From Pseudomonas alcaliphila JAB1 (GTDB taxonomy: Bacteria > Pseudomonadota > Gammaproteobacteria > Pseudomonadales > Pseudomonadaceae), in the NCBI RefSeq assembly GCF_001941865.1, contig NZ_CP016162.1, positions 1,116,001 through 1,180,000 on the forward strand: a DNA stretch of 64,000 nt, in the 5' to 3' direction. Below the pieces are notes generated by a model. It was not told the origin of the DNA, searched no databases, and worked only from the letters and a program-made list of their open reading frames with translations. Made by a program: the position numbers and the translations under genes. Numbering within the stretch: position 1 is the first letter of the stretch; every line of letters begins with the position of its first letter. Positions 1 to 64,000 of the stretch are shown in pieces.

Positions 1-2
1 TC

Positions 3-695
3 TCCGACCTGTTTCGCATCGCCCCGCTGGGCATCGGCCAGTTCGACGACGAACCGGGCTACCCGATGATCAAGGCCTACATCAGCGCGCGCGAAATCAA
101 GTCACTGCTGGAAGTGCTGCTGCTCGCCTACCAGCTGCGTGACAGCCAGAGCTATTACCCCCGGGTTTCCGGCGTGCGCTTCACCTACAACCCGTGGCGC
201 GTGCCGTTCGACCGCGTCAGCCGCATCGAAGTCGGCGATCCGCACGGCGGCTACCGTGACCTGGACCTGAACGACACGCGCCTCTACAGCATCGGCGCCA
301 CCAGCTACGTCGGCAGTTTTACCTGGCTGGTGCCGGACCTGACCAAGGGCTTGCTCAACGTCATCCCCAAGGATGCCGAGGGCCGCCCGCTGCCGCGTAT
401 CGAAGACGCCATCATCGACCAGGACCCGGATAAGGAAGGCGTGCAGGAACTCAAGGAATGGCAGGTGCTGCTCGACCATATCCGCAGCCTGCCGGATCTC
501 GATGGCGACGGCTTGGCCGATATTCCCACCAGCGGTGCGGCTGCCGAAGCGCGCATGATCCGCGCGCCCAGCCTGCACCCGGCCGAGCTGTTCCGCCTGG
601 CCGGGCCGATGCAGTGGGGCGCCAGCGTGGTGATCCTGGCCGGCGTGCTGCTGATTTTCTGGCTGCTGAGCCGCCCGCTGCGCCGCCGTGCGTAG
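3..695 (+). CDS. C-terminal part of a metallophosphoesterase / 5'-nucleotidase family protein (partial)
   Basis: The reading frame is open from the first bases of the window, so the gene starts upstream and only about 230 residues are seen. An internal ATG at 66 is probably not the start. The visible part matches the C-terminal domain of UshA-like 5'-nucleotidases (segments such as DLFRIAPLG and PGYPMIKAYIS), which closes over the nucleotide substrate. A hydrophobic stretch near residues 190-205 of the part counted from 66, followed by Arg-rich RPLRRRA, suggests a C-terminal membrane anchor, so the enzyme domain would face the periplasm. Family assignment is by recognition of the C-terminal domain; the catalytic metallophosphatase domain is outside the window. 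Confidence 0.7.
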   Translation, partial: SDLFRIAPLGIGQFDDEPGYPMIKAYISAREIKSLLEVLLLAYQLRDSQSYYPRVSGVRFTYNPWRVPFDRVSRIEVGDPHGGYRDLDLNDTRLYSIGATSYVGSFTWLVPDLTKGLLNVIPKDAEGRPLPRIEDAIIDQDPDKEGVQELKEWQVLLDHIRSLPDLDGDGLADIPTSGAAAEARMIRAPSLHPAELFRLAGPMQWGASVVILAGVLLIFWLLSRPLRRRA

Positions 696-886
696 CTGAA
701 CAGCGCGCGCACCGATAACCGCGATCATCGCGAGGCGCGCGCAGGCCGCCCCTCCGGCCGACGATCTTGCCAAGCCTTGCCTGCCTCCGTATGGTGCAAA
801 GCCGCCTGATTCGGAAGCTACGCAATGATCGCTCAGCACTGCCCGCTCGGTGACCGCGCACAGCCGGCCAACCCCCACTCGGATAA

Positions 887-1816
887 ATGTCGCGTCGCCT
901 CATGAACGCACTCAATCATTCGCGCCCGCTGGCGCTGTTCGGCCTGCTGCTGGCCAACCTTTGCTGGTCCGGCAACGCCCTGGTGGCGCGCGCCTTCGCT
1001 GGCGAGATCGCGCCGTTCACCCTGTCGTTCTGGCGCTGGTGCCTGGCCCTGGCGCTGCTGCTGCCCTTCGTTGCCATGCCGTTGTGGCGCCATCGCGTGG
1101 CGGTGCGCACTGCCGGCTGGCGCCTGCTGGTGCTCGGCGGCCTGGGCATCGCCGGCTACAACTCGCTGCTCTACAGTGCGGCGCAGACCACGGCAGCCAT
1201 CAACATCTCGCTGGTCAACACCTGCCTGCCGCTGGTGACCTTCATCGGTGCCGGGCTGCTGCTCAATGAATGGCCGGCGCGCCGCGCCTGGTGGGGCATG
1301 CTAGTGGCCGTGGCGGGCCTGGCGGTGCTGATCAGCCAGGGGCAATGGAGCCGCCTGGCCAGCCTGTCATTCAATCAGGGCGACCTGATCATGCTGCTGG
1401 CCGTGGTCGATTGGGCGCTGTACTCGCTGTTGCTGCGGCGCTGGTCGGCGTACCTGCAGCCGATCCCGCCGCTGGCATTGCTGGGCGTGTTCATCCTGCT
1501 TGGCGTACCGCTGATTCTGCCGTTCTATCTATATGAACTGAGCCAGGGCGCGCATCTGGCAATCAACGCTGCCAACCTCTCGGCCGTCGCCTACACCGCC
1601 GTATTCGCCTCGCTGCTCGCCTATCTGGCCTGGAACCACGGCATCCGCGTAATCGGCGCGGCCAAGGCGGCGCTGACCAACTACCTGATGCCGGTATTCA
1701 CCGCGTTGCTGGGGTGGGTACTGCTGAACGAGAGCCTGCAGCTTTATCACTGGCTGGGCGCCGCGATGATCTTCGGCGGCCTGCTGCTGGCCACGCGGCC
1801 AGGCAAAACACTGTAG
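887..1816 (+). CDS. EamA/DMT-family permease
   Basis: A 309-residue protein made almost entirely of hydrophobic helices (about ten) in two similar halves, which is the layout of EamA drug/metabolite transporters. Typical family wording includes NLCWSGNALVARAF at the N-terminus and LGWVLLNESL in the second half, close to the usual EamA end. It is expected in the inner membrane as an exporter; the substrate cannot be told. A second ATG at 902 is an alternative start, since neither start has a strong ribosome-binding site. A second EamA gene lies at 47760-48605. Confidence 0.85.
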   Translation: MSRRLMNALNHSRPLALFGLLLANLCWSGNALVARAFAGEIAPFTLSFWRWCLALALLLPFVAMPLWRHRVAVRTAGWRLLVLGGLGIAGYNSLLYSAAQTTAAINISLVNTCLPLVTFIGAGLLLNEWPARRAWWGMLVAVAGLAVLISQGQWSRLASLSFNQGDLIMLLAVVDWALYSLLLRRWSAYLQPIPPLALLGVFILLGVPLILPFYLYELSQGAHLAINAANLSAVAYTAVFASLLAYLAWNHGIRVIGAAKAALTNYLMPVFTALLGWVLLNESLQLYHWLGAAMIFGGLLLATRPGKTL

Positions 1817-1857
1817 GCGCGGCGGGGCTACACAAACGCAGCAGGCACTGCATCACC

Positions 1858-1938
1858 CTGTAGAAGCCGCGCCTCGCGGCGAATCGCATGAACACCGCGA
1901 AAGCAAAAGCTTCGCCCTGGGGCGGGGCTCCTACGCAG
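1858..1938. repeat. REPIN-like inverted repeat pair
   Basis: Two palindromic units face each other: a GTAGAAGCCGCGCCTCGCGG arm at the left and CGGGGCTCCTAC at the right. The right arm is the reverse complement of the core of the 95-bp units at 30758-31116. The rest of the gap between the permease and the next gene shows no coding signal. Confidence 0.6.
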
Positions 1939-2034
1939 GGCTGTACCGCTTATTAGCCGCGGGTGGATCACGCCTCGATCCACCTTTCAAAGCCGGCGGA
2001 TGAACAAGGCGTCATCCGCCCTACGGCGATCCCC

Positions 2035-2481
2035 TCACTCCGGCTTCAACATCACGAAGGCCTCACCACCTACGCGATCATGCATGAGGATGAACGGCTG
2101 CCCGGCGATCATCATCTTCACCGGCACCTTGCGCGGCACCGTGGTGCCGGCGTTGATCGCCGCTGCGCTGAGCAACTGACGAGTCAGGCTGTCATCCTCC
2201 TGCGCCTCGCTGGTTACCACGCATTCGTGGCTGACCTTCACCTGAATGCTCAGGCTTTTGTCCGCATTGAAGCCGACGGTGGCAAAGCCCATATCGGTCA
2301 TCTCGGTGACGCCATGCTGCCGCGCCACGCGATGCGCCTCGGCAAAGCTCGGCGCCGTCTGCAGGCAGATGTCGCGAAAGGCCTGCACCACCGGCGAAGT
2401 GACCGGCACCGGCGGCTGCGAGCCCAGGTTGGCGCAGGCGCCGAGAAGACCAACGCTGACAAGCAAGGCGAACTTTTTCAT
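2035..2481 (-). CDS. small predicted lipoprotein of unknown function
   Basis: A 148-residue protein starting MKKFALLVSVGLLGAC. The hydrophobic segment followed by L-G-A-C is a lipobox, so the mature protein should be lipid-anchored at the new N-terminal Cys. The start at 2481 is chosen because it gives the signal peptide directly and has AAGGA upstream; the frame extends further upstream with implausible residues. The rest (e.g. CLQTAPSF, CVVTSEAQEDDS) contains two Cys that could form a disulfide. I do not recognise the family. Confidence 0.7.
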   Translation of the reverse strand: MKKFALLVSVGLLGACANLGSQPPVPVTSPVVQAFRDICLQTAPSFAEAHRVARQHGVTEMTDMGFATVGFNADKSLSIQVKVSHECVVTSEAQEDDSLTRQLLSAAAINAGTTVPRKVPVKMMIAGQPFILMHDRVGGEAFVMLKPE

Positions 2482-2506
2482 TACATCATTCCTTAATGAA
2501 GGGGGT

Positions 2507-2671
2507 TCAGGGTTGCTGGCAAAGATCATGCCCCAGCAACTGTGAGGCCAGCCCCTTGGCCAGATAGGTCTCCACCACGCGGCCATCGCCGCATTCGGTC
2601 TTGTGGCCGATGGCGAAACCAATGGAAAGCAACACGAATAGCGCCAGGCCGATATTCTGGATGGGCGTCAT
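2507..2671 (-). CDS. small membrane protein (54 aa), unknown
   Basis: A 54-residue reading frame (MTPIQNIGLALFVLLSIGFA at the N-terminus) with one clear transmembrane helix at residues 6-21 and a polar C-terminal part holding two Cys (TECGDG and HDLCQQP). It ends 26 bases before the lipoprotein start on the same strand, so the two may be co-transcribed. The ribosome-binding site is weak. Support comes from the coherent membrane-protein composition and position, not from a recognised family. Confidence 0.5.
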   Translation of the reverse strand: MTPIQNIGLALFVLLSIGFAIGHKTECGDGRVVETYLAKGLASQLLGHDLCQQP

Positions 2672-2776
2672 GACAGGGCTCGCTGGGTAAACAATGGGGC
2701 AGGATGAAGAGGCGGGCAGGGGATGGCAAGTGCCAACCCCATCGTCAGCACGTCCGCTGATGCAGAGATGTGACTG

Positions 2777-2986
2777 TTACGGCAGCGTGATGGACAGATC
2801 GCCCAGCATGAAGCGCGCAATGATCATCCAGGCAACCGCACTGATGATGCCCAGCACGCTGTAGCCGACGATGATGCCAATCGCGATCTGCTTCCACAGC
2901 CCGGCATGGCGGTTGGGTTCGTTGCGGTAGTGCGTCGGCATATCACGCTCCGCGCGCAGATCGTCGAAATCGTCTCTCGCTCTCAA
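2777..2986 (-). CDS. small single-pass membrane protein (69 aa), unknown
   Basis: The frame contains one strong transmembrane helix (IAIGIIVGYSVLGIISAVAW) in its second half. I prefer a TTG start at 2986 because AGGAG stands 6 bases upstream. The first ATG start would be at 2941, giving 54 residues, with GGAG a few bases upstream. The N-terminal part before the helix is charged (ARDDFDDLRAERD). It matches no family I can name and is probably an inner-membrane protein. Confidence 0.5.
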   Translation of the reverse strand: MRARDDFDDLRAERDMPTHYRNEPNRHAGLWKQIAIGIIVGYSVLGIISAVAWMIIARFMLGDLSITLP

Positions 2987-3236
2987 GGTGTTCTCCTGGT
3001 TCGTTGGCCAGAGCACGGCGGCGCCGCAGCCTGCTGGAGGCGGATTTTCCGGCATCGCCTGATAACCTCGCAAGCGCCGTTCGGACTGCTGCAGTACGCG
3101 CAACTTCTGGCTGCCGGCTTGCCTGGCTGCCAGTGATTAGTTGAACCGGGTATCGTTCATCACTTTGGAGCAGTTCTATCATGCGCGGAGAGTGGCTTCG
3201 TCCACCATGACGCTTGATCGTAAAACAGGAGTTCAC

Positions 3237-3773
3237 ATGGATACCGTGCTGCCTCACTTTCCCTATCACAAGGACCCTCTGGTTACTGGCGCTATAAAGG
3301 CCAGCGATACGGTTTGCCGTTGCTGCGGGCTGGCACGCGGTTATATCTACGCGGCCTCGGTCTACTCCAGGGAGGAGCTGAGAGACCGGCTTTGCCCTTG
3401 GTGCATTGCCGATGGCAGTGCAGCCAAGCGTTTCGAGGCCTCCTTCATCGAACATCACGCATTGGCCGAATCGGGAGTGCCCGACTCCGTGATCGAAGAA
3501 ATCGACCTTCGCACGCCAGGCTACTTTTCCTGGCAGGGCTCGACTTGGCTGGCGCACTGCAATGACGCATGCGAGTTTCACGGCGATGCCACTGTGGAGG
3601 ACGTGCGCCAGGCGAGCACTGCAACCAAGCAGCAATGGATGCAGGATTACGAGCAGGCAGAGAAAGATTGGGAGTGGGCAACCAGAGGCTACCAACCGGG
3701 TGGCGACTCGGCGTTTTACAAGTTCGTCTGCAAGCATTGCCAATTGGTCATGTTTGCCTGGGATCTCAGCTAA
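3237..3773 (+). CDS. cbrC: CbrC family protein (UPF0167)
   Basis: A 178-residue soluble protein. Cys pairs CRCC and CPWC near residues 25-65, plus CKHC near the C-terminus, indicate a zinc-ribbon-like fold. The order (LPHFPYHKDPL, then CRCCGLARGYIY, then LCPWCIADGS and a Tyr/Trp-rich tail) matches the CbrC family, named for colicin E2 tolerance in E. coli. The start at 3237 has AGGAG 6 bases upstream; an earlier in-frame ATG at 3141 lacks this. Its biochemical role is not established. It stands alone just upstream of the tRNA-Met gene. Confidence 0.8.
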   Translation: MDTVLPHFPYHKDPLVTGAIKASDTVCRCCGLARGYIYAASVYSREELRDRLCPWCIADGSAAKRFEASFIEHHALAESGVPDSVIEEIDLRTPGYFSWQGSTWLAHCNDACEFHGDATVEDVRQASTATKQQWMQDYEQAEKDWEWATRGYQPGGDSAFYKFVCKHCQLVMFAWDLS

Positions 3774-3869
3774 CGGCGGCGGTTTTGTCGTCCAGGCAGC
3801 AGTCTGGAGCCTGCCCAGGCGCCACAGCCTAACCGCTTGATAAAACGTAAATTTATCGATGATCTGGGG

Positions 3870-3898
3870 TTGACAGCGGTAGGCGAGACGCGGACAAT
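3870..3898 (+). promoter_or_regulatory. sigma-70 promoter of the tRNA-Met gene
   Basis: A perfect -35 TTGACA (3870-3875), a 17-base spacer and a -10 GACAAT (3893-3898). The -10 ends 10 bases before the tRNA 5' end at 3909. Confidence 0.75.
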
Positions 3899-3908
3899 GC
3901 GCGCCGTT

Positions 3909-3985
3909 GGCTACATAGCTCAGTTGGTTAGAGCGCAGCATTCATAATGCTGATGTCCCAGGTTCAAGTCCCGGTGTAGCCACCA
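3909..3985 (+). tRNA. tRNA-Met (CAT anticodon), elongator type
   Basis: A 77-base cloverleaf: acceptor GGCTACA pairs with TGTAGCC, the anticodon arm is CAGCA-TTCATAA-TGCTG, the T-arm carries GGTTCAAGTCC and CCA is encoded. It has no initiator C1-A72 mismatch, so it is an elongator tRNA. It lies at the left edge of the prophage and is the likely integration target; Pf-type phages are known to use tRNA genes. Confidence 0.95.
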
Positions 3986-3993
3986 TATTTATC

Positions 3994-4019
3994 AAAGGGT
4001 TAGCTTCGGCTAGCCCTTT
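3994..4019 (+). terminator. hairpin terminator after tRNA-Met
   Basis: An 11-bp stem (AAAGGGTTAGC / GCTAGCCCTTT with one G-T pair) and a TTCG loop, ending in T residues. It starts 9 bases after the tRNA. Confidence 0.7.
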
Positions 4020-4034
4020 GTCGTTTCTGGGGTA

Positions 4035-4054
4035 GTGACTACGAAGTGACTACA
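4035..4054. other. candidate integrase arm-type sites (left end of prophage)
   Basis: Two direct copies of GTGACTAC at 4035-4042 and 4046-4053, about 50 bases inside the tRNA 3' end. A third copy (GTGACTACA) stands at 16506-16514 near the other end of the element. Short direct repeats near both attachment sites are what tyrosine integrases bind with their N-terminal domain. The motif is only 8-9 bases long, so this is an inference. Confidence 0.4.
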
Positions 4055-4078
4055 CCCTGTCTACGCGGATCAGAAGCA

Positions 4079-4507
4079 TCATTGGTAGATGCCCTGGAAT
4101 CCCGCCACGCTGAAGCCATTCATTCTCTTGTCGCCGACCAATATGACCGGTACGCCATTGCCGCCGATTGAGTCGTATGCCTTGCGGGCTCGCTGGTCTT
4201 TCTCGATATCGTATTCAACGAAGCTGATGCCGTTCTGCTGGAAGTACTGGCGGGCCTGCTTGCAGTAGCCGCACCAGACAGCGGAGTACATGACGACTCG
4301 CTTTGATTCAGCGCCCTGGACTGGAGTGATCGCTTCATAGCTGACGCTCTCATAGGAATTGACCTTGATCGAGAGCAGCTCGGCTTTTTCCTTGTCTTTG
4401 GGTTTGTCACCGAAGTGAACGCGCCCATTCTCATCCGTCCACTTGTAGATTTCTGCTGAGCAGATCAAGGGGAGGGTAGCGATCAAGGCAAGGATGAGTC
4501 GGGGCAT
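4079..4507 (-). CDS. secreted DUF4124 + glutaredoxin-like protein
   Basis: A 142-residue protein with a signal peptide (MPRLILALIATLPLICSAEI). It continues with a DUF4124-type segment (IYKWTDENGRVHFGDKP, residues about 20-36) and then a glutaredoxin-like fold whose active site is CGYC (VVMYSAVWCGYC), with the cis-proline motif GVPVILV. The product should be a periplasmic thiol-disulfide protein. The start at 4507 gives the signal peptide directly. It sits between the candidate left arm sites and the integrase, so it may be phage cargo, though such genes also occur on Pseudomonas chromosomes. Confidence 0.75.
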   Translation of the reverse strand: MPRLILALIATLPLICSAEIYKWTDENGRVHFGDKPKDKEKAELLSIKVNSYESVSYEAITPVQGAESKRVVMYSAVWCGYCKQARQYFQQNGISFVEYDIEKDQRARKAYDSIGGNGVPVILVGDKRMNGFSVAGFQGIYQ

Positions 4508-4687
4508 ACAGTTAGCTTCCGTGCAAGACAGAGGGCTAGAGGGCTGTACCCCTCTCACCAGTAAGATGGATACTAACCAATCGCTGACACTGACGGAAGA
4601 GAAGCTTTACAGTGCTTAAAGCAGCGATACTTTGGAAGTCGAGAACTGTTAATCGACGGTCTGCTACTTATAAGAGATCAAGTTAAA

Positions 4688-5338
4688 ATGGAAATTTCCG
4701 ATATGGAAATCCTGATAAAAGAGTCATCTGACTTGTACAGGGCGATATATGACGTAGTTGCCGATGAAAATATCTATTTTTCGGAAAGATCACAGGTATG
4801 CAATTGCATTTGTTCAATGTCAACTGAGCACAGTTCAAGCATCCTGACGCTAGCCGCACACGGATATCATATTTCTGCCGCTGGAATGCTTCGGTTGCAA
4901 TTTGAAGCTCTGATTCGAGCTATATGGGTTTGGTTCATAGCATCGGATCAAGCAGTATCAAAGTTTACCCTGCCACTCAGCAGGGAAAGCCTTCAGGCTG
5001 CTAAGAACCTTCCCGGTGTCAACGACATGCTTAAAGCTCTTTTAAATTCAAACGAAATACCAAAACCGATGCTAGAAACGCTTGAGAATTTCCAGAGTAA
5101 ACTTCTTAAGGACCTTCATTCCTTAGTGCATTCCGGACTTCTTCCAGTGGCGCTTTATAGTGAAGGCGTTCCCGAGTCGATGCAGGTGGTGACAATAAAG
5201 AACTCTAATTTACTTGTGGTGCTGGCTGGGGCGATGATGGGTTTTTTGACGCAGTCACATTCAGTGATGCAAGAAATGAATAACATTCCGCGTCGCTTTG
5301 AAAGTTGCTTGCCGGGGCCGGCTATTTATCATGGGTAA
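4688..5338 (+). CDS. unknown protein, likely prophage cargo (possibly DUF6988-like)
   Basis: A 216-residue, mostly helical protein (MLRLQFEALIRAIWVWF near residues 60-76; NLLVVLAGAMMGFLTQSHSVM near the C-terminus). The pattern of a conserved RLQFEALIRA helix reminds me of the DUF6988 family, but I cannot confirm this. It is visibly richer in A+T than the host genes, stands on the opposite strand to the phage genes and converges on the integrase with only 3 bases between stops. In Pf4 the equivalent place next to the integrase carries a toxin-antitoxin pair. An alternative ATG is at 4703. Confidence 0.6.
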   Translation: MEISDMEILIKESSDLYRAIYDVVADENIYFSERSQVCNCICSMSTEHSSSILTLAAHGYHISAAGMLRLQFEALIRAIWVWFIASDQAVSKFTLPLSRESLQAAKNLPGVNDMLKALLNSNEIPKPMLETLENFQSKLLKDLHSLVHSGLLPVALYSEGVPESMQVVTIKNSNLLVVLAGAMMGFLTQSHSVMQEMNNIPRRFESCLPGPAIYHG

Positions 5339-5341
5339 TGG

Positions 5342-6337
5342 CTAAGCATGGTGTGACAGATATCCGCACTGTGTAAGAGGGGAAAGCCTAAGCGCCGATT
5401 CCAGATGATCAGGCGACAGGTGTGCATAGCGCATGGTCATCGTGATGGTGGAGTGCCCGAGGATGCGTTGCAGACCCAGGATGTCACCACCGCCCATCAT
5501 GTAATGGCTGGCGAAGGTGTGCCGAAGGATGTGGGTCATCTGGCCGGGAGTGTGGAAGCCGCAGCGCAGGTAAGCAGATCGGAATGCCGACCGGCAGGGC
5601 ATGAACAGCCGACCATTTCCCGGCATACCCACCTTTAACGCAATCTCTTCGACCTCTTTGGGGATCGGCACCGACCGGGACTGGCGGTTCTTAGTCCGGT
5701 GGAAATGGGCCTTACCACCGAACAGGGCACCCCGTGACAGGGATTCCGCTTCATCCCATCGGGCGCCAGTGGCCAAGCAGATCAGCGCAACCGGATAGGT
5801 ATGGTTGTTGGTCGAGCGCTTGCACTCTTCCAGCAGCTGTTCGACCTGTTGCAGTGTCAGAAACGTCAGCTCGGTCTGATCTGTCTTGATCTGACGAACC
5901 TTGGCCAACGGGTTGTTGCCGACCCATGCACCCAGGCGGATCAGTTCGGAGAAAACGGCCGACAGGTAACGCTGTTCATGGTTGACGGTGTGCGGGCTGA
6001 CGTCCTTGAGGCGAGTCTGGCGATAGCGTGCCCAGGCGAGGGCATCGAAGTTGGAAGCCATCGGGTTGCCGAGGCGTTCGACCGTGGCCAGGGTGCGTGC
6101 AAGACGATGCTTGGCATCCTTGAGCGAGCAGCCGTGCAGGTCATGCCAGAGCGTCACCAGATCAGACAGCCGATCATCGAGCGGCCGGCCGGTGCTGTTC
6201 AGGCTGGCGAAAAACTCCGATTCATAGCGCTGGGCTGCGGCCTTGGTCTTGAAACCCTTCTTGCGAATACGACGACCCGAGCGACCGTTTTCGTAGAAGT
6301 CAGCGGTCCAGGTATTGCCGTCTTTCCTGGCCGTCAT
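5342..6337 (-). CDS. tyrosine-recombinase integrase of the filamentous prophage
   Basis: A 331-residue phage integrase. It has an N-terminal AP2-like arm-binding segment (GNTWTADFYENGRSGRRIRKKGF), a SAM-like core-binding domain (about 60-150) and a C-terminal catalytic domain. The catalytic set is visible: Arg in TGARWDEAE, Lys in HRTKNRQ, H-x-x-R in HILRHTF, His in LGHST and the nucleophile Tyr in MRYAHLS. The start at 6337 is chosen because its ATG overlaps the TGA of the replication gene (ATGA), implying translational coupling; a slightly longer start at 6352 is possible. It should cut and join the attachment site at tRNA-Met. Confidence 0.93.
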   Translation of the reverse strand: MTARKDGNTWTADFYENGRSGRRIRKKGFKTKAAAQRYESEFFASLNSTGRPLDDRLSDLVTLWHDLHGCSLKDAKHRLARTLATVERLGNPMASNFDALAWARYRQTRLKDVSPHTVNHEQRYLSAVFSELIRLGAWVGNNPLAKVRQIKTDQTELTFLTLQQVEQLLEECKRSTNNHTYPVALICLATGARWDEAESLSRGALFGGKAHFHRTKNRQSRSVPIPKEVEEIALKVGMPGNGRLFMPCRSAFRSAYLRCGFHTPGQMTHILRHTFASHYMMGGGDILGLQRILGHSTITMTMRYAHLSPDHLESALRLSPLTQCGYLSHHA

Positions 6338-7617
6338 ACAGCACGCCCCCAACGCACATGGCGTTCTTCAAGGATGCCTTTGATGTGCTTGTACAGCCCG
6401 TCCTCATCCATGCCCTTGGCGGCATAGTGGTCGCGGATCACCGGCCAGCATTCCCAATCCTTGAGCCGGTGAAATGCTCGTCTAGCGCCTACTCGCTCCC
6501 GTGCCAGCAGGCTGACGAAGTTTCCCAGGAATAGCTCGACGTTCTTCCCAGAGAAGCCTCGCGAGGTCTTGTATTGGCGCTTGTACTCGGTGTCATCCAC
6601 CAGGGAGTCCACCGGCAGATCCACGCGCACGTCTTCACGGATCAACGTCCAGATGGGCTCAAAGTAGCCAGGGCGTGCCAGCAGCTTGAACTGGCGCAGG
6701 CCATAGCGCCACAGGCCGTCTAGGTGCGGAGCAAAGGTGGCGTAGCTGTTGGTTTCGATGGTTTCGCCGCTGTGCAGGTCGAACGAGCCGGAGGCGAATT
6801 GCTGGATCACCGAATGGTGATAACGCAGCTCGACACGCCACACGTCCTGTTCCGGGTTGTAGTTATCGGGGTCGGCTTCGTCGAAGCTGTCGCGACGCTT
6901 CCAGACGTTTTCCCAGTAGTCGAGCTTGTCGATGGCTCTGGCCTGCTCGGTCTTGTTGTAGATACCCAACTGGACGCCACCGGCAGAGCCGAACAGGTAG
7001 GACTGACCTTTGCCATAGGTGGCAGACTCCAGGGTCCACTGAATTTCCTTAATGCCGGAGATATCACGTGCGGCGCGTGCGCGGCAGTGCATGCGGGCGA
7101 CCAGATCGGCGGGCGGTTGCCATCCCTGCAGGTCTAGCGCGAGGTGGACAGCGCATTGGTTGCGCTCGACGTTGGTCAGCACGTGGTCGGCGTAGTAGTC
7201 CAGGCGTTCCTGAAGGCGCTCGGGGCAGAACTGGTCGATGGCATGCGGAGACACCTCGATTTTCAGGTGGGGGCCGATGTTCTCGATTTTGGCGTTGAAG
7301 TTCTTCACCAGCAGGATGATGCCCAGGTCAGCATTCTGCAGCTTGTACTGGTAGCCAGAGTCTTTGCTGACACGCCCGGAGTGCCAACGCTGGCCAGCGA
7401 AATCGACGATGGTGCCGGGCTTCTCGAACAGACTCATGATTTCTGGGCGGATCAGCCCTCGATACAACTGGCGTACGGTATCGACGCTGCAGGCAAGGAT
7501 TCGGACGTTGGACAGATCCACGAAACCACCCGCCCGAGGATCACAGAACAGACGACTTTTCGGGTTCTCTTTCCCGGTTTCAATATCAATGCGGTAGTAG
7601 TCCTTTGGTGCGCTCAT
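6334..7617 (-). CDS. phage replication initiation protein (Rep_trans / gene II-like)
   Basis: A 427-residue protein placed between Zot and integrase, exactly where Pf phages carry their rolling-circle initiator. It has conserved pieces CAVHLALDLQGW (around 155) and GIYNKTEQAR (around 218) that resemble the metal-binding and catalytic surroundings of Rep_trans/RstA-type initiators. It should nick the double-stranded replicative form to start rolling-circle replication. Its stop codon overlaps the integrase start. Upstream, a 64-base gap separates it from zot. The assignment rests on context plus partial motif recognition. Confidence 0.85.
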   Translation of the reverse strand: MSAPKDYYRIDIETGKENPKSRLFCDPRAGGFVDLSNVRILACSVDTVRQLYRGLIRPEIMSLFEKPGTIVDFAGQRWHSGRVSKDSGYQYKLQNADLGIILLVKNFNAKIENIGPHLKIEVSPHAIDQFCPERLQERLDYYADHVLTNVERNQCAVHLALDLQGWQPPADLVARMHCRARAARDISGIKEIQWTLESATYGKGQSYLFGSAGGVQLGIYNKTEQARAIDKLDYWENVWKRRDSFDEADPDNYNPEQDVWRVELRYHHSVIQQFASGSFDLHSGETIETNSYATFAPHLDGLWRYGLRQFKLLARPGYFEPIWTLIREDVRVDLPVDSLVDDTEYKRQYKTSRGFSGKNVELFLGNFVSLLARERVGARRAFHRLKDWECWPVIRDHYAAKGMDEDGLYKHIKGILEERHVRWGRAV

Positions 7618-7681
7618 TCTCTGTATCTCTCTGGTGTAACGTGGGTACTAAAATTGGTTTATCTGACGTGCTACAGGGACG

Positions 7682-8911
7682 TCAGGGAGCCGGCTGCGCC
7701 GCGCTGGCACCGGCGCCTGTTGCGCTACGCTGACCGGCGCCGGTGTCAGGCTCACGGCGCGCCTGACTTACAGACGGCAACGGATCTATCACGCTGGTAA
7801 CCGCTCCACGACCCGTCCAGGGCGTGACCCGTTCGCCGTCTACATCGCAGTACATGTCCACCTGACCGGGAAAGAACCGGCATTCGCTGATGGGCAAAAT
7901 CCGGGTCAATCCGCCGTTGGAAATCAGCACGACTCGGGCGGTCTTGCTGACCTGCCGGGGCTTGTCGTAGTCCTGCCAGTAGGTGGCCTCGGTCGGCTCA
8001 GGCTCTGGCCTGGGTGGAGGTGACCACGTGCCGGTGGGCGAATGGACGTAGCCACCCACGCGCCAGGTCAGGGACATGACGGGGCCATCCGGCTTGGTGT
8101 TGTACACAGCAGCCGCTGCCCGACTGGTTCGGCTCTGCGCCTCTGGCTCAGCCTTGGCCGGGATCGGTTCGACGTGCTTTGCCTGGGATGGCGGAGGCTC
8201 TGGCGAGAAGAACCGATTGATGCCGTACATGCCGAACGAGGCGCCGCCAACGATGATCGCCAGCAACGCCCACAAGCCCCAGGAGCGCAGGATCGAGGCG
8301 CGACCATCGGCCTTGGATTCGTCGCCCACGTCGCCCGTGGCCGATTGCGTGGCGGACTTGTAGTAGCACCACACGGTGGGCTTGAAGGTGCCAGCGGTTT
8401 GCCGCAGCAAGGCCGATTTCGGGGGCCGCTGACCTTTGGCGGCACCCCGGTAGATATCGACGCGGTAGAACTTCTTGGACTTCTTGACGATGCGGTAGGT
8501 GGTTTCGACCAGCAACGTTACCCAGGAAGCGATTTGCTCCAGATCCTGGGTTACCAGAATGACCCGCATGGACTGGCCTTTGTCATCGACGCGGTGGCGG
8601 TGCTCAGCCAGCAGGGCTTTATCTTCCAGCGGAGCGGCGTTGGTCTTTTGCCCCTTGGGCCAGCGGCGCCAGAGTTCATCGAGCACCAGCACGCAGCCAT
8701 TGGGAGCCAGTTCGGCCAGGTCGCGGCGCTCGAACCAGTCGGCCGGTAGCTGGTCGATGGTGCCGCCGAACTCAGCCAATAGCGCGTCGGTTTCCAGCGG
8801 GATGTTGGTGACGATATGCCGGCCTTGTTTGAGGCTGGGAATGATGACGTGTTCGACCACGCCATAACTCTTCCCATGGCCAGGCATGCCGGTGTAAGCA
8901 TCAATGGCCAT
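7682..8911 (-). CDS. zot: Zot / pI-like filamentous phage assembly ATPase
   Basis: A 409-residue protein with Walker A GMPGHGKS at residues 8-15, Walker B CVLVLDELW at about 73-81, and a conserved TQDLEQI stretch about 120. A single transmembrane helix (WGLWALLAIIVGGASFGMYG, about 212-231) is followed by a Pro-rich periplasmic tail. This is the pI/Zot architecture: an inner-membrane ATPase that drives virion extrusion. It overlaps or abuts its neighbours in the structural operon (3 bases after the pVI-like gene). The C-terminal 170 residues are variable in the family. Confidence 0.92.
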   Translation of the reverse strand: MAIDAYTGMPGHGKSYGVVEHVIIPSLKQGRHIVTNIPLETDALLAEFGGTIDQLPADWFERRDLAELAPNGCVLVLDELWRRWPKGQKTNAAPLEDKALLAEHRHRVDDKGQSMRVILVTQDLEQIASWVTLLVETTYRIVKKSKKFYRVDIYRGAAKGQRPPKSALLRQTAGTFKPTVWCYYKSATQSATGDVGDESKADGRASILRSWGLWALLAIIVGGASFGMYGINRFFSPEPPPSQAKHVEPIPAKAEPEAQSRTSRAAAAVYNTKPDGPVMSLTWRVGGYVHSPTGTWSPPPRPEPEPTEATYWQDYDKPRQVSKTARVVLISNGGLTRILPISECRFFPGQVDMYCDVDGERVTPWTGRGAVTSVIDPLPSVSQARREPDTGAGQRSATGAGASAAQPAP

Positions 8912-8914
8912 GGG

Positions 8915-9244
8915 TCACCCAATGATCGGAATGCGGCGAATCACGAAGCGGATCAGGTAGGCCAGCAGGACCACCGTGACGCCGAAATCGAGCCTGAACA
9001 TGGAGGTGAAGAAGATCACTTCGGGCGGAATGCTCTGCATGGCGCTGCCCGCATCATGGAAGAACTGAGGCACCGGGATGGCCTCGAAGAACTTCACCAC
9101 CGCCTCACAGATGCCGCTGAAGACCCATTGCGGGAAGTTCTCCAGGAAGTCGATGAACGAGTCATAGGCATCCTGCAGCCACTCCAGCAGCTTGTCCGGG
9201 AAGGACCACAACCAGTCAGCGAAACGGCCTAGTTTCTCAAGCAT
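8915..9244 (-). CDS. pVI-like minor virion protein (DUF2523)
   Basis: A 109-residue protein with an amphipathic, Trp-rich N-terminus (LGRFADWLWSFPDKLLEWL) and a C-terminal hydrophobic helix ending in RFVIRRIPIIG. This is the DUF2523 pattern found next to zot in Pf, CTX and related phages and equated with pVI, which caps the particle end together with pIII. It lies 9 bases after the pIII-like gene and 3 bases before zot, consistent with a translationally linked operon. Confidence 0.85.
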   Translation of the reverse strand: MLEKLGRFADWLWSFPDKLLEWLQDAYDSFIDFLENFPQWVFSGICEAVVKFFEAIPVPQFFHDAGSAMQSIPPEVIFFTSMFRLDFGVTVVLLAYLIRFVIRRIPIIG

Positions 9245-9253
9245 GGGAACACC

Positions 9254-10549
9254 TCAAGAGGACAGGACAATACGCACCGCCAGCAGCGACCAGACTGCGA
9301 TCATGAGGGCGGTGAAAATGCCGGATATCTGCGGCCACAGGGTGCAGTGGCCATCGAAGACGATGCGTTTGCCGAACAGCTCGACGGAGCCGGACGGGCA
9401 GACACCGCCACCCGAGGGGAAGGCGATGCCAGTCACCGCGCTGCCTATCGGTGAGTTGAGGACGCCGTCATAGACGCGCTTGAACGACTCATCGAAGCCG
9501 GGAATCTTTTCAGCGCCGCCGAAGTAGCTGGGGGCTACGAAGCCGCATTCGTCGCCTTCGCAGAAGCCAGGGCCGGAGCCTTCGCCTTCTTCTTCACCGT
9601 CGCCTTCGCCATCACCGCTCCCATTACCGGAGCCGCCGCCGCTACTACCGCCGCCATCCCCTGAGCCATTGCCGTCACCGTCGCCATTACCGGAGCCGTC
9701 ACCACCCCCGTTATTGCCGCCACCTGAGTCACCGCCCCCGGAGTTGCCACCGCCTGAGCCGCCATCCGAGCCACCGTCATTGCCACCGCTATCGCCGCCA
9801 CCGGTGTCACCACCGGGCGGATTGCCGTTGTCGTCCGGGTCTTTGACGCAGGTGGTACCCGACCACGAATAACCGGGCATACCGGCGCACGGGTCATTGG
9901 GATCAGATGGCGGAACGTCTGGCGTGTCGGGCGGGTTGAGGGCGTCGCCGGGGGCACCCAGGGCGGCGTCGGGGGCTGAGCAGGTATCTCCTGTGCCCGT
10001 GCCGACATAGTTGCAGTAGCCCGAAGTCGTGGAGCCAATGTCCTTGTAGCAGCTGGAGGCAGCGCTACCGATGCTGTACGAGCAGCCGCCGAAGCACACC
10101 GATGAGCCCGGTGGAAAGCCGCTGGCAATGTAGTTGCGGCCACCGGAGTTGATGATGGGGCCGCTGGGCGATTTGAAGATGCCAGGGGACAGGTTGGAGC
10201 AGTCTTGCGGCTCGGGTGGCGGGTTGCAGGTCAGACCGTCAGCGGAGCCATGTTCACAGGTAACTGTTGTGGAAACCCACTGGCCATAGGCCCCGCGCGA
10301 GCCACCAGCAATTAAGTCACCAATACAGTTACCACCGCCGGTGCCTGAAAGAGCTGCAACATGCCTGTACTTGGCGCCGTCGGGCGCTTCGGAAAGAATC
10401 GCCATACAAGCCGCATCAGCGTTCTTTTGGCGGGAATAAACAAGGTCACCTTGTTTGCCGTAGTAGTAGGTAATTTTGGTGGCCGCACTGGACACCGCAG
10501 AGAAGGCCAGCAGGGCGGCGCAGAGTACGAAGTAAAAGGCTTGGCGCAT
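9254..10549 (-). CDS. pIII-like adsorption protein
   Basis: A 431-residue protein. It begins with a signal peptide (MRQAFYFVLCAALLAFSAVSSAA), then a Cys-containing N-terminal domain. A long low-complexity linker of Gly, Asp, Asn and Ser (about residues 225-335) follows, then a C-terminal domain with Cys pairs and a final membrane helix (IFTALMIAVWSLLAVRIVLSS). Signal peptide, glycine-rich linker and C-terminal anchor are the hallmarks of pIII/CoaA, which binds the pilus receptor. The start at 10549 has GAGG upstream; the frame runs 111 bases further upstream without a signal-like sequence. Confidence 0.85.
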   Translation of the reverse strand: MRQAFYFVLCAALLAFSAVSSAATKITYYYGKQGDLVYSRQKNADAACMAILSEAPDGAKYRHVAALSGTGGGNCIGDLIAGGSRGAYGQWVSTTVTCEHGSADGLTCNPPPEPQDCSNLSPGIFKSPSGPIINSGGRNYIASGFPPGSSVCFGGCSYSIGSAASSCYKDIGSTTSGYCNYVGTGTGDTCSAPDAALGAPGDALNPPDTPDVPPSDPNDPCAGMPGYSWSGTTCVKDPDDNGNPPGGDTGGGDSGGNDGGSDGGSGGGNSGGGDSGGGNNGGGDGSGNGDGDGNGSGDGGGSSGGGSGNGSGDGEGDGEEEGEGSGPGFCEGDECGFVAPSYFGGAEKIPGFDESFKRVYDGVLNSPIGSAVTGIAFPSGGGVCPSGSVELFGKRIVFDGHCTLWPQISGIFTALMIAVWSLLAVRIVLSS

Positions 10550-10556
10550 GACGACC

Positions 10557-10631
10557 TCACCAGCGGGAGAAAACGGCGTAAGCGCAGGCACAGCCGATGC
10601 AGAAGAAAGCGAATTCCCACAGCGCTTGCAT
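10557..10631 (-). CDS. tiny hydrophobic virion protein (pVII/pIX-like, 24 aa)
   Basis: A 24-residue frame starting MQALWEFAFFCIGCACAYAV and ending FSRW. It is almost entirely hydrophobic, with basic residues only at the end. It has the same GAGGTCGTC leader before the ATG as the following pIII-like gene. Position between major coat and pIII matches the tiny minor coat genes of filamentous phages. Because of its size, the evidence is position, ribosome-binding site and composition. Confidence 0.6.
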   Translation of the reverse strand: MQALWEFAFFCIGCACAYAVFSRW

Positions 10632-10644
10632 GACGACCTCGCAA

Positions 10645-10671
10645 TGAGAAAGGCCGGCACTGGGCCGGCCT
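10645..10671 (-). terminator. intrinsic terminator after the major coat gene
   Basis: An 8-bp perfect stem (AGGCCGGC / GCCGGCCT) with a 5-base loop, followed on the minus strand by TTTCTC. It lies 15 bases after the coat gene stop. Filamentous phages typically have a terminator here, so that coat mRNA is made in excess over the downstream minor coat and assembly genes. Confidence 0.75.
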
Positions 10672-10686
10672 GGATGGGTGAGCGGC

Positions 10687-10908
10687 TTAGCCGCGGAGGA
10701 AGCCGAGGACGATGCGCGCGCCTTTGATACCGGCGTACACAGCCGCCAGCAGACCCGCCACAGCGAGAACGCCGACCGCAATGGTCGCGAAGTCGATACC
10801 GCTGGTGACGGCGCTGTAGTCCCAGCCGGCGGCGAAGGTCATGGTGGACAGGGCCGCGAAGGGCAGGGCGAGTGCCAGATCGCGGGAGACGCGTTTCAGT
10901 TGTTTCAT
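10687..10908 (-). CDS. major coat protein precursor (pVIII / CoaB-like)
   Basis: A 73-residue precursor. The N-terminus is basic then hydrophobic (MKQLKRVSRDLALALPFAAL) with a probable signal-peptidase site after TFA. The mature part of about 46 residues has a short acidic N-terminus (GWDYSAVTSGIDFA), one transmembrane helix (VGVLAVAGLLAAVYAGI) and a basic C-terminus (KGARIVLGFLRG) that would contact the DNA. Size, layout and position are those of inovirus major coat proteins, with thousands of copies per particle. Confidence 0.88.
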   Translation of the reverse strand: MKQLKRVSRDLALALPFAALSTMTFAAGWDYSAVTSGIDFATIAVGVLAVAGLLAAVYAGIKGARIVLGFLRG

Positions 10909-10928
10909 GGTGATGCTCTCCAGAAGGT

Positions 10929-11156
10929 TCAGCCGCGCCGGATGAAGTCGAGAATGGCTTTGCAGCCGATCCCGATCAGAAGCACGGTGGTTACGAGGGA
11001 AAATCCGATCCCGAACACTTGGGCCAGCACGGCTGGGTCTAATTGGCTCGGGTCGAACTGTTCAGGCAGCTGGATCAGCACCCAACTGCCAGAACACAGG
11101 GGCGCCCCGCCTGCATCGACCGATACAGCACCGTCACAGGTGAGCGCGTAAGTCAT
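10929..11156 (-). CDS. small phage membrane protein (75 aa), unknown
   Basis: The protein has an N-terminal polar part with two Cys (LTCDGA, PLCSGSW) and one transmembrane helix (VFGIGFSLVTTVLLIGIGC), with a short basic end (FIRRG). It sits immediately upstream of the major coat gene, in the place of a Pf-phage membrane protein of unknown role. The ATG at 11156 is preferred over a TTG two codons earlier. Confidence 0.7.
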   Translation of the reverse strand: MTYALTCDGAVSVDAGGAPLCSGSWVLIQLPEQFDPSQLDPAVLAQVFGIGFSLVTTVLLIGIGCKAILDFIRRG

Positions 11157-11172
11157 TGCCAATGCCCGTCCC

Positions 11173-11352
11173 TTACTCAGCCAGGCTGGGGTCGCGGATG
11201 ACCTCAGCCATGGCGATGCAGTCGGGGCAGATGACGAGGTCGGGCGCCTTGTTCAGATCGGGCAGCAGGTCGGGCTGGGGGGCGGACTGGTTATAGAGCT
11301 GGCCCATGGGCTGCCCACAGCAGTCACACAGCACGCGATCAACGATCAGCAC
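11173..11352 (-). CDS. small zinc-ribbon-like phage protein (59 aa)
   Basis: A GTG start with GGGAGG about 8 bases upstream opens a 59-residue frame holding two Cys knuckles: CDCCGQ at about 9-12 and CPDC at about 42-45. It fits tightly between the ssDNA-binding gene (stop at 11368) and the membrane-protein gene (start at 11156). Paired CxxC motifs suggest zinc binding. The function is unknown; similar small Cys-rich proteins occur in other Pf-like phages. Confidence 0.65.
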   Translation of the reverse strand: MLIVDRVLCDCCGQPMGQLYNQSAPQPDLLPDLNKAPDLVICPDCIAMAEVIRDPSLAE

Positions 11353-11367
11353 GGCGGCGCCCTCCCG

Positions 11368-11751
11368 TTAGGCCTTGGCCGGGTCCGGCTGGGTGCCGGT
11401 CGGCTTGGGCTGTTGTTGGGTACCTTGCGGGGCGGCAGGCTTGGCGGCCTGGCCTTTCGGGTTCACCGCCTCGATATGCACAGCCAGGTTGTTACCTTTC
11501 TGTTTGCCAGCACGCGCCACTTCGAAGGTGATGCGGACCGTTTCGAGCGGGGCAAATTGGGCGCCAGAGGCGAACACCTCATCTGCAACGTCGGCAGGCA
11601 CATCCATGCTCACAATGGACAGGCCGTTTTCGGTGATGCCGTCTGGCTCATCGCCGTAAAACACCTTGACGATTTTTACGTCGGTGCCGTTTTGGTTGAA
11701 CGCCAGTTTCTGAGTGCCGAGAAATGCAACTTCCATAGTCGAACGTGCCAT
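11368..11751 (-). CDS. ssDNA-binding protein (gene V-like)
   Basis: A 127-residue protein with a beta-rich first 90 residues and a Pro/Gln-rich disordered tail (PAAPQGTQQQPKPTGTQPDP). Size, tail and position at the head of the structural operon correspond to the Pf phage gene V protein, which coats progeny single strands before packaging. The start has GAGG 8 bases upstream. The sequence is not close to the M13 protein, so this assignment depends largely on synteny. Confidence 0.75.
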   Translation of the reverse strand: MARSTMEVAFLGTQKLAFNQNGTDVKIVKVFYGDEPDGITENGLSIVSMDVPADVADEVFASGAQFAPLETVRITFEVARAGKQKGNNLAVHIEAVNPKGQAAKPAAPQGTQQQPKPTGTQPDPAKA

Positions 11752-11819
11752 TTGTGTTTCCTCGCTTAGTTGCGCGTTATTGCGCGGTTTTGCCTTTCAG
11801 CAGGCCGAGCGATCCCGCA

Positions 11820-11923
11820 CGGGCAAACTTTCGTTTTTGCCCGAGGGTGGCTCTCGACTTGCCGGGGTTTCAGTTGCCGCTTGTGCAGCCTGTTAGTTGG
11901 TTAACACCAAGGGCTTTGCCCTT
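11820..11923. other. phage intergenic region with two perfect hairpins (candidate origin or packaging signal)
   Basis: The gap upstream of the ssDNA-binding gene has no gene. It holds CGGGCAAA-N8-TTTGCCCG (11820-11843) and AAGGGC-TTT-GCCCTT (11909-11923). Filamentous phage intergenic regions carry such hairpins as origin and packaging signals. No nick site can be assigned from sequence alone. Confidence 0.35.
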
Positions 11924-11999
11924 GTCATCCCACTCTTGCCGCCGAGGGCTCGGGAGCGCGGGGCGGTGGAGCTGCCCCACACTCACGAGCGGAGGCTAT

Positions 12000-12311
12000 T
12001 CAGGGAGGTGGGCGCTCAAGGGTTCGCTCTGCCCGTGCCTCCGTTTGACCGAACGGTGAAGCGTGTTCGGACAAGCCGGGGGCGCGGCCCTTGACCTGTT
12101 CAGCATCGGCGGCGTTGGCCGGATCGCTGGGGGCGCACTGGTGAACGACCTTGGTCATTGCCTGGTAGAAGTAGTCGTCTACCGATTCCATCACCTTGAC
12201 GACTTGCAACGTCGAGAAGATCGAACCGACAGCAAACCCGATGCACAGATAGGGGAATGCGTGCCAGAGCAGGGCGACCAGATAGCGGCCGACGCGAAAA
12301 GAGACGGTCAT
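12000..12311 (-). CDS. phage membrane protein, unknown (103 aa)
   Basis: It starts MTVSFRVGRYLVALLWHAFP, with one strong hydrophobic segment (LVALLWHAFPYLCIGFAVGS) and a polar, charged C-terminal half. It is 4 bases after the preceding Cys-rich gene, so it is part of the early phage operon. I see no recognised domain. Confidence 0.6.
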   Translation of the reverse strand: MTVSFRVGRYLVALLWHAFPYLCIGFAVGSIFSTLQVVKVMESVDDYFYQAMTKVVHQCAPSDPANAADAEQVKGRAPGLSEHASPFGQTEARAERTLERPPP

Positions 12312-12315
12312 GCGC

Positions 12316-12687
12316 TCACCCCACCAGTTCGAACGGTTCGCGCAGGGGCACGAAGGGCGTTGGTTTGCCGGTGTCGCTCACAACGAACCAGTACTTCGGC
12401 GGACGGGGCGACGGCTTGTGTTTCTCGCAGTACGAGGCAGGTGTCACACAGTTCCGCCCATCGACCATGCGCCATTGAGCGGGGCGGCAGTCGGTGCATC
12501 GTGTGGACGGGGAGGCGGCGGGCTTCGGCGGTTGCCAGTTTCGGTTTAACCAGCAGACAGAGCAGTCGCAATTGTCGGCGTGCGGGTGACGGCGAAAGGC
12601 GAACGTCTTGCCCTGCGGATTGCGGGCAAAGCAGCTCTGGCAGCCGCAGTCCTTCGGGTGCGATAGCAGGTACTGGCTGGGATTCAT
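12316..12687 (-). CDS. Cys-rich phage protein, unknown (123 aa)
   Basis: The protein carries three Cys clusters, CGCQSC (about 14-19), CDCSVC (about 40-45) and CTDC (about 63-66), separated by His and Lys/Arg-rich parts, which suggests zinc-binding knuckles and possibly nucleic-acid binding. An overlapping frame of similar length on the same strand lacks this pattern. It sits between the XisF-like gene and a membrane protein gene in the early region. Confidence 0.65.
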   Translation of the reverse strand: MNPSQYLLSHPKDCGCQSCFARNPQGKTFAFRRHPHADNCDCSVCWLNRNWQPPKPAASPSTRCTDCRPAQWRMVDGRNCVTPASYCEKHKPSPRPPKYWFVVSDTGKPTPFVPLREPFELVG

Positions 12688-12701
12688 GGGCGGGCACCTG
12701 A

Positions 12702-12974
12702 TTAGTCATCGCTGTAATCCCCCGCGCAGAAGATGGTTTTGCCTCGGTCGAGGTCGCGGCGGATGCGGTGCAGGTTGATGACGCGGTGACGTCCGATTTT
12801 CACGGTCGGCAGGGCGTGGCTTTCGATCCAGCCGCGCACCACGTCTTCGGTGATTTGCTCCATGCCCAGGAGCTGAGCCAGCACGTATTTCGTGCAGAAC
12901 GGTGCGTCGCGGAGATCCGTTACGCGTTGGGCGTCTCCCGAAATCGAAAGCCCCACTACACCAGACTGTTCCAT
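12702..12974 (-). CDS. XisF-like DNA-binding regulator / excisionase
   Basis: A 90-residue protein whose C-terminal half looks like a MerR/excisionase-type winged helix (EDVVRGWIESHALPTVKIG, then RHRVINLHRIRRDL). It is the first gene of the leftward phage operon and is divergent from the repressor gene, as xisF and pf4r are in Pf4, where XisF promotes excision and turns on replication. The ATG at 12974 is preferred to a TTG 8 codons upstream. Confidence 0.75.
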   Translation of the reverse strand: MEQSGVVGLSISGDAQRVTDLRDAPFCTKYVLAQLLGMEQITEDVVRGWIESHALPTVKIGRHRVINLHRIRRDLDRGKTIFCAGDYSDD

Positions 12975-13015
12975 AGCTTTTGCCCTATACTCGTCCAAAC
13001 GTTCGACTCAGATAC

Positions 13016-13079
13016 TTGAGTCAAAATATTTGAACAAAGCATATGAATTGCTTTCTCAAAATTCAAACTATTTGATCAA
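13016..13079. promoter_or_regulatory. probable repressor operator cluster
   Basis: Between the divergent xisF-like and repressor genes, an AT-rich stretch carries three TTGA-type dyads: TTGAGTCAA (13016-13024), TTGAACAA (13030-13037) and TTGATCAA (13072-13079). The last one is a perfect palindrome. Spaced dyads at a divergent promoter are typical of prophage immunity operators. Confidence 0.5.
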
Positions 13080-13093
13080 AATACTTATACGAA

Positions 13094-13366
13094 ATGGGCA
13101 CAATAAACGAGCGCGTTAGAACGGTTGCATCTATGGCTGGCATGGATCGGCTGGTGAGGGAGACGCCGATAGGCTCGAACCGGTGGAGAACGGTGCTCTA
13201 TAACAAGGACGTACGGATCAGCACGGATGAGATTGAAGCGCTAGGCGCTCTTTATCCTAGCTACCGATGGTGGATGGTCAGCGGTGAGATTGCTCCGGAA
13301 ATCGGTCAGACAAGCCCCGAATTCGACGAAGCCAACAGAAACTTGACCAATCCAAACGCGGGATAG
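13094..13366 (+). CDS. phage repressor C-like small DNA-binding protein
   Basis: A 90-residue protein (INERVRTVASMAGMDRLVRETPIG..., then DEIEALGALYPSYRWWMVSG). The helical N-terminal part followed by the YPSYRWWM segment is the pattern of small Cro/repressor-type proteins that recognise their own promoter. It is transcribed away from the phage operon, with the operator-like dyads just upstream. I see no good Shine-Dalgarno sequence, so translation may be weak or the message nearly leaderless. By position it is the counterpart of Pf4r, the superinfection-immunity repressor. Confidence 0.65.
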   Translation: MGTINERVRTVASMAGMDRLVRETPIGSNRWRTVLYNKDVRISTDEIEALGALYPSYRWWMVSGEIAPEIGQTSPEFDEANRNLTNPNAG

Positions 13367-13476
13367 CGATCACACAGGAAGTAGCTAGACGCTGGTACGC
13401 CCGAAGAATCAGTGATTAGGACAGGTACTGAGCAAAAGGCAGATTGAAAGACCACTCACTGTGCGGCCAAAACTAC

Positions 13477-14145
13477 TTATTCGGAAATTAAGGGCATTAG
13501 AAGTTCCTCCGCACCTTTAGAGCAGTAGATCGCGCCGGATGATGAAAGCTCTAGATGTTCTGTTTCTAGATTAAGGCGAAGAGACATAGTTAGGCGCTCT
13601 AGACGAGCCTTGCTAGTGTCGAACGCTTTATATAAATCTTGTAGTGCGTCTTTGCTTGATGTTACCTCAATTTTAGCGAGTGCTTCATTTTCAATCGGCA
13701 CATTGCTTGCTATAACTTTCGAAACGGACAGGCGTGCTACTTTAGTATTGCTTGAAACTTCATCATATACTTTCTGTAGGTTAAAAGAGAGTTTCTTTAG
13801 TGATGCAGAGAACTTGAAAGCTGTAGACAGTAGAGTTGTAAAATTTTTAATGGAAGCTGGCGGTGCTGATATTTTTATCAGTGATAATCCGGGCTTTATA
13901 GGTGTGACAGAGAAATCAAAAAATATATACTTTGTGATTGGTAAGCTCTCTATGGCTCCAAACGGATCTTTTATAGATTCGAGCGATTCCTGGCGTTCAA
14001 TGTAGCGGCCTCTAACGAATTCGTGCTTGATCTCCAATAGCTCAAAGCCAGGATTTATGTCTGTTGAGTAAATGTGTCTTTCCAAAGCTGATGCCACAGA
14101 TTGTTGATGGCTGAGCAAAAGCCATTGCTGTTTAATCGGTTTCAT
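13477..14145 (-). CDS. third gene of the AT-rich unknown operon (222 aa)
   Basis: I do not recognise this protein. It has no signal peptide or membrane helix and looks like a soluble alpha/beta protein: beta-rich segments (YIFFDFSVTPIKPGLSLIKISAP) are followed by a long helical part (KLSFNLQKVYDEV, SKDALQDLYKAF, TSKARLERLTMSLRLNL). It starts 14 bases inside the preceding gene, in another frame, so it is probably translationally coupled. Its A+T content is far above that of host genes, a sign of recent transfer. It probably works together with the other two products; a regulatory, immunity or targeting subunit would all be possible. Confidence 0.65.
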   Translation of the reverse strand: MKPIKQQWLLLSHQQSVASALERHIYSTDINPGFELLEIKHEFVRGRYIERQESLESIKDPFGAIESLPITKYIFFDFSVTPIKPGLSLIKISAPPASIKNFTTLLSTAFKFSASLKKLSFNLQKVYDEVSSNTKVARLSVSKVIASNVPIENEALAKIEVTSSKDALQDLYKAFDTSKARLERLTMSLRLNLETEHLELSSSGAIYCSKGAEELLMPLISE

Positions 14146-15211
14146 TGGCTTTATCTTTGATGTTGGCTTTAAGTTGAGTTAGCGTGTTATTCGCAGATTC
14201 TTCAATTAGTCTTAGCATCTTCTTGTCAGTAAGCAAGTCGCAAGCAGTTCTCTGCTTGTTGTGAAAGCCCTTGTCATTTAACTTGTGAATGCCTCGAACT
14301 ACATAAGCAAATCCCTCACAACTGTCAGGCGCTGAAAATTGAGCGTCTATGTCGAATATATCAGAGTTGTCATTGTTGGCGATGCACGTCCAAGTAACAC
14401 GGTTTATATAGAATCCTGCATCAAAAAAAGCATCGAGTTCAGGTGAGGATAGAAGGCCTTCGCCTTTGAAGGATATTTTTGTTATATGTACTCCTATTTC
14501 CGTGTCATCTTTCTCTGGTGAGGCTATTTTAGGGTTATATACGTAAACGTCGGAGACGTCTTTAGGCTTGAAACCAGGGATGCCAAAAAGCAAGTTTTTG
14601 AAGAATAGAGTTCGTGCATTGCTGTCAAAGGTTTTTAAACTTATTTCGTCATGATTGAAAACCTCGTCCTCTCCAACCTGCTTGGATAGAAAATCTAAAA
14701 AGATGTCTTTGGCATTATCTATGAATTTGTTATCGGTATGCCTGACAAGAAAATCAGAAGAGCTAAGATCTATCTCGATCAAACCTTCACGCTCAACTGT
14801 CTGCTTGAATTCAGATTTGTTGCTGTTATATTCCTCGTAGCGTATATGAAGCTCAAAGCTTTTACCTTTCCATACGCAGTTAACTTCGGCGCCTTTTGAC
14901 TCAAGCTCTTTTTTCAGTTCGCTCGCGACATACTCAAGCTTGCTGTCGTTAAAGCTATTTCTTACTCTGGTTAATTTCGTTCTTTCTTTGCGAGAGGTGC
15001 TGCTAAAAATACTTGCTATTCGTTGATGGTCATAATAGTCATGATTAAGAGTGCTAAAGTAAAGTGCGACATCCTCGCGAGGTGTGTCATCTGAGATTAA
15101 TATTCCACGGCTTAGAAAAATTTCTCTAATGTCGGCGTTTTTGAAATTATGCTGCATCAATGCATCATAAACAGCTTTGTCTGAGGCGTAGTAGAGATAT
15201 CCGCTTTTCAT
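14132..15211 (-). CDS. second gene of the AT-rich unknown operon (359 aa)
   Basis: The ATG at 15211 shares its A with the TAA stop of the preceding gene (TAATG), with GGAAG just upstream. The product is a soluble, charged protein. The first ~100 residues (AVYDALMQHNFKNADIREIF, then EDVALYFSTLNHDYYDHQRI and RKERTKLTRVRNSF) are helical and basic and could be a DNA-binding or helical adaptor domain. A central beta-rich part (VNCVWKGKSFELHIRYEEY, then EIGVHITKISFKG) follows, with a Lys-rich helical tail. I recognise no family. Very low GC compared with flanking host DNA. By analogy with other coupled defence operons it could sense the invader or control the nuclease-like partner, which is inference only. 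Confidence 0.7.
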   Translation of the reverse strand: MKSGYLYYASDKAVYDALMQHNFKNADIREIFLSRGILISDDTPREDVALYFSTLNHDYYDHQRIASIFSSTSRKERTKLTRVRNSFNDSKLEYVASELKKELESKGAEVNCVWKGKSFELHIRYEEYNSNKSEFKQTVEREGLIEIDLSSSDFLVRHTDNKFIDNAKDIFLDFLSKQVGEDEVFNHDEISLKTFDSNARTLFFKNLLFGIPGFKPKDVSDVYVYNPKIASPEKDDTEIGVHITKISFKGEGLLSSPELDAFFDAGFYINRVTWTCIANNDNSDIFDIDAQFSAPDSCEGFAYVVRGIHKLNDKGFHNKQRTACDLLTDKKMLRLIEESANNTLTQLKANIKDKANETD

Positions 15212-16251
15212 TAGTACTTCCAAGCTAGGTGGCCGGGCATATAATTTGGTGTGGTCAGGTTTATAGGCTCGAACTCTATGCGATCTAGTTCTTTCTTTTT
15301 GAACTCATCCATTCCCCAGGATAATAGATAAGCATTCTTAGCGGCTTGAAAGTTATTCTTGATTGCTGGGTCTGGAGAGTGGTGTGCCATCCTGATTTTG
15401 ATGGATGACCTACTTCTTAGTATTTGAAATCTGGCTAAGGAATCTAAGAGGTACCTAAATTCGTGCTCTGTTGAGCCATCTTGATTGTAATAAATGAGAT
15501 AGCCGTCATTTGTGGATGCGTCCTCTCCAGATAAGGAGACTGGACCATGATGAATAATCATGTAGGGCGAGCAAAGCAGTTCGATAGTCGCAGGAAGATT
15601 GCCCGAGTCACCATGGGATCTATGGAGATATAGTTCTGGATAGAAGAAAGAATAATCGTCGGCAGGGAATTCATTCTCAACAATGAGGTTCTTGATGTCC
15701 ATCACAACTGAGTATAGATATCGTATCCGAACAGCATCAAGTAAATGAAGAAGTTGACCCTGTTGAATTCCGAGCTTGTTAAGATGTATGCCTTTTACAA
15801 GGCCCATAAGGTCTTTGTGGTATTCTCCGTCGTGATTGTATATAAAGAGCATTCCACGAACCTCATAGTCTCCCTTTTCTAAGACATATTTCTTTTGCCA
15901 TTCTGAGCTAGATCTTGCGCAGTCTATTGTGCTGGCAAGAGATTCAAGGGCGGTAGATATTCTAGAGGTTTGAATGCTGCTTTTGGCGTAAGACTTGAGG
16001 TCGGTATTGAGAAGTATTGACCTATTCTTGTAGGGGTCAAAGTAGCGAAAGACTACATCTACCGGGTGAGAGTGATTTTTCTCTTCAGGTTTTTTCTTGC
16101 TTTCTTTTTTTGGCTTTGGCTTGTGTCGCTCAACTTTATGACATGGGAAATTTTCATCCATTGTCGGAATGGCTTCCCATTTAAACCATTTAAAAATATC
16201 TTTTGTTATTTTCGTGGCAACATCTGTGACATTTGCAACTTCGCCCGACAT
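15211..16251 (-). CDS. first gene of the AT-rich unknown operon: candidate PD-(D/E)XK nuclease (346 aa)
   Basis: The start at 16251 has GGAG 5 bases upstream. A Lys/Glu-rich linker (about 41-58) leads into a segment resembling the restriction-endonuclease core: Asp65 in HPVDVVFRY and, after a hydrophobic strand, Asp84-Leu-Lys86 in ILLNTDLKSY. The spacing of about 19 residues fits the D...(D/E)xK metal-binding set. A conserved-looking helix (SSIQTSRISTALESLA) follows, as in this fold. The remaining 250 residues (e.g. GMLFIYNHDGEYH, SSIKIRMAHHSPD) are unassigned. No methylase or specificity subunit is next to it, so it is not an ordinary restriction system. The nuclease call is by eye and needs a profile search. 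Confidence 0.65.
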   Translation of the reverse strand: MSGEVANVTDVATKITKDIFKWFKWEAIPTMDENFPCHKVERHKPKPKKESKKKPEEKNHSHPVDVVFRYFDPYKNRSILLNTDLKSYAKSSIQTSRISTALESLASTIDCARSSSEWQKKYVLEKGDYEVRGMLFIYNHDGEYHKDLMGLVKGIHLNKLGIQQGQLLHLLDAVRIRYLYSVVMDIKNLIVENEFPADDYSFFYPELYLHRSHGDSGNLPATIELLCSPYMIIHHGPVSLSGEDASTNDGYLIYYNQDGSTEHEFRYLLDSLARFQILRSRSSIKIRMAHHSPDPAIKNNFQAAKNAYLLSWGMDEFKKKELDRIEFEPINLTTPNYMPGHLAWKY

Positions 16252-16505
16252 AAAAGCTCCAGACTATAGAGAATGCTCTGGTGAACCAAGAGAGGTTTGA
16301 GAGGGGGCCGGTAGCGCTACTACTGCATTGACTTGAAAAGTCAGTGCGCGCCGCGTACGAGGGGACGGCTCTAGATAGAGGTGTATGAGAAAGAATGAAT
16401 ATGTAGAGTGGATAGGCATGATTCGTTCCCTCGCCTTTGCTCCCTGATAGGCAAAATGCCATTAGCGAAAACTATCTCGCGAGAGCAGGAAGGTAAAGAG
16501 GCAGG
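16252..16505. other. leader and promoter region of the three-gene operon, no gene
   Basis: This stretch holds no convincing reading frame on either strand. A TATAGT (minus strand, about 16262-16267) could be a -10 very close to the gene start, with only a weak -35. Base composition rises towards that of the host after about 16500. Confidence 0.3.
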
Positions 16506-16549
16506 GTGACTACATTAGTCGAATTTTCTGGAAAGGACTGGTCTAGCCA
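16506..16549. other. candidate right end of the prophage (arm site plus imperfect attachment core)
   Basis: GTGACTACA (16506-16514) repeats the arm-like motif found at 4035-4054. At 16538-16549 GGTCTAGCCAGC resembles GGTGTAGCCACC of the tRNA-Met 3' end (10 of 12 bases; 14 of 20 over a longer alignment). The match is not perfect, as a fresh attachment-site duplication should be, so it may be decayed or chance. Confidence 0.3.
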
Positions 16550-16674
16550 GCTTGAGGGAGTGCTGAAAGGCCCGTGCTATGGGGCTATCAGGCTTAGCGG
16601 GGCGGTTCGTAGCGGATTCATAATCCCCAGCCCGCACCACCCCCAACCCAACAATTCCTCACCCCAAAAACAAC

Positions 16675-16698
16675 AAAACCCCGCCGAAGCGGGGTTTT
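16675..16698 (-). terminator. intrinsic terminator downstream of ychF
   Basis: A 10-bp perfect stem AAAACCCCGC / GCGGGGTTTT with a 4-base loop. On the minus strand it is followed by TTTTGTTGTTTTT. It lies 23 bases after the ychF stop and could act in both directions. Confidence 0.85.
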
Positions 16699-16720
16699 GT
16701 TCATGCACTGCTCCCAACGA

Positions 16721-17821
16721 TCAAACGTTAAAGCGGAAGTGCATCACGTCGCCGTCCTTGACGATGTAGTCCTTGCCTTCCAGGCGCCATTTGCCGGCTT
16801 CCTTGGCGCCGGCTTCGCCCTTGTACTGGATGAAGTCGTTGTAGGCGATGACTTCGGCGCGGATGAAGCCTTTCTCGAAGTCGGTGTGGATCGCTGCAGC
16901 CGACTGCGGGGCGGTGGCGCCGACCTTGACAGTCCAGGCGCGGACTTCCTTCACGCCAGCGGTGAAGTAGGTCTGCAGGTTGAGCAGCGAGTAACCGGCG
17001 CGGATCACGCGGTTCAGGCCCGGCTCTTCCATGCCCATGGTTTCGAGGAACATCTGCATTTCTTCGAGATCGTCCAGTTCGGCGATCTCGGCTTCGATCT
17101 TGTTGCACACCGGTACGACGATGGCGCCTTCCGCTTCGGCGATGGCGTTGACCACGTCGAGGTGCGGGTTGTTCTCGAAGCCGTCTTCGGCGACGTTGGC
17201 GATGTACATCACCGGCTTGGTGGTGAGCAGGTGGAAGGTCTTGGCCAGGCGCTTCTCGTCGTCACCCAGGTCTTTGAGCAGGCTGCGCGCCGGCTTACCT
17301 TCGGTGAGGTGGGGGATGAGTTTTTCCAGCAGGGCTTTCTGCGCCACGGATTCCTTGTCGCCACCTTTAGCGGTGCGAGCCACGCGCTGCAGTTGTTTCT
17401 CGCTGCTGTCGAGGTCGGCCATGATCAGTTCGAGGTCGATGATCTCGATGTCGCGCTTGGGGTCAACGCTGTTGGCAACGTGGATGACGTTGTCGTCTTC
17501 GAAGCAGCGCACCACGTGGGCGATGGCGTCGGTCTCGCGGATGTTGGCGAGGAACTTGTTGCCCAGGCCTTCACCTTTCGACGCGCCCGCGACCAGGCCG
17601 GCGATGTCGACGAATTCCATGGTGGTAGGGATGACCTTCTCGGGCTTGACGATCTCGGCCAGGGCATCCAGGCGCGGGTCGGGCATGGGCACGATGCCGC
17701 TGTTCGGCTCGATGGTACAGAACGGGAAGTTCTCCGCCGCGATGCCGGATTTGGTGAGGGCGTTGAACAGGGTGGACTTGCCGACGTTGGGCAGGCCGAC
17801 GATGCCGCAGTTGAATCCCAT
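16721..17821 (-). CDS. ychF: redox-regulated ATPase/GTPase YchF (Obg family)
   Basis: A 366-residue protein of typical YchF length. The G1 loop [14 protein letters not shown] lies at residues 8-21, a [14 protein letters not shown] switch II region follows, and the atypical G4 motif NVAE (about 200) is what makes YchF prefer ATP. A coiled-coil middle part and a C-terminal TGS domain ([16 protein letters not shown] onwards) complete it. YchF binds ribosomes and modulates translation and oxidative stress responses. It is 25 bases downstream of pth, a widespread pairing, and is followed by a terminator. Confidence 0.97.
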
Positions 17822-17846
17822 GATGTGTCCCTCGGGGTAAAGGTGG

Positions 17847-18437
17847 TTACTTGGTGGCCTTCTGGCTATGCAGTTTGCGCATGGCCACGGTCCAGTCGCC
17901 GGCGAGTATTTCCGGCAGGACGTCCAAGGCGAAGTCGATGCTCTTGTCGAGCAGTTCCTGTTCGCTGCGTGGGGCGCGTCCGAGCACGTAGCCGGAGACC
18001 AGGCTGGCGTGCCCCGGGTGGCCGATGCCGAGCCGCAGGCGATGGAAGTTATTCTGGTTGCCGAGCTGGGCGATGATGTCGCGCAGGCCGTTGTGCCCGC
18101 CGTGGCCGCCGCCCTGTTTGAGCTTGGCGACGCCGGGTGGCATGTCGAGTTCGTCGTGGGCCACCAGGATCTCTTCGGGTTTGATCTTGAAGAAATTGGC
18201 CAAGGCCGCCACGGACTGGCCGCTGCGGTTCATGTAGGTGGTGGGGATGAGCAGGCGAACTTCGCGCCCCTGGTGAACGAACTTGCCCACCAGGCCGAAA
18301 TACTTGCGATCGACAGAGAGGTTGACGCGCTGGCTCTCGGCCACGCGCTCAACGAAAAGGGCCCCTGCATTGTGCCGGGTCTGGTCGTATTCGGGGCCGG
18401 GGTTACCCAGGCCAACGATCAGTTGTACGGCAGTCAT
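17847..18437 (-). CDS. pth: peptidyl-tRNA hydrolase
   Basis: A 196-residue protein of normal length. [17 protein letters not shown] near the N-terminus holds the conserved Asn and the catalytic His of Pth, and [11 protein letters not shown] and [11 protein letters not shown] are further family signatures. It frees tRNA from prematurely released peptidyl-tRNA. It lies between rplY (63 bases upstream) and ychF, the common rplY-pth-ychF order. Confidence 0.97.
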
Positions 18438-18500
18438 ACAGGAGCCCTTTTGAGGAAATCGCCCGGCGTGATCGCCTGCCGGGCGGGTTCCGCGCTGCGA

Positions 18501-19106
18501 TTACTCGGCAGCGCCTTCTTCGTCTTTAACGCGGCTGGCGTGGATGTTGGAGACAGCCAGGTCGTTACCGTGAGCCAGAGCAACCAGCTCAACGCCTTTC
18601 GGCAGCTTCAGGTCGGACATGTGGACGGTCTGGCCAACTTCTACGGCAGCCATGTCGACTTCGATGAATTCCGGCAGGTCTTTCGGCAGGCAGGAAACTT
18701 CGACTTCGCTGATGGTGTGGGAGATCTCGCCACCTTGCTGCTTCACGCCAACGGAAGTAGCTTCGTTGATGAAGTGCAGGGGTACGTGAGCGCTCAGCTT
18801 CTGGCCGGCAACGACGCGCTGGAAGTCAGCGTGCAGGACGAAGCCTTTGGCCGGGTGGCGCTGCAGGGCTTTGATCACGACGCTTTCTTTGGTACCGGCA
18901 ACGTCCAGGCTCAGAACGTGGCTGAAAGCCGCTTCGTTTTCCAGCAGCTTGGCCAGGTCTTTGGCCAGCAGGCTGATCGATTGCGGGGCTTTGTCGCCAC
19001 CGTAGATCACGGCAGGAACCATGGACACGTTACGACGCAGGCGGCGGCTCGCACCTTTCCCCAGGTCGGAACGCACTTCGGCATTCAGGGCAAATTCAAC
19101 AGTCAT
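18501..19106 (-). CDS. rplY: 50S ribosomal protein L25 / general stress protein Ctc
   Basis: A 201-residue long-form L25. The N-terminal 5S rRNA-binding domain ([21 protein letters not shown]) is followed by the TL5/Ctc C-terminal domain ([23 protein letters not shown]). The start at 19106 has GGAG 7 bases upstream; the frame continues upstream through the terminator region, which is not coding. An Ala/Glu-rich tail (DEEGAAE) ends the protein. It follows prs and precedes pth. Confidence 0.96.
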
Positions 19107-19167
19107 TTCACTTCTCCAAAATAACCAAACCGCCTTGTGGCTTGCGACCAGCCTCGGGCGGTAGGGC

Positions 19168-19191
19168 AAAAAGCCCCGCACGAGGCGGGGC
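19168..19191 (-). terminator. intrinsic terminator between prs and rplY
   Basis: On the minus strand, GCCCCGC-CTCGT-GCGGGGC is followed by TTTTTG. It lies 23 bases after the prs stop, so rplY must have its own promoter or depend on read-through. Confidence 0.85.
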
Positions 19192-19213
19192 AGTGTGATC
19201 TGGCCAGTTCCGC

Positions 19214-20155
19214 TTAGCGGAACATGGCGCTGATCGATTCTTCGTTGCTGATGCGGCGTACCGCTTCGGCAACGACCGGGGCGATGTCGAGCTGGCGGAT
19301 TCGCGAGCAGGACTGCGCCGCAGCGGACAGCGGGATGGTGTTGGTGACCACCAGCTCGTCCAGGACGGAATTCTCGATGTTCTCGATGGCGCGGCCGGAC
19401 AGCACCGGGTGGGTGCAGTAGGCGTAGACCTTGGCAGCACCGCGCTCTTTCAGCGCTTTGGCGGCGTGGCAGAGGGTACCGGCGGTGTCGACCATGTCGT
19501 CGACCAGGATGCAGGTACGGCCTTCGACGTCACCGATGATGTGCATCACTTCGGACTGGTTGGCCTTCTCGCGACGCTTGTCGATGATCGCCAGGTCGAC
19601 GCCCAGGCTCTTGGCCACGGCGCGGGCACGAACGACGCCGCCGATATCGGGGGAGACGATCATCAGGTTGTCGAAGCGTTGGTCTTCGATGTCATCGACC
19701 AGGACCGGGGAGCCGTAGATGTTGTCCACCGGAATGTCGAAGAAGCCCTGGATCTGGTCAGCGTGCAGGTCGACGGTCAGCACGCGGTCGATACCGACCA
19801 CGGTGAGCATGTCGGCAACCACTTTGGCGCTGATTGCCACGCGCGCGGAACGCGGACGGCGATCCTGGCGGGCATAACCGAAGTAGGGGATGACTGCAGT
19901 GATGCGAGTCGCCGAGGAACGGCGGAAGGCGTCGGCCATCACTACCAGTTCCATCAGGTTGTCGTTGGTGGGTGCACAGGTCGGCTGAATCAGGAAGACG
20001 TCCTTGCCGCGAACGTTCTCGTTGATTTCGATCATGACTTCGCCGTCGGAGAACTTACCGACCGAAGCATCGCCGAGGGGAATGTGCAGCTGACGAACGA
20101 TCCGTCGCGCCAGATCGGGGTTTGCGTTCCCCGTGAAGACCATCATCTTGGACAC
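19214..20155 (-). CDS. prs: ribose-phosphate pyrophosphokinase (PRPP synthetase)
   Basis: A 313-residue class I PRPP synthetase, the usual Pseudomonas length, if translation starts at the GTG at 20155 (sequence [19 protein letters not shown], with V read as Met). No ATG gives a sensible N-terminus: the longer frame would run into the tRNA-Gln leader. Signatures include the flexible loop [12 protein letters not shown] and the PRPP-binding [13 protein letters not shown]. It makes PRPP for purine, pyrimidine, His and Trp synthesis. Two tRNA-Gln genes lie just upstream, as is usual for ispE-tRNA-prs in Pseudomonas. Confidence 0.97.
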
Positions 20156-20201
20156 GCGCAGTACCTGCCGGCTGGGGGTATACCTGGATGGGTATGGAAA
20201 A

Positions 20202-20276
20202 TGGCAGGGGCGGCTGGATTCGAACCAACGCATGCCAGGATCAAAACCTGGTGCCTTACCGCTTGGCGACGCCCCT
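20202..20276 (-). tRNA. tRNA-Gln (TTG anticodon), copy 2
   Basis: A 75-base cloverleaf with encoded CCA: acceptor AGGGGCG pairs with CGCCCCT, anticodon loop TTTTGAT, and T-arm GGTTCGAATCC. It is identical to the copy at 20333-20407. Confidence 0.95.
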
Positions 20277-20332
20277 ATATTCTGTGTTGAATGCTTGTTG
20301 ACTCGGTTCTCGATGCCTCCCGAGGGAGGTTA

Positions 20333-20407
20333 TGGCAGGGGCGGCTGGATTCGAACCAACGCATGCCAGGATCAAAACCTGGTGCCTTACCGCTTGGCGA
20401 CGCCCCT
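20333..20407 (-). tRNA. tRNA-Gln (TTG anticodon), copy 1
   Basis: Same 75-base sequence as the neighbouring copy, 56 bases upstream of it in the direction of transcription. It lies just after ispE, so the two tRNAs may be processed from one ispE-tRNA-prs transcript. Confidence 0.95.
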
Positions 20408-20433
20408 GTATCGTATAACCGAATGCTGAGCAT

Positions 20434-21303
20434 TCACTTCTTGGCCAATGCTTGGAGCCTGCGGTGCAGCATCGAAATGTTGCGACCTTGAGCGACAAAG
20501 CTCGGCAGAGTGCCTGGAAGTTGGCGGGCGACTTTATCAGCATCGTCCCGATTTGGGAAGCTCCCAAATATGCAAGCTCCAGTGCCGGTCAATCTAGCTG
20601 AAACAAATTTGTTCAACAAGATCAAAGCGTTACGAACTTCAGGGTAACGCTTCTCTACAACCGGCTGGCAGTCGTTTCGACCACCCCCCGCAAGAAGGCT
20701 GCGAACTTTAATGGGCGGCGTATCGCGTGTCAACTCGGGCGAGCCGAAAACTTCTGCTGTGCTGACAAAGACTTGCGGTACTACGACGAGGAACCAGGGC
20801 TCGTCGAGTTCGACTGGGGTCAAGCGTTCGCCAACGCCTTCGGCGAAGGCCGCGCGGCCGCGCACGAATACCGGTACATCGGCGCCCAGGGCCAGGCCCA
20901 GTTCGGCCAGGCGCTCTTCGCCCAGTTGGGTTTGCCACAGGTGATCGAGGCCGAGCAGGGTGGTGGCGGCATCCGAGCTGCCACCGCCGATGCCGCCGCC
21001 CATGGGCAGGCGTTTGTCCAGCCAGATATCGGCGCCGAGCTGGGTGCCGCTGGCTTCCTGCAGCCTTTTGGCTGCGCGCACGATCAGGTTGCTGTCATGT
21101 GGCACGCCGTCGATGGGCGTGTGCAGACGGATTTCGCCATCCTGACGCAGGCTGAAGCCGAGCTCGTCGCCGTGGTCGAGAAACTGAAACAGCGTCTGCA
21201 GCTCGTGATAGCCATCGGCGCGGCGGCCGAGGATGTGCAGCATCAGGTTGAGCTTGGCGGGGGCGGGCAGGATCAGTTCGGCGTGGCTGGGGATGGCGGT
21301 CAT
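20434..21303 (-). CDS. ispE: 4-diphosphocytidyl-2-C-methyl-D-erythritol kinase
   Basis: A GHMP-family kinase of the MEP isoprenoid pathway. [19 protein letters not shown] carries the substrate-binding Lys near the N-terminus, [15 protein letters not shown] is the ATP-binding glycine loop and the C-terminal [13 protein letters not shown] is the third GHMP motif. The ATG at 21303 gives 289 residues, near the usual length; an ATG ten codons upstream (21333) is possible and neither has a strong ribosome-binding site. It is followed by the two tRNA-Gln genes and preceded by the lolB region. Copies of its 5' end are found in the upstream gap. Confidence 0.95.
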
Positions 21304-22094
21304 GGTCGGGGCAGGGGCATCGTCGTGAGGCATGTGGCGATTGTATTCGGGAAATGCATCGGCAGGTGCGTCAGAGGAGCATCGCGGCTGAAACGGATGC
21401 CGCCCAGCCGCTCCTACAAAAACGCTGCCTCCCCCTGTAGGAGCGGCTTTAGCCGCGAAATGCTCCGTTCGTAGCCCGGATGCAATCCGGGGCGTGGTGG
21501 CGATGCTTCCCGGATTTCATCCGGGCTACGGCTGTGTGCGCGAAACCTGTAGGAGCGAGCTCTGCTCGCGAAACGGTTGGCGCTTATCAGGTTGAGCTTG
21601 GCCGGGGCGGGCAGGATCAGTTCGGCGTGGTTGGGGATGCCGCTTTTCCATCCACCAGCTGTGTGCTGTGGAAGGCGCTGGACAAGCTGTCGCGGCTGAA
21701 GCCCCTCCCACAGAGAATGTGGTCGCTGGCAGGTGCGTCTAGAGGAGCATCGCGGCTGAAACGGAGTGCCGCCCAGCCGCTCCTACAAAAACGCTGCCTC
21801 CCCTGTAGGAGCGGCTTTAGCCGCGAAATGCTCAGTTCGTAGCCCGGATGCAATCCGGGGCGTGGTGACGATGCTTCCCGGATTTCATCCGGGCTACGGC
21901 TGCGTGCGCGAAACCTGTAGGAGCGAGCTCTGCTCGCGAAGCGGTTGGCGCTTATCGGGTTGAGCTTGGCCGGGGCGGGCAGGATCAGTTCGGTGTGGCT
22001 GGGGATGCCGCTTTTCCATCCACCAGCTGTGTGCTGAGGAAGGCGCTGGACAAGCTGTCGCGACTGAAGCCCCTCCCACAGAGAATGTGGCCGC
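21246..22094. repeat. tandem duplications carrying the ispE 5' end and REP palindromes
   Basis: The lolB-ispE gap has no intact gene but contains repeated material. A GGTTGAGCTTGGC segment from the ispE start region (21246) recurs at 21590 and 21958, each time followed by about 45 bases of nearly unchanged ispE 5' sequence. Between copies lie two nearly identical blocks (from about 21364 and 21731) of REP palindromes: a GTAGGAGCGGCTTTAGCCGCG type, a GTAGCCCGGATGCAATCCGG pair (21471-21529 and 21839-21897) and a TGTAGGAGCGAGCTCTGCTC type. The spacings are 344 and 368 bases. Only the rightmost-read copy remains joined to a full ispE. Confidence 0.8.
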
Positions 22095-22709
22095 TTACTG
22101 CCCCAACTGACGCGGTTGCCAGTCCTTGATCACCAGGGTCACTTCCAGGTCCTGGCCGTAGAGCTTCAGGCGCTCCGGCAGGGCGTAGCCGTTCTGCTCG
22201 GTGTAGCGCTGGTATTCGACCTTCCAGCCGTCCTGTTCCAGCTGCGCCAGGCGGCTTTGGCCATCGAGGGTGATGCGGCTGCGGCTGTCCGGGGCGGGCA
22301 GGCCGCGAATCCACCAGAGCAGGTTGGACACCGGCAGGTCCAGGCGCAGTTGCTCTTGCAGCAGTGCTTCTGGCGATTCGGCGCGGAAACGGCCGCGGTT
22401 GGATACTTCCAGCAGGATGTCACCCGGGCGACCGGTCAGGCGGGCGGCGCCGCCACCTAGCGGGCCGGACAGGCGAATGTCGTAGTAATCCTGGCGCTGC
22501 AGCCAGAACAGGGTGGCGCTGCCGGAATCCTGCGGGGCGCGGATGCCGATCTTGCCGTTGATCTGCCAGCCGTCGAGCTGAGTGATCTGCTCTTTGTGGG
22601 CTTTCCACTGGGCCGGGTCGCCCTGGCCTTCCAGCGCTTCGTGCGAGGTGAGGCCGGCGCAGCCGGCGAGCAGGGCGATAAGGCTGAATACGAGTAGGTG
22701 ACGAAGCAT
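22095..22709 (-). CDS. lolB: outer-membrane lipoprotein receptor LolB
   Basis: A 204-residue lipoprotein: [19 protein letters not shown] has the lipobox LAGC. The mature part contains the LolB pattern [12 protein letters not shown], then [20 protein letters not shown], and [14 protein letters not shown], the Trp-rich loop region. It receives lipoproteins from LolA and inserts them into the outer membrane. The start ATG overlaps the stop of the TPR gene (TGATG), so it is translationally coupled. lolB upstream of ispE is the classic order. Confidence 0.96.
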
Positions 22710-24436
22710 CAAAGAGTCTCGGAACCGGTCAGGCGCAACAGCGTGTCACGCAGAATAGGGCTGTCGGGCGTTGCGCTGAGGGCGTCGCGCCAGACGCGTC
22801 GGGCGTCGCGCTGCTTGCCTTGGGCCCAGAGCACTTCGCCGAGGTGGGCGGCCACTTCGTGGTCGGGGAATTTCTCCAGGGCCTGGCGCAGCAGGCGCTC
22901 GGCCTCGTCGAGATTGCCCAGGCGATAGTTGACCCAGCCGAGGCTATCGAGAATCGCCGGGTCGTCCGGGTTGAGCTGGTGCGCTTTCTCGATCAGCTCG
23001 CGCGCTTCTTCATAGCGCGTGGTGCGGTCGGCCAGGGTGTAGCCGAGGGCGTTGAGCGCCATGGCGTGTTCCGGCTCGCGCTGGATGATATAGCGCAGGT
23101 CGGTTTCCAGCTGGGCCAGGTCATCGCGCTTTTCCGCGAGCATGGCGCGGGTATAAAGCAGGTTCAGGTCGTTGGGGTACTGCTCCAGTCCCTCGTTGAT
23201 CACCCTCCAGGCCGGCTCGACCTGGCTGCGATTGCTCAGGCCTTCGGCTTCGATCAGGTACAGCTGGATGGCGTAATCGGGCTGTGCGCTGCGTGCCTGG
23301 GCCAGGCGTGCGCTGGCTTCTTCACTGCGCTGTTGGGCGAACAGCAGTTCGGCCTGGCGTTGCTGGGCCGGCAGATAGTCGTTGCTCGGGCCGACCAGGG
23401 CGTATTCCTGCAGGGCACTGTCGTTGTCGCTCAGCGCCTCGTAAGCGCGGCCGAGATTGTAGTGCGCGGCATCGACATGGCTGCGACGTTCGACCAGCTC
23501 TTCGAGGTAGACGATGGCTTCTTCCCAGGCTTCAGCTTCCAGGCACACCAGCGCCAGGGAGAAACGCAGGTCGTCGTCGTTGGGGTTTTCCTGCACCAGC
23601 TTGGCGAACTCGCCCTTGGCGTCGTCGAGACGATCCTGCTCGACCAGCAGGCGCGCGTAGGTCAGGCGCAGGCGTTTGTCGTCGGGATTGTTGCGGATGC
23701 CTTTCTGCAGGATCGGCATGGCCTCTTTGCCACGGCCGAGGCTCTGCAGCAGGCGGGCGCGCAGCAGGATCGGCGATACCTCGTTGCTGCTCGCCGCGCT
23801 GTCTTCGAGCAGCTTCAGGGCCTCTTCGGCGCGGCCGTCCTGTTGCAGGAGGATGGCCTTGCCGAACAGCAGCTGGCTGTTCTCCGGGTTCTTGCTCAGC
23901 AGGCGATCGAAGCCCTGCAGCAGGCCGGCGCGGGTATCCGGGTCGGTTTCTGCGGCGGACAGGGCGAGGAAGTCGAAGTGGGTATCGCCCTGGCGCTGCA
24001 GCACCTGCTCCATATAGGTCATGGATTCGTCGTAACGGCCAGCGCGGGCCAGCTGCACGGCGGCGGCGCGTTGGGCGTCGATGTTGCTTGGCGCGTTCCT
24101 GGCCCAGATCAGTGCGCTGTCGAGCGCGGCCTGTTCGGCGCCAAGGTACTCGGCAATACGGAAGGCGCGTTCGGCGACGCCGGCATCGCCAGTGGCGTTG
24201 GCCTGCTGCACGTAGTTGCCGAGGGCAATGTCGAAGCGATTGCGCTGCCCGGCCAGCTCGGCAGTGAGCAGGGCGAACAGGGTTTCCTCGCTGAACGAGC
24301 CGTATTCGCTCGGTTCCAGCTGGGTGGTCTGATCGGCTTCCTGTACCGGCGGCGTACCGTCCGGCTCACTGGGGGCGAAGGTTTGGCAGCCGCTGAGGAA
24401 GGCGAATGCGGTGAGCAACGCGAGGGGTCTGTTCAT
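22709..24436 (-). CDS. TPR-repeat lipoprotein
   Basis: A 575-residue protein starting [17 protein letters not shown] (lipobox LSGC), so it is lipid-anchored. The remainder is a long array of tetratricopeptide repeats, clear in [21 protein letters not shown] and [20 protein letters not shown], with a last repeat [21 protein letters not shown]. Proteins of this type lie upstream of lolB across Pseudomonas; their role is not fixed, though outer-membrane assembly or lipoprotein handling is plausible from the pairing. The start at 24436 gives the signal peptide; the frame extends 58 codons further through non-coding-like sequence. Confidence 0.88.
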
Positions 24437-24645
24437 AGTGCCTTGTCGTGCGTTATTCCGGGGCGACGGCCGTGCTGGCTCGTGCCCTGCGACGTTCGCG
24501 GCATCATGACACAAGCCTTGGAGCAAGCCCACTGGCCTGGACGATGCGGCGAACTGTCTATTGGGACAATAGGTCGCGGGAGTTGTTCTCTCGGGGGCGA
24601 AGTAGGACAATTGCCGGCTCCCGTATTGCCCCTCAGCGACCCTGC

Positions 24646-25926
24646 ATGGCCTTTATCGCCCTCGGTATCAACCACAAGACCGCCTCGGTAGAGGTGCGCG
24701 AGCGCGTTGCTTTCACCCCGGAGCAACTGGTCGAGGCGCTGCAGCAGCTGTGTCGGCTGACGCCCAGCCGCGAGGCGGCGATCCTCTCTACTTGCAACCG
24801 CAGCGAGCTGTACCTGGAGCAGGATCAGCTGAGCAGCGATGAAGTGCTGCAGTGGCTGGCCGACTATCACCGCCTGAGCGTCGACGAATTGCGCGCCTGC
24901 GCCTACGTGCACAGCGAGGAGGACGCGGTTCGGCACATGATGCGCGTCGCCTGCGGGCTCGACTCGATGGTGCTGGGCGAACCGCAGATTCTCGGCCAGC
25001 TCAAGTCCGCCTACGCCGTGGCGCGTGAGGCCGGCACCGTCGGGCCGTTGCTGGGGCGCTTGTTCCAGGCCACCTTCAGCACCGCCAAGACCGTGCGCAC
25101 CGATACCGCCATCGGCGAGAATCCGGTGTCCGTGGCCTTCGCCGCGGTCAGCCTGGCCAAACAGATCTTCGCCGACCTGCACCGCAGCCAGGCGCTGCTG
25201 ATCGGCGCCGGCGAGACCATCAGCCTGGTGGCGCGCCACCTGCACGATCAGGGCATCAAGCGCATCGTCGTCGCCAACCGCACCCTGGAGCGCGCCAGTC
25301 AGCTGGCCGAGCAGTTCGGTGCGCATGCGGTGCTGCTCTCGGACATCCCTGACGTGCTGGCGCACAGCGATATCGTCATCAGCTCCACTGCCAGTCAGTT
25401 GCCGATTCTCGGCAAGGGCGCAGTGGAAAGTGCGCTGAAAAAGCGCAGGCACAAGCCGATCTTCATGGTCGACATCGCCGTGCCGCGCGACATCGAGTCG
25501 CAGGTGGGCGAGCTGGATGACGTCTACCTCTATACCGTCGATGACCTGCACGAGGTCATCGAGGAAAACCTCAAGAGCCGCCAGGGCGCGGCGCAGGCTG
25601 CCGAAGAGCTGGTGGCTGCCGGCACCGAAGACTTCATGCAGCGCCTGCGCGAGCTGGCCGCAGTCGATGTGCTCAAGGCCTACCGTCAGCAGGCCGAGCG
25701 CCTGCGCGACGATGAGCTGGCCAAGGCCCAGCGCATGCTGGCCAACGGCAGCAATCCCGAAGACGTGCTGGCGCAACTGGCCCGTGGCCTGACCAACAAG
25801 CTGCTGCACGCACCCAGCGTGCGCATGAAGAAACTTACTGCCGAGGGGCGCGTCGACGCGCTCAGCCTGGCCCAGGAATTGTTCGCCCTCGACGAGAGCG
25901 CGCCGCAGGACAAAGGTCTGCAATGA
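24646..25926 (+). CDS. hemA: glutamyl-tRNA reductase
   Basis: A 426-residue enzyme that reduces Glu-tRNA to glutamate-1-semialdehyde, the first step of C5 tetrapyrrole synthesis. The start [20 protein letters not shown] is canonical, and the catalytic Cys50 is in [11 protein letters not shown]. The NADPH-binding loop is [17 protein letters not shown] (about 185-200) and a helical dimerisation domain ends the protein. It is divergent from the TPR-lolB operon, and its TGA overlaps the prfA start (ATGA), giving the conserved hemA-prfA-prmC operon. Confidence 0.97.
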
Positions 25927-27005
25927 AAGCTTCACTGTTGAACAAGCTGGACAACCTCAGCGACCGCTTCGAGGAACTGACGGCGCTGCTCGGCGATGCC
26001 GAGGTGATTTCCAAGCAGACGCAGTTTCGCGCCTATTCCAAGGAATACGCCGAGATCGAGCCGGTGATCGCTACCTTCCGCGAGCTGCGCAAGGTGCAGA
26101 GCGACCTCGAAGGTGCTCAGGCGCTGCTCAAGGACAGCGACGCGGACATGCGCGAGATGGCCGAAGAGGAAGTGGCCCAGGCCAAGGAAGCGCTGGTCAC
26201 CCTGGAAGACAAGCTGCAGCGCATGTTGCTGCCGAAAGATCCCAACGACGGGCGCAACGTCTATCTGGAAGTGCGCGCCGGCACCGGCGGTGACGAGGCG
26301 GCGATCTTCTCCGGCGACCTGTTCCGCATGTATTCGCGCTATGCCGAGAGGCAGGGTTGGCGCGTCGAGGTGCTGTCGGCCAACGAGGGCGAGCACGGCG
26401 GCTTCAAGGAAGTGATCGCCCGTGTCGAGGGTGACAATGTCTACGCCAAGCTCAAGTTCGAGTCCGGCGCTCATCGCGTGCAGCGCGTGCCGGAAACCGA
26501 ATCCCAGGGCCGCATCCACACCTCCGCCTGCACCGTGGCGGTATTGCCGGAGCCGGACGAGCAGGCGGCCATCGAGATCAACCCGGCCGACCTGCGCGTC
26601 GATACCTATCGCAGCTCCGGCGCCGGTGGTCAGCACGTCAACACCACCGACTCGGCGATCCGCATCACCCACATTCCCACCGGCACCGTGGTGGAATGTC
26701 AGGAAGAGCGCTCGCAGCACAAGAACCGCGCCAAGGCCATGGCCTGGTTGGCGGCCAAGCTGCAGGACCAGCAGGAAGCGGCGGCGCACAAGGAAATCTC
26801 CGAGACGCGCAAGCTGCTGGTGGGTTCGGGCGACCGCTCCGAGCGCATCCGCACCTACAACTTCCCGCAGGGCCGGGTGACCGACCACCGCATCAACCTG
26901 ACCCTGTATTCGCTGAACGACGTGATCGCCGGCGGCGTCGACGCCATCATCGAGCCGCTGCTGGCCGAGTACCAGGCCGACCAGTTGGCGGCGTTGGGCG
27001 ATTGA
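25923..27005 (+). CDS. prfA: peptide chain release factor 1
   Basis: A 360-residue RF1 of standard length. The GGQ motif is in [15 protein letters not shown] (about residue 235), with [12 protein letters not shown] before it. It releases peptides at UAA and UAG. It overlaps hemA by 4 bases and is followed by prmC, whose product methylates this GGQ glutamine. Confidence 0.98.
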
Positions 27006-27054
27006 GTGCAGCGGTGCGCATGGCTGGCGCCGCGTAGGGTGCGCCGTGCGCACC

Positions 27055-27105
27055 GTAGCCCGGATGCAATCCGGGGACCGATTTCCCGGATTGCATCCGG
27101 GCTAC
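27055..27105. repeat. REP-type palindromic pair (GTAGCCCGGATGCAATCCGG family)
   Basis: Two inverted copies of GTAGCCCGGATGCAATCCGG separated by a few bases. They sit between prfA and prmC, so the mRNA of the operon would carry a strong hairpin there. The same family occurs at 21471, 21839, 54858, 56242 and 56381. Confidence 0.85.
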
Positions 27106-27114
27106 GAGAACGAC

Positions 27115-27948
27115 ATGGCCACCATCGAATCCCTGCTTAGCAGCGCTGACCTGCCCGACTCGCCCACGCCGCGGCTGGACGCCGAGTTGTTGCTGGCGGC
27201 CGCGCTGAACAAGCCGCGCAGCTACCTGCGTACCTGGCCGGAGCGCGAGCTGGATGACGAGCAACTGGCCCTGTTTCAGAACCACCTGCAACGCCGTCGC
27301 CAGGGCGAGCCGGTCGCTTATATCCTCGGTCATCAGGGCTTCTGGAGCCTCGATCTGGAAGTGGCGCCGCATACCCTGATTCCTCGCCCTGACACCGAAC
27401 TGCTGGTGGAGACCGCGCTCGAACTGCTGCCGGCCACGCCGCTGGCCGTACTCGACCTGGGCACCGGCACCGGTGCCATCGCTTTGGCCCTGGCCAGCGA
27501 GCGTCCGGCCTGGCAGGTGACCGGCGTGGATCGCGTCGAGGACGCCGTGGCCCTGGCCGAGCGCAATCGCCAGCGCCTGCAACTGGGTAACGCAGCGTTC
27601 TTGCATAGCCATTGGTTCTCTGCCCTGAGCGGACAACGTTATGGCCTGATCCTGAGCAACCCACCCTATATCCGCGCTGACGACCAGCATCTCGAACAGG
27701 GTGATGTGCGTTTCGAGCCGAGCAGCGCTCTGATCGCCGGCAGCGACGGGCTGGACGATATTCGTGCGATCATCCAGGCCGCGCCGCAGCACCTGCTGTC
27801 CGGTGGCTGGCTGCTGCTGGAGCATGGCTTCGATCAGGCCGAGGCCGTGCGCAGCTTGCTCAGCGAGGGCGGCTTCGTCGAGGTCAATAGCCGGCGTGAC
27901 CTGGGTGGTCATGAACGCATCAGTTTGGGACGTTTCGACCGTGAGTGA
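27115..27948 (+). CDS. prmC: release factor glutamine methyltransferase
   Basis: A 277-residue protein with the helical N-terminal domain of PrmC (RLDAELLLAAALNKPRSYL), the SAM-binding loop DLGTGTGAIALALA and the NPPY motif (SNPPYIRADD) that binds the target glutamine. It methylates the GGQ glutamine of RF1 and RF2. The start at 27115 follows the REP palindrome immediately; an earlier frame start would encode the REP itself. Confidence 0.97.
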   Translation: MATIESLLSSADLPDSPTPRLDAELLLAAALNKPRSYLRTWPERELDDEQLALFQNHLQRRRQGEPVAYILGHQGFWSLDLEVAPHTLIPRPDTELLVETALELLPATPLAVLDLGTGTGAIALALASERPAWQVTGVDRVEDAVALAERNRQRLQLGNAAFLHSHWFSALSGQRYGLILSNPPYIRADDQHLEQGDVRFEPSSALIAGSDGLDDIRAIIQAAPQHLLSGGWLLLEHGFDQAEAVRSLLSEGGFVEVNSRRDLGGHERISLGRFDRE

Positions 27949-27952
27949 TCAG

Positions 27953-28702
27953 ATGCTGAGCGATGATGAGCTGCTGCGTTACAGCCGGCAGATCCTGCTG
28001 AAACAGATCGATGTGCAAGGCCAACTGCGCCTCAAACAGGGCCGCGTATTGATCGTCGGTATGGGCGGGCTGGGCTCGCCGGTGGCGCTGTACCTGGCTG
28101 CTGCTGGCGTCGGCGAGCTGCACCTGGCTGACTTCGATACGGTGGACCTGACCAACCTGCAGCGGCAGATCGCCCACGACACCGCCAGCATCGGCCAGGC
28201 CAAGGTGGATTCGGCCATGGCGCGCCTGGCCGCGATCAACCCGAATATCACGCTGGTGCCGCATCGGCAGGCATTGGACGCCGACTCGCTGGCCGCCGCC
28301 GTGAGCGCCGTCGACCTGGTGCTGGACTGCTCGGACAATTTCTCCACCCGCGAGGCGGTCAATGCTGCCTGCGTGGCCGCCGGCAAGCCGCTGGTCTCCG
28401 GTGCGGCGATTCGCCTGGAAGGGCAGTTGTCGGTGTTCGATCCGCGCAACGCCGCCAGCCCTTGTTATCACTGCCTGTATGGCCACGGCAGCGAGGCCGA
28501 GCTGACCTGCAGCGAAGCCGGCGTGGTTGGCCCGCTAGTCGGCCTGGTCGGTAGCCTGCAAGCGCTGGAGGCGCTCAAGCTGCTGGCCGGTTTTGGTGAG
28601 CCGCTGGTAGGCCGTCTGCTGCTGATCGATGCGCTGGGCACGCGCTTTCGCGAACTGCGGGTCAAGCGCGACCCGGCTTGCGAGGTGTGCAGTGGGCGCT
28701 AA
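27953..28702 (+). CDS. moeB: molybdopterin-synthase adenylyltransferase MoeB (HesA/ThiF family)
   Basis: A 249-residue ThiF-family enzyme with the ATP-binding GMGGLGSPVALYLA, the DFDTVDLTNLQRQ motif and zinc Cys pairs CYHC and CEVC. It adenylates the C-terminus of MoaD in molybdopterin synthesis. The ATG at 27953 matches the usual MLSDDELLRYSRQILL start; a GTG at 27941 is an alternative. It follows prmC directly. Its TAA stop coincides with the CTAA flanking repeat of the MITE-like element inserted right after it. Confidence 0.94.
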   Translation: MLSDDELLRYSRQILLKQIDVQGQLRLKQGRVLIVGMGGLGSPVALYLAAAGVGELHLADFDTVDLTNLQRQIAHDTASIGQAKVDSAMARLAAINPNITLVPHRQALDADSLAAAVSAVDLVLDCSDNFSTREAVNAACVAAGKPLVSGAAIRLEGQLSVFDPRNAASPCYHCLYGHGSEAELTCSEAGVVGPLVGLVGSLQALEALKLLAGFGEPLVGRLLLIDALGTRFRELRVKRDPACEVCSGR

Positions 28703-28842
28703 CAGGCCGTTGAAAAACGTAGGCGAGGCAGGCAAGACAAGGCAAAAACGGCCGAAAAAGCGCAGTTTACGTGTTGTAAATGAGCATTTTGAGGCCGTTT
28801 TTAACGCAGTATTGCCAACGCAGGTAGTTTTTCAACGGCCTG
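28703..28842. mobile_element. MITE-like insertion (140 bp) with terminal inverted repeats and CTAA duplication
   Basis: The ends CAGGCCGTTGAAAAAC (28703-28718) and GTTTTTCAACGGCCTG (28827-28842) are perfect 16-base inverted repeats. The direct repeat CTAA flanks them at 28699-28702 and 28843-28846. The interior holds a further imperfect inverted pair (AAAACGGCC ... GGCCGTTTTT) and no gene. It must have been moved by a transposase acting in trans; no transposase is in this window. Confidence 0.8.
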
Positions 28843-28879
28843 CTAAGGATAGGCTGCGTAGCCGTGGGGATGATTTGAA

Positions 28880-29671
28880 ATGAATCAGTCGCAGGCGCCG
28901 ATTGGCGTTTTCGACTCCGGCGTCGGCGGCCTGTCGGTGCTGCGCGAGATTCGTCAGCTACTACCCAACGAGACGCTGCTTTACGTCGCTGACAGCGGCC
29001 ACGTGCCTTACGGCGAGAAAAGCCCGGAATACATTCGCGAACGCTGCGTGCTGATCACCGAGCACCTGCTGGCGCAGGGTGCCAAGGCCCTGGTGTTGGC
29101 CTGCAATACCGCCACGGCCGCAGCTGCCGCCGAGCTGCGCGAGCGTTATCCAGATTTGCCCATCGTCGGTATGGAGCCTGCGGTAAAACCGGCGGCGGCG
29201 GCGACCCGCAGTGGCGTGGTCGGTGTGCTGGCAACCACCGGTACGCTCAAGAGTGCCAGGTTCGCTGCACTGCTCGATCGCTTCGCCAATGATGTGCGGG
29301 TGATCACTCAGCCCTGTCCGGGGTTGGTGGAATGCATCGAGGCCGGCGAGCTGCAGGCACCGGCCACGCGCGAACTGCTGCAGGGTTATGTGGCGCCGCT
29401 GCTGGCCGAGGGCTGTGACACGCTGATTCTCGGCTGCACCCATTATCCCTTCCTGCGTCCGCTGTTGGGCGAGCTGGTGCCACCTTCGGTGACCTTGATT
29501 GATACCGGCGCGGCAGTGGCGCGGCAGCTGCAGCGTTTGCTTACTCAGCACGACATGCTGGCAACCGCGCCCGCTCAGGCCACCCGCTATTGGAGCAGTG
29601 GAAACACCGCGCAGCTTTGCCGCGTATTGCCGATTTTGTTGAATGAAACGGCCGAAGTACTTTCGATATAG
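28880..29671 (+). CDS. murI: glutamate racemase
   Basis: A 263-residue enzyme with both catalytic Cys regions: [11 protein letters not shown] (first Cys, about residue 75) and LGCTHYPFL (second Cys, about 187), and the N-terminal [14 protein letters not shown]. It makes D-glutamate for peptidoglycan. It follows moeB and the MITE-like element; the murI message would start or continue through that element. Confidence 0.97.
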
Positions 29672-29767
29672 TGAATTTTTTTCGGTTTGGGCTTTCTCTG
29701 ATATCGAATGCTTCTATATTTTTGTAACGAGCCTGATAAAAACTTCCCGCTATACAAGGAATGACTC

Positions 29768-30283
29768 ATGAAGAAGTTATATGCCTTTGCCGCAGCTACG
29801 GCCCTGACGTTCGGAACTATGGGTGCTGCGCAGGCTGCGGACGTAACCGCAGCTATTGGTCAGAGTGGCGATTCCACCATGGTTTATCGCTTGGGCGCGC
29901 AGTGGGACTGGAACCACAGCTGGCTGGAGAGCAGCTATGGACGTCTGACTGGTTACTGGGATCTGGGTTACACCTACTGGGATGGCGATGACACGGCGAG
30001 TAACCACAGCGTTTCTTTCGCGCCGGTATTCGTTTACGAGTTCGCCGGGCAGAACGTGCGTCCGTACATCGAAGCCGGCATCGGCGTTGCCGCCTTCTCC
30101 AGCACCGAGCTGGAGAGCAACGATCTGGGCTCGTCGTTTCAGTTCGAAGACCGCATCGGCGTCGGCCTGCGTTTCGCGGGGCAGGAGATTGGTCTGCGTG
30201 CCATTCACTATTCCAACGCGGGCCTGAAGAACCCCAATGACGGCGCGGAAGCCTACACCGTGCATTACCGCATGAGCTTCTGA
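29768..30283 (+). CDS. pagL: PagL-like lipid A 3-O-deacylase (acyloxyacyl hydrolase family)
   Basis: A 171-residue precursor with a signal peptide (MKKLYAFAAATALTFGTMGAAQA) and a beta-barrel pattern ending in Phe (YRMSF). The catalytic region RAIHYSNAGLKNPNDGAE contains the His-x-Ser pair and downstream Glu known for PagL, which removes the 3-O acyl chain of lipid A in the outer membrane. The start at 29768 has AAGGA about 7 bases upstream. It is followed by a strong terminator, so the gene is a single unit. Confidence 0.88.
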   Translation: MKKLYAFAAATALTFGTMGAAQAADVTAAIGQSGDSTMVYRLGAQWDWNHSWLESSYGRLTGYWDLGYTYWDGDDTASNHSVSFAPVFVYEFAGQNVRPYIEAGIGVAAFSSTELESNDLGSSFQFEDRIGVGLRFAGQEIGLRAIHYSNAGLKNPNDGAEAYTVHYRMSF

Positions 30284-30287
30284 ATAA

Positions 30288-30315
30288 AAAGACCGGGCAA
30301 GCCCCGGTCTTTTTC
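30288..30315 (+). terminator. intrinsic terminator of pagL-like gene
   Basis: AAAAAGACCGGG and CCCGGTCTTTTT form a strong stem with a short loop and T-tail, immediately after the stop codon. Confidence 0.9.
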
Positions 30316-30346
30316 ATTGTGCCTCTGGCCTGCGCAGTGCGTTCCG

Positions 30347-30658
30347 CTAGCGATAGGCCTGAGCGATGCCCCGGCGCTCTTCCAGGCACTCGGCCGCACC
30401 CAGCTCGAACTCCCGGCAGATCAGTGGGCGCACCTCGTAGATGGTGCAGCGCATGCTGTTGCGGTCCAGCGCGGCGCACCAGTTGTCGTCCAGGCGACGC
30501 ATCACTTCGCTGCCCCACTGGTCGGTATCGATGAAGCGTTGCGGCACGCCTTCATCGCCGAACAGCATGACTTCCAGCTGGCAGCAGCAAGCCGCGCAAG
30601 TGCTGCAACTGATCTCGGGCTCGGTTGGCAGTTGGGTATGGGGGATGGTCTGGCTCAT
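30347..30658 (-). CDS. YkgJ-family cysteine cluster protein
   Basis: A 103-residue protein with the family Cys pattern CSTCAACCC near residues 18-26, then NWCAAL, MRCTIYEVRPLICREFE, and AECLEE. The Cys cluster of this family is thought to bind zinc or an iron-sulfur cluster; the role is unknown. It faces pagL convergently across the terminator. Confidence 0.85.
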   Translation of the reverse strand: MSQTIPHTQLPTEPEISCSTCAACCCQLEVMLFGDEGVPQRFIDTDQWGSEVMRRLDDNWCAALDRNSMRCTIYEVRPLICREFELGAAECLEERRGIAQAYR

Positions 30659-30757
30659 GGCGCGGCAGTGTACGCCATGCAGTGGATGCGCGGGGCTTGG
30701 GCTGACAGGGTGCAGCGGACATTGCCGTCAGTTCAGCAGGCCGCAAGCCGCATTTCA

Positions 30758-31116
30758 TAGGAGCCCCGCCTCGGGGCGAAGCGTTTGGGGGCCGTGCCGC
30801 CTGGTTCGCGGCGGGGCGCCGCTCCTACACATGCGGGCATTTGTGCTTTTTGTAGGAGCCCCGCCTCGGGGCGAAGCGTTTTGGGGCCGCGCCGCCTGGT
30901 TCGCGGCGGGGCGCCGCTCCTACACATGCGGGCATTTGTGCTTTTCGTAGGAGCCCCGCCCCGGGGCGAAGCTTTTTGGGGCCGCGCCGCCTGGTTCGCG
31001 GCGGGGCGCCGCTCCTACACATGCGGGCATTTGTGCTTTTTGTAGGAGCCCCGCCCCGGGGCGAAGCGTTTTGGTGCCGCGCCGCCTGGTTCGCGGCGAG
31101 GCGCCGCTACTACGGA
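30758..31116. repeat. REPIN array: four tandem 95-bp units
   Basis: Starts at 30758, 30853, 30948 and 31043 are exactly 95 bases apart. Each unit has TAGGAGCCCCGCC...GGGGCGAAGCG and then GGTTCGCGGCGGGGCGCCGCTCCTAC, an inverted pair of REP sequences, plus a linker ACATGCGGGCATTTGTGCTTTT. The last unit is truncated and has diverged (CTACTAC). The rest of the gap 30659-30757 shows no gene. Confidence 0.9.
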
Positions 31117-31125
31117 GGCTATCGG

Positions 31126-31653
31126 CTAGGCCGAGCGGCGGCTGCGCAGGCTCTGCTCGTATTGCGCACGATAGAGCTTGGCGAAGCCATGCAGTACCGG
31201 CATCACCACGGCCCAGACCAGCGCGAAGATCGCCAGGGTTGGCCAGGTACCCAGTGGCAGCGCGACGCCGGCAATCTTGGCGCCGCCGTAGTAGGACAGC
31301 GGTGCCGCAACCGCGCCGAGCAGGCTGGCTCGCCACCAGGGCTGGGCAGTCCAGGCCAGACAGTGATTAAGCGTGCTGGCCAGCAGCAGCCAGAGCAGGG
31401 CCAGCCACAGGGGGATCAGCTGGCGTTCCTCGCCGAAATCGAACACGCCGAGGTTGAGCAGAAAACTGTCCAGCGCACTGCCGGCGAGAAACACGCTGAG
31501 CAGCAGCTTGCCTTCGGCGGCCCAGCTGCTGACCCACAGCAGGTGCACGCCAATGATCACTGCCACCACCAGCAGCCTGGGGCTGTCGCCAGCAAAGACG
31601 CAGACCAGCCAGCCGAGCTGGAACAGGAGGGCATTGGCGATCAGCTTAGGCAT
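31126..31653 (-). CDS. DUF2878 family membrane protein
   Basis: A 175-residue protein with about six hydrophobic helices (NALLFQLGWLVCVFAGDSP at the start, WPTLAIFALVWAVVMPVLHG near the end). The pattern and the place after a CFA-type methyltransferase match DUF2878, found in photo-oxidative stress operons of Vibrio, Shewanella and Pseudomonas. Its start overlaps the methyltransferase stop by 8 bases. It is the last gene of the nine-gene operon. Confidence 0.8.
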   Translation of the reverse strand: MPKLIANALLFQLGWLVCVFAGDSPRLLVVAVIIGVHLLWVSSWAAEGKLLLSVFLAGSALDSFLLNLGVFDFGEERQLIPLWLALLWLLLASTLNHCLAWTAQPWWRASLLGAVAAPLSYYGGAKIAGVALPLGTWPTLAIFALVWAVVMPVLHGFAKLYRAQYEQSLRSRRSA

Positions 31654-32920
31654 CGAAGTTTCCTAACAGAGGCGCAGGGCGTGCGGCCGGTTTGGCCAGC
31701 AGCAATTGCGCGGTGCCAATGGTGCGTTCGAGGAAGCCGCCTTCGCAATAGCAGAGGTAGAACTCCCACAGGCGATAGAAGTAATCGTCGTAGCCCAACT
31801 GCTCCAGGCGCTGCCGCGCGTGACGCAGGTTGTCGTGCCACAGACGCAGGGTACGCGCGTAGTGCAGGCCGAAATCTTCCATGTGATGCAGGTTGAAGTC
31901 GGTATGCCGGGTGACCACGTCGAGCATCTTCTGCACCGAGGGCAGGGCGCCGCCGGGGAAGATGTAGCGCTGGATGAAGTCCACCGACTTGCAGGCCTGC
32001 TCGTAGCGTTGATCACGGATGGTGATGGCCTGCAGCAGCATCAGCCCGTCGGGCTTGAGCAGGCGCGCGCACTGCTCGAAGTAGGTGGGCAGGAAGCGAT
32101 GGCCGACGGCTTCGATCATCTCGATGGAGACCAGCTTGTCGTACTGGCCATCGAGGTCGCGGTAGTCTTCCAGCAGCAGGGTGACGCGATCCTCCAGGCC
32201 CAGCTCGCGAATGCGTCGCTCGGTATGGGCGTGCTGCTCGCGCGACAAGGTGGTGGTGGTCACCTGGCAGCCGTAATGAGTAGCGGCATAGATGGCCATG
32301 CTGCCCCAGCCGGTACCGATCTCCAGCAAGTGGTCCGTAGGCTGCAGTGCAAGTTTCTGGCAGATGCGTTCGAGCTTGTTGAGCTGCGCCTGCTCCAGGC
32401 TGTCGTCCTCGTTCGCGAACATGGCTGCCGAATACATCATGGTCGGGTCGAGGAATTGTTCGAACAGGTCATTGCCCAGGTCGTAGTGCGCGGCGATATT
32501 GCGGCGCGAGCCCTTGCGGGTGTTGCGATTGAGCCAGTGCAGGCCCTGGATCAGCGGCCGGCCGAGGCGCGCCAGGCCACCTTCCATGGCGTCCAGTACG
32601 TCGAGGTTGGCGACGAAGATGCGGATCACCGCCGTCAGGTCCGGCGTGCTCCAGTAGCCATGGATATAGGCCTCACCCGAGCCGATCGAGCCGTTACCCG
32701 CCACCAGGCCCCAGACCGCAGGGTCATGCACCGTGATTTCGGCGCGCAGATGAGCCTGCGGGTTGCCGAAGTGCAGGCTGTCGCCCGCCTCGTGGATCAC
32801 CAGCAGGCCGTGGTGCAGGTTCTGCAGCTGACGTATCACGGCGCGCCGCAACAGACCGGCGCCAATGCCGTTGCCACTGCGTACCAGACTTCTGGTGGGA
32901 TTCAGGCTAGAGCTTTTCAT
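31646..32920 (-). CDS. cyclopropane-fatty-acyl-phospholipid synthase family methyltransferase
   Basis: A 424-residue SAM enzyme with the CFA N-terminal lipid-binding region, SRRNIAAHYDLGNDLFEQFLD before the methyltransferase domain, SAM loop LEIGTGWGSMAIYAA and SIEMIEAVGHRF. It modifies unsaturated acyl chains of membrane phospholipids, using SAM. In similar operons, homologues are linked to singlet-oxygen responses and to methylated or furan fatty acids (Ufa proteins of Rhodobacter), so the product may not be a plain cyclopropane. The start at 32920 is preceded by AAGGA and lies within the end of the DUF1365 gene. Confidence 0.88.
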   Translation of the reverse strand: MKSSSLNPTRSLVRSGNGIGAGLLRRAVIRQLQNLHHGLLVIHEAGDSLHFGNPQAHLRAEITVHDPAVWGLVAGNGSIGSGEAYIHGYWSTPDLTAVIRIFVANLDVLDAMEGGLARLGRPLIQGLHWLNRNTRKGSRRNIAAHYDLGNDLFEQFLDPTMMYSAAMFANEDDSLEQAQLNKLERICQKLALQPTDHLLEIGTGWGSMAIYAATHYGCQVTTTTLSREQHAHTERRIRELGLEDRVTLLLEDYRDLDGQYDKLVSIEMIEAVGHRFLPTYFEQCARLLKPDGLMLLQAITIRDQRYEQACKSVDFIQRYIFPGGALPSVQKMLDVVTRHTDFNLHHMEDFGLHYARTLRLWHDNLRHARQRLEQLGYDDYFYRLWEFYLCYCEGGFLERTIGTAQLLLAKPAARPAPLLGNFDA

Positions 32921-33707
32921 GGGGCATGTCCTTCGCTTGCGGGCGGGCGACACGGAAGCTGCCTTCCGCGGGCTTGTGGTCGAAAATCGGGATGCGCTTG
33001 AACAGCAGGCGCATCGCCTGCCAGTAGATGGAGGCCAAAGTCTTGCCGGTCATCCAGGGGAAACTGAGCAGGTAGCGGTGCAGGCTGGCGCGGTCGAGGC
33101 CTTCGCGGTGCAGGCTGAGGCTGGCATCGAACATCTTGGTTTCGCCTTGCCAGTCGGCCATGTGCACGCCAAGGCGTTCGCCCACGGCGCTGAAACTCAT
33201 GCGGTATTCCAGCTCACGCGGCAGGAAAGGCGAGACGTGAAAGGCCTTGTCGACGCTGACTTGATGGCGGCCTTCGCCCTCTGCCGGCAGCACGTAGTGA
33301 TAACGCTCACGCCACGGCGTATTGCTGACTTCACAGAGAATCGCCATCAGGCGCTGGTCGGCGTCATGGCAGTAAAAGATGCTCACCGGATTGAAGGCCA
33401 GACCCCAGCTGCGCGGCTGCGTCAGCACGCAGATGCGACCTTGCGGGCGTGTGCCCAGCGCCTGCTCCACGCGATCGCGCACCGCCTCATGCAGGGCCAC
33501 GCCCTGGCGGGTGGACTCGGGCAGGTAGTCGCTCTCGCGAAAGGCGAATGGCGCCCAGCGGCCGGGGCCGGCCAGCTTTGACAGGGCGAACAACTGCGCC
33601 TGCTCGCTCAGGTCGAGATACAGCAGGCCCATGCGATAGCGAAAGGCATGGGCGCGCGGGGCGAAGCGTCGATGCTGCACCCAGCCGCTGTACAGGGCGC
33701 TGTGCAT
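32907..33707 (-). CDS. DUF1365 family protein
   Basis: A 266-residue protein with the DUF1365 signatures: HRRFAPRAHAFRYRMGLLYLDL at the N-terminus, LTQPRSWGLAFNPVSIFYC in the middle and EVSNTPWRERYHYVL after it. The family is nearly always beside a FAD amine oxidase-like gene and a CFA-type gene, which holds here. Its reaction is not established; lipid modification is inferred from the neighbours. The start codon shares a base with the upstream oxidoreductase stop. Confidence 0.88.
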   Translation of the reverse strand: MHSALYSGWVQHRRFAPRAHAFRYRMGLLYLDLSEQAQLFALSKLAGPGRWAPFAFRESDYLPESTRQGVALHEAVRDRVEQALGTRPQGRICVLTQPRSWGLAFNPVSIFYCHDADQRLMAILCEVSNTPWRERYHYVLPAEGEGRHQVSVDKAFHVSPFLPRELEYRMSFSAVGERLGVHMADWQGETKMFDASLSLHREGLDRASLHRYLLSFPWMTGKTLASIYWQAMRLLFKRIPIFDHKPAEGSFRVARPQAKDMPHEKL

Positions 33708-34954
33708 CAGAGCGTCTCTCCGAAGGCACGGGCTACGCGCAGTGCGCTGACCACGCCGTCTTCATGGAAGCCGTTGGCCCAATAGGCGCCGCAATAGTAG
33801 GTGTGCTGCGCGCCCAGCAACTCTTCCCAGCGTGCCTGGGCGGCGGTACCGGCCAGGCTGTACTGCGGGTGGGCGTACTGGAAGCGTGCGAGGATCTTGC
33901 TCGGGTCGATGGCGGCGGTCTGGTTGAGGCTGACGCAGAAGGTGGTAGCGCTGTCGATGCCCTGCAGGATGTTCATATCGTAGGTCACGGCTGCAGGCTG
34001 ATCGCTTGGTCCGCCCAGGCGATAGTTCCAGCTGGCCCAGGCCAGCTTGCGCTTGGGCAGCAGGCGCGTGTCGGTATGCAGCACCACGTCATTGTTGGCG
34101 TAGGGCAGGGCGCCGAGGATTTCACTTTCCTTCTCGCTGGCCTGATCGAGCAGGGCCAGGGCCTGGTCGCTGTGGCAGGCGAAGATCACCTTGTCGAAGC
34201 GCTCGCTGCCGGCAGCGCTGTGCAGGGTGACGCCGTCCTGATCACGGATGACGCGACTGACCGGGCAGTTGAGGCGAATGCGTTCGGCAAAGCTGGCAGT
34301 CAAGGGCGCCACGTAGCTGCGCGAGCCGCCTTCGATCACCTGCCAGGTCGGCCGGTCGCTGACCGAGAGCAGGCCGTGGTTCTTGCAGAAGCGCACGAAG
34401 AACTGCAGCGGGAAACCGAGCATATCGGCCAGCGACATCGACCAGATGGCCGAGCCCATCGGCACGATGTAATGCTCGATGAAGCGGCGGCCATAGCCGT
34501 TGCTGTCGAGGTACTGGCCGAGCGTGGTGTCGGCGCTGATGCGGTTGTTGGCCAGGTCGTCCAGCGACTGGCGATTGAAACGCAGGATGTCGCGCAGCAT
34601 GCCCCAGAACGCCGGCGACAGCAGGTTGCTGCGTTGGGCGAACAGGGTGTTGAGGTCGTGGCCGTTGTACTCCACGCCGGTGGCCGGGTCGCTGACCGAG
34701 AAGCTCATTTCGGTGGGCTTGAAGCCGACGCCGATCTGCTCCAGCAGGCGGATGAAGTTGGGGTAGGTCCAGTCGTTGAAGACGATGAAACCGGTATCGA
34801 TGGCGTAGCTGCGCCCCTCCACCTGCACGTCGACGGTGTGGGTATGACCGCCGATCCAGTCGCTGGCCTCGAACACCTGAATGTCGTGCTGGCGGTTGAG
34901 CAGGTAGGCACAGGTCAGGCCGGCGATGCCGCTGCCGACGATGGCGATTTTCAT
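33707..34954 (-). CDS. FAD-dependent amine oxidase-like oxidoreductase
   Basis: A 415-residue protein beginning with an ADP-binding motif (KIAIVGSGIAGLTCAYLLN) and the GG doublet region WIGGHTHTV. The end (YYCGAYWANGFHEDGVVSALRVA) is the C-terminal FAD contact of NAD(P)-binding Rossmann proteins such as phytoene desaturase and amine oxidases. With DUF1365 and CFA synthase it forms a conserved trio thought to alter membrane fatty acids. It overlaps its neighbours by 4 and 1 bases. Confidence 0.88.
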   Translation of the reverse strand: MKIAIVGSGIAGLTCAYLLNRQHDIQVFEASDWIGGHTHTVDVQVEGRSYAIDTGFIVFNDWTYPNFIRLLEQIGVGFKPTEMSFSVSDPATGVEYNGHDLNTLFAQRSNLLSPAFWGMLRDILRFNRQSLDDLANNRISADTTLGQYLDSNGYGRRFIEHYIVPMGSAIWSMSLADMLGFPLQFFVRFCKNHGLLSVSDRPTWQVIEGGSRSYVAPLTASFAERIRLNCPVSRVIRDQDGVTLHSAAGSERFDKVIFACHSDQALALLDQASEKESEILGALPYANNDVVLHTDTRLLPKRKLAWASWNYRLGGPSDQPAAVTYDMNILQGIDSATTFCVSLNQTAAIDPSKILARFQYAHPQYSLAGTAAQARWEELLGAQHTYYCGAYWANGFHEDGVVSALRVARAFGETL

Positions 34955-35706
34955 GCGTTGTCCTCGTTGCGCGCCAGGCGGCGACCTATGGCCAGTTGCA
35001 GGCTGCTGGGCAGACTACCGAGCAGTTTCAGTACGGCGATGAAGGGCGTGGGAAAGGCGATCTCGTGCGGGCGCTTGTCCAGGCGCTCGGCGATGTATCG
35101 CGCGGCGCGTTCGACCGGCCAGCGCATGGGCATCGGGAAGTCGTTCTTCTGCGTCAGCGGGGTGTCGACGAAACCGGGGCTGACCAGGGTGACGTCGATG
35201 CCCTCGCTGGCCAGGTCGATACGCAGTGTCTGCATCAGGTAACGCATGGCGGCCTTGGAGGCACCATAGGCTTCGGCGCGCGGCAGCGGCATGAAGGTCA
35301 CCGAGCTGCCAACGCCGACCAGGTGTGGGCGCTCGCCCTGGCGCAGCAGGGGCAGGGCTGCTTCGATGCAGTAGCTGGCGGAAAACAGGTTGGCGCTGAC
35401 CACGCGTTCGATCATCGCCGCCTCGAACTGGCGCACGTCGACGTATTCGCAGGTGCCGGCGTTGAGGATCACGCAATCCAGCGCGCCCCACTGTTGAGCG
35501 ATGCGCTCGCCAATCGCGCGTACCTGTTCGGCGTCGGTCAGATCAGCCGGGGCGACCAGCACCTGATCGCCATAGCGCGCTGCGAAGTCCTGTAATGGGC
35601 CACTGCTACGCGCGCTCAGTGCCAGCTGATGGCCGGCCTTGAGTAATTCTTCGGCCAGTGCGGCACCGATGCCGCTGCTGGCGCCAGTGAGCCAGATACG
35701 TTTCAT
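34951..35706 (-). CDS. short-chain dehydrogenase/reductase in the light operon
   Basis: A 251-residue classical SDR: TGASSGIGAALAEEL near the N-terminus (TGxxxGxG), NAG in VILNAGTCEY, catalytic Ser in VGSSVTFMPLPRA and YGASK (Tyr-x-x-x-Lys). Substrate unknown. It overlaps both neighbours by 4 bases, so it is translated with the FAD oxidase and the NTF2-like protein. Confidence 0.9.
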   Translation of the reverse strand: MKRIWLTGASSGIGAALAEELLKAGHQLALSARSSGPLQDFAARYGDQVLVAPADLTDAEQVRAIGERIAQQWGALDCVILNAGTCEYVDVRQFEAAMIERVVSANLFSASYCIEAALPLLRQGERPHLVGVGSSVTFMPLPRAEAYGASKAAMRYLMQTLRIDLASEGIDVTLVSPGFVDTPLTQKNDFPMPMRWPVERAARYIAERLDKRPHEIAFPTPFIAVLKLLGSLPSSLQLAIGRRLARNEDNA

Positions 35707-36125
35707 GCCAGCCTCCGCTTCAGCCAGGCGATCACGCTACCGAGCAGCGGCAGGTGTTCGTAGAGCAGCGCGCCGGCATCGAAATAATCACGGTGTTGAT
35801 AGACGCGCTCGCGCCAGAGCAGGTGCGAGCAGCCTTCGACGGCGATCTCGGCGCCGCCGCGCAGGCGCGGATGGCGATAGCGCATGGTCCAGCGCAGGTA
35901 GCCTTCGCCTTCGGCGACCTGATCGAAGCCGTGAAATTCGAAATGCAGCGCTTCCACGTTGGCGTACAGCTCGGCGAAATAGCGGCGTACCGCCGTCAGG
36001 CCGTGCACCTCATGCAGCGGGTCGCGAAACAGCACGTCGTCGCTGTACAGCTCGCCGAGTAGATCGAGGTTGTCCTTGTTCAGCGCGGCGAAGCGCTCGG
36101 CGAAGTCGTGGAGGAATGCACTCAT
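35703..36125 (-). CDS. NTF2/SnoaL-like protein in the light operon
   Basis: A 140-residue protein with the small cone-shaped NTF2 fold pattern: FAERFAALNKDNLDLLGELYSDDVLFRDPLHEV, then a beta-rich half (LHFEFHGFDQVAEGEGYLRW). NTF2-like proteins with this start occur in the same photo-oxidative stress operons beside photolyase and SDR genes. It may be an enzyme or a carrier. It overlaps phrB and the SDR gene by 4 bases each. Confidence 0.85.
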   Translation of the reverse strand: MSAFLHDFAERFAALNKDNLDLLGELYSDDVLFRDPLHEVHGLTAVRRYFAELYANVEALHFEFHGFDQVAEGEGYLRWTMRYRHPRLRGGAEIAVEGCSHLLWRERVYQHRDYFDAGALLYEHLPLLGSVIAWLKRRLA

Positions 36126-37558
36126 GCCGGAACCTCCCGCGCAGACAGGTTCTTGAACGCCGCCAGGGCGCGTTCACGCGAGCGCGCCAGATCGACGATC
36201 GGGCGCGGGTAGCCGGAGGGCGCGAACAGACCGCCCAGTGCGGACGGGTCATGGATATCACGCTTGTTCAGACCAGCCAGTTCCGGCACCCACTGGCGAA
36301 TGAACTGGCCATCGGGATCGAATTTCTGCGACTGGCTGATCGGGTTGAAAATGCGGAAGTAGGGCGCTGCGTCGGTGCCGGTGGAGGCGCTCCACTGCCA
36401 GCCTCCGTTGTTTGCGGCCAGGTCGCCATCGATCAGGTGACGCATGAAGAAGCGCTCGCCCTCGCGCCAGTCGATCAGCAGGTTCTTGGTCAGGAACATG
36501 GCGACGATCATGCGCAGGCGGTTGTGCATCCAGCCGGTTTCCAGCAGTTGGCGCATGGCCGCATCGATGATCGGCAGGCCGGTGCGACCCTCTTGCCAGG
36601 CGGCCAGGTCTTCCGGGGCGTAGCGCCATGGCACCGCCTCGGTTTCCAGGCGGAAGGCACGGTGGCGCGATACCCGTGGGTAGCCGACCAGTGTGTGCTT
36701 GTAGAACTCACGCCAGAGCAGCTCATTGATCCAGGTGACGACGCCTGGGTTGCCACTGTCGAACTCGCCCTGATTGGCCGCGAGCGCGGCATGCAGGCAT
36801 TGGCGCGGCGATACGACGCCGGCGGCCAGGTAGGCTGACAACTGGCTGGTGCCAGGCTTGGCCGGAAAGTCGCGTTCGTCCTTGTAGTAGGTGACCTGCT
36901 CCTCGCTAAAGCGCTGTAGGCGCTGCAGGGCAGCCTCCTCTCCGGCGGGCCAGAGCAGGCGCAGGCTGGCGCTGGGTGTGGCGAAACCCTCTGCGGTTTC
37001 GGGTATCGCCTCACTGCCGATGGCCAGCGGCGTTTGCGCCTTCGGTGGGGCGATCAATGCCGGCAGGGCCGTGTGCAGGCGCTCGTAGCACACCTTGCGG
37101 AACTGGCTGTAGACCTGGAAGTAGCCGCCGGAGCGGGTCAGTACGCTGCCAGGCTTGAAGAACAGCTGATCGAGATGGCTGTGCCAGGCGATGGCCTGCT
37201 GGCCGAGGTAGGCGCAGACCTGCTGATCGCGCAGGCTCTCGTTGATGCCGTACTCCTCGTTGACGTGCACGGCGCTGATGTCGTATTCATGGCAGACCTC
37301 GGCGACCTGCACCGGCGCCTCGCTCCAGTCGTGGCAGTGGCGTACCAGCAGCGGCACATTGAGCGCCGCCAAGGCCTTGCTCAGCTCCGCCAGGTTGCGC
37401 AGCCAGAAGTCCACCTTGCTCGCAGCATCGTCATGGCGCTGCCACTGGCCGGGCGTGACGAGATACAGGGCGATGGTCGCGCCGCTGCTCATGGCGCGGC
37501 TCAGGGCGGTGTTGTCCTGGGTGCGCAGGTCGCTGCGAAACCACATCAGTTGCTGCAT
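36122..37558 (-). CDS. phrB: deoxyribodipyrimidine photolyase
   Basis: A 478-residue class I CPD photolyase. The N-terminal alpha/beta antenna domain starts MQQLMWFRSDLRTQDNTALS. The C-terminal FAD-binding helical domain carries the signature WNGGWQWSAS-like segment (NNGGWQWSASTGTDAAPYFRIFNP region) and the GRTGLPIIDAAMRQL pocket residues. It repairs UV pyrimidine dimers with light energy. The start at 37558 overlaps the end of the merR gene by 13 bases; the frame upstream of it is the shadow of merR. Confidence 0.96.
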   Translation of the reverse strand: MQQLMWFRSDLRTQDNTALSRAMSSGATIALYLVTPGQWQRHDDAASKVDFWLRNLAELSKALAALNVPLLVRHCHDWSEAPVQVAEVCHEYDISAVHVNEEYGINESLRDQQVCAYLGQQAIAWHSHLDQLFFKPGSVLTRSGGYFQVYSQFRKVCYERLHTALPALIAPPKAQTPLAIGSEAIPETAEGFATPSASLRLLWPAGEEAALQRLQRFSEEQVTYYKDERDFPAKPGTSQLSAYLAAGVVSPRQCLHAALAANQGEFDSGNPGVVTWINELLWREFYKHTLVGYPRVSRHRAFRLETEAVPWRYAPEDLAAWQEGRTGLPIIDAAMRQLLETGWMHNRLRMIVAMFLTKNLLIDWREGERFFMRHLIDGDLAANNGGWQWSASTGTDAAPYFRIFNPISQSQKFDPDGQFIRQWVPELAGLNKRDIHDPSALGGLFAPSGYPRPIVDLARSRERALAAFKNLSAREVPA

Positions 37559-38502
37559 GGGGTTACCTCTTGGGTGCCGAGCAAGCCATGGCGCAGCAGC
37601 CAGGCGTGCGCGGCGAGCGGGTCGCTGGCCGACTCCAGGCCAGTCAGCGAGTCGCGGTGAATGTGAGCGGCGGGGCCGGCGAGCAGCAGCGGCACCGGGC
37701 ATTGTTCGGCCAGACGGGGTAACTGGCGGCGTACCAGGGCGCCGTCCAGCGCTTCTTCGGCGTACAGCAGCACGGCGCGTGGGGCGATGTGCTCCAGCGC
37801 CGTCAGCAGTTCATTGGGCGGCAGCGGCCAATCGAACACCTCCACCGGACAATCGCTGGCGCTGGCCAGCCAGGCGCACAGCCACAGGCCCGGCTCCATT
37901 GGCGCTTCACCGAGGTTGATCAGCAGCAATGGCGCGCCGCCGACCTGGCGATTGCAGTGATAGGTGCGGGTGGCCAGCTTGCTGCGCAGCCAGGAGAGGA
38001 AGAACACCTGCTCGGCGCGTGCGCCGAACTGGCCTTGCCAACGCTGGCGCAGATCACCGAGCAGCGGCCACAGCAGTTGTTCGACCAGGGTGCTGGCCGG
38101 GTAGAGCGCCAGTGCCGAGTTGAAGCGATCATCCAGGCGTCGCTCGTTGAACTGAACGATGCAGCTGAGCAGCTCGTTGCGCTGACGTGACCAGTTGTCG
38201 GTGTGGGTTGCTTGCGGCACCTGCTCATGGTCGAGCAGCGCCTTGACCTGGCCGACGGCAACGCCGCGAGCCAGCCAGGCGAGAATGGCGTTGATGCGTG
38301 CGAGGTTGGCCGGTGAATAGAGGCGGTGTCCCTTGGGTGTGCGGTAGGGCACGATCAGCCCGTAGCGGCGCTCCCAGGCGCGCAGGGTCACGGCGTTGAT
38401 GCCGGTGCTGCGGGCCACCTCGCGAATCGGTAGGTAGCCCTCGTCGAGTGCCTGGCGGTAGTCGTGGCCGACTTCGTCGTCGGCGATGGTTTCGCTGGTC
38501 AT
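37546..38502 (-). CDS. MerR-family regulator, LitR/PplR-like (light response)
   Basis: A 318-residue protein. The N-terminal MerR helix-turn-helix is PIREVARSTGINAVTLRAWERR with the wing PYRTPKGHRLYS. The long C-terminal part (about 110-310) resembles the B12-binding region of CarH/LitR regulators (e.g. LLLINLGEAPMEPGLWLCAW), but I see no DxHxxG cobalamin motif, as expected for class II LitR. With photolyase as its direct neighbour and TGTACA-type boxes at the operon promoter, it is very likely the dark repressor of the cluster. The start at 38502 is preferred over an ATG 5 codons upstream. Confidence 0.85.
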   Translation of the reverse strand: MTSETIADDEVGHDYRQALDEGYLPIREVARSTGINAVTLRAWERRYGLIVPYRTPKGHRLYSPANLARINAILAWLARGVAVGQVKALLDHEQVPQATHTDNWSRQRNELLSCIVQFNERRLDDRFNSALALYPASTLVEQLLWPLLGDLRQRWQGQFGARAEQVFFLSWLRSKLATRTYHCNRQVGGAPLLLINLGEAPMEPGLWLCAWLASASDCPVEVFDWPLPPNELLTALEHIAPRAVLLYAEEALDGALVRRQLPRLAEQCPVPLLLAGPAAHIHRDSLTGLESASDPLAAHAWLLRHGLLGTQEVTPCSN

Positions 38503-38506
38503 GGCA

Positions 38507-39457
38507 TCACAGCGCATTGCGCAGGCTGAGTGGCTCGGGGTGCGGCTGCAGATACGCTTGCTCGGCGATGTAGCGATCCGGGTGACGGCGGAAGTGGTGC
38601 TTGAGCAGCGTCAGCGGCACCACCAGCGGCACGATGCCCTCGCGGTATTGACCGATCAGTTGCTGCATCTCCTGCTTGTCCTCAGGGCTCAGGCTGCGTT
38701 TGAGGTAGCCGCTCAGGTGCTGCAGCACGTTGCTGTGGGTGCCACGGGTGGCGCATTTCTTCAGCGCGCTCATCAGCTCGCTGAAATAGCGCGGCGCCAG
38801 CTCGCCCAGATCGTGCTGGCTCAGGTCGCCGAGCATGCGCCCGAGCGTCTTGTAGCGCACCGGGTCGGTCGCCATCAGCAGGTACTTGTAGCGCGAGTGG
38901 AAGGCGATCAGGGCGCGACGCGTCAGGCCTTGCTGCAACAGACGCTGCCATTCGGCGTGGGCATAGACGCGAGTGATGAAATTCTCGCGCAGCACCGGAT
39001 CATTGAGGCGGCCGTCTTCTTCCACCGGCAGATCCGGATGCCGCGCGCAGAAGGCAGCAGCAAAGATGCCGCGCCCCGGCTCGCTCGGGCGTCCGCCTTC
39101 CTGGTACACCTTGACCCGCTCCAGGCCGCAGGACGGTGACTGCTGCATGAAGATGTAGCCGCTGATGCCCTGCAGTTCAGTGGCCATGCGTTCGCCGTAG
39201 GCGGCCAGGGCATCGGTGACGTCTCGCAAGCGGTCGACGGTGCCGACGGCGCGTGGTGCTTGTGGATCGCCGACCAGGCGAATCGGCTCCCGAGGGATCG
39301 ACATGCCGATGCCGACTTCGGGACAGACCGGGATGAAATCGAAGTGTTCGGTCAGGCTGCGGCTGCACAGGCGCGACAGTTTGTGGCCACCGTTGTAGCG
39401 GACTTCGGCGCCCAGCAGGCAGGCGCTGATGCCCAGTTTGGCTTTGCTCGCTTGCAT
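38507..39457 (-). CDS. DUF523 + DUF1722 protein
   Basis: A 316-residue two-domain protein. DUF523 (residues 1-150) shows ISACLLGAEVRYNGGHK, CPEVGIGMSIPREPIRL and QQSPSCGLERVKVY. DUF1722/YbgA (about 170-300) shows HSRYKYLLMATDP and LHRFI-type helices ending in HFRRHPDRYI. The family is often beside photolyase genes, as in E. coli ybgA-phr. Conserved Cys residues suggest metal or sulfur chemistry. It is the first gene of the nine-gene operon, 22 bases from a LitR-type box. Confidence 0.9.
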   Translation of the reverse strand: MQASKAKLGISACLLGAEVRYNGGHKLSRLCSRSLTEHFDFIPVCPEVGIGMSIPREPIRLVGDPQAPRAVGTVDRLRDVTDALAAYGERMATELQGISGYIFMQQSPSCGLERVKVYQEGGRPSEPGRGIFAAAFCARHPDLPVEEDGRLNDPVLRENFITRVYAHAEWQRLLQQGLTRRALIAFHSRYKYLLMATDPVRYKTLGRMLGDLSQHDLGELAPRYFSELMSALKKCATRGTHSNVLQHLSGYLKRSLSPEDKQEMQQLIGQYREGIVPLVVPLTLLKHHFRRHPDRYIAEQAYLQPHPEPLSLRNAL

Positions 39458-39478
39458 AACCTGACCTCATTAGACCTT

Positions 39479-39502
39479 GTACATGAAGTGATCCATGTAC
39501 AA
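39479..39502. promoter_or_regulatory. LitR-type box 1 (TGTACA-N12-TGTACA)
   Basis: A perfect inverted hexamer TGTACA with 12 bases between. It lies between the transcription start expected from the 39513-39540 promoter and the first gene of the light operon, where bound repressor would block transcription. The pattern matches T(G/A)TACA-N12-TGTA(C/T)A, which I recall as the Pseudomonas putida LitR/PplR box. Confidence 0.8.
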
Positions 39503-39512
39503 CTTGTGTCTA

Positions 39513-39540
39513 TCATAGGTGCGCAGTTATACAAGTCAAA
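39513..39540 (-). promoter_or_regulatory. promoter of the light operon
   Basis: On the minus strand, -35 TTGACT (39535-39540), 16-base spacer, -10 TATGAT (39513-39518). The -35 is covered by LitR-type box 2, and box 1 lies just downstream of the expected start. Confidence 0.65.
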
Positions 39541-39552
39541 TACTTTGTATAG
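39529..39552. promoter_or_regulatory. LitR-type box 2 (TATACA-N12-TGTATA)
   Basis: A perfect inverted pair TATACA / TGTATA with exactly 12 bases between, overlapping the -35 of the light operon promoter. It could also act on nothing to its right, since the next gene on that side ends towards it. Confidence 0.75.
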
Positions 39553-39624
39553 GTTTGGTATCGGTTTTTGCTGTGCAGGCAGGCGGGGTCAGTCGAGGGG
39601 CCGCCGCCAGCTATTGCGGGAGGG

Positions 39625-40925
<1,301 letters not shown>

Positions 40926-41054
40926 GCTGTCGCCGAAAGCGGCACTCCCTTGCTTTAGGTTTAGGACAAACACGGCAATCAATAAAGGCACGTGTGCGCG
41001 TCATGAACCAGACTAAAGGTGAAGTTTCTTCCATTGCCATGCGAGGACGATGCC

Positions 41055-41957
41055 ATGCATATCCTGCTGACCGGCGGCACCGGTCTGATCGGGCGAGCGC
41101 TTTGCGCACACTGGGCCGAGCAGGGCCACCGCCTGACCGTCTGGAGCCGTGAGCCAAGCAAGGTCGCGCGCCTTTGTGGGGCCAATGTTCGAGGCATTGC
41201 CCGTCTCGAGGAGCTGGCTGAAGAGCCGTTGGACGCGGTGATCAATCTGGCCGGTGCCCCCATCGCCGACCGCCCCTGGAGCAGCAAGCGCAAGGCGCTG
41301 CTGTGGTCGAGCCGGATCGGTCTGACCGAGCAGTTGCTGACCTGGCTGCAACGGCGCCAGCAGCGCCCCGCAGTGCTGCTGTCGGGCTCGGCAGTGGGTT
41401 GGTACGGCAACGGCGGTGAACGTGAGCTGAGTGAAGATACGCCGCAGGTCACCGATGATTTCGCCGCGCAGCTGTGTGGGGCCTGGGAAGAAACTGCACA
41501 ACGCGCCGAGGACCTGGGGATTCGCGTGGTGCTGGTGCGCACCGGCCTGGTGCTGAGCCCGGATGGCGGCATGCTCAAACGCCTGTTGCTACCGTTCAAG
41601 CTCGGCCTGGGTGGGCGCATCGGTGATGGTCGGCAGTGGATGCCCTGGATTCATATCGCCGATCAAATCGGCCTGATCGATTTTCTCTTGCAGCAGGGCG
41701 ACGCTCGCGGTCCTTATAATGCCTGCGCGCCATTACCCGTGCGCAATGCCGAGTTCAGCAAGGCGCTGGGCCAGGCGCTGAGCCGCCCGACCATTTTCCC
41801 GGCGCCGGCCTTCGTCCTGCGCGCTGCACTCGGCGAGATGTCCGAGTTGCTGCTCGGCGGCCAGCGTGCCGTGCCGGCGCGCCTGCTGGAGGCGGGTTTC
41901 AGTTTTCGTTTTACCCATCTGGATGTGGCCCTGGCGGATCTGCTGGGGCATCAATGA
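41055..41957 (+). CDS. TIGR01777-family NAD-dependent epimerase
   Basis: A 300-residue extended SDR (YfcH type): MHILLTGGTGLIGRALCAH with the GxxGxxG loop, LLSGSAVGWYGNGGERELSED and PWIHIADQIGLIDFLL, ending in a DUF1731-like C-terminus (PAPAFVLRAALGEMSELLL). The function of the family is unknown. It is 12 bases upstream of hemH and probably shares its message. In Vibrio and Pseudomonas this gene type is found near photolyase and hemH genes. Confidence 0.9.
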   Translation: MHILLTGGTGLIGRALCAHWAEQGHRLTVWSREPSKVARLCGANVRGIARLEELAEEPLDAVINLAGAPIADRPWSSKRKALLWSSRIGLTEQLLTWLQRRQQRPAVLLSGSAVGWYGNGGERELSEDTPQVTDDFAAQLCGAWEETAQRAEDLGIRVVLVRTGLVLSPDGGMLKRLLLPFKLGLGGRIGDGRQWMPWIHIADQIGLIDFLLQQGDARGPYNACAPLPVRNAEFSKALGQALSRPTIFPAPAFVLRAALGEMSELLLGGQRAVPARLLEAGFSFRFTHLDVALADLLGHQ

Positions 41958-41969
41958 CTAGGATTTCGC

Positions 41970-42992
41970 ATGACCGATCACGCATTGTTGCTGGTTAACC
42001 TGGGTTCGCCCGCGTCCACCGAAGTAGCCGATGTCCGCCGTTACCTCAATCAGTTCCTGATGGATCCCTACGTGATCGACCTGCCCTGGCCGATGCGTCG
42101 ATTGCTGGTGTCGCTGATTCTGATCAAGCGTCCTGCCGCATCGGCACATGCCTATGCCTCGATCTGGTGGGACGATGGCTCGCCGCTGGTGGTGATCAGT
42201 CGCCGTTTGCAGGAAGCGATGAAGGCCCATTGGACCCATGGCCCGGTGGAGTTGGCCATGCGTTATGGCGAGCCTTCCATCGAGTCGACTCTGCAGCGTC
42301 TGGCTGCGCAGGGCATCCGTGAAGTGACCCTGGCGCCGCTGTATCCGCAATTCGCCGACAGCACCACCACCACGGTGATCGAAGAGGTCAAGCGGGTGGT
42401 GCGCGAGCGCGGCCTGGACATGCGTCTGTCCACTCTGCCGCCGTTCTACGATCAGCCGGAATACCTCGACGCCCTGGTGGCCAGCGCCAAGCCTTATCTG
42501 GAGCAGGATTTCGACCACCTTCTGCTGAGCTTTCACGGCCTGCCGGAGCGCCACCTGCACAAGCTCGACCCCAGCGGTCATTGCCTGAAAGGCCAAGATT
42601 GCTGCCGCAGCGCTTCGCCCGAGGTGCTCGCCAACTGTTACCGCGCGCAATGCCTGCGCAGTGCCGAGCTGTTCGCCCAGCGCATGGGGTTGCGCCCTGA
42701 GCAATGGTCGGTGAGCTTCCAGTCGCGTCTGGGCCGCGCCAAGTGGATCGAGCCCTATACCGAGAGCCGTCTCGACGAGCTGGCCGCGCAGGGCGTGAAG
42801 AAGTTGCTGGTGATGTGTCCGGCCTTCGTCGCCGACTGCATCGAGACCCTGGAGGAAATCGGCGACCGCGGTCGCGAGCAGTTCGTCGAGGCCGGTGGCG
42901 AGAGCCTGCAGCTGGTGCCCTGCCTGAACGATCATCCCGACTGGGCGGCGGCGTTGAAGGTGCTGTGCGAGCGGGCGCCGCTGATGATCTGA
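41970..42992 (+). CDS. hemH: ferrochelatase
   Basis: A 340-residue enzyme inserting Fe2+ into protoporphyrin IX. It begins [20 protein letters not shown] and contains [11 protein letters not shown] (His ligand) and the [15 protein letters not shown] signature. It sits at the end of the epimerase-hemH pair, next to LitR-type box 3. A light link would make sense, because protoporphyrin is a photosensitiser. Confidence 0.97.
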
Positions 42993-43043
42993 GCGCCTGT
43001 TCAGGTAAAACAGCGCTGCGGCCAATGCCGGTCAGAGACAGAA

Positions 43044-43106
43044 CTGTAGGCGCCGGCTTGCTGGCGATCCGCTCAAAATGCATCGCCGGCAAGCCGGCTC
43101 CTACAG
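43044..43106. repeat. REPIN-like inverted pair (CTGTAGGCGCCGGCTTGC family)
   Basis: CTGTAGGCGCCGGCTTGCTGG is answered by CCGGCAAGCCGGCTCCTACAG. It lies in the 310-base gap between hemH and the MFS gene. The rest of that gap (to 43301) shows no further gene. Confidence 0.8.
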
Positions 43107-43301
43107 ATTCGCTTAACTGACGGGAAGTACGCTCTGAGCGACTATTGAGTTTCGCTACCGAGCCATTCGCCTCGGCGGGTATGAAGCATTCGCCGACCTG
43201 ATAACACCTTCGAGCGATACTCACCGCCGTTTATATCGTCCTAAGCTGGCGCTTCTTTCAACCGTCGCGCGTCGCGTTCTGCGGTGCCGAGGAGAGCGTC
43301 C

Positions 43302-44633
43302 GTGCATAACAACAATAACGGCTATCCCTCCAGTGCCCGAGCCTGGGCCACTGTTGCCATCCTGATGGTGGCGTATGTCCTATCCTTCGTCGATCGGCAG
43401 ATCCTCAATCTGCTGGTCGAGCCCATCCGTCGCGATCTGGCGATCAACGATACGCAGATGAGCCTGCTGATGGGCCTGTCGTTCGCCCTGTTCTACACCG
43501 TATGCGGCATTCCGCTGGGGCGGGTGGCCGATACTCGTAGTCGGCGCGGGTTGATCGCCGTCGGCATTCTGTTCTGGAGCGCCGCTACCGCCGCCTGCGG
43601 CATGGCCAAGATGTACTGGCAGTTTCTGCTGTGCCGCATCGGCGTGGGTGTGGGCGAGGCGGCGCTGTCGCCGGCAGCCTATTCGCTGATTGCCGACAGC
43701 TTTCCCGCCGAGCGCCGGGCCACGGCCATCAGCGTCTATTCCATGGGTGTCTACCTCGGCTCGGGCCTGGCCTTTCTGGTCGGTGGCCTGGTCATTCAGT
43801 TCGCCTCGGCACAAGGCGACGTGACCCTGCCGGTGCTGGGCGAGGTGCGGCCCTGGCAGTTGATTTTCCTCATTCTCGGTGTGGCGGGTGTGTTTTTCAC
43901 CCTGTTGATGCTGGCCATCAAGGAACCTGTCCGGCGCGGTGCCGGTGCGGGCGTGGCGGTGCCGCTGAGCGAAGTGGGGCGCTACATTCGCGCCAATCGC
44001 CGTACCGTGCTGCTGCACAACTTCGGTTTCGCCGGGCTGGCTTTTGCCGGCTACGGCAGTGCAGCCTGGATACCGACTTTTTACATCCGTACTTATGGCT
44101 GGGACGCCGGCCAGGTCGGCATCGTCTACGGCTGCATCGTCGCGGTTTTCGGTTGCCTCGGCATCGTCTTCGGCGGACGCCTGGCGGACCTGATGGCCAA
44201 GCGTGGGCGTAGCGACGCCAACATGCGTGTCGGCCTGTACGCTGCGCTGGGTGCCTTGCCGATGGTGGTGCTGTTCCCGCTGATGGACACCGCCTTCTGG
44301 GCCAGCATGCTGCTGGCGCCTGCGGTGTTCTGTCTGAGCATGCCGTTCGGCGTGGCGCCGGCAGCGATCCAGGAAATCATGCCCAACTCGATGCGCGGCC
44401 AGGCGTCGGCCATCTATCTGTTCGTCATCACCCTGATCGGCCTGGGCGTTGGTCCGACCGCTGTGGCGCTGGTGACCGATTTCGTCTTCGCCGACGACAA
44501 CGCGCTGCGCTACTCGCTGCTGATCGTCACCACCCTGGCGGTGTTGATGTCGATCATCCTGCTGGCCAAGAGCCTCAAACCCTATCGCGAGAGCGTGACG
44601 CGCCTGGAGCAATGGGCCGCCAATCCAGCCTGA
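43302..44633 (+). CDS. MFS transporter (spinster-like)
   Basis: A 443-residue protein with 12 predicted helices. FVDRQILNLLVEPIRRDLAI and GRVADTRSRR (loop 2-3 motif) are typical of spinster-type MFS proteins; the second half has GGRLADLMAKRGR. Expected in the inner membrane, substrate unknown. The GTG at 43302 is preferred because GAGGAG lies 7 bases upstream; an ATG 6 codons earlier lacks this. Confidence 0.88.
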   Translation: MHNNNNGYPSSARAWATVAILMVAYVLSFVDRQILNLLVEPIRRDLAINDTQMSLLMGLSFALFYTVCGIPLGRVADTRSRRGLIAVGILFWSAATAACGMAKMYWQFLLCRIGVGVGEAALSPAAYSLIADSFPAERRATAISVYSMGVYLGSGLAFLVGGLVIQFASAQGDVTLPVLGEVRPWQLIFLILGVAGVFFTLLMLAIKEPVRRGAGAGVAVPLSEVGRYIRANRRTVLLHNFGFAGLAFAGYGSAAWIPTFYIRTYGWDAGQVGIVYGCIVAVFGCLGIVFGGRLADLMAKRGRSDANMRVGLYAALGALPMVVLFPLMDTAFWASMLLAPAVFCLSMPFGVAPAAIQEIMPNSMRGQASAIYLFVITLIGLGVGPTAVALVTDFVFADDNALRYSLLIVTTLAVLMSIILLAKSLKPYRESVTRLEQWAANPA

Positions 44634-44650
44634 ACCGGCGCATTTTTCTG

Positions 44651-44680
44651 CCGTGCCGAGCATTGATCGGCACGGTTTAT
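44651..44680 (+). terminator. hairpin terminator after the MFS gene
   Basis: A 9-bp perfect stem CCGTGCCGA / TCGGCACGG with a 7-base loop, then TTTAT. Confidence 0.6.
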
Positions 44681-44776
44681 GCGCCAGGGCACAGGCAGCG
44701 TGGAATTTTTGCGCTTTACTGAGGTTCTGAGTGTTGCGCGCGCCACTGGGGCGCGTGCCAGCCAGGGAACCTCTGC

Positions 44777-45550
44777 ATGGGAGCGAGGCCAGCGTCTGCT
44801 GCACAGGGCAGGCCAATTAATAGCTCGGTATTTTGGCAACGGCTGGTGCTGCCGGGGTTGGCTGCGCTGTTGTTGTTGGGTGGTTGCACAGGGCGCCTGG
44901 ACAACGACTCCATCGTGCACACGCGCAGCCCGCTCAAGCCCGCCGAGGTGCTGCAGACCGACGTCGACCGTATGGCGACCCTGGCCATGCGCAACAACCT
45001 CAACAGCCTGTATCGGCTGATGAACAAGTTGTACCAACGTAACCCGCGCGAATGGCGCAAGAACTCCCTGCCTGATGCCGCCGCAGCCGAGCGCGCCATC
45101 CAGTACGCCATCGAACACAATCAGGACTGGCCGACCTTGGGTGGCCGGCGTGATGTTGCGGCGCTGGATTACTCGTTGAGCCCGGCCTTTCAGGGCGACC
45201 GCGTGGCGGCCTTCACCTATGCCATCGGCAGCATGCTGGTGACGGCTCACGGCGGCCGTACCGAGTTCTACCTGACCGACAGCTTCAATGCGCAATTCAT
45301 CCACAACGCCGCACGCAATCTGGAAAAGGCCGGCTGGATGCTCTCGCAGCGCCGTGATGCCACGGGCCGGCCGCTGCTGCTATCCAACGAGTTCTCCGAA
45401 CAGGGCAACAACCTCAGCTACGCAGTGGAGTTCGGCAAGATGGTGGCGCGTCTCGATCTGCTCACCCATGTGCTGGAAGAGCGCTACCGGCGCATGGGCG
45501 CCAACTATGCGCAGAGCCTGTTCCTGCTGAATTTCCTGCCGGTGCAGTGA
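44777..45550 (+). CDS. lipoprotein of unknown function (257 aa)
   Basis: A hydrophobic segment LVLPGLAALLLLGGC (about residues 23-37) with lipobox LGGC gives a lipid-anchored protein. The mature part is helical (MRNNLNSLYRLMNKLYQ, AIQYAIEHNQDW, AYAIGSMLV-like stretch) and ends in LFLLNFLPVQ. Similar proteins are frequent in Pseudomonas but I do not know a function. The start at 44777 is not certain, since the basic stretch before the helix is short of a clear ribosome-binding site. Confidence 0.7.
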   Translation: MGARPASAAQGRPINSSVFWQRLVLPGLAALLLLGGCTGRLDNDSIVHTRSPLKPAEVLQTDVDRMATLAMRNNLNSLYRLMNKLYQRNPREWRKNSLPDAAAAERAIQYAIEHNQDWPTLGGRRDVAALDYSLSPAFQGDRVAAFTYAIGSMLVTAHGGRTEFYLTDSFNAQFIHNAARNLEKAGWMLSQRRDATGRPLLLSNEFSEQGNNLSYAVEFGKMVARLDLLTHVLEERYRRMGANYAQSLFLLNFLPVQ

Positions 45551-45585
45551 GCGGGCCGCCGCCCGTTGCGAGCGGCGGCGGAGCG

Positions 45586-45927
45586 TCAGACCTTGCGTAC
45601 GAACTCGGACTTGAGCTTCATCGCGCCGATGCCATCGATCTTACAGTCGATGTCGTGATCGCCGTCGACCAGGCGAATGTTCTTCACCTTGGTGCCGACC
45701 TTGACCACCAGTGACGAGCCCTTGACCTTGAGGTCCTTGATCACGGTGATGGTGTCGCCGTCCTGCAGCAAGTTGCCTACCGAATCCTTGATCACCCGCG
45801 CGTCATCAGCGCCGTCGGCATTCTCGCCGGCTTTCCACTCATGGGCGCACTCGGGGCAGACCAGTTGATCGCCGTCTTCGTAGGTGTATTCGGAGTTGCA
45901 TTTGGGGCAGGGCGGCAGAGCGGTCAA
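45586..45927 (-). CDS. yjdM: YjdM/PhnA-like zinc-ribbon protein
   Basis: A 113-residue protein with an N-terminal zinc ribbon CPKC...CPEC (residues 8-11 and 24-27) and the PhnA domain [28 protein letters not shown]. Despite the old name, it has no shown role in phosphonate metabolism. It is convergent with the lipoprotein gene. Confidence 0.93.
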
Positions 45928-46395
45928 GAGGTGTCCTCGGTGCAGGTGAGAAACCGCAGATTATATAGGGTTTTGTCCGCAGGCGCCGCTCTAGGGCGCG
46001 GAGCGGCCTGGCGGACTGGTGTTTTAAATATTGGACTTTTTTTCCGGCGGTAGTTTGCCCGGATTGCCCTTGGAGCGCCTTTTAATGGGCGTTCACTTGT
46101 TGTGCGATAAATGGCTTACCAGAAAATCTTGAGCAGATTTGTTTGACATATTTTACGGCTCGGGCAGACTGGTTGCAGATTCCGTTGCCGAACCGGGTAG
46201 CGGGCAGCGTCGCTGCAGCCCCCTCTCTGGATGGAGTTGACCCGGTTCGAGCCGCCGTCGGAAGGCGGCACTCAGGCTCAGGATGAGTCTCGGTGCACGG
46301 GGTTAGCCAAACAGGCCGGAGGTGCTACAGCAGAGTGTTCTGCTGGCTACCGGTCTGCACAGCAACGATAGGCCCGGCCTGTCCCAAGGTGACGT
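45928..46395 (+). promoter_or_regulatory. long non-coding leader before the amidotransferase gene
   Basis: 468 bases without a convincing gene. A TTGACA at 46143-46148 could be a -35, but the -10 is poor. Downstream there are GC-rich hairpins, e.g. GCCGCC-N6-GGCGGC near 46252-46270, and a stem-rich stretch up to the start. A message from this promoter would have a leader of about 200 bases. I cannot match it to a known riboswitch. Confidence 0.35.
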
Positions 46396-47205
46396 ATGTC
46401 CGACAACAAGATCCGCAGCACTCCCAGCAAGAACACTTTCCGCAAGCCCGTCGTGTTGATGTCCATGGGCGCTCAAGAGCGCAAGGGCCACGACTATCAA
46501 GTAATGACGCACAAATACATCCAGCCTCTGGTCGAGTTCTCCGGTTGCGTGCCGGTACTGGTGCCCACCTGCTGTGGCATCGAGGATCTCGAGCAGTATC
46601 TGGATATGGCCGATGGTGTTTACCTCACCGGTGCCGGCAGCAACATCGACCCGGCGCTCTATGGCCAGGAGAACGAAACGCCGAACAAGGGCCAGGATCG
46701 CGACCGCGACCTGTTCGATCTACCGCTGATTCGTGCCGCCATCGCTCGCGGTCTGCCGATCTTCGGCATCTGCCGTGGCATGCAGGAAATCAACGTGGCG
46801 CTGGGCGGCGACATCTACCAGAAGGTCTACGCCGAGCCTGGCTTCAACGACCATCGCGAAAACCCCGATGATCCGGTCGAGGTGCAGTACGCAGCCAGCC
46901 ACAGCGTGCGTCCGGTGGCTGGTAGCTGGTTCGCCGAGTTGATGGGCAAGGACGAGATTCAGGTCAACTCCCTGCACGGCCAGGCCATTCGCAACCTGGG
47001 CAAGGGACTGGAAGTGCTGGCCACCGCCGAGGATGGCCTGATCGAGGCGATCCACGCGCCGAGCCTGTCACCCTTCCTGTTCGCGGTGCAGTGGCACCCG
47101 GAATGGCAGGCGGCGAAGAACCCGGATTCGGTGAAGATCTTCCAGGCCTTCGGTGACGCCTGTCATCGCCGAGTAGCTTCGCGCAACAGCCGTCAGGCGG
47201 CCTGA
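46396..47205 (+). CDS. class I glutamine amidotransferase, PuuD-like (gamma-glutamyl-GABA hydrolase family)
   Basis: A 269-residue protein with catalytic Cys in FGICRGMQEINVALGG (about residue 125) and His-x-Glu in QWHPEWQA (about 235). The N-terminal part TGAGSNIDPALYG is typical of PuuD/peptidase C26. In Pseudomonas such enzymes release glutamate from gamma-glutamyl amines in polyamine breakdown; a synthetase partner is not in the window. The start is about 12 bases after AAGG. Confidence 0.9.
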   Translation: MSDNKIRSTPSKNTFRKPVVLMSMGAQERKGHDYQVMTHKYIQPLVEFSGCVPVLVPTCCGIEDLEQYLDMADGVYLTGAGSNIDPALYGQENETPNKGQDRDRDLFDLPLIRAAIARGLPIFGICRGMQEINVALGGDIYQKVYAEPGFNDHRENPDDPVEVQYAASHSVRPVAGSWFAELMGKDEIQVNSLHGQAIRNLGKGLEVLATAEDGLIEAIHAPSLSPFLFAVQWHPEWQAAKNPDSVKIFQAFGDACHRRVASRNSRQAA

Positions 47206-47231
47206 TCGCCGTATAACCGCCGGCTCCTGCT

Positions 47232-47705
47232 TCAGTAGGGGCTTGGCGGTTGCGGCCAGTTCAGGATACCGCTGTCAGTGAAGCGGCGGGTGCCGAACAG
47301 GCCGTCGGCGAGTTTGCCACGCAGCATGTAGGGCACCTCCTGACCAGGTTGATAACCGGCCACGCCCCACGCCTGACGCATCACTGAAAACGCTGAAATG
47401 CTCACCGGTACGCTCAATACCGTCTCGCCGAAACGTGGCACGCTGCCGCTCTGGTCGCTGACGCCACTGGCCAGCGGCTGACCGTTCACATCCAGATCCA
47501 GTGCCATGCCGTTGAAACTCACCGCGCTGTCATTGGGGTTCTGCACCCGTAGTTTGACCGCGAAGCGTACCTCCAGGCCCTGACCGGGCAGGGGTTCCAG
47601 GCCGACCAGATCGACCCGCAGCGGGTCACGATTGCCCAGGCTGGCGCAGGCGCTCAGGCCTGCTGCAAGCAGGGCAACGAGGCAAAGACGAAGCAGACGG
47701 TGCAT
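47232..47705 (-). CDS. LEA type 2 family lipoprotein
   Basis: A 157-residue protein: MHRLLRLCLVALLAAGLSAC is a lipoprotein signal with LSAC. The mature part has the LEA14/WHy fold pattern FAVKLRVQNPNDSAVSFNGM and SVPVSISAFSVMRQAW. WHy-domain proteins are linked to desiccation and stress protection in some organisms; a role here is not known. Confidence 0.85.
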   Translation of the reverse strand: MHRLLRLCLVALLAAGLSACASLGNRDPLRVDLVGLEPLPGQGLEVRFAVKLRVQNPNDSAVSFNGMALDLDVNGQPLASGVSDQSGSVPRFGETVLSVPVSISAFSVMRQAWGVAGYQPGQEVPYMLRGKLADGLFGTRRFTDSGILNWPQPPSPY

Positions 47706-47759
47706 GGTGATCTTCCCTGGACGTTATGGGTTCAGGATAGAAGACCACTGCACGCGCCA

Positions 47760-48605
47760 TTAGCTCCCGGCACGTTGCCGGCTGCCCAGTACCAACGCGA
47801 TACCGCCGAGCACGGCAACGGCGCTCAATGTCAGGCGCAGCGACAGCGCTTCGCTCAGCAACAGGCTGCCACCGAGCGCGGCGAGAATCGGCACGCTCAA
47901 CTGCACCGTGGCGGCCTGACTGGCGCGCAGGCCGGGCAGGGCGCTGTACCAGATGGCGTAACCGACACCCGAGGTCAGGGCGCCGGACAACACCGCGTAG
48001 AACAGGCCAGGCCCGTCCCAGTTCAGTTGCGACAGCAGCACCAGCGCCAGCAGCACGGCCAGCGGTGCCGCACGCAGGAAGTTGCCGGCGGTCACGGCCA
48101 GCGGATCACCCTGGCCGCGCCCGAGCAGCGAGTACGCGCCCCAGGCAACGCCGGCCAGCAGCATCAGCAAGGCCGCCAGCAGCGGGGGCGCACTGGCGCC
48201 GGGTAGCAGCAGCGCCAGCAGGCCGGCCGTGGCCAGCGCCGTACCGAGACTGGCGCCCAGGCCCAGACGCTCGCCACGCAGCAAGCCCCACAGCAGCATG
48301 CTCAACTGCACGGCGCCGAACAGCAGCAGGGCGCCGACGCCGGTATCCAGTTGCAGGTAAGCAAAGGAAAAGGCCGCCGCATAGGTGAACAGCGCCAGCG
48401 CGCCAGGCCAATTGCCGGCGATGGGTTGCCCGGTCTGCCTCAGCTTGAGCAGCAGCCACAGCGTCAGGGCGCCGGAGAGCAGGCGGATAGCCGTGAAACT
48501 GGCCGCGTCGATTTCCGTTTCACGCAGCGCCAGGCGGCACAGTAGCGAGTTGCCGGCGAAGGCCAGCATGGCGAGGCAGGTAAGCAGCAGGATACGCGGT
48601 GGCAT
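47760..48605 (-). CDS. EamA/DMT-family permease
   Basis: A 281-residue protein with ten hydrophobic helices (LLTCLAMLAFAGNSLLCRLAL at the start; VPILAALGGSLLLSEALSLR near the end). Expected inner-membrane transporter, substrate unknown. The start at 48605 gives helix 1 directly; the frame goes on 22 codons further upstream with no helix. A different paralogue is at 887-1816. Confidence 0.87.
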   Translation of the reverse strand: MPPRILLLTCLAMLAFAGNSLLCRLALRETEIDAASFTAIRLLSGALTLWLLLKLRQTGQPIAGNWPGALALFTYAAAFSFAYLQLDTGVGALLLFGAVQLSMLLWGLLRGERLGLGASLGTALATAGLLALLLPGASAPPLLAALLMLLAGVAWGAYSLLGRGQGDPLAVTAGNFLRAAPLAVLLALVLLSQLNWDGPGLFYAVLSGALTSGVGYAIWYSALPGLRASQAATVQLSVPILAALGGSLLLSEALSLRLTLSAVAVLGGIALVLGSRQRAGS

Positions 48606-48725
48606 CGTCCATCCTTGGGTGAAGGTCTGGTGATGCCGGGCAGCTAAACACGTCAGGCTGCCCGATGGCATTGGCAGAAGGTCGCAAGTTGCTGCGACCT
48701 TGGCCAGTAAGCGCGCAGGCGCGTC

Positions 48726-49532
48726 TCAGAAGTGCGCCTTGACCAACAGGCTGGCGGTGTTCTGGTCGGTCGAACCGACGAAGTTGTCGCTGACGAAACC
48801 GCCGTCCTTGATGCCGTACTTGTTCTTCCAGTAGTCGTACTCGATACCCACGTACAGCTGCTTCTCGCCCCATTTCAGCGCCTTGCCCAGGTCGTACTTG
48901 ATCTGTGGGTTGAAGTGCAGGTTGGCGTGGTAGTCGCCACGGCGATTGCTGTCGTTGTCCACCACCCAGTCCATGAAACCGTCGATGAGAATGTCCGATT
49001 CGCCTACCGGGATGGTGTAGCTCCACACCGGGGTGATCTGCCAGACGTTGCTGCCGGCGCGGCTGCCGTCGGTGGTACGCAGGTAAGTGTTGAGCTGGAA
49101 GTAGTCGAAGCCGGGGATGTCCAGGTCGACCGCCGGGCCGATCAGGTAGGACTCGACATCGTCTTCACCGAACTCGTAGGTGGTGGAGATCAGCACGTCC
49201 TTGATCGGGCCGAAGGAGAAGTCGGCACCGGTGATCTTGCCCAACGAGAAGCGCGGGCTGAACTCGCCATAGAAGGTGTGGCCGTCACCGGCGCCGTTGG
49301 TGGCATCGGTGTTGTACTTGATCACGTCGACGAACAGGAACAGGTCACCGAAGCTCCAGCCGCTGGCGTGCTCGAAGGTGACGGTCTGCTGAATCTCCGG
49401 GTCGATCTTGAAGTCCTGGCCATAGAGGTAGGTCAGGCTGTTGTTCTGCCACTGCAGCAGATCGCCGGCGACGGCCTGACCGCCTGCCAGCAGACCGCCG
49501 GCAAGCGCCAGCGAAGAGAGAGTGCGATTCAT
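48726..49532 (-). CDS. Tsx-like nucleoside-specific outer-membrane porin
   Basis: A 268-residue precursor with a signal peptide (MNRTLSSLALAGGLLAGGQAVAG) and a 12-strand barrel pattern ending in aromatic VKAHF. The segments WQNNSLTYLYGQDF and FEHASGWSFGDLFLFVDVI are typical of the Tsx/OmpK family, which passes nucleosides. It has its own promoter region in the long gap to its right. Confidence 0.88.
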   Translation of the reverse strand: MNRTLSSLALAGGLLAGGQAVAGDLLQWQNNSLTYLYGQDFKIDPEIQQTVTFEHASGWSFGDLFLFVDVIKYNTDATNGAGDGHTFYGEFSPRFSLGKITGADFSFGPIKDVLISTTYEFGEDDVESYLIGPAVDLDIPGFDYFQLNTYLRTTDGSRAGSNVWQITPVWSYTIPVGESDILIDGFMDWVVDNDSNRRGDYHANLHFNPQIKYDLGKALKWGEKQLYVGIEYDYWKNKYGIKDGGFVSDNFVGSTDQNTASLLVKAHF

Positions 49533-49800
49533 GAAAGCTCCTGATGGTTAAGACGTGTCGTTATGATTTTTAAACCTGTCCATATGGTCAGGCTGGTGCT
49601 GCTAGAGCAAAAACGGCGCCAATTCTCTTGATTGCTCATATCCGTTGCAAATCAATCGGATGCGCGGATTTTTTCAGGTTCATCCAGGTGCATGTGCTGC
49701 ACTGTTTTCTGACCACAAGGACAAAAACGGCCATAACTTGGTGCGCAACCGTCTGGCGGCTGCGGCGATGCTTTCTCCCAGGTGTGCTTGATTAGTTTGA

Positions 49801-49837
49801 TTATGGTCGTAATATGATATTTAAATTATGACTGTAA
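49801..49837. promoter_or_regulatory. two candidate TetR operators before the SDR gene
   Basis: TTATGGTCGTAA (49801-49812) and TTATGACTGTAA (49826-49837) share the pattern TTATG-N2-YGTAA and lie 55-91 bases upstream of the SDR start. A related TTATGGTCGAAA is at 52022. The rest of the 49533-49891 gap shows no gene. Confidence 0.5.
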
Positions 49838-49891
49838 TCTTATTGGTGAGAGGATCACTTCTCACTCTTCACCCCACCCAGGAGACTTGCC

Positions 49892-50686
49892 ATGAATGCT
49901 CAATCCACCTTCGGAACCGCCCTGATCACTGGCGCCTCGTCCGGCATCGGCGCCACCTACGCCGAGCGTCTGGCTCGGCGTGGTCACGACCTCCTGCTGG
50001 TGGCGCGTGATGCCCAGCGCCTGCAGGCCCTGGCCGAGCGCCTGGGCGGCGAATATGGCGTCGCTGTCGAGGTGTTGCCGGCCGACCTGACGCAGAAGGC
50101 CGATATCCTCAAGGTAGCGCAACGCCTGCGTGAGGATGCCGGTATCGGCCTGCTGGTGAACAACGCGGGCGTGGCGATGAACGGCAAGCTGGCCGACGCC
50201 GATCTGGAGCAGGCCGAGGCGATGATCCAGCTCAACGTGGTGGCACTGACCCACCTGGCGGCTGCGGCTGCGGCCAATTTCTCCGCGGCGGGGCGTGGCG
50301 GCATCATCAATCTTGGTTCGGTGGTGGCGCTGGCGCCGGAAATGTTCAACGCCGTGTACAGCGCGACCAAGGCCTATGTGCTGAGCCTGACCCAGACCCT
50401 GGCTGGCGAACTGCGTGGTTCGGGCGTGCAGCTGCAGGCGGTGCTGCCGGGCGTGACCCGCACCGAGATCTGGGAGCGCAGCGGCACCGACGCCTCGGCG
50501 CTGCCGCCGTCGATGATCATGGAAGTGGGCGAGATGGTCGATGCAGCGCTGGCTGGTTTCGATCAGGGTGAACTGGTGACCATACCCTCGCTGCCGGATG
50601 CAGCCGACTGGGACGCCTTCGTCGCCGCCCGCGCCGCGCTGGGGCCGAACCTGTCGCACAGCCAGGCGGCGGCGCGCTACAAGTGA
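49892..50686 (+). CDS. short-chain dehydrogenase/reductase
   Basis: A 264-residue SDR: ALITGASSGIGATYAERLARRG at the N-terminus, NNAGVAMNGKL, catalytic Ser in NLGSVVALAPEM and YSATKAYV for the Tyr-x-x-x-Lys. GGAG stands a few bases before the start. Substrate unknown. Operator-like motifs upstream and the nearby tetR gene suggest TetR control. Confidence 0.9.
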   Translation: MNAQSTFGTALITGASSGIGATYAERLARRGHDLLLVARDAQRLQALAERLGGEYGVAVEVLPADLTQKADILKVAQRLREDAGIGLLVNNAGVAMNGKLADADLEQAEAMIQLNVVALTHLAAAAAANFSAAGRGGIINLGSVVALAPEMFNAVYSATKAYVLSLTQTLAGELRGSGVQLQAVLPGVTRTEIWERSGTDASALPPSMIMEVGEMVDAALAGFDQGELVTIPSLPDAADWDAFVAARAALGPNLSHSQAAARYK

Positions 50687-50731
50687 GTCCGAAGCAGTCT
50701 CGTTATTGGCTATGTGCACGTGAGTGACGTT

Positions 50732-50778
50732 GTAGGAGCGGCTTCAGCCGCGAGTTTCGCGGATAAATCCGCTCCTAC
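50732..50778. repeat. REPIN-like inverted pair (GTAGGAGCGGCTTCAGCCGC)
   Basis: TGTAGGAGCGGCTTCAGCCGCG faces CGCGGATAAATCCGCTCCTAC. It lies between the SDR and tetR stops and may act as a bidirectional terminator. Confidence 0.8.
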
Positions 50779-50811
50779 GGGTGCACAGTTAACTCAGGCA
50801 TAGCCTTGTCG

Positions 50812-51378
50812 TTACGCGTCCTGCGCCTGCTCGATCAGCAGGCGACGGGTCGTTTTCAGCAGGCGGTCGGACAGCTCCGTGTCCTTGACGCTGCGCGATA
50901 GCAACAGGGCGCCGACCATGCTCGAGAGCAGCAGTACGCTCTGCTCGGCGGCATCATCGCCGCCGAGGTTGTCCTCGATCATGGCCAGACGGTCGCGCAC
51001 CAGGGCGTCGGTGGTTTCGCTGGCCTCGCCACGTTGACCCAGCTCGGCGGACATGGTCGGCAGCGGGCAGCCACTGCCGGGGTTGGCGCGATGCGCGCTG
51101 GACAGGTAGCTGGCGATAAAGCGTGGCAGCGGTGCCTCGGCATCCTTGGCCAGCGCCTCGGTGCTGCGGGAAAGTTCCTCCACCGCATGGCGCAGGGCGT
51201 TTTCCACCAGATCGTCCTTGGACTTGAAGTGGGCATAGAAACCGCCGTGGGTCAGGCCCAGTGCCTTCATCAGCGGTTGCAGGCCGGTGGCGCCGACGCC
51301 ATCGCGGCGAAAGCGCAGGGCCGCCTCCTCGATGATGCGTTGGTGGGTCTTGGCCTTGTGGTCTTCCGAATAGCGCAT
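50812..51378 (-). CDS. TetR-family transcriptional regulator
   Basis: A 188-residue repressor. The N-terminal helix-turn-helix runs THQRIIEEAALRFRRDGVGA, then MKALGLTHGGFYAHFKSKDDLV; a helical ligand-binding domain follows. It reads in the same direction as the thioesterase gene upstream (30-base gap), so both may be one unit that is divergent from the MFS gene, with a shared operator-like motif between. Confidence 0.92.
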   Translation of the reverse strand: MRYSEDHKAKTHQRIIEEAALRFRRDGVGATGLQPLMKALGLTHGGFYAHFKSKDDLVENALRHAVEELSRSTEALAKDAEAPLPRFIASYLSSAHRANPGSGCPLPTMSAELGQRGEASETTDALVRDRLAMIEDNLGGDDAAEQSVLLLSSMVGALLLSRSVKDTELSDRLLKTTRRLLIEQAQDA

Positions 51379-51407
51379 GGGCTTTCTCGTCTATCAGATG
51401 CTGGCTG

Positions 51408-51977
51408 TCATCTTACACCTGCATCGCCGTTCTGGCGCGGCGCGTTCATGTCGAGAATCAGGCAGGTGGTGGAGGCGACGGCATAGAGCCGCTCGTCGAC
51501 ATCGTACAGTCGACCTTCGGCCAGCGCGGTGGAACGGCCGACATGGATGATGCGGCCTTCGGCGCGTACCGGACCGGCTTCACTGCGCAGCGCGCGGATG
51601 TAGCTTACCCGCAGGTCCGCGGTGGTGTAGCCCTGGCCCGTCTTGAGCAGGGTATGCACGGCGCAACCCATGCAGGAGTCGAGGAGTGTGGCGATGTAGC
51701 CGCCATGCACGCTGCCCAGCGGGTTGTAGTGGCGCTGATCTGGCGTGCCCTGGAAGACGAACAGGCCGCTGGCCCATTGCACCGGGGTGAAGTCGAGCAC
51801 GGCGTTGATCGGCGGGGAGGGCAGGTCGCCGCGGCCGATGCCGTCGAAGAAATCCATCGGCGACATGGCGGCCACCTCCGCCAGGCTGAGGGTGCCCGGG
51901 GCGGCGAGTCGATTGCGAATGGCCTGTTCCTCGGCAATCCAGGTGGCGAGGCGGGCGTCTCGGGATAAGGCGGTCAT
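51408..51977 (-). CDS. PaaI-family hotdog thioesterase
   Basis: A 189-residue protein with the hotdog signature HYNPLGSVHGGYIATLLDSCMGCA (long N-terminal extension of about 85 residues before it) and TADLRVSYIRALRSEAGPV. It probably hydrolyses an acyl-CoA; the substrate is unknown. Confidence 0.88.
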   Translation of the reverse strand: MTALSRDARLATWIAEEQAIRNRLAAPGTLSLAEVAAMSPMDFFDGIGRGDLPSPPINAVLDFTPVQWASGLFVFQGTPDQRHYNPLGSVHGGYIATLLDSCMGCAVHTLLKTGQGYTTADLRVSYIRALRSEAGPVRAEGRIIHVGRSTALAEGRLYDVDERLYAVASTTCLILDMNAPRQNGDAGVR

Positions 51978-52021
51978 GCAGGCTCCAGATAAATATGATG
52001 GACGACATTCAATGTTTCATA

Positions 52022-52033
52022 TTATGGTCGAAA
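52022..52033. promoter_or_regulatory. candidate TetR operator between thioesterase and MFS genes
   Basis: TTATGGTCGAAA matches the left operator-like motif at 49801 in 10 of 12 bases. It is in the 95-base divergent region and could act on both genes. Confidence 0.45.
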
Positions 52034-52072
52034 TATAAATAGCCGCCAGTCGCTGTCGATCGGAGTTCCGCC

Positions 52073-53272
52073 ATGCAGCCTTCCCGTGTTCTGTTGATCA
52101 TCCTGATGCTGCTCACCGCGTTGGGGGAGACCTCCACGCAGTTGCTGATTCCCGCCCTTGGTGAGCTGGAGCGCGGGCTGGAGGCCGAGCCTGGTAGCAG
52201 TCTGTTGGCGCTGTCGCTGTTCGTCGGCGCCTTTGGCCTTGGCCAGTTGCTGCTCGGGCCGCTGTCGGATCGGCTCGGGCGCCGTCCGGTGCTGCTTGCC
52301 GGGTTGAGCCTTTATCTGCTGGCGACCCTGGGCATGCTGCTGGCGCCGAACATCGACGTGCTGATCGGCATGCGCGTGCTGCAGGGGCTGGGCGCCTGTG
52401 CGGCGCTGGTGCTGGCGCGAGCCATCGTCCGTGACGTGTGGCAGGAACAGGCGGGGCCGGCCCTGGCGCTGACGGTACTGGGCATGTTCGCGGCCATCGT
52501 CCTGTCGCCGGTGGTTGGCGGCCTGCTGACCCAGTTCGGCGGCTGGCGTGCGCCGCTGCTGGCGACCCTGGTACTTGGCAGCCTGGCCTTGCTGTCAGTG
52601 CTTACCGGCTACCGCGAGAGCCATCTGCAGCGCGATCCGCAGGCGGGTCGACTCAAGGGCCTGCTGGCCAGCTACCTGCAGGTGTGGCCCAGTTGCCGCG
52701 CGCTGGCGCTGACCATTGCCTGCACCTACGGCTCGATGTTCGTCGTGGTGGCTGGTTCCTCGTCGGTGTATATCGGCCTGCTGGGGCTGAGCGCGGCGCA
52801 GTACGGGTTGACCTTCGCCCTGATCGTTTCCGGTCTGCTCGGCGGTGCGTTGTTCACCCTGCGCAACGTGCAACGCCTGGGGCCGCAGAAGGTGGTGGGT
52901 ATCGGCGTCGCGCTGGTGCTGCTCGGATCGTTGCTGACCCTGGCGACCTTCCTGCTGTTCGGCCTGTCGCTGCTGGGGCTGTCGCTGCCGCAGGTATTGG
53001 TGACGCTGGGCGGTGGCCTGCTGCTGCCGGCCGCCGTGGCTGGCGCGGTGATTCCCAATCCGCAGCGTGCCGGATTGGCTGCGGGGCTGATGGGTTTCTC
53101 GCAGATGGCCGGCGCCACCCTGGCCGGCCTGCTGCTCGGTGCCCTGCAGGATGGCTCGGCCTGGCCTATGGTTGCCTTGAATGCGCTGTTCGCCGTGTTG
53201 GCGTTTCTATTCTTCCATCTCTTGCGCGTGCGCCCAGCCGTCACGGCTGCAGTGGCCGGCAAAATTCCCTGA
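52073..53272 (+). CDS. Bcr/CflA-type multidrug MFS transporter
   Basis: A 399-residue protein with 12 helices. GQLLLGPLSDRLGRRPVLLAG is the loop 2-3 motif of the drug-efflux MFS branch, and VLQGLGACAALVLARAIVRDV the Bcr/CflA signature. Expected to be an inner-membrane proton-driven efflux pump. It is divergent from the thioesterase-tetR pair. Confidence 0.9.
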   Translation: MQPSRVLLIILMLLTALGETSTQLLIPALGELERGLEAEPGSSLLALSLFVGAFGLGQLLLGPLSDRLGRRPVLLAGLSLYLLATLGMLLAPNIDVLIGMRVLQGLGACAALVLARAIVRDVWQEQAGPALALTVLGMFAAIVLSPVVGGLLTQFGGWRAPLLATLVLGSLALLSVLTGYRESHLQRDPQAGRLKGLLASYLQVWPSCRALALTIACTYGSMFVVVAGSSSVYIGLLGLSAAQYGLTFALIVSGLLGGALFTLRNVQRLGPQKVVGIGVALVLLGSLLTLATFLLFGLSLLGLSLPQVLVTLGGGLLLPAAVAGAVIPNPQRAGLAAGLMGFSQMAGATLAGLLLGALQDGSAWPMVALNALFAVLAFLFFHLLRVRPAVTAAVAGKIP

Positions 53273-53287
53273 TTCGAGGACAAAGCT

Positions 53288-54688
53288 ATGAGCAGCTATG
53301 ACGTGGTCATCATCGGCGCCGGCCCTGGCGGTTACAACGCGGCTATTCGCGGCGGGCAACTGGGCCTGAAGGTGGCCTGCGTGGAGGGGCGTGAAACCCT
53401 CGGTGGCACCTGCCTGAACGTTGGCTGCATGCCGTCCAAGGCCTTGCTGCATGCATCCGAACTCTACGAGGATGCTGCCGGTGGTGAGTTGAGTGCCCTG
53501 GGGGTGGAGGTCACGCCGAAGTTGAACCTGGCGCAGATGATGAAGCAGAAGGCCGATAGCGTCGAAGCGCTGACCAAGGGCGTGGAGTTTCTGTTTCGCA
53601 AGAACAAGGTGGAGTGGGTCAGGGGCTGGGGGCGGATCGATGGCCCAGGGCGAGTGCAGGTCAAGCTGAGTGAGGGCGGCGAGCGTTTGCTGGAAACCAG
53701 GAACATCGTCATCGCCACCGGCTCGGAGCCAGCACCTTTGCCGGGTGTGGAGATCGACAACGCGCGCATCCTCGACTCCACTGGCGCGCTGGCGTTGCCC
53801 GAGGTGCCGAAGCACCTGGTGGTGATCGGCGCCGGGGTGATCGGCCTGGAACTGGGCTCGGTGTGGCGCCGCCTGGGCAGCCAGGTCACGGTGGTGGAAT
53901 ACCTCGAGCGCATCTGCCCCGGTCTTGATGGCGAGACGGCCAAGACCCTGCAGCGCACCCTGGGCAAGCAGGGCATGAGTTTCAAGCTGGGCACCAAGGT
54001 CACCGGCGCGAAGACGAGCAAGTCCGGCGTGACCCTGACGCTGGAGCCGGCAGCAGGCGGCGCGAGCGAGACCCTGGAGGCCGATTACGTACTAGTGGCC
54101 ATCGGTCGACGTCCGTATACCAAAGGGCTCGGGCTGGAGAACGTCGGCCTGAGCACAGACAAACGCGGCATGCTCGTTAACGAAAAGCACCAGAGCGGCG
54201 TGCCGGGGGTGTGGGTGATCGGCGATGTCACCTCCGGGCCGATGCTGGCGCACAAGGCTGAGGACGAGGCGGTGGCCTGCATCGAACGCATCGCCGGGCA
54301 CGCCGCCGAGGTCAACTACGGGGTGATCCCCGGCGTGATCTACACCCGCCCGGAAGTGGCCAGCGTCGGCAAGGGCGAGGAGGAACTGAAGGCCGAGGGC
54401 CGTGCCTACAAGGTCGGCAAGTTCCCCTTCACCGCCAACAGCCGGGCGAAGATCAACCACGAGACCGAAGGCTTCGTAAAGATTCTCGCCGACGCCAATA
54501 CCGACCAGATTCTCGGCGTGCACATGATCGGCCCGAGCGTAGGTGAACTGATCGGCGAGTATTGCGTGGCCATGGAGTTCTCCGCCTCGGCCGAGGACAT
54601 CGCGCTGACCTGCCACCCGCACCCGACCCGTTCCGAGGCAGGGCGCCAGGCGGCGATGGGTGTGCATGGCTGGACCATGCAGGCCTGA
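53288..54688 (+). CDS. lpd: dihydrolipoyl dehydrogenase
   Basis: A 466-residue FAD disulfide oxidoreductase. The redox-active Cys pair is in [15 protein letters not shown] (about 45-50), the NAD-binding loop is [16 protein letters not shown] and the catalytic His-x-x-x-x-Glu is CHPHPTRSE near the end. It is not next to sucAB or aceEF here, so it is one of the extra Lpd copies that Pseudomonas carries. It lies 15 bases after the MFS stop. Confidence 0.95.
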
Positions 54689-54857
54689 GAACTAGTAGGG
54701 CGCGCGGGGCCGCGCTGGTCGAGCGTCCAGGCGGTTACTTAAATTGAACGATCGCATCTGAAAAAACCGTTATGCCCACGCAGGTGGGCATCCAGAACCT
54801 AGGAATCATCTGGGCTCCCGCCTTCGCGGGAGTGACGATAAATGGCTGTTTCAGCGC

Positions 54858-54913
54858 GTAGCCCGGATGCAATCCGGGAAATGAGCGAGAGCCCCGGATT
54901 TCATCCGGGCTAC
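54858..54913. repeat. REP-type palindromic pair (GTAGCCCGGATGCAATCCGG family)
   Basis: Two inverted copies with a short spacer, directly after the DUF5064 stop. Just to the left, 54811-54837, the sequence GGGCTCCCGCCTTCGCGGGAG forms another hairpin of a widespread Pseudomonas intergenic type. Confidence 0.85.
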
Positions 54914-54914
54914 G

Positions 54915-55280
54915 TCATAGGATGTGGTCGAGATTTACCGGCTCGCCCGGTTGAACATTGAGTTTGCTGCGGATGTCGGCGAACACCTTGTCGTATTCGT
55001 CATGGCCGCGCATCACCGGGCTGGCGTTGGGGTGCAGGCCATGGCGGGCAGCGATGCGGGTGGCGACGCTGGCGAAGTTGAAGGCGACGTCGCGGTGCAG
55101 TTCGAACTCTTCCTCGAAGTGCTTGCCGTCCACCTCGCCGACCAGGCGCATGTGCAGCATCGGCCCCTGCTGCGGGTCCTTGCGGACTTCGTAGTAGAAG
55201 TCCACCGAGAAGGGCGGCAGCAGGCGCATGTGCTCGGGGCGGTCGTTATTGTCGCGGTGCAGGTGACCGGGGGTGAACAT
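54915..55280 (-). CDS. DUF5064 family protein
   Basis: A 121-residue protein starting MFTPGHLHRDN, with the beta-rich core FYYEVRKDPQQGPMLHMRLV and GKHFEEEFELHRDVAFNFAS. The family is specific to Pseudomonas and has no known function; it lies at the end of the arc region here, 12 bases downstream of arcC. Confidence 0.8.
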   Translation of the reverse strand: MFTPGHLHRDNNDRPEHMRLLPPFSVDFYYEVRKDPQQGPMLHMRLVGEVDGKHFEEEFELHRDVAFNFASVATRIAARHGLHPNASPVMRGHDEYDKVFADIRSKLNVQPGEPVNLDHIL

Positions 55281-55292
55281 GATCGTGCCCTC

Positions 55293-56219
55293 TCAGCGAT
55301 AGACGATGCCCTTGCAGTCCAGGCTGATGCGCGTGCCTGAACGACCCTGGACGATGGCTTCGATATTTTCCAGCGAACCGATCACTGCGCTGCTGCCGGT
55401 ATTGCGGGCGAACTCGCAGGCGGCCTGCACTTTCGGACCCATGGAGCCGGCGGCGAAGCCGAGCGCTTCGATGGCGTCGGGATGAGCTTCGGCGATGGAT
55501 TTCTGCGTGGGTTTGCCCCAGTCGACATAGGCAGCGTCGACATCGGTGGCGATCACCAGCAGGTCGGCATTGAGCTGTTCGGCCAGCAGCGCCGAGCACA
55601 GGTCCTTGTCGATCACCGCTTCGACGCCGCGCAGTTGGTTGCCGTCGTACATGGTCGGGATGCCACCGCCGCCGGCGCAGATCACCACGCTGCCCTTTTC
55701 CAGCAGCCATTTGATCGGGCGGATTTCGAAGATGCGCTGCGGGCGCGGGCTGGCTACCACGCGACGGAACTTGTCGCCGTCCGGGGCGATACTCCAGCCT
55801 TTCTCGGCGGCCAGGCGTTCGGCTTCCTCTTTGCTGTAGACCGGGCCGATGGGTTTGCTCGGTTTCTTGAATGCCGGGTCGGCGCTGTCCACTTCCACCT
55901 GGGTGAGCAGGGTGGCGAAGGGCACTTCGAACGGCAGCAGGTTGCCCAGTTCCTGTTCGATCATGTAGCCGATCATGCCTTCGGTCTCTGCTCCGAGCAC
56001 GTCCAGTGGGTAAGGGTTAGCCGCGTCATAGGCGTTGCCCTGCAGGGCCAGCAGGCCGACTTGCGGGCCGTTGCCGTGAGCGATGACCAGCTCGTTACCG
56101 GGTGCCACCTTGGCGATCTGCTGGCAGGCGATGCGTACGTTCTCTCGTTGATTTTCCGCGGTCATGGCTTCACCGCGGCGAAGCAGGGCGTTACCGCCCA
56201 GGGCGATGACGAGTCGCAT
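55293..56219 (-). CDS. arcC: carbamate kinase
   Basis: A 308-residue kinase: [19 protein letters not shown] start, [12 protein letters not shown] and [16 protein letters not shown] are signature segments. It makes ATP from carbamoyl phosphate, the last step of the arginine deiminase pathway. The start at 56219 has AAGGAG upstream. It is separated from arcB by 180 bases rich in REP hairpins. Confidence 0.96.
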
Positions 56220-56241
56220 GGTGTTCTCCTTGTTCGTGTTC

Positions 56242-56397
56242 GTAGTCCGGATGCAATCCGGGGCAGTGGAACAGGCCATTCCCGGATTTCATCCGGGCTA
56301 CATGACTGCGTTGCCGGTCAGACCCTCTCCCCCGGCCCCTCTCCCATAAATGGGAGAGGGGAGACAAGCTCATCCCCGGATTGCATCCGGGCTACGT
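56242..56397. repeat. REP palindromes and GGGAGAGGGG hairpin between arcB and arcC
   Basis: A pair GTAGTCCGGATGCAATCCGG / GGATTTCATCCGGGCTAC (56242-56301), then CCCCTCTCCC-N6-GGGAGAGGGG around 56334-56361, then a half REP (CCGGATTGCATCCGGGCTAC, 56378-56397). They could stabilise or end the arcDAB message before arcC. Confidence 0.75.
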
Positions 56398-56401
56398 CAA
56401 C

Positions 56402-57412
56402 CTAAATATCAGCCAGGGTCGCCACCAGAATCGCCTTTATGGTGTGCATGCGGTTTTCCGCTTGCTCGAAGGCGATGTTCCAAGGCGACTCGAACACCTC
56501 TTCGGTGACCTCGATGCCGTTCTTCAGGTGCGGATACTGCTCGGCGATCTGCTTGCCGACCTTGGTCTCGCTGTTGTGGAAGGCCGGCAGGCAGTGCATG
56601 AACTTCACCCGCGGGTTGCCGGAGGCCTTCATGATCTCGGCATTGACCTGATAGGGCAGTAGTTCCTGGATGCGTTCGCCCCAGGCTTCCACCGGCTCGC
56701 CCATGGACACCCAGACGTCGGTATGGACGAAGTCGACGCCCTTGACCGCCTCTTTCGGGTCTTCGGTGAGCAGGATGCGTGCGCCACTTTCTTCCGCGAA
56801 CTTCTTGCAGGCGGCGACGTGTTCCTCGCTGGGCCACAGCGCCTTGGGCGCGGCGATGCGCACGTCCATGCCGAGCTTGGCGCCGATCAGCAGCAGCGAG
56901 TTGCCCATGTTGTTGCGCGCGTCACCCAGGTAGGCGTAGGCAATGTCGTGCAGCGGCTTGTCGCTGTGTTCGCGCATGGTCAGCACGTCGGCGAGCATCT
57001 GCGTGGGGTGGTACTCGTCGGTCAGGCCGTTGAACACCGGCACCCCGGCGTACTGGGCCAGTTCTTCGACGATTTCCTGCTTGAAGCCGCGGTACTCGAT
57101 GGCGTCGTACATGCGCCCGAGCACGCGGGCGGTGTCCTTCATCGACTCCTTGTGGCCGATCTGCGAGGAGTTGGGGTCGATATAGGTGACGTTGGCGCCT
57201 TGGTCATAGGCGGCGACCTCGAAGGCGCAACGAGTACGGGTGGAGGTCTTCTCGAAAATCAGCGCGATGTTCTTGCGGGTCAGGTGCTGTTGCTCGGTGC
57301 CGGTGTACTTGGCGCGCTTGAGGTCGCGCGACAGGTCGAGCAGGTAGCGCAGCTCACGGGTGCTGTGGTGCATCAGGCTTAGCAGGTGGCGGTTGTGCAT
57401 GTTGAAAGCCAT
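56402..57412 (-). CDS. arcB: ornithine carbamoyltransferase, catabolic
   Basis: A 336-residue enzyme: carbamoyl-phosphate loop STRTRCAFE (about 56-64), substrate loop [14 protein letters not shown] (about 272). Start [20 protein letters not shown] is that of catabolic ArcB. It makes carbamoyl phosphate from citrulline. Between arcA and arcB lies a hairpin at 57463-57485. Confidence 0.97.
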
Positions 57413-57462
57413 GGTTCTCTCTCCGTTGAGAATGCTGTGCGAGGGACGCCCCTCACCCCCGG

Positions 57463-57485
57463 CCCCTCTCCCGGGGGGAGAGGGG
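57463..57485. repeat. 10-bp perfect hairpin between arcA and arcB
   Basis: CCCCTCTCCC-GGG-GGGAGAGGGG, preceded by the CCCTCACCCCCGG text. The same hairpin text occurs at about 56334-56361 between arcB and arcC. It may act as an mRNA processing or attenuation point in the operon. Confidence 0.65.
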
Positions 57486-57497
57486 TGGGCTTGGTGA

Positions 57498-58748
57498 TCA
57501 GTAATCGATGGGGTCGCGGATGATCGGGCAGGTCATGCAGTGGCCGCCGCCACGGCCGCGCCCCAGTTCGCTGGCGCTGATGGTGATGACCTCGACGCCG
57601 GCCTTGCGCAGCAGGGTGTTGGTGTAGGTGTTACGGTCGTAGCCAATGACCACGCCCGGCTCCAGGCAGACCACGTTGTTGCCGTCGTCCCACTGCTCGC
57701 GTTCGGCCTCGTAGGCGTCGCCGCCGGTTTCCACTACACGCAGTTTTTTCAGGTTGAGGGATTCGGCGACCACATCGACGAAGGGCTTGTCCTCGCGGCG
57801 TACGTCGATGCCACCGGGGCGGCTCTCGTCCGGGCGCAGGGTGAAGGGCACGATGGAGTTGGCCACTTCCGGGAAGATGGCCACCAGGTCGCGGTCGCAG
57901 AAGCTGAATACGGTGTCCAGGTGCATCGCCGCACGGGAGCGGCCGAGGCCGGCAACGATGACCTTGTCTGCCGCGCCCTTGGCGAACAGCGCACGGGCCA
58001 CCTGGCCGATGGCCTGGTGCGAGCTGCGTTCGCCCATGCCGATCAGTACGGTGCCATTGCCGATGGGCATCACGTCGCCGCCTTCGAGGGTGGCCGAGCC
58101 ATGGTCCTGATCCGGGTCGCCGTACCAGATCTCGAAGGGTTCCTCGGCGAAGTCCGGGTGGAATTTGTAGATCGCGGTGGTGAGCAGGGTTTCCTGGCGG
58201 CGTGCTGGCCAGTACATGGGATTGAGGGTGACGCCACCGTAGATCCAGCAGGTGGTGTCGCGGGTGAACTGGGTGTTGGGCAGCGGCGGGAAGATGAAGC
58301 TGGCTTCGCCGAGGTAGGCGTTGAACATCTTCGCCGCCTCGGAGTCCTTGTGCCTGGCCAGGTCGGCGCCGGACACGCCGCCGATGAGGAACTCGGCGAT
58401 GCGCCGTGGCTCCAGGGATTCGACGAAATCACGCACCTCTGTCAGCAGGCCAAGGCCGACGCTGTTGGCGGTGATTTTGCGATCGAGAATCCATTTCAGC
58501 GCGTTGGGATCGCTGACGGTCTCTTCCAGCAGGTTGTGCATCTCCACCACTTCGACGCCGCGTTCGCGCATCTTGGTCATGAAGTCGAAGTGGTCGCGTT
58601 TGGCCTGGGATACCCAGATCACATCGTCGAACAGCAGTTCATCGCAGTTGGCTGGGGTCAGGCGCAGGTGGGCGAGGCCTGGCGAACAGACCATCACCTT
58701 GTGCAGTTTGCCGGCTTCGGAATGAACGCCGAGGGGCTTCTTGGACAT
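57498..58748 (-). CDS. arcA: arginine deiminase
   Basis: A 416-residue enzyme with the guanidine-modifying fold. [11 protein letters not shown] carries substrate ligands, and the nucleophile Cys is in [13 protein letters not shown] at the C-terminus. It converts arginine to citrulline and ammonia under low oxygen. It is 15 bases downstream of arcD, in the order arcD-arcA-arcB-arcC. Confidence 0.98.
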
Positions 58749-58763
58749 GTCGAACTCCTTCTC

Positions 58764-60191
58764 TTACAGACTCAGGAAACCGTCATACAGCCCGTAGGCG
58801 GCGATGGCGGCACCGATCAGCACGGCGACGAAAATCAGTTTTTCCAGGCCGGTGAAAATGGGTTGACCCAGCTCGCGCTTGGCCTTGGCGAAGAGAATCG
58901 CGCCAGGGGCGTAGAGCAGCGCGGAGAGCAGCAGGTACTGCACGCCAGCGGCATACACCAGCCAGACCGCGTACAGGGTGGAGATGGCCGCGATCAGCAG
59001 GTCCTTGTTGCGCTCGCCGCCGGCGTTCTCGTAGGTCTCGCCACGTACCGCCAGCAATACCGCGTAGGCGCTGGACCAGAAGTAGGGCACGAGGATCATC
59101 GAGGTGGCCAGGTACAGCAGGCTGAGGTAGGTGGAGGCGTTGAACAGGGTGATGATCAGAAACAGCTGGATCAGCCCGTTGGACAGCCACAGCGCATTGG
59201 CCGGAACCTGGTTGGCGTTCTCCCTGCGCAGGAACTCGGGCATGGTGTGGTCGCGGGCGCTGGCGAAGAGAATCTCCGCGCACAGCAGCGTCCACGACAG
59301 CAAGGCGCCTGCCAGCGAGACGATCAGGCCGATGGAGATCAGTTGCGCGCCCCAGGGGCCGACCACCTGCTCCAGCACGCCGGCCATGGACGGGTTTTTC
59401 AGCCCGGCCAGTTCGGCCTGGGCCATGATGCCCTGGGACAGGACGTTGACCAGCACCAGGAGCAGAAGCACGCCGACGAAACCGATCACCGTGGCCTTGC
59501 CGACGTCGCTGCGCTTCTCGGCGCGAGCGGAGAAGATGCTCGCGCCCTCGATGCCGATGAACACCCAGACGGTGACCAGCATCATGTTGCGCACCTGATC
59601 CATCACGCTGCCCAGTTCGGGATTGCCGGCGCCCCAGAAGTCGGCGGTGAACACGTCGAGCTTGAAGGCGACGGCGGCGATGACGATGAACAGCGCCAGC
59701 GGCAGCATCTTGGCGATGGTGGTGACGGTGTTGATGAAGGCCGCTTCCTTGATCCCGCGCAGCACCAGAAAGTGCAGCAACCACAGCAGCAGCGAGGCGC
59801 AGATCACCGCCGGCAGGGTGTTGCCCTCGCCGAACAGCGGGAAGAAGTAGCCGAGGGTGGAGAACAGCAGCACCATGTAGCTGACGTTGCCGATCCAGGC
59901 GCTGATCCAGTAGCCCCAGGCCGAGGAGAAGCCCATGTAGTCGCCGAAGCCGGCCTTGGCGTAGGCGTACACGCCGCCGTCGAGCTCGGGCTTGCGGTTG
60001 GCCAGGGTCTGGAACACGAAGGCCAGGGTCAGCATGCCGACCCCGGTGATCAGCCAGCCGAGCAGGGTGGCGCCGGCGCTGGCGCTGGCGGCGATATTTT
60101 GCGGAAGCGAGAAGATACCGCCGCCGACCATGGAGCCGACAACCAGCGCGATCAGCGCGCCGAGGCGGAGTTTTTGCGTCGAATCAGACAT
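58764..60191 (-). CDS. arcD: arginine/ornithine antiporter
   Basis: A 475-residue APC-family transporter with 12-13 helices, start MSDSTQKLRLGALIALVVGS and GGGIFSLPQNIAASASAG (the substrate-binding unwound helix 1). It exchanges arginine for ornithine across the inner membrane for the arginine deiminase pathway. The start at 60191 has GAGG upstream. Confidence 0.96.
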   Translation of the reverse strand: MSDSTQKLRLGALIALVVGSMVGGGIFSLPQNIAASASAGATLLGWLITGVGMLTLAFVFQTLANRKPELDGGVYAYAKAGFGDYMGFSSAWGYWISAWIGNVSYMVLLFSTLGYFFPLFGEGNTLPAVICASLLLWLLHFLVLRGIKEAAFINTVTTIAKMLPLALFIVIAAVAFKLDVFTADFWGAGNPELGSVMDQVRNMMLVTVWVFIGIEGASIFSARAEKRSDVGKATVIGFVGVLLLLVLVNVLSQGIMAQAELAGLKNPSMAGVLEQVVGPWGAQLISIGLIVSLAGALLSWTLLCAEILFASARDHTMPEFLRRENANQVPANALWLSNGLIQLFLIITLFNASTYLSLLYLATSMILVPYFWSSAYAVLLAVRGETYENAGGERNKDLLIAAISTLYAVWLVYAAGVQYLLLSALLYAPGAILFAKAKRELGQPIFTGLEKLIFVAVLIGAAIAAYGLYDGFLSL

Positions 60192-60253
60192 CTCAATTAC
60201 CTCCGTGTCACAAGGGGACATAGGTATTGAGCGCGTTTGGCGAGCACAGCATC

Positions 60254-60267
60254 CTGACTTGAATCAA
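60254..60267 (-). promoter_or_regulatory. probable Anr (FNR-type) box of arcDABC
   Basis: CTGAC-TTGA-ATCAA on the plus strand matches TTGAY-N4-ATCAA except for the first base. It lies 63-76 bases upstream of arcD. With CAATAC (minus strand, 60225-60230) as -10, the box would be centred near -42, right for activation by Anr under low oxygen. The rest of the 60192-60593 gap shows no gene. Confidence 0.55.
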
Positions 60268-60593
60268 TAGCTCAGGATTCGTCAACGCACATCCATTCCT
60301 CAAGCGTTGTCGAGCCCCTGACGAGCATCAGGACTGCAGCTCCGACTGACACCATAGTTCGAACTTTTCGTTACGCAATGATGGCTAGGCGAGATGGAAT
60401 AGCGAGGAGTGAGGGAACGAACGGGGCGTTTGGCCCCGCTCGACGCGCCTGCCGGGTAGGCTGGCGCAGACCCTAAGGTCAGGAGGAGAGAACACGGCGC
60501 CGGGCGGGTAGCCCCTGCAGGCAGTTGCGCCGTGTGGGTACAGCATGCCGCGGAAAGCTTTCAGTCAGCTTTCCACGGCGTTACCGGCTGCGA

Positions 60594-63500
60594 TCAGCCG
60601 ATGGTCATCAGGCTGGCGTTACCGCCAGCCGCTGCAGTGTTGACGCTCAGGGCGTGTTCCACCAGCAGACGTTCCAGGGCGATGTCGGTCTCGCCCTTGT
60701 TCAGGCCGTGTACACCGACGATGGCGCCCTTGCGCTGCGCTGCCTGCTCGCTGACTGCGCGCAGCTGGTCGGAGTCGCCGTGGTGCAGGATGGCGTCCAG
60801 CTCCACGTCGACGCTGTTCCAGTCGGCCACCAGCTGGATGTGCTTCTGCACCTCTTTCGGCAGTTCGGCATGCAGCGCGCGCTGGCTGTCCAGCCAGATC
60901 GCCTGGCTGCCCACGGCGAGGGTGGCGGCCAACTGGGCCAGCAGGTCGCTGCGCTCGTCGGCCAGGTTGAGCACATGCTCGCGCGGCAGCAGGGTGTAGC
61001 TGTTGCGCTCGCCGGTCGGGCCGGTCAGCGTGTGGCTGCTGTAGCTCTGCGACAGCGCGCGGTAGCGCTCGAACAGCGCGGCGATGGCCGGCTCCTGCTT
61101 GCCTGCCCATTCGGCGAAGGCACTGCGCACCTTGTCCAGCTCGCTTGGCACCGGCAGGGCCTGCACCTCGGCCTGTTGCAGGTACTGGGCGACGGCGTCC
61201 TGCGGGCGGGTCGACAGCAGACGATAGAGGTACAGCGGGCCACCGGCTTTCGGGCCGGTACCGGACAGGCCTTCACCGCCGAACGGCTGCACGCCGACCA
61301 CGGCGCCGACCATGTTGCGGTTCACGTACAGGTTGCCGACCTTGGCCGTGCCGACCACCTGGGCGATGGTCTCGTCGATGCGCGTGTGCACGCCGAGGGT
61401 CAGGCCGTAGCCGCTGTCGTTGATCTGCTGCAGCAGCTTGCCCAGGTCGGCACGCTGGTAGCGCACCACGTGCAGCACCGGGCCGAAGATCTCGCGCTTG
61501 AGCTCGTCGAAGCTGTCCAGCTCGATCAGGGTCGGCACGACGAAGGTGCCGCGCTTGATGTCGTCAGCGTTGACGCGCGCCAGTTGCGTGACCTTGCGGC
61601 CTTTCTCGCGCAGCTTGGCGATGTGCGTGTCGATGCCGGCCTTGGCTTCGGCGTCGATCACCGGGCCGATGTCGGTGTTCAGGCGCTCGGGGTTGCCGAG
61701 GGTGTACTCGGCCATGGCGCCCTTGAGCATGGTCAGCACGCGGTCGGCCACGTCGTCCTGCACGCACAGTACGCGCAGGGCCGAGCAGCGCTGGCCGGCG
61801 CTGTCGAAGGCGGAGGCGACCACGTCCATCACCACCTGCTCGGTCAGCGCCGAGGAGTCGACGATCATGGCGTTGAGGCCGCCGGTTTCGGCGATCAGCG
61901 GGATGGTGCGGCCCTGGGCATCCAGGCGCCCGGCGATATTGCGCTGGAGGATGCCGGCCACCTCGGTGGAACCGGTGAACATCACCCCGCGCACGCGCTC
62001 GTCACCGACCAGGCGCGCACCGACGGTTTCGCCACGGCCCGGCAGCAGTTGCACGGCACCGGCCGGTACGCCGGCCTCGAGCAGGATGCGCACGGCCTGG
62101 GCGGCGATCAGCGGCGTCTGTTCGGCCGGCTTGGCCAGCACGGTGTTGCCGGCGGCGAGCGCGGCGGCCACCTGGCCACTGAAGATCGCCAGGGGAAAGT
62201 TCCACGGGCTGATGCACACCACCGGGCCCAGCGGGCGGTGGCTGTCGTTGCCGAAGCTGCGTGCCTGGATCGCGTAGTAACGCAGGAAGTCCACCGCCTC
62301 GCGCACCTCACTGATGGCGTTGGCGAAGGTCTTGCCGGACTCGCGCACCAGCAGGCCCATCAGCTGTTGCAGTTCGGCTTCCATCAGGTCGGCGGCGCGC
62401 TCCAGCACGGCGGCACGCTCGGCCGGCAGGGTCGACTGCCAGATCTGTCCGCTGGCCAGGGCGCAGAGGATGGCGCTGTCGACATCCTTGACGCTGGCTT
62501 CGCGCACGTGGCCGACCAGGTCACGGTGATCGGCCGGGTTGCGTACCGGCTCCGGCTCGCCCGGGTTAGGTGCATCGCAGCCGAGCATCGGTTCGGCGAC
62601 GTAGCTGAGATTGGTGGACGACAGCAGCGCCGAGGACAGCGAGCCGAGGCGGTGTTCGTTGGCCAGGTCGAGGCCGGCGGAGTTGACCCGATCCTTGCCA
62701 TACAGGTCACGCGGCAGGGCGATACGCGGGTGCGGCAGACCAATCGTGCCTTCCTGCGCGGCCATCTGCTCGACCTGCAGCACCGGGTCGAGCACCAGGT
62801 CTTTCAGCGAGATGCTGTGGTCGGCGATGCGGTTGACGAAGCTGGTGTTGGCGCCGTTTTCCAGCAGACGGCGCACCAGGTAGGCCAGCAGGGTTTCGTG
62901 GCTGCCCACCGGCGCGTAAATGCGGCACGGGCGGTTCAGCTTGCCGTCGGCGATCTTGCCGACCACCTGCTCGTACAGCGGCTCGCCCATGCCGTGCAGG
63001 CACTGGAACTCGTACTGACCCGGGTAGTAGTTCTGCCCGGCCAGCTGGTAGATGGCCGACAGCGAGTGGGCGTTGTGGGTGGCGAACTGCGGGTAGATGG
63101 CTTCCGGCGCGGCCAGCAGCTTGCGTGCGCAGGCCAGGTAGGACACGTCGGTGTACGGCTTGCGGGTGTAGACCGGGTAGCCTTCCAGACCGTTGACCTG
63201 GGCCAGCTTGATCTCGCTGTCCCAGTAGGCGCCCTTGACCAGACGGATCATCAGGCGGTGGCGGCTGCGCTTGGCCAGCTCGATGACGTAGTCGATCACG
63301 TACGGGCAGCGCTTCTGGTAGGCCTGGATGACGAAACCGATGCCGTTCCAGCCGGCCAGGCTCGGCTCGAAGCACAGGCGCTCGAGCAGGTCCAGCGACA
63401 GCTCAAGGCGGTCGGCTTCCTCGGCGTCGATGTTGAGGCCGATGTCGTACTGCTTGGCCAATTGGGTCAGGCCCAGCAGGGTCGGGTACAGCTCGTCCAT

Positions 63501-64000
63501 CACGCGCTCGTACTGCGCGCGGCTGTAGCGTGGGTGCAGGGCGGACAGCTTGATCGAGATGCCCGGGCCTTCGTAGATGCCGCGACCGTGCGAGGCTTTG
63601 CCGATGGCATGGATGGCCTGCTCGTAGGAGGCCAGGTAGCGCTTGGCGTCTTCCTCGGTCAGCGCGGCTTCACCGAGCATGTCGTAGGAGTAGCGGAAGC
63701 CCTTGGCTTCCAGGGTGGCGGCGTTGGCCAGGGCTTCGGCGATGGTTTCGCCGGTGACGAACTGCTCGCCCATCAGGCGCATGGCCATGTCCACGCCCTT
63801 GCGAATGACCGGCTCGCCGCTCTTGCCGATGATGCGGTTGAGCGCCGAGGTCATGCCGGCTTCGGTGTGGGTCGAGACCAGCTTGCCGGTGATCAGCAGA
63901 CCCCAGCTCGCCGCGTTGACGAACATCGACGGGCTCTGGCCGAGGTGCTGGCTCCAGTTGCCGTTGGCAATCTTGTCGCGGATCAGCGCGTCGCGGGTGG
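60594..64000 (-). CDS. putA: bifunctional proline dehydrogenase / P5C dehydrogenase (partial, 5' end outside)
   Basis: The frame is open to the window end, so about 1134 residues of the usual ~1310-1320 are seen. The proline dehydrogenase barrel is visible (GIGFVIQAYQKRCPYVIDYV, YWDSEIKLAQ). It is followed by the aldehyde dehydrogenase domain, with catalytic Glu in ETGGLNAMIVDSSA and Cys in SAFDSAGQRCSALRVL, and a C-terminal domain to SLMTIG. The enzyme oxidises proline to glutamate at the membrane. The N-terminal DNA-binding region, if present, lies outside. Confidence 0.97.
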   Translation of the reverse strand, partial: TRDALIRDKIANGNWSQHLGQSPSMFVNAASWGLLITGKLVSTHTEAGMTSALNRIIGKSGEPVIRKGVDMAMRLMGEQFVTGETIAEALANAATLEAKGFRYSYDMLGEAALTEEDAKRYLASYEQAIHAIGKASHGRGIYEGPGISIKLSALHPRYSRAQYERVMDELYPTLLGLTQLAKQYDIGLNIDAEEADRLELSLDLLERLCFEPSLAGWNGIGFVIQAYQKRCPYVIDYVIELAKRSRHRLMIRLVKGAYWDSEIKLAQVNGLEGYPVYTRKPYTDVSYLACARKLLAAPEAIYPQFATHNAHSLSAIYQLAGQNYYPGQYEFQCLHGMGEPLYEQVVGKIADGKLNRPCRIYAPVGSHETLLAYLVRRLLENGANTSFVNRIADHSISLKDLVLDPVLQVEQMAAQEGTIGLPHPRIALPRDLYGKDRVNSAGLDLANEHRLGSLSSALLSSTNLSYVAEPMLGCDAPNPGEPEPVRNPADHRDLVGHVREASVKDVDSAILCALASGQIWQSTLPAERAAVLERAADLMEAELQQLMGLLVRESGKTFANAISEVREAVDFLRYYAIQARSFGNDSHRPLGPVVCISPWNFPLAIFSGQVAAALAAGNTVLAKPAEQTPLIAAQAVRILLEAGVPAGAVQLLPGRGETVGARLVGDERVRGVMFTGSTEVAGILQRNIAGRLDAQGRTIPLIAETGGLNAMIVDSSALTEQVVMDVVASAFDSAGQRCSALRVLCVQDDVADRVLTMLKGAMAEYTLGNPERLNTDIGPVIDAEAKAGIDTHIAKLREKGRKVTQLARVNADDIKRGTFVVPTLIELDSFDELKREIFGPVLHVVRYQRADLGKLLQQINDSGYGLTLGVHTRIDETIAQVVGTAKVGNLYVNRNMVGAVVGVQPFGGEGLSGTGPKAGGPLYLYRLLSTRPQDAVAQYLQQAEVQALPVPSELDKVRSAFAEWAGKQEPAIAALFERYRALSQSYSSHTLTGPTGERNSYTLLPREHVLNLADERSDLLAQLAATLAVGSQAIWLDSQRALHAELPKEVQKHIQLVADWNSVDVELDAILHHGDSDQLRAVSEQAAQRKGAIVGVHGLNKGETDIALERLLVEHALSVNTAAAGGNASLMTIG

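Follow-up and report, generated by a model that had tools for sequence, protein, structure and literature searches.

The compact gene trio and its inovirus carrier

Three consecutive genes lie on the minus strand of the window, the 64,000-nucleotide stretch of Pseudomonas alcaliphila JAB1 DNA that was analysed here. The first (15211..16251) encodes Hp1, a 346-aa Rst_3HP protein predicted to be a PD-(D/E)XK nuclease; the second (14132..15211) encodes Hp2, a 359-aa partner protein that is possibly a distant GapS4b relative; and the third (13477..14145) encodes Hp3, the 222-aa third component. Genes 1 and 2 have TAATG in common, visible in the minus-strand read-out GAAGTACTAATGAAAA at 15220-15205, where the TAA stop of gene 1 (15213-15211) runs into the ATG start of gene 2 (15211-15209). 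Between genes 2 and 3 the overlap is 14 bases long (14132-14145). Both overlaps had been described in an earlier note made from the sequence alone, and both were confirmed on the minus strand, which supports its view of one tightly packed three-gene unit. The GC content of the trio is 40.5%, compared with 61.1% in the inovirus core (5342-12998) and 64.0% on the host side (16721-64000); at 36.7%, the sample at 14641-14700 also bears out that the trio is AT-rich against surroundings of more than 60% GC on either side. The three frames are open, the overlaps are retained and so are the candidate catalytic residues of Hp1.

The trio is part of an integrated inovirus prophage of 12.5 kb (4041..16543) that carries cargo at both ends. 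We set the borders by an empty site in a relative (G039), in which the equivalents of window positions 3826-4041 and 16543 onward are contiguous, with CTA common at the junction. A tRNA-derived att repeat was sought at the right end and none was found. A tRNA-Met gene (3909..3985, plus strand) lies just left of the integration site, and Rfam models returned nothing besides tRNA over 3500-17000.

PHROG matches identify the element as an inovirus through integrase, Zot-like, minor-head, virion and regulator families. On the minus strand lie the integrase (5342..6352; phrog_1, E = 2e-69), a Zot-like inovirus protein (7682..8911; phrog_197, E = 7e-71) and a minor head protein (8915..9244; phrog_974, E = 4e-25). 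The gene in the replication position (6334..7617, minus strand; phrog_1159, function unknown, E = 3e-209) has BLAST matches in the related loci L002 and L004 and adjoins the integrase, as does the replication protein of Pseudomonas phage 99-2. A repressor-type regulator (13094..13366; phrog_147, transcriptional regulator, E = 6e-20) is encoded on the plus strand, and several scanned element proteins match only PHROGs of unknown function. The trio lies at the right end, past the repressor, within the borders given by the empty site; together with the PHROG matches, this confirms the earlier placement at the cargo end of an inovirus. Methyltransferase and helicase families, whose absence had also been claimed, had no match in the trio or in the other element proteins scanned, a set that did not take in every small ORF.

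Membership in the Rst_3HP family

Hp1, Hp2 and Hp3 match the PADLOC models of the same names (E = 2e-63, 6e-38 and 9e-15, respectively) in order, adjacent to each other and on the same strand, and in the record of a Vibrio phage the homologues of the trio carry the labels Rst_3HP__Hp1-3. The three families are also present in PHROGs, as function unknown (phrog_7059, E = 9e-110; phrog_6531, E = 2e-90; and phrog_5850, E = 4e-37). Judged by sequence, the trio is a divergent member of the already catalogued Rst_3HP and not a new system. The earlier note had proposed an undescribed defence system of three families that it could not name; all three are in these collections, and the novelty claim falls because the trio fully matches a named system, the finding that the note itself had set against its proposal. 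The defence function that it suggested is supported for the window trio by family membership.

The extent of divergence can be gauged from the Klebsiella P2-like phage ST437-OXA245phi4.1. Its trio reaches 792, 820 and 521 bits with the PADLOC models of Hp1, Hp2 and Hp3 and is therefore close to the model sequences; the window proteins share 38%, 29% and 28% identity with these versions, respectively. The Phold paper places a GAPS1-like protein somewhere in the same phage. Rousset et al. 2022 (PMC9122126) describe a three-gene system of P2 hotspots without a clear predicted domain that protects E. coli from phage P1, and this system is very probably Rst_3HP. According to the DefenseFinder paper, the majority of Rst_3HP systems are carried on prophages, and a further study (PMC13101515) reports Rst_3HP in P. 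aeruginosa strains. We found no description of an Rst_3HP mechanism in the open-licence papers searched.

The three genes do co-occur elsewhere, as a genome-neighbourhood comparison suggested by the earlier note brought out. Among 141 related loci, Hp2 is present in 137 and Hp3 in 133, and of the eight loci that lack Hp3, seven run out at the trio or close to it. The order Hp1-Hp2-Hp3 recurs in loci L002-L005 and in the other complete loci; at the DNA level, no similar sequence was matched in E. coli genomes. Pairwise distances over 88 loci were correlated between the proteins (Pearson coefficients of 0.92 for Hp1-Hp2, 0.76 for Hp1-Hp3 and 0.80 for Hp2-Hp3; Spearman coefficients of 0.82, 0.40 and 0.46, respectively), and none of 1,000 permutations reached the observed Pearson values.

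Hp3 is the fastest diverging of the trio, with a median pairwise distance of 0.819 compared with 0.648 for Hp1. By sequence search it had no convincing relative in Pfam or the PDB (best PDB E = 0.93). The record of Pseudomonas phage 54-4 labels its third gene an RdgC-like exonuclease, a candidate identity that we rejected: hhalign of 104 Hp3 against 15 RdgC sequences gave 0.2% over 35 columns. Rst_3HP may be undercounted, since the third gene of phage 99-2 escapes the PADLOC model for Hp3.

Hp1 as a predicted nuclease and an apparent link to GAPS4

The Pfam family PF26115 is precomputed on Hp1 and on all 120 proteins listed, query included, of 238 found. Three carriers bear the UniRef name "GAPS4 PD-(D/E)XK nuclease", from which we infer that PF26115 is the GAPS4 nuclease family. 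The Pfam copy that we scanned, which probably lacks PF26115, gave no nuclease family for Hp1; likewise, there was no nuclease among the Pfam families listed (25 of 39) for 80 aligned Hp1 relatives, or for their consensus. PDB sequences yielded no convincing match to Hp1 (best E = 0.51), and a non-nuclease fold, which the earlier note had named as a refuting result, did not come up for it in these sequence searches.

Within Hp1, the PD-(D/E)XK residue pattern E / D / (D/E)-x-K is present. Asp65 (codon 16057..16059, minus strand) is the candidate for motif II and Asp84-Leu85-Lys86 (15994..16002, minus strand) for motif III. The earlier note had picked D65, D84 and K86 behind a Lys/Glu-rich stretch; the positions are correct, and all three residues are invariant in both alignments of Hp1 relatives (81/81 in A5 and 66/66 in A1). 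The candidate for motif I is Glu4 (16240..16242, minus strand), which is identical in 81/81 sequences of A5 and in 63/66 of A1, the remaining three being gapped there. In full, the residues identical throughout A5 are E4, C37, H62, D65, D84, K86, S87 and C111. E4 is an additional conserved acidic residue that was absent from the earlier list. Assignment of Hp1 as a PD-(D/E)XK nuclease, also put forward in that note, is supported by PF26115, the UniRef names and the invariant D65, D84 and K86.

GAPS4 reportedly consists of GapS4a and GapS4b, a description that is said to go back to Mahata et al. 2024. Hp1 matches the NCBIfam model of GapS4a, a family named as antiphage there, weakly (41.1 bits, below the curated cut-off of 270). 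Profile comparison by hhalign pairs Hp1 with GapS4a at 97.7%, and Hp2 with GapS4b at 91.7% (E = 8e-7 over 222 columns), with GapS4 profiles that comprise three sequences only; crossed pairings and pairings with Hp3 stayed below 1%, and 15 control families reached at most 1.9%. By hmmsearch, the Hp1 HMM finds one of three GapS4a loci and the Hp2 HMM none of three GapS4b loci, which leaves hhalign as the source of the Hp2-GapS4b link. No Hp3 was found in the three GapS4 loci, the one GapS4a/GapS4b pair compared did not match PADLOC Hp1/Hp2, and GapS4a turned up neither in viral contigs, searched with one protein and for close relatives only, nor in phage records. These comparisons support Hp1 as a distant homologue of GapS4a; Hp2 is possibly a distant relative of GapS4b, a less secure relationship.

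Other candidate identities for Hp2 were faint. A SAP/HeH-type DNA-binding domain at its start, for which inspection by eye and stray Pfam matches to HeH (two) and Ish1 (two) among 96 Hp2 members had spoken, was dropped when a consensus scan showed none. Weak matches among the 96 members were to DUF4518 (eight members, best E = 3e-4) and DUF3368 (four, 1e-3); the consensus weakly matched DUF7825 (E = 0.0098). Neither the Hp2 profile (best E = 0.11) nor GapS4b (best E = 0.89) had a convincing match among PDB sequences.

Proposed mode of action and comparison with known systems

We consider it fairly probable that these genes form an anti-phage system of the Rst_3HP family, though a divergent one, and are accessory cargo of the inovirus, with Hp1 as the DNase effector of an Hp1-Hp2(-Hp3) complex that a competing phage triggers. 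Hp1 would be the PD-(D/E)XK effector, presumably acting on DNA, with the site E4-D65-D84-x-K86, and Hp2 would join it in the core complex, an arrangement that GapS4a and GapS4b may share. The third protein, Hp3, would be an added, fast-evolving subunit, most likely sensing the invading phage or licensing Hp1. The complex would remain silent until a competing phage provides the trigger; Hp1 would then cut DNA and infection would fail, which would protect both the lysogen and the resident inovirus.

The same system might instead use Hp1 on RNA or another substrate, or as a structural component, in which case the nuclease label misleads. Proteins with a PD-(D/E)XK fold have more than one kind of substrate, and by eye GapS4a lacks the motif III Asp, with Ser-Val-Lys at the Asp-Leu-Lys of Hp1 (hhalign places this stretch two residues off). 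Identity of the four candidate catalytic residues in 81/81 sequences argues for catalysis, however, and we rate this reading as unlikely. It is less likely still that the trio is a restriction-type system that tells self from non-self by DNA modification, with a methyltransferase encoded elsewhere by host or phage: the trio-bearing Pf-like phages 99-2 and 54-4 encode a core DNA cytosine methyltransferase and ST437-OXA245phi4.1 a DNA adenine methylase, but there was no methyltransferase in the window element among the proteins scanned. It is equally improbable that the cargo has decayed or is silent and at present serves no function in this strain. A promoter scan showed no minus-strand site upstream of Hp1 (16252-16720), with 10 sites in the region where shuffled sequences averaged 6.7; against decay stand the three open frames with their candidate catalytic residues and overlaps kept. 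Least probable is a toxin-antitoxin or other selfish maintenance module, of which tight overlaps and mobile carriage are also typical, given three linked components in fixed order, the relation of Hp1 to the antiphage GapS4a and the anti-P1 activity reported for what is very probably the same family.

Candidate effector residues can now be named for Rst_3HP, very probably the system that was published as lacking a clear predicted domain. At least one part is tied to GAPS4, Hp3 is singled out as the extra, fast-changing part, and a filamentous-phage carrier is added for Rst_3HP. That filamentous prophages can carry defence cargo has already been reported (PMC11630473), and a Pf phage study that lists eight defence systems does not have 3HP among them (PMC11878078).

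The closest carriers for comparison are the inoviruses 99-2 and 54-4, which likewise have the trio in the terminal stretch past the repressor, separate from the structural genes; their records label it as nuclease related protein, hypothetical protein and, in 54-4, the RdgC-like exonuclease. Their Hp1 proteins are 36% and 30% identical to that of the window, respectively, and Hp3 of 99-2 has no significant BLASTP match to the window Hp3 (E = 0.08). Relative to the repressor, the trio has the same orientation in 99-2 and the opposite one in 54-4 and in the window. Compared with Rst_3HP as catalogued, the window trio has the same three genes, order, tight spacing, model matches and prophage carriage, but it resides on a filamentous phage and has low identity to the near-model Klebsiella P2-phage version.

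GAPS4 resembles the trio in gene order and in the overlapping genes seen in the three GapS4 loci. It differs in Hp3, which is present in the window and in 133 of the 141 trio loci and in none of those three, and in that Hp1 falls below the GapS4a cut-off and the Hp2 HMM misses GapS4b. This last result counts slightly against a shared superfamily, which we regard as a little less likely than not. Rst_3HP and GAPS4 could then be two branches of one nuclease-plus-partner superfamily, to which 3HP added Hp3 as a fast-diversifying sensor or specificity subunit; small filamentous ssDNA phages might use the trio as compact weaponry against dsDNA competitors, and Hp3 would be its exchangeable part for recognition.

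Assignment to Rst_3HP and divergence of the trio

Three minus-strand genes at 13477–16251 match the three components of the catalogued anti-phage system Rst_3HP (3HP). The PADLOC model Hp1 hits gene 1 (15211–16251, 346 amino acids; E = 2.3e-63), Hp2 hits gene 2 (14132–15211, 359 amino acids; E = 6e-38) and Hp3 hits gene 3 (13477–14145, 222 amino acids; E = 9.3e-15). The record of Vibrio phage 1F53_PE003 supports the assignment of these models to Rst_3HP: it names its three homologues Rst_3HP__Hp1, Hp2 and Hp3. The trio, which the earlier note had taken for a possible undescribed defence system, is a divergent member of a known one. The gene arrangement described in that note was recovered, with TAATG at the junction of genes 1 and 2 and a 14-base overlap between genes 2 and 3. 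So was the AT-rich composition: the trio has 40.5% GC (36.7% in the 60-base sample originally counted), whereas the inovirus core has 61.1% and the host side 64.0%.

The trio of the Klebsiella P2-like phage ST437-OXA245phi4.1 (MK416011.1), flanked by the genes for the portal and the replication endonuclease, matches the PADLOC models over their full length (792, 820 and 521 bits for Hp1, Hp2 and Hp3). Against this version the window proteins show identities of 38%, 29% and 28%; against a trio in Pseudomonas paralactis, of 69%, 51% and 43%. Extracts of the Phold paper (PMC12774648) place a GAPS1-like protein in the same Klebsiella phage. In the sections available, Rousset et al. 2022 (PMC9122126) describe protection against P1 by a P2-hotspot system whose three genes have no clearly predicted domain; from its name and source, we infer that this system is Rst_3HP. 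Excerpts of the DefenseFinder paper (PMC9090908) give the majority of Rst_3HP systems as prophage-encoded, and those of PMC13101515, PMC11291487 and PMC13249269 simply list Rst_3HP or 3HP.

The PADLOC Hp3 model misses the third trio gene of Pseudomonas phage 99-2 (12609–13298 of that locus), which lies in the expected place and fits our iterated Hp3 profile, so 3HP may be undercounted. Separately, Hp3 of phage 54-4 (2581–3252 of that locus) is labelled an RdgC-like exonuclease, for which profile comparison with the RdgC family gave no support.

Gene linkage and prophage setting

Searching with Hp1 yielded 141 loci, comprising 4 of 8 matching phage records, 80 of 123 genome-contig relatives and 57 viral-contig loci. 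Hp2 was present in 137 and Hp3 in 133, the latter count leaning on a profile iterated on these very loci. Of the eight loci that lack Hp3, seven break off inside or shortly past their part of the trio; a Nannocystis locus has Hp2 split over two frames and no Hp3. In one further locus (L104), a gap of approximately 1.3 kb (12055–13374), perhaps an insertion, separates Hp2 from Hp3. With start codons picked by rule, gaps were at most 20 bases in 86 of 87 loci for Hp1–Hp2 and in all 89 measured for Hp2–Hp3. Across 88 non-redundant loci, pairwise distances correlated at 0.92 (Hp1–Hp2), 0.76 (Hp1–Hp3) and 0.80 (Hp2–Hp3) by Pearson, values that still contain shared host descent and were reached in none of 1,000 permutations; Spearman values were lower (0.82, 0.40 and 0.46, respectively). 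Median distance climbed from Hp1 (0.648) through Hp2 (0.744) to Hp3 (0.819).

The suggested placement within an inovirus also held. Matches to an integrase, a replication-position gene, a Zot-like gene, a minor head gene and a regulator identify an inovirus prophage whose layout resembles that of phage 99-2. In a relative's genome with an empty integration site, sequence left of 4041 adjoins sequence right of 16543, which delimits an element of approximately 12.5 kb beside tRNA-Met, trio included. The left end of the element carries a second cargo (4079–5338) of two genes, encoding glutaredoxin/DUF4124 (4079–4558, minus strand) and DUF6988 (4688–5338, plus strand), in a stretch of 48% GC (4042–5341).

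With the source genome counted in both sets, 17 of 298 genomes from the genus and 3 of 299 sampled across the phylum carry Hp1; Hp1 relatives, counted irrespective of the whole trio, lie on 21 plasmid records. Many viral-contig trios sit alongside P2-type genes. Relative to the repressor, the trio of phage 99-2 and that of phage 54-4 point in opposite directions from one another. The accessible portions of a Pf phage study (PMC11878078) report eight defence systems, 3HP not being among those named.

Hp1 as a candidate nuclease

PF26115 is carried by all 120 proteins among the matches listed (238 found), window Hp1 included; because UniRef names three of these carriers accordingly, we read PF26115 as the GAPS4 PD-(D/E)XK nuclease domain. 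A Pfam scan of window Hp1 gave no match in the Pfam copy scanned. Sites of PD-(D/E)XK nucleases run in the order Glu, Asp, Asp-x-Lys, as do E4, D65 and D84-x-K86 of Hp1. In an alignment of the window with 80 of 100 non-redundant loci, E4, C37, H62, D65, D84, K86, S87 and C111 were invariant (81/81). In a second alignment, which took in 66 of those 120 proteins, every sequence has D65, D84 and K86, and 63 have E4, the other three showing a gap there. These residues and the shared domain agree with the earlier reading of the first product as PD-(D/E)XK-like, a putative assignment from sequence. The invariant Cys37, His62 and Cys111 are close to the catalytic motifs, and GapS4a has equivalents of them; a metal or structural role is possible.

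Family membership, conserved residues and gene linkage are observed here, whereas what is cut, how the proteins assemble, what triggers them and how the cell fares are inferred. Hp1 and Hp2 most likely form a nuclease complex that is kept in check. When a competing phage infects, Hp3 would most likely license this complex, which would then cut DNA.

Relationship to GAPS4

The NCBIfam GapS4a model scored window Hp1 at 41 bits, far below its cut-off of 270, and matched 45 of 81 Hp1 relatives at E ≤ 1. Among 369 genomes of the class, one carries a GapS4a that passes the curated cut-off (347 bits); two plasmid-borne relatives were recognized by identity (32–34%) rather than by NCBIfam score. Profile comparison, with GapS4a and GapS4b profiles of three sequences each, paired Hp1 with GapS4a (97.7%, E = 2e-12, 209 columns) and Hp2 with GapS4b (91.7%, E = 8e-7, 222 columns); neither the crossed pairings nor those of Hp3 with these profiles reached 1%, and 15 control families, the full set that passed selection, gave at most 1.9%. 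Weighing against these links, the Hp1 model found by plain hmmsearch one of three GapS4a proteins and the Hp2 model none of three GapS4b proteins. The evidence for a link between Hp1 and GapS4a is good, and one between Hp2 and GapS4b is probable. In all three GAPS4 loci a second gene overlaps the end of GapS4a, as Hp2 does Hp1. By contrast, motif III of GapS4a reads Ser-Val-Lys by eye, unlike that of Hp1, and a profile search did not find Hp3 at the three GapS4a loci, which sets GAPS4 apart from 3HP. We read these similarities as suggesting one ancient nuclease–partner pair behind 3HP and GAPS4, to which Hp3 would be the addition made in 3HP.
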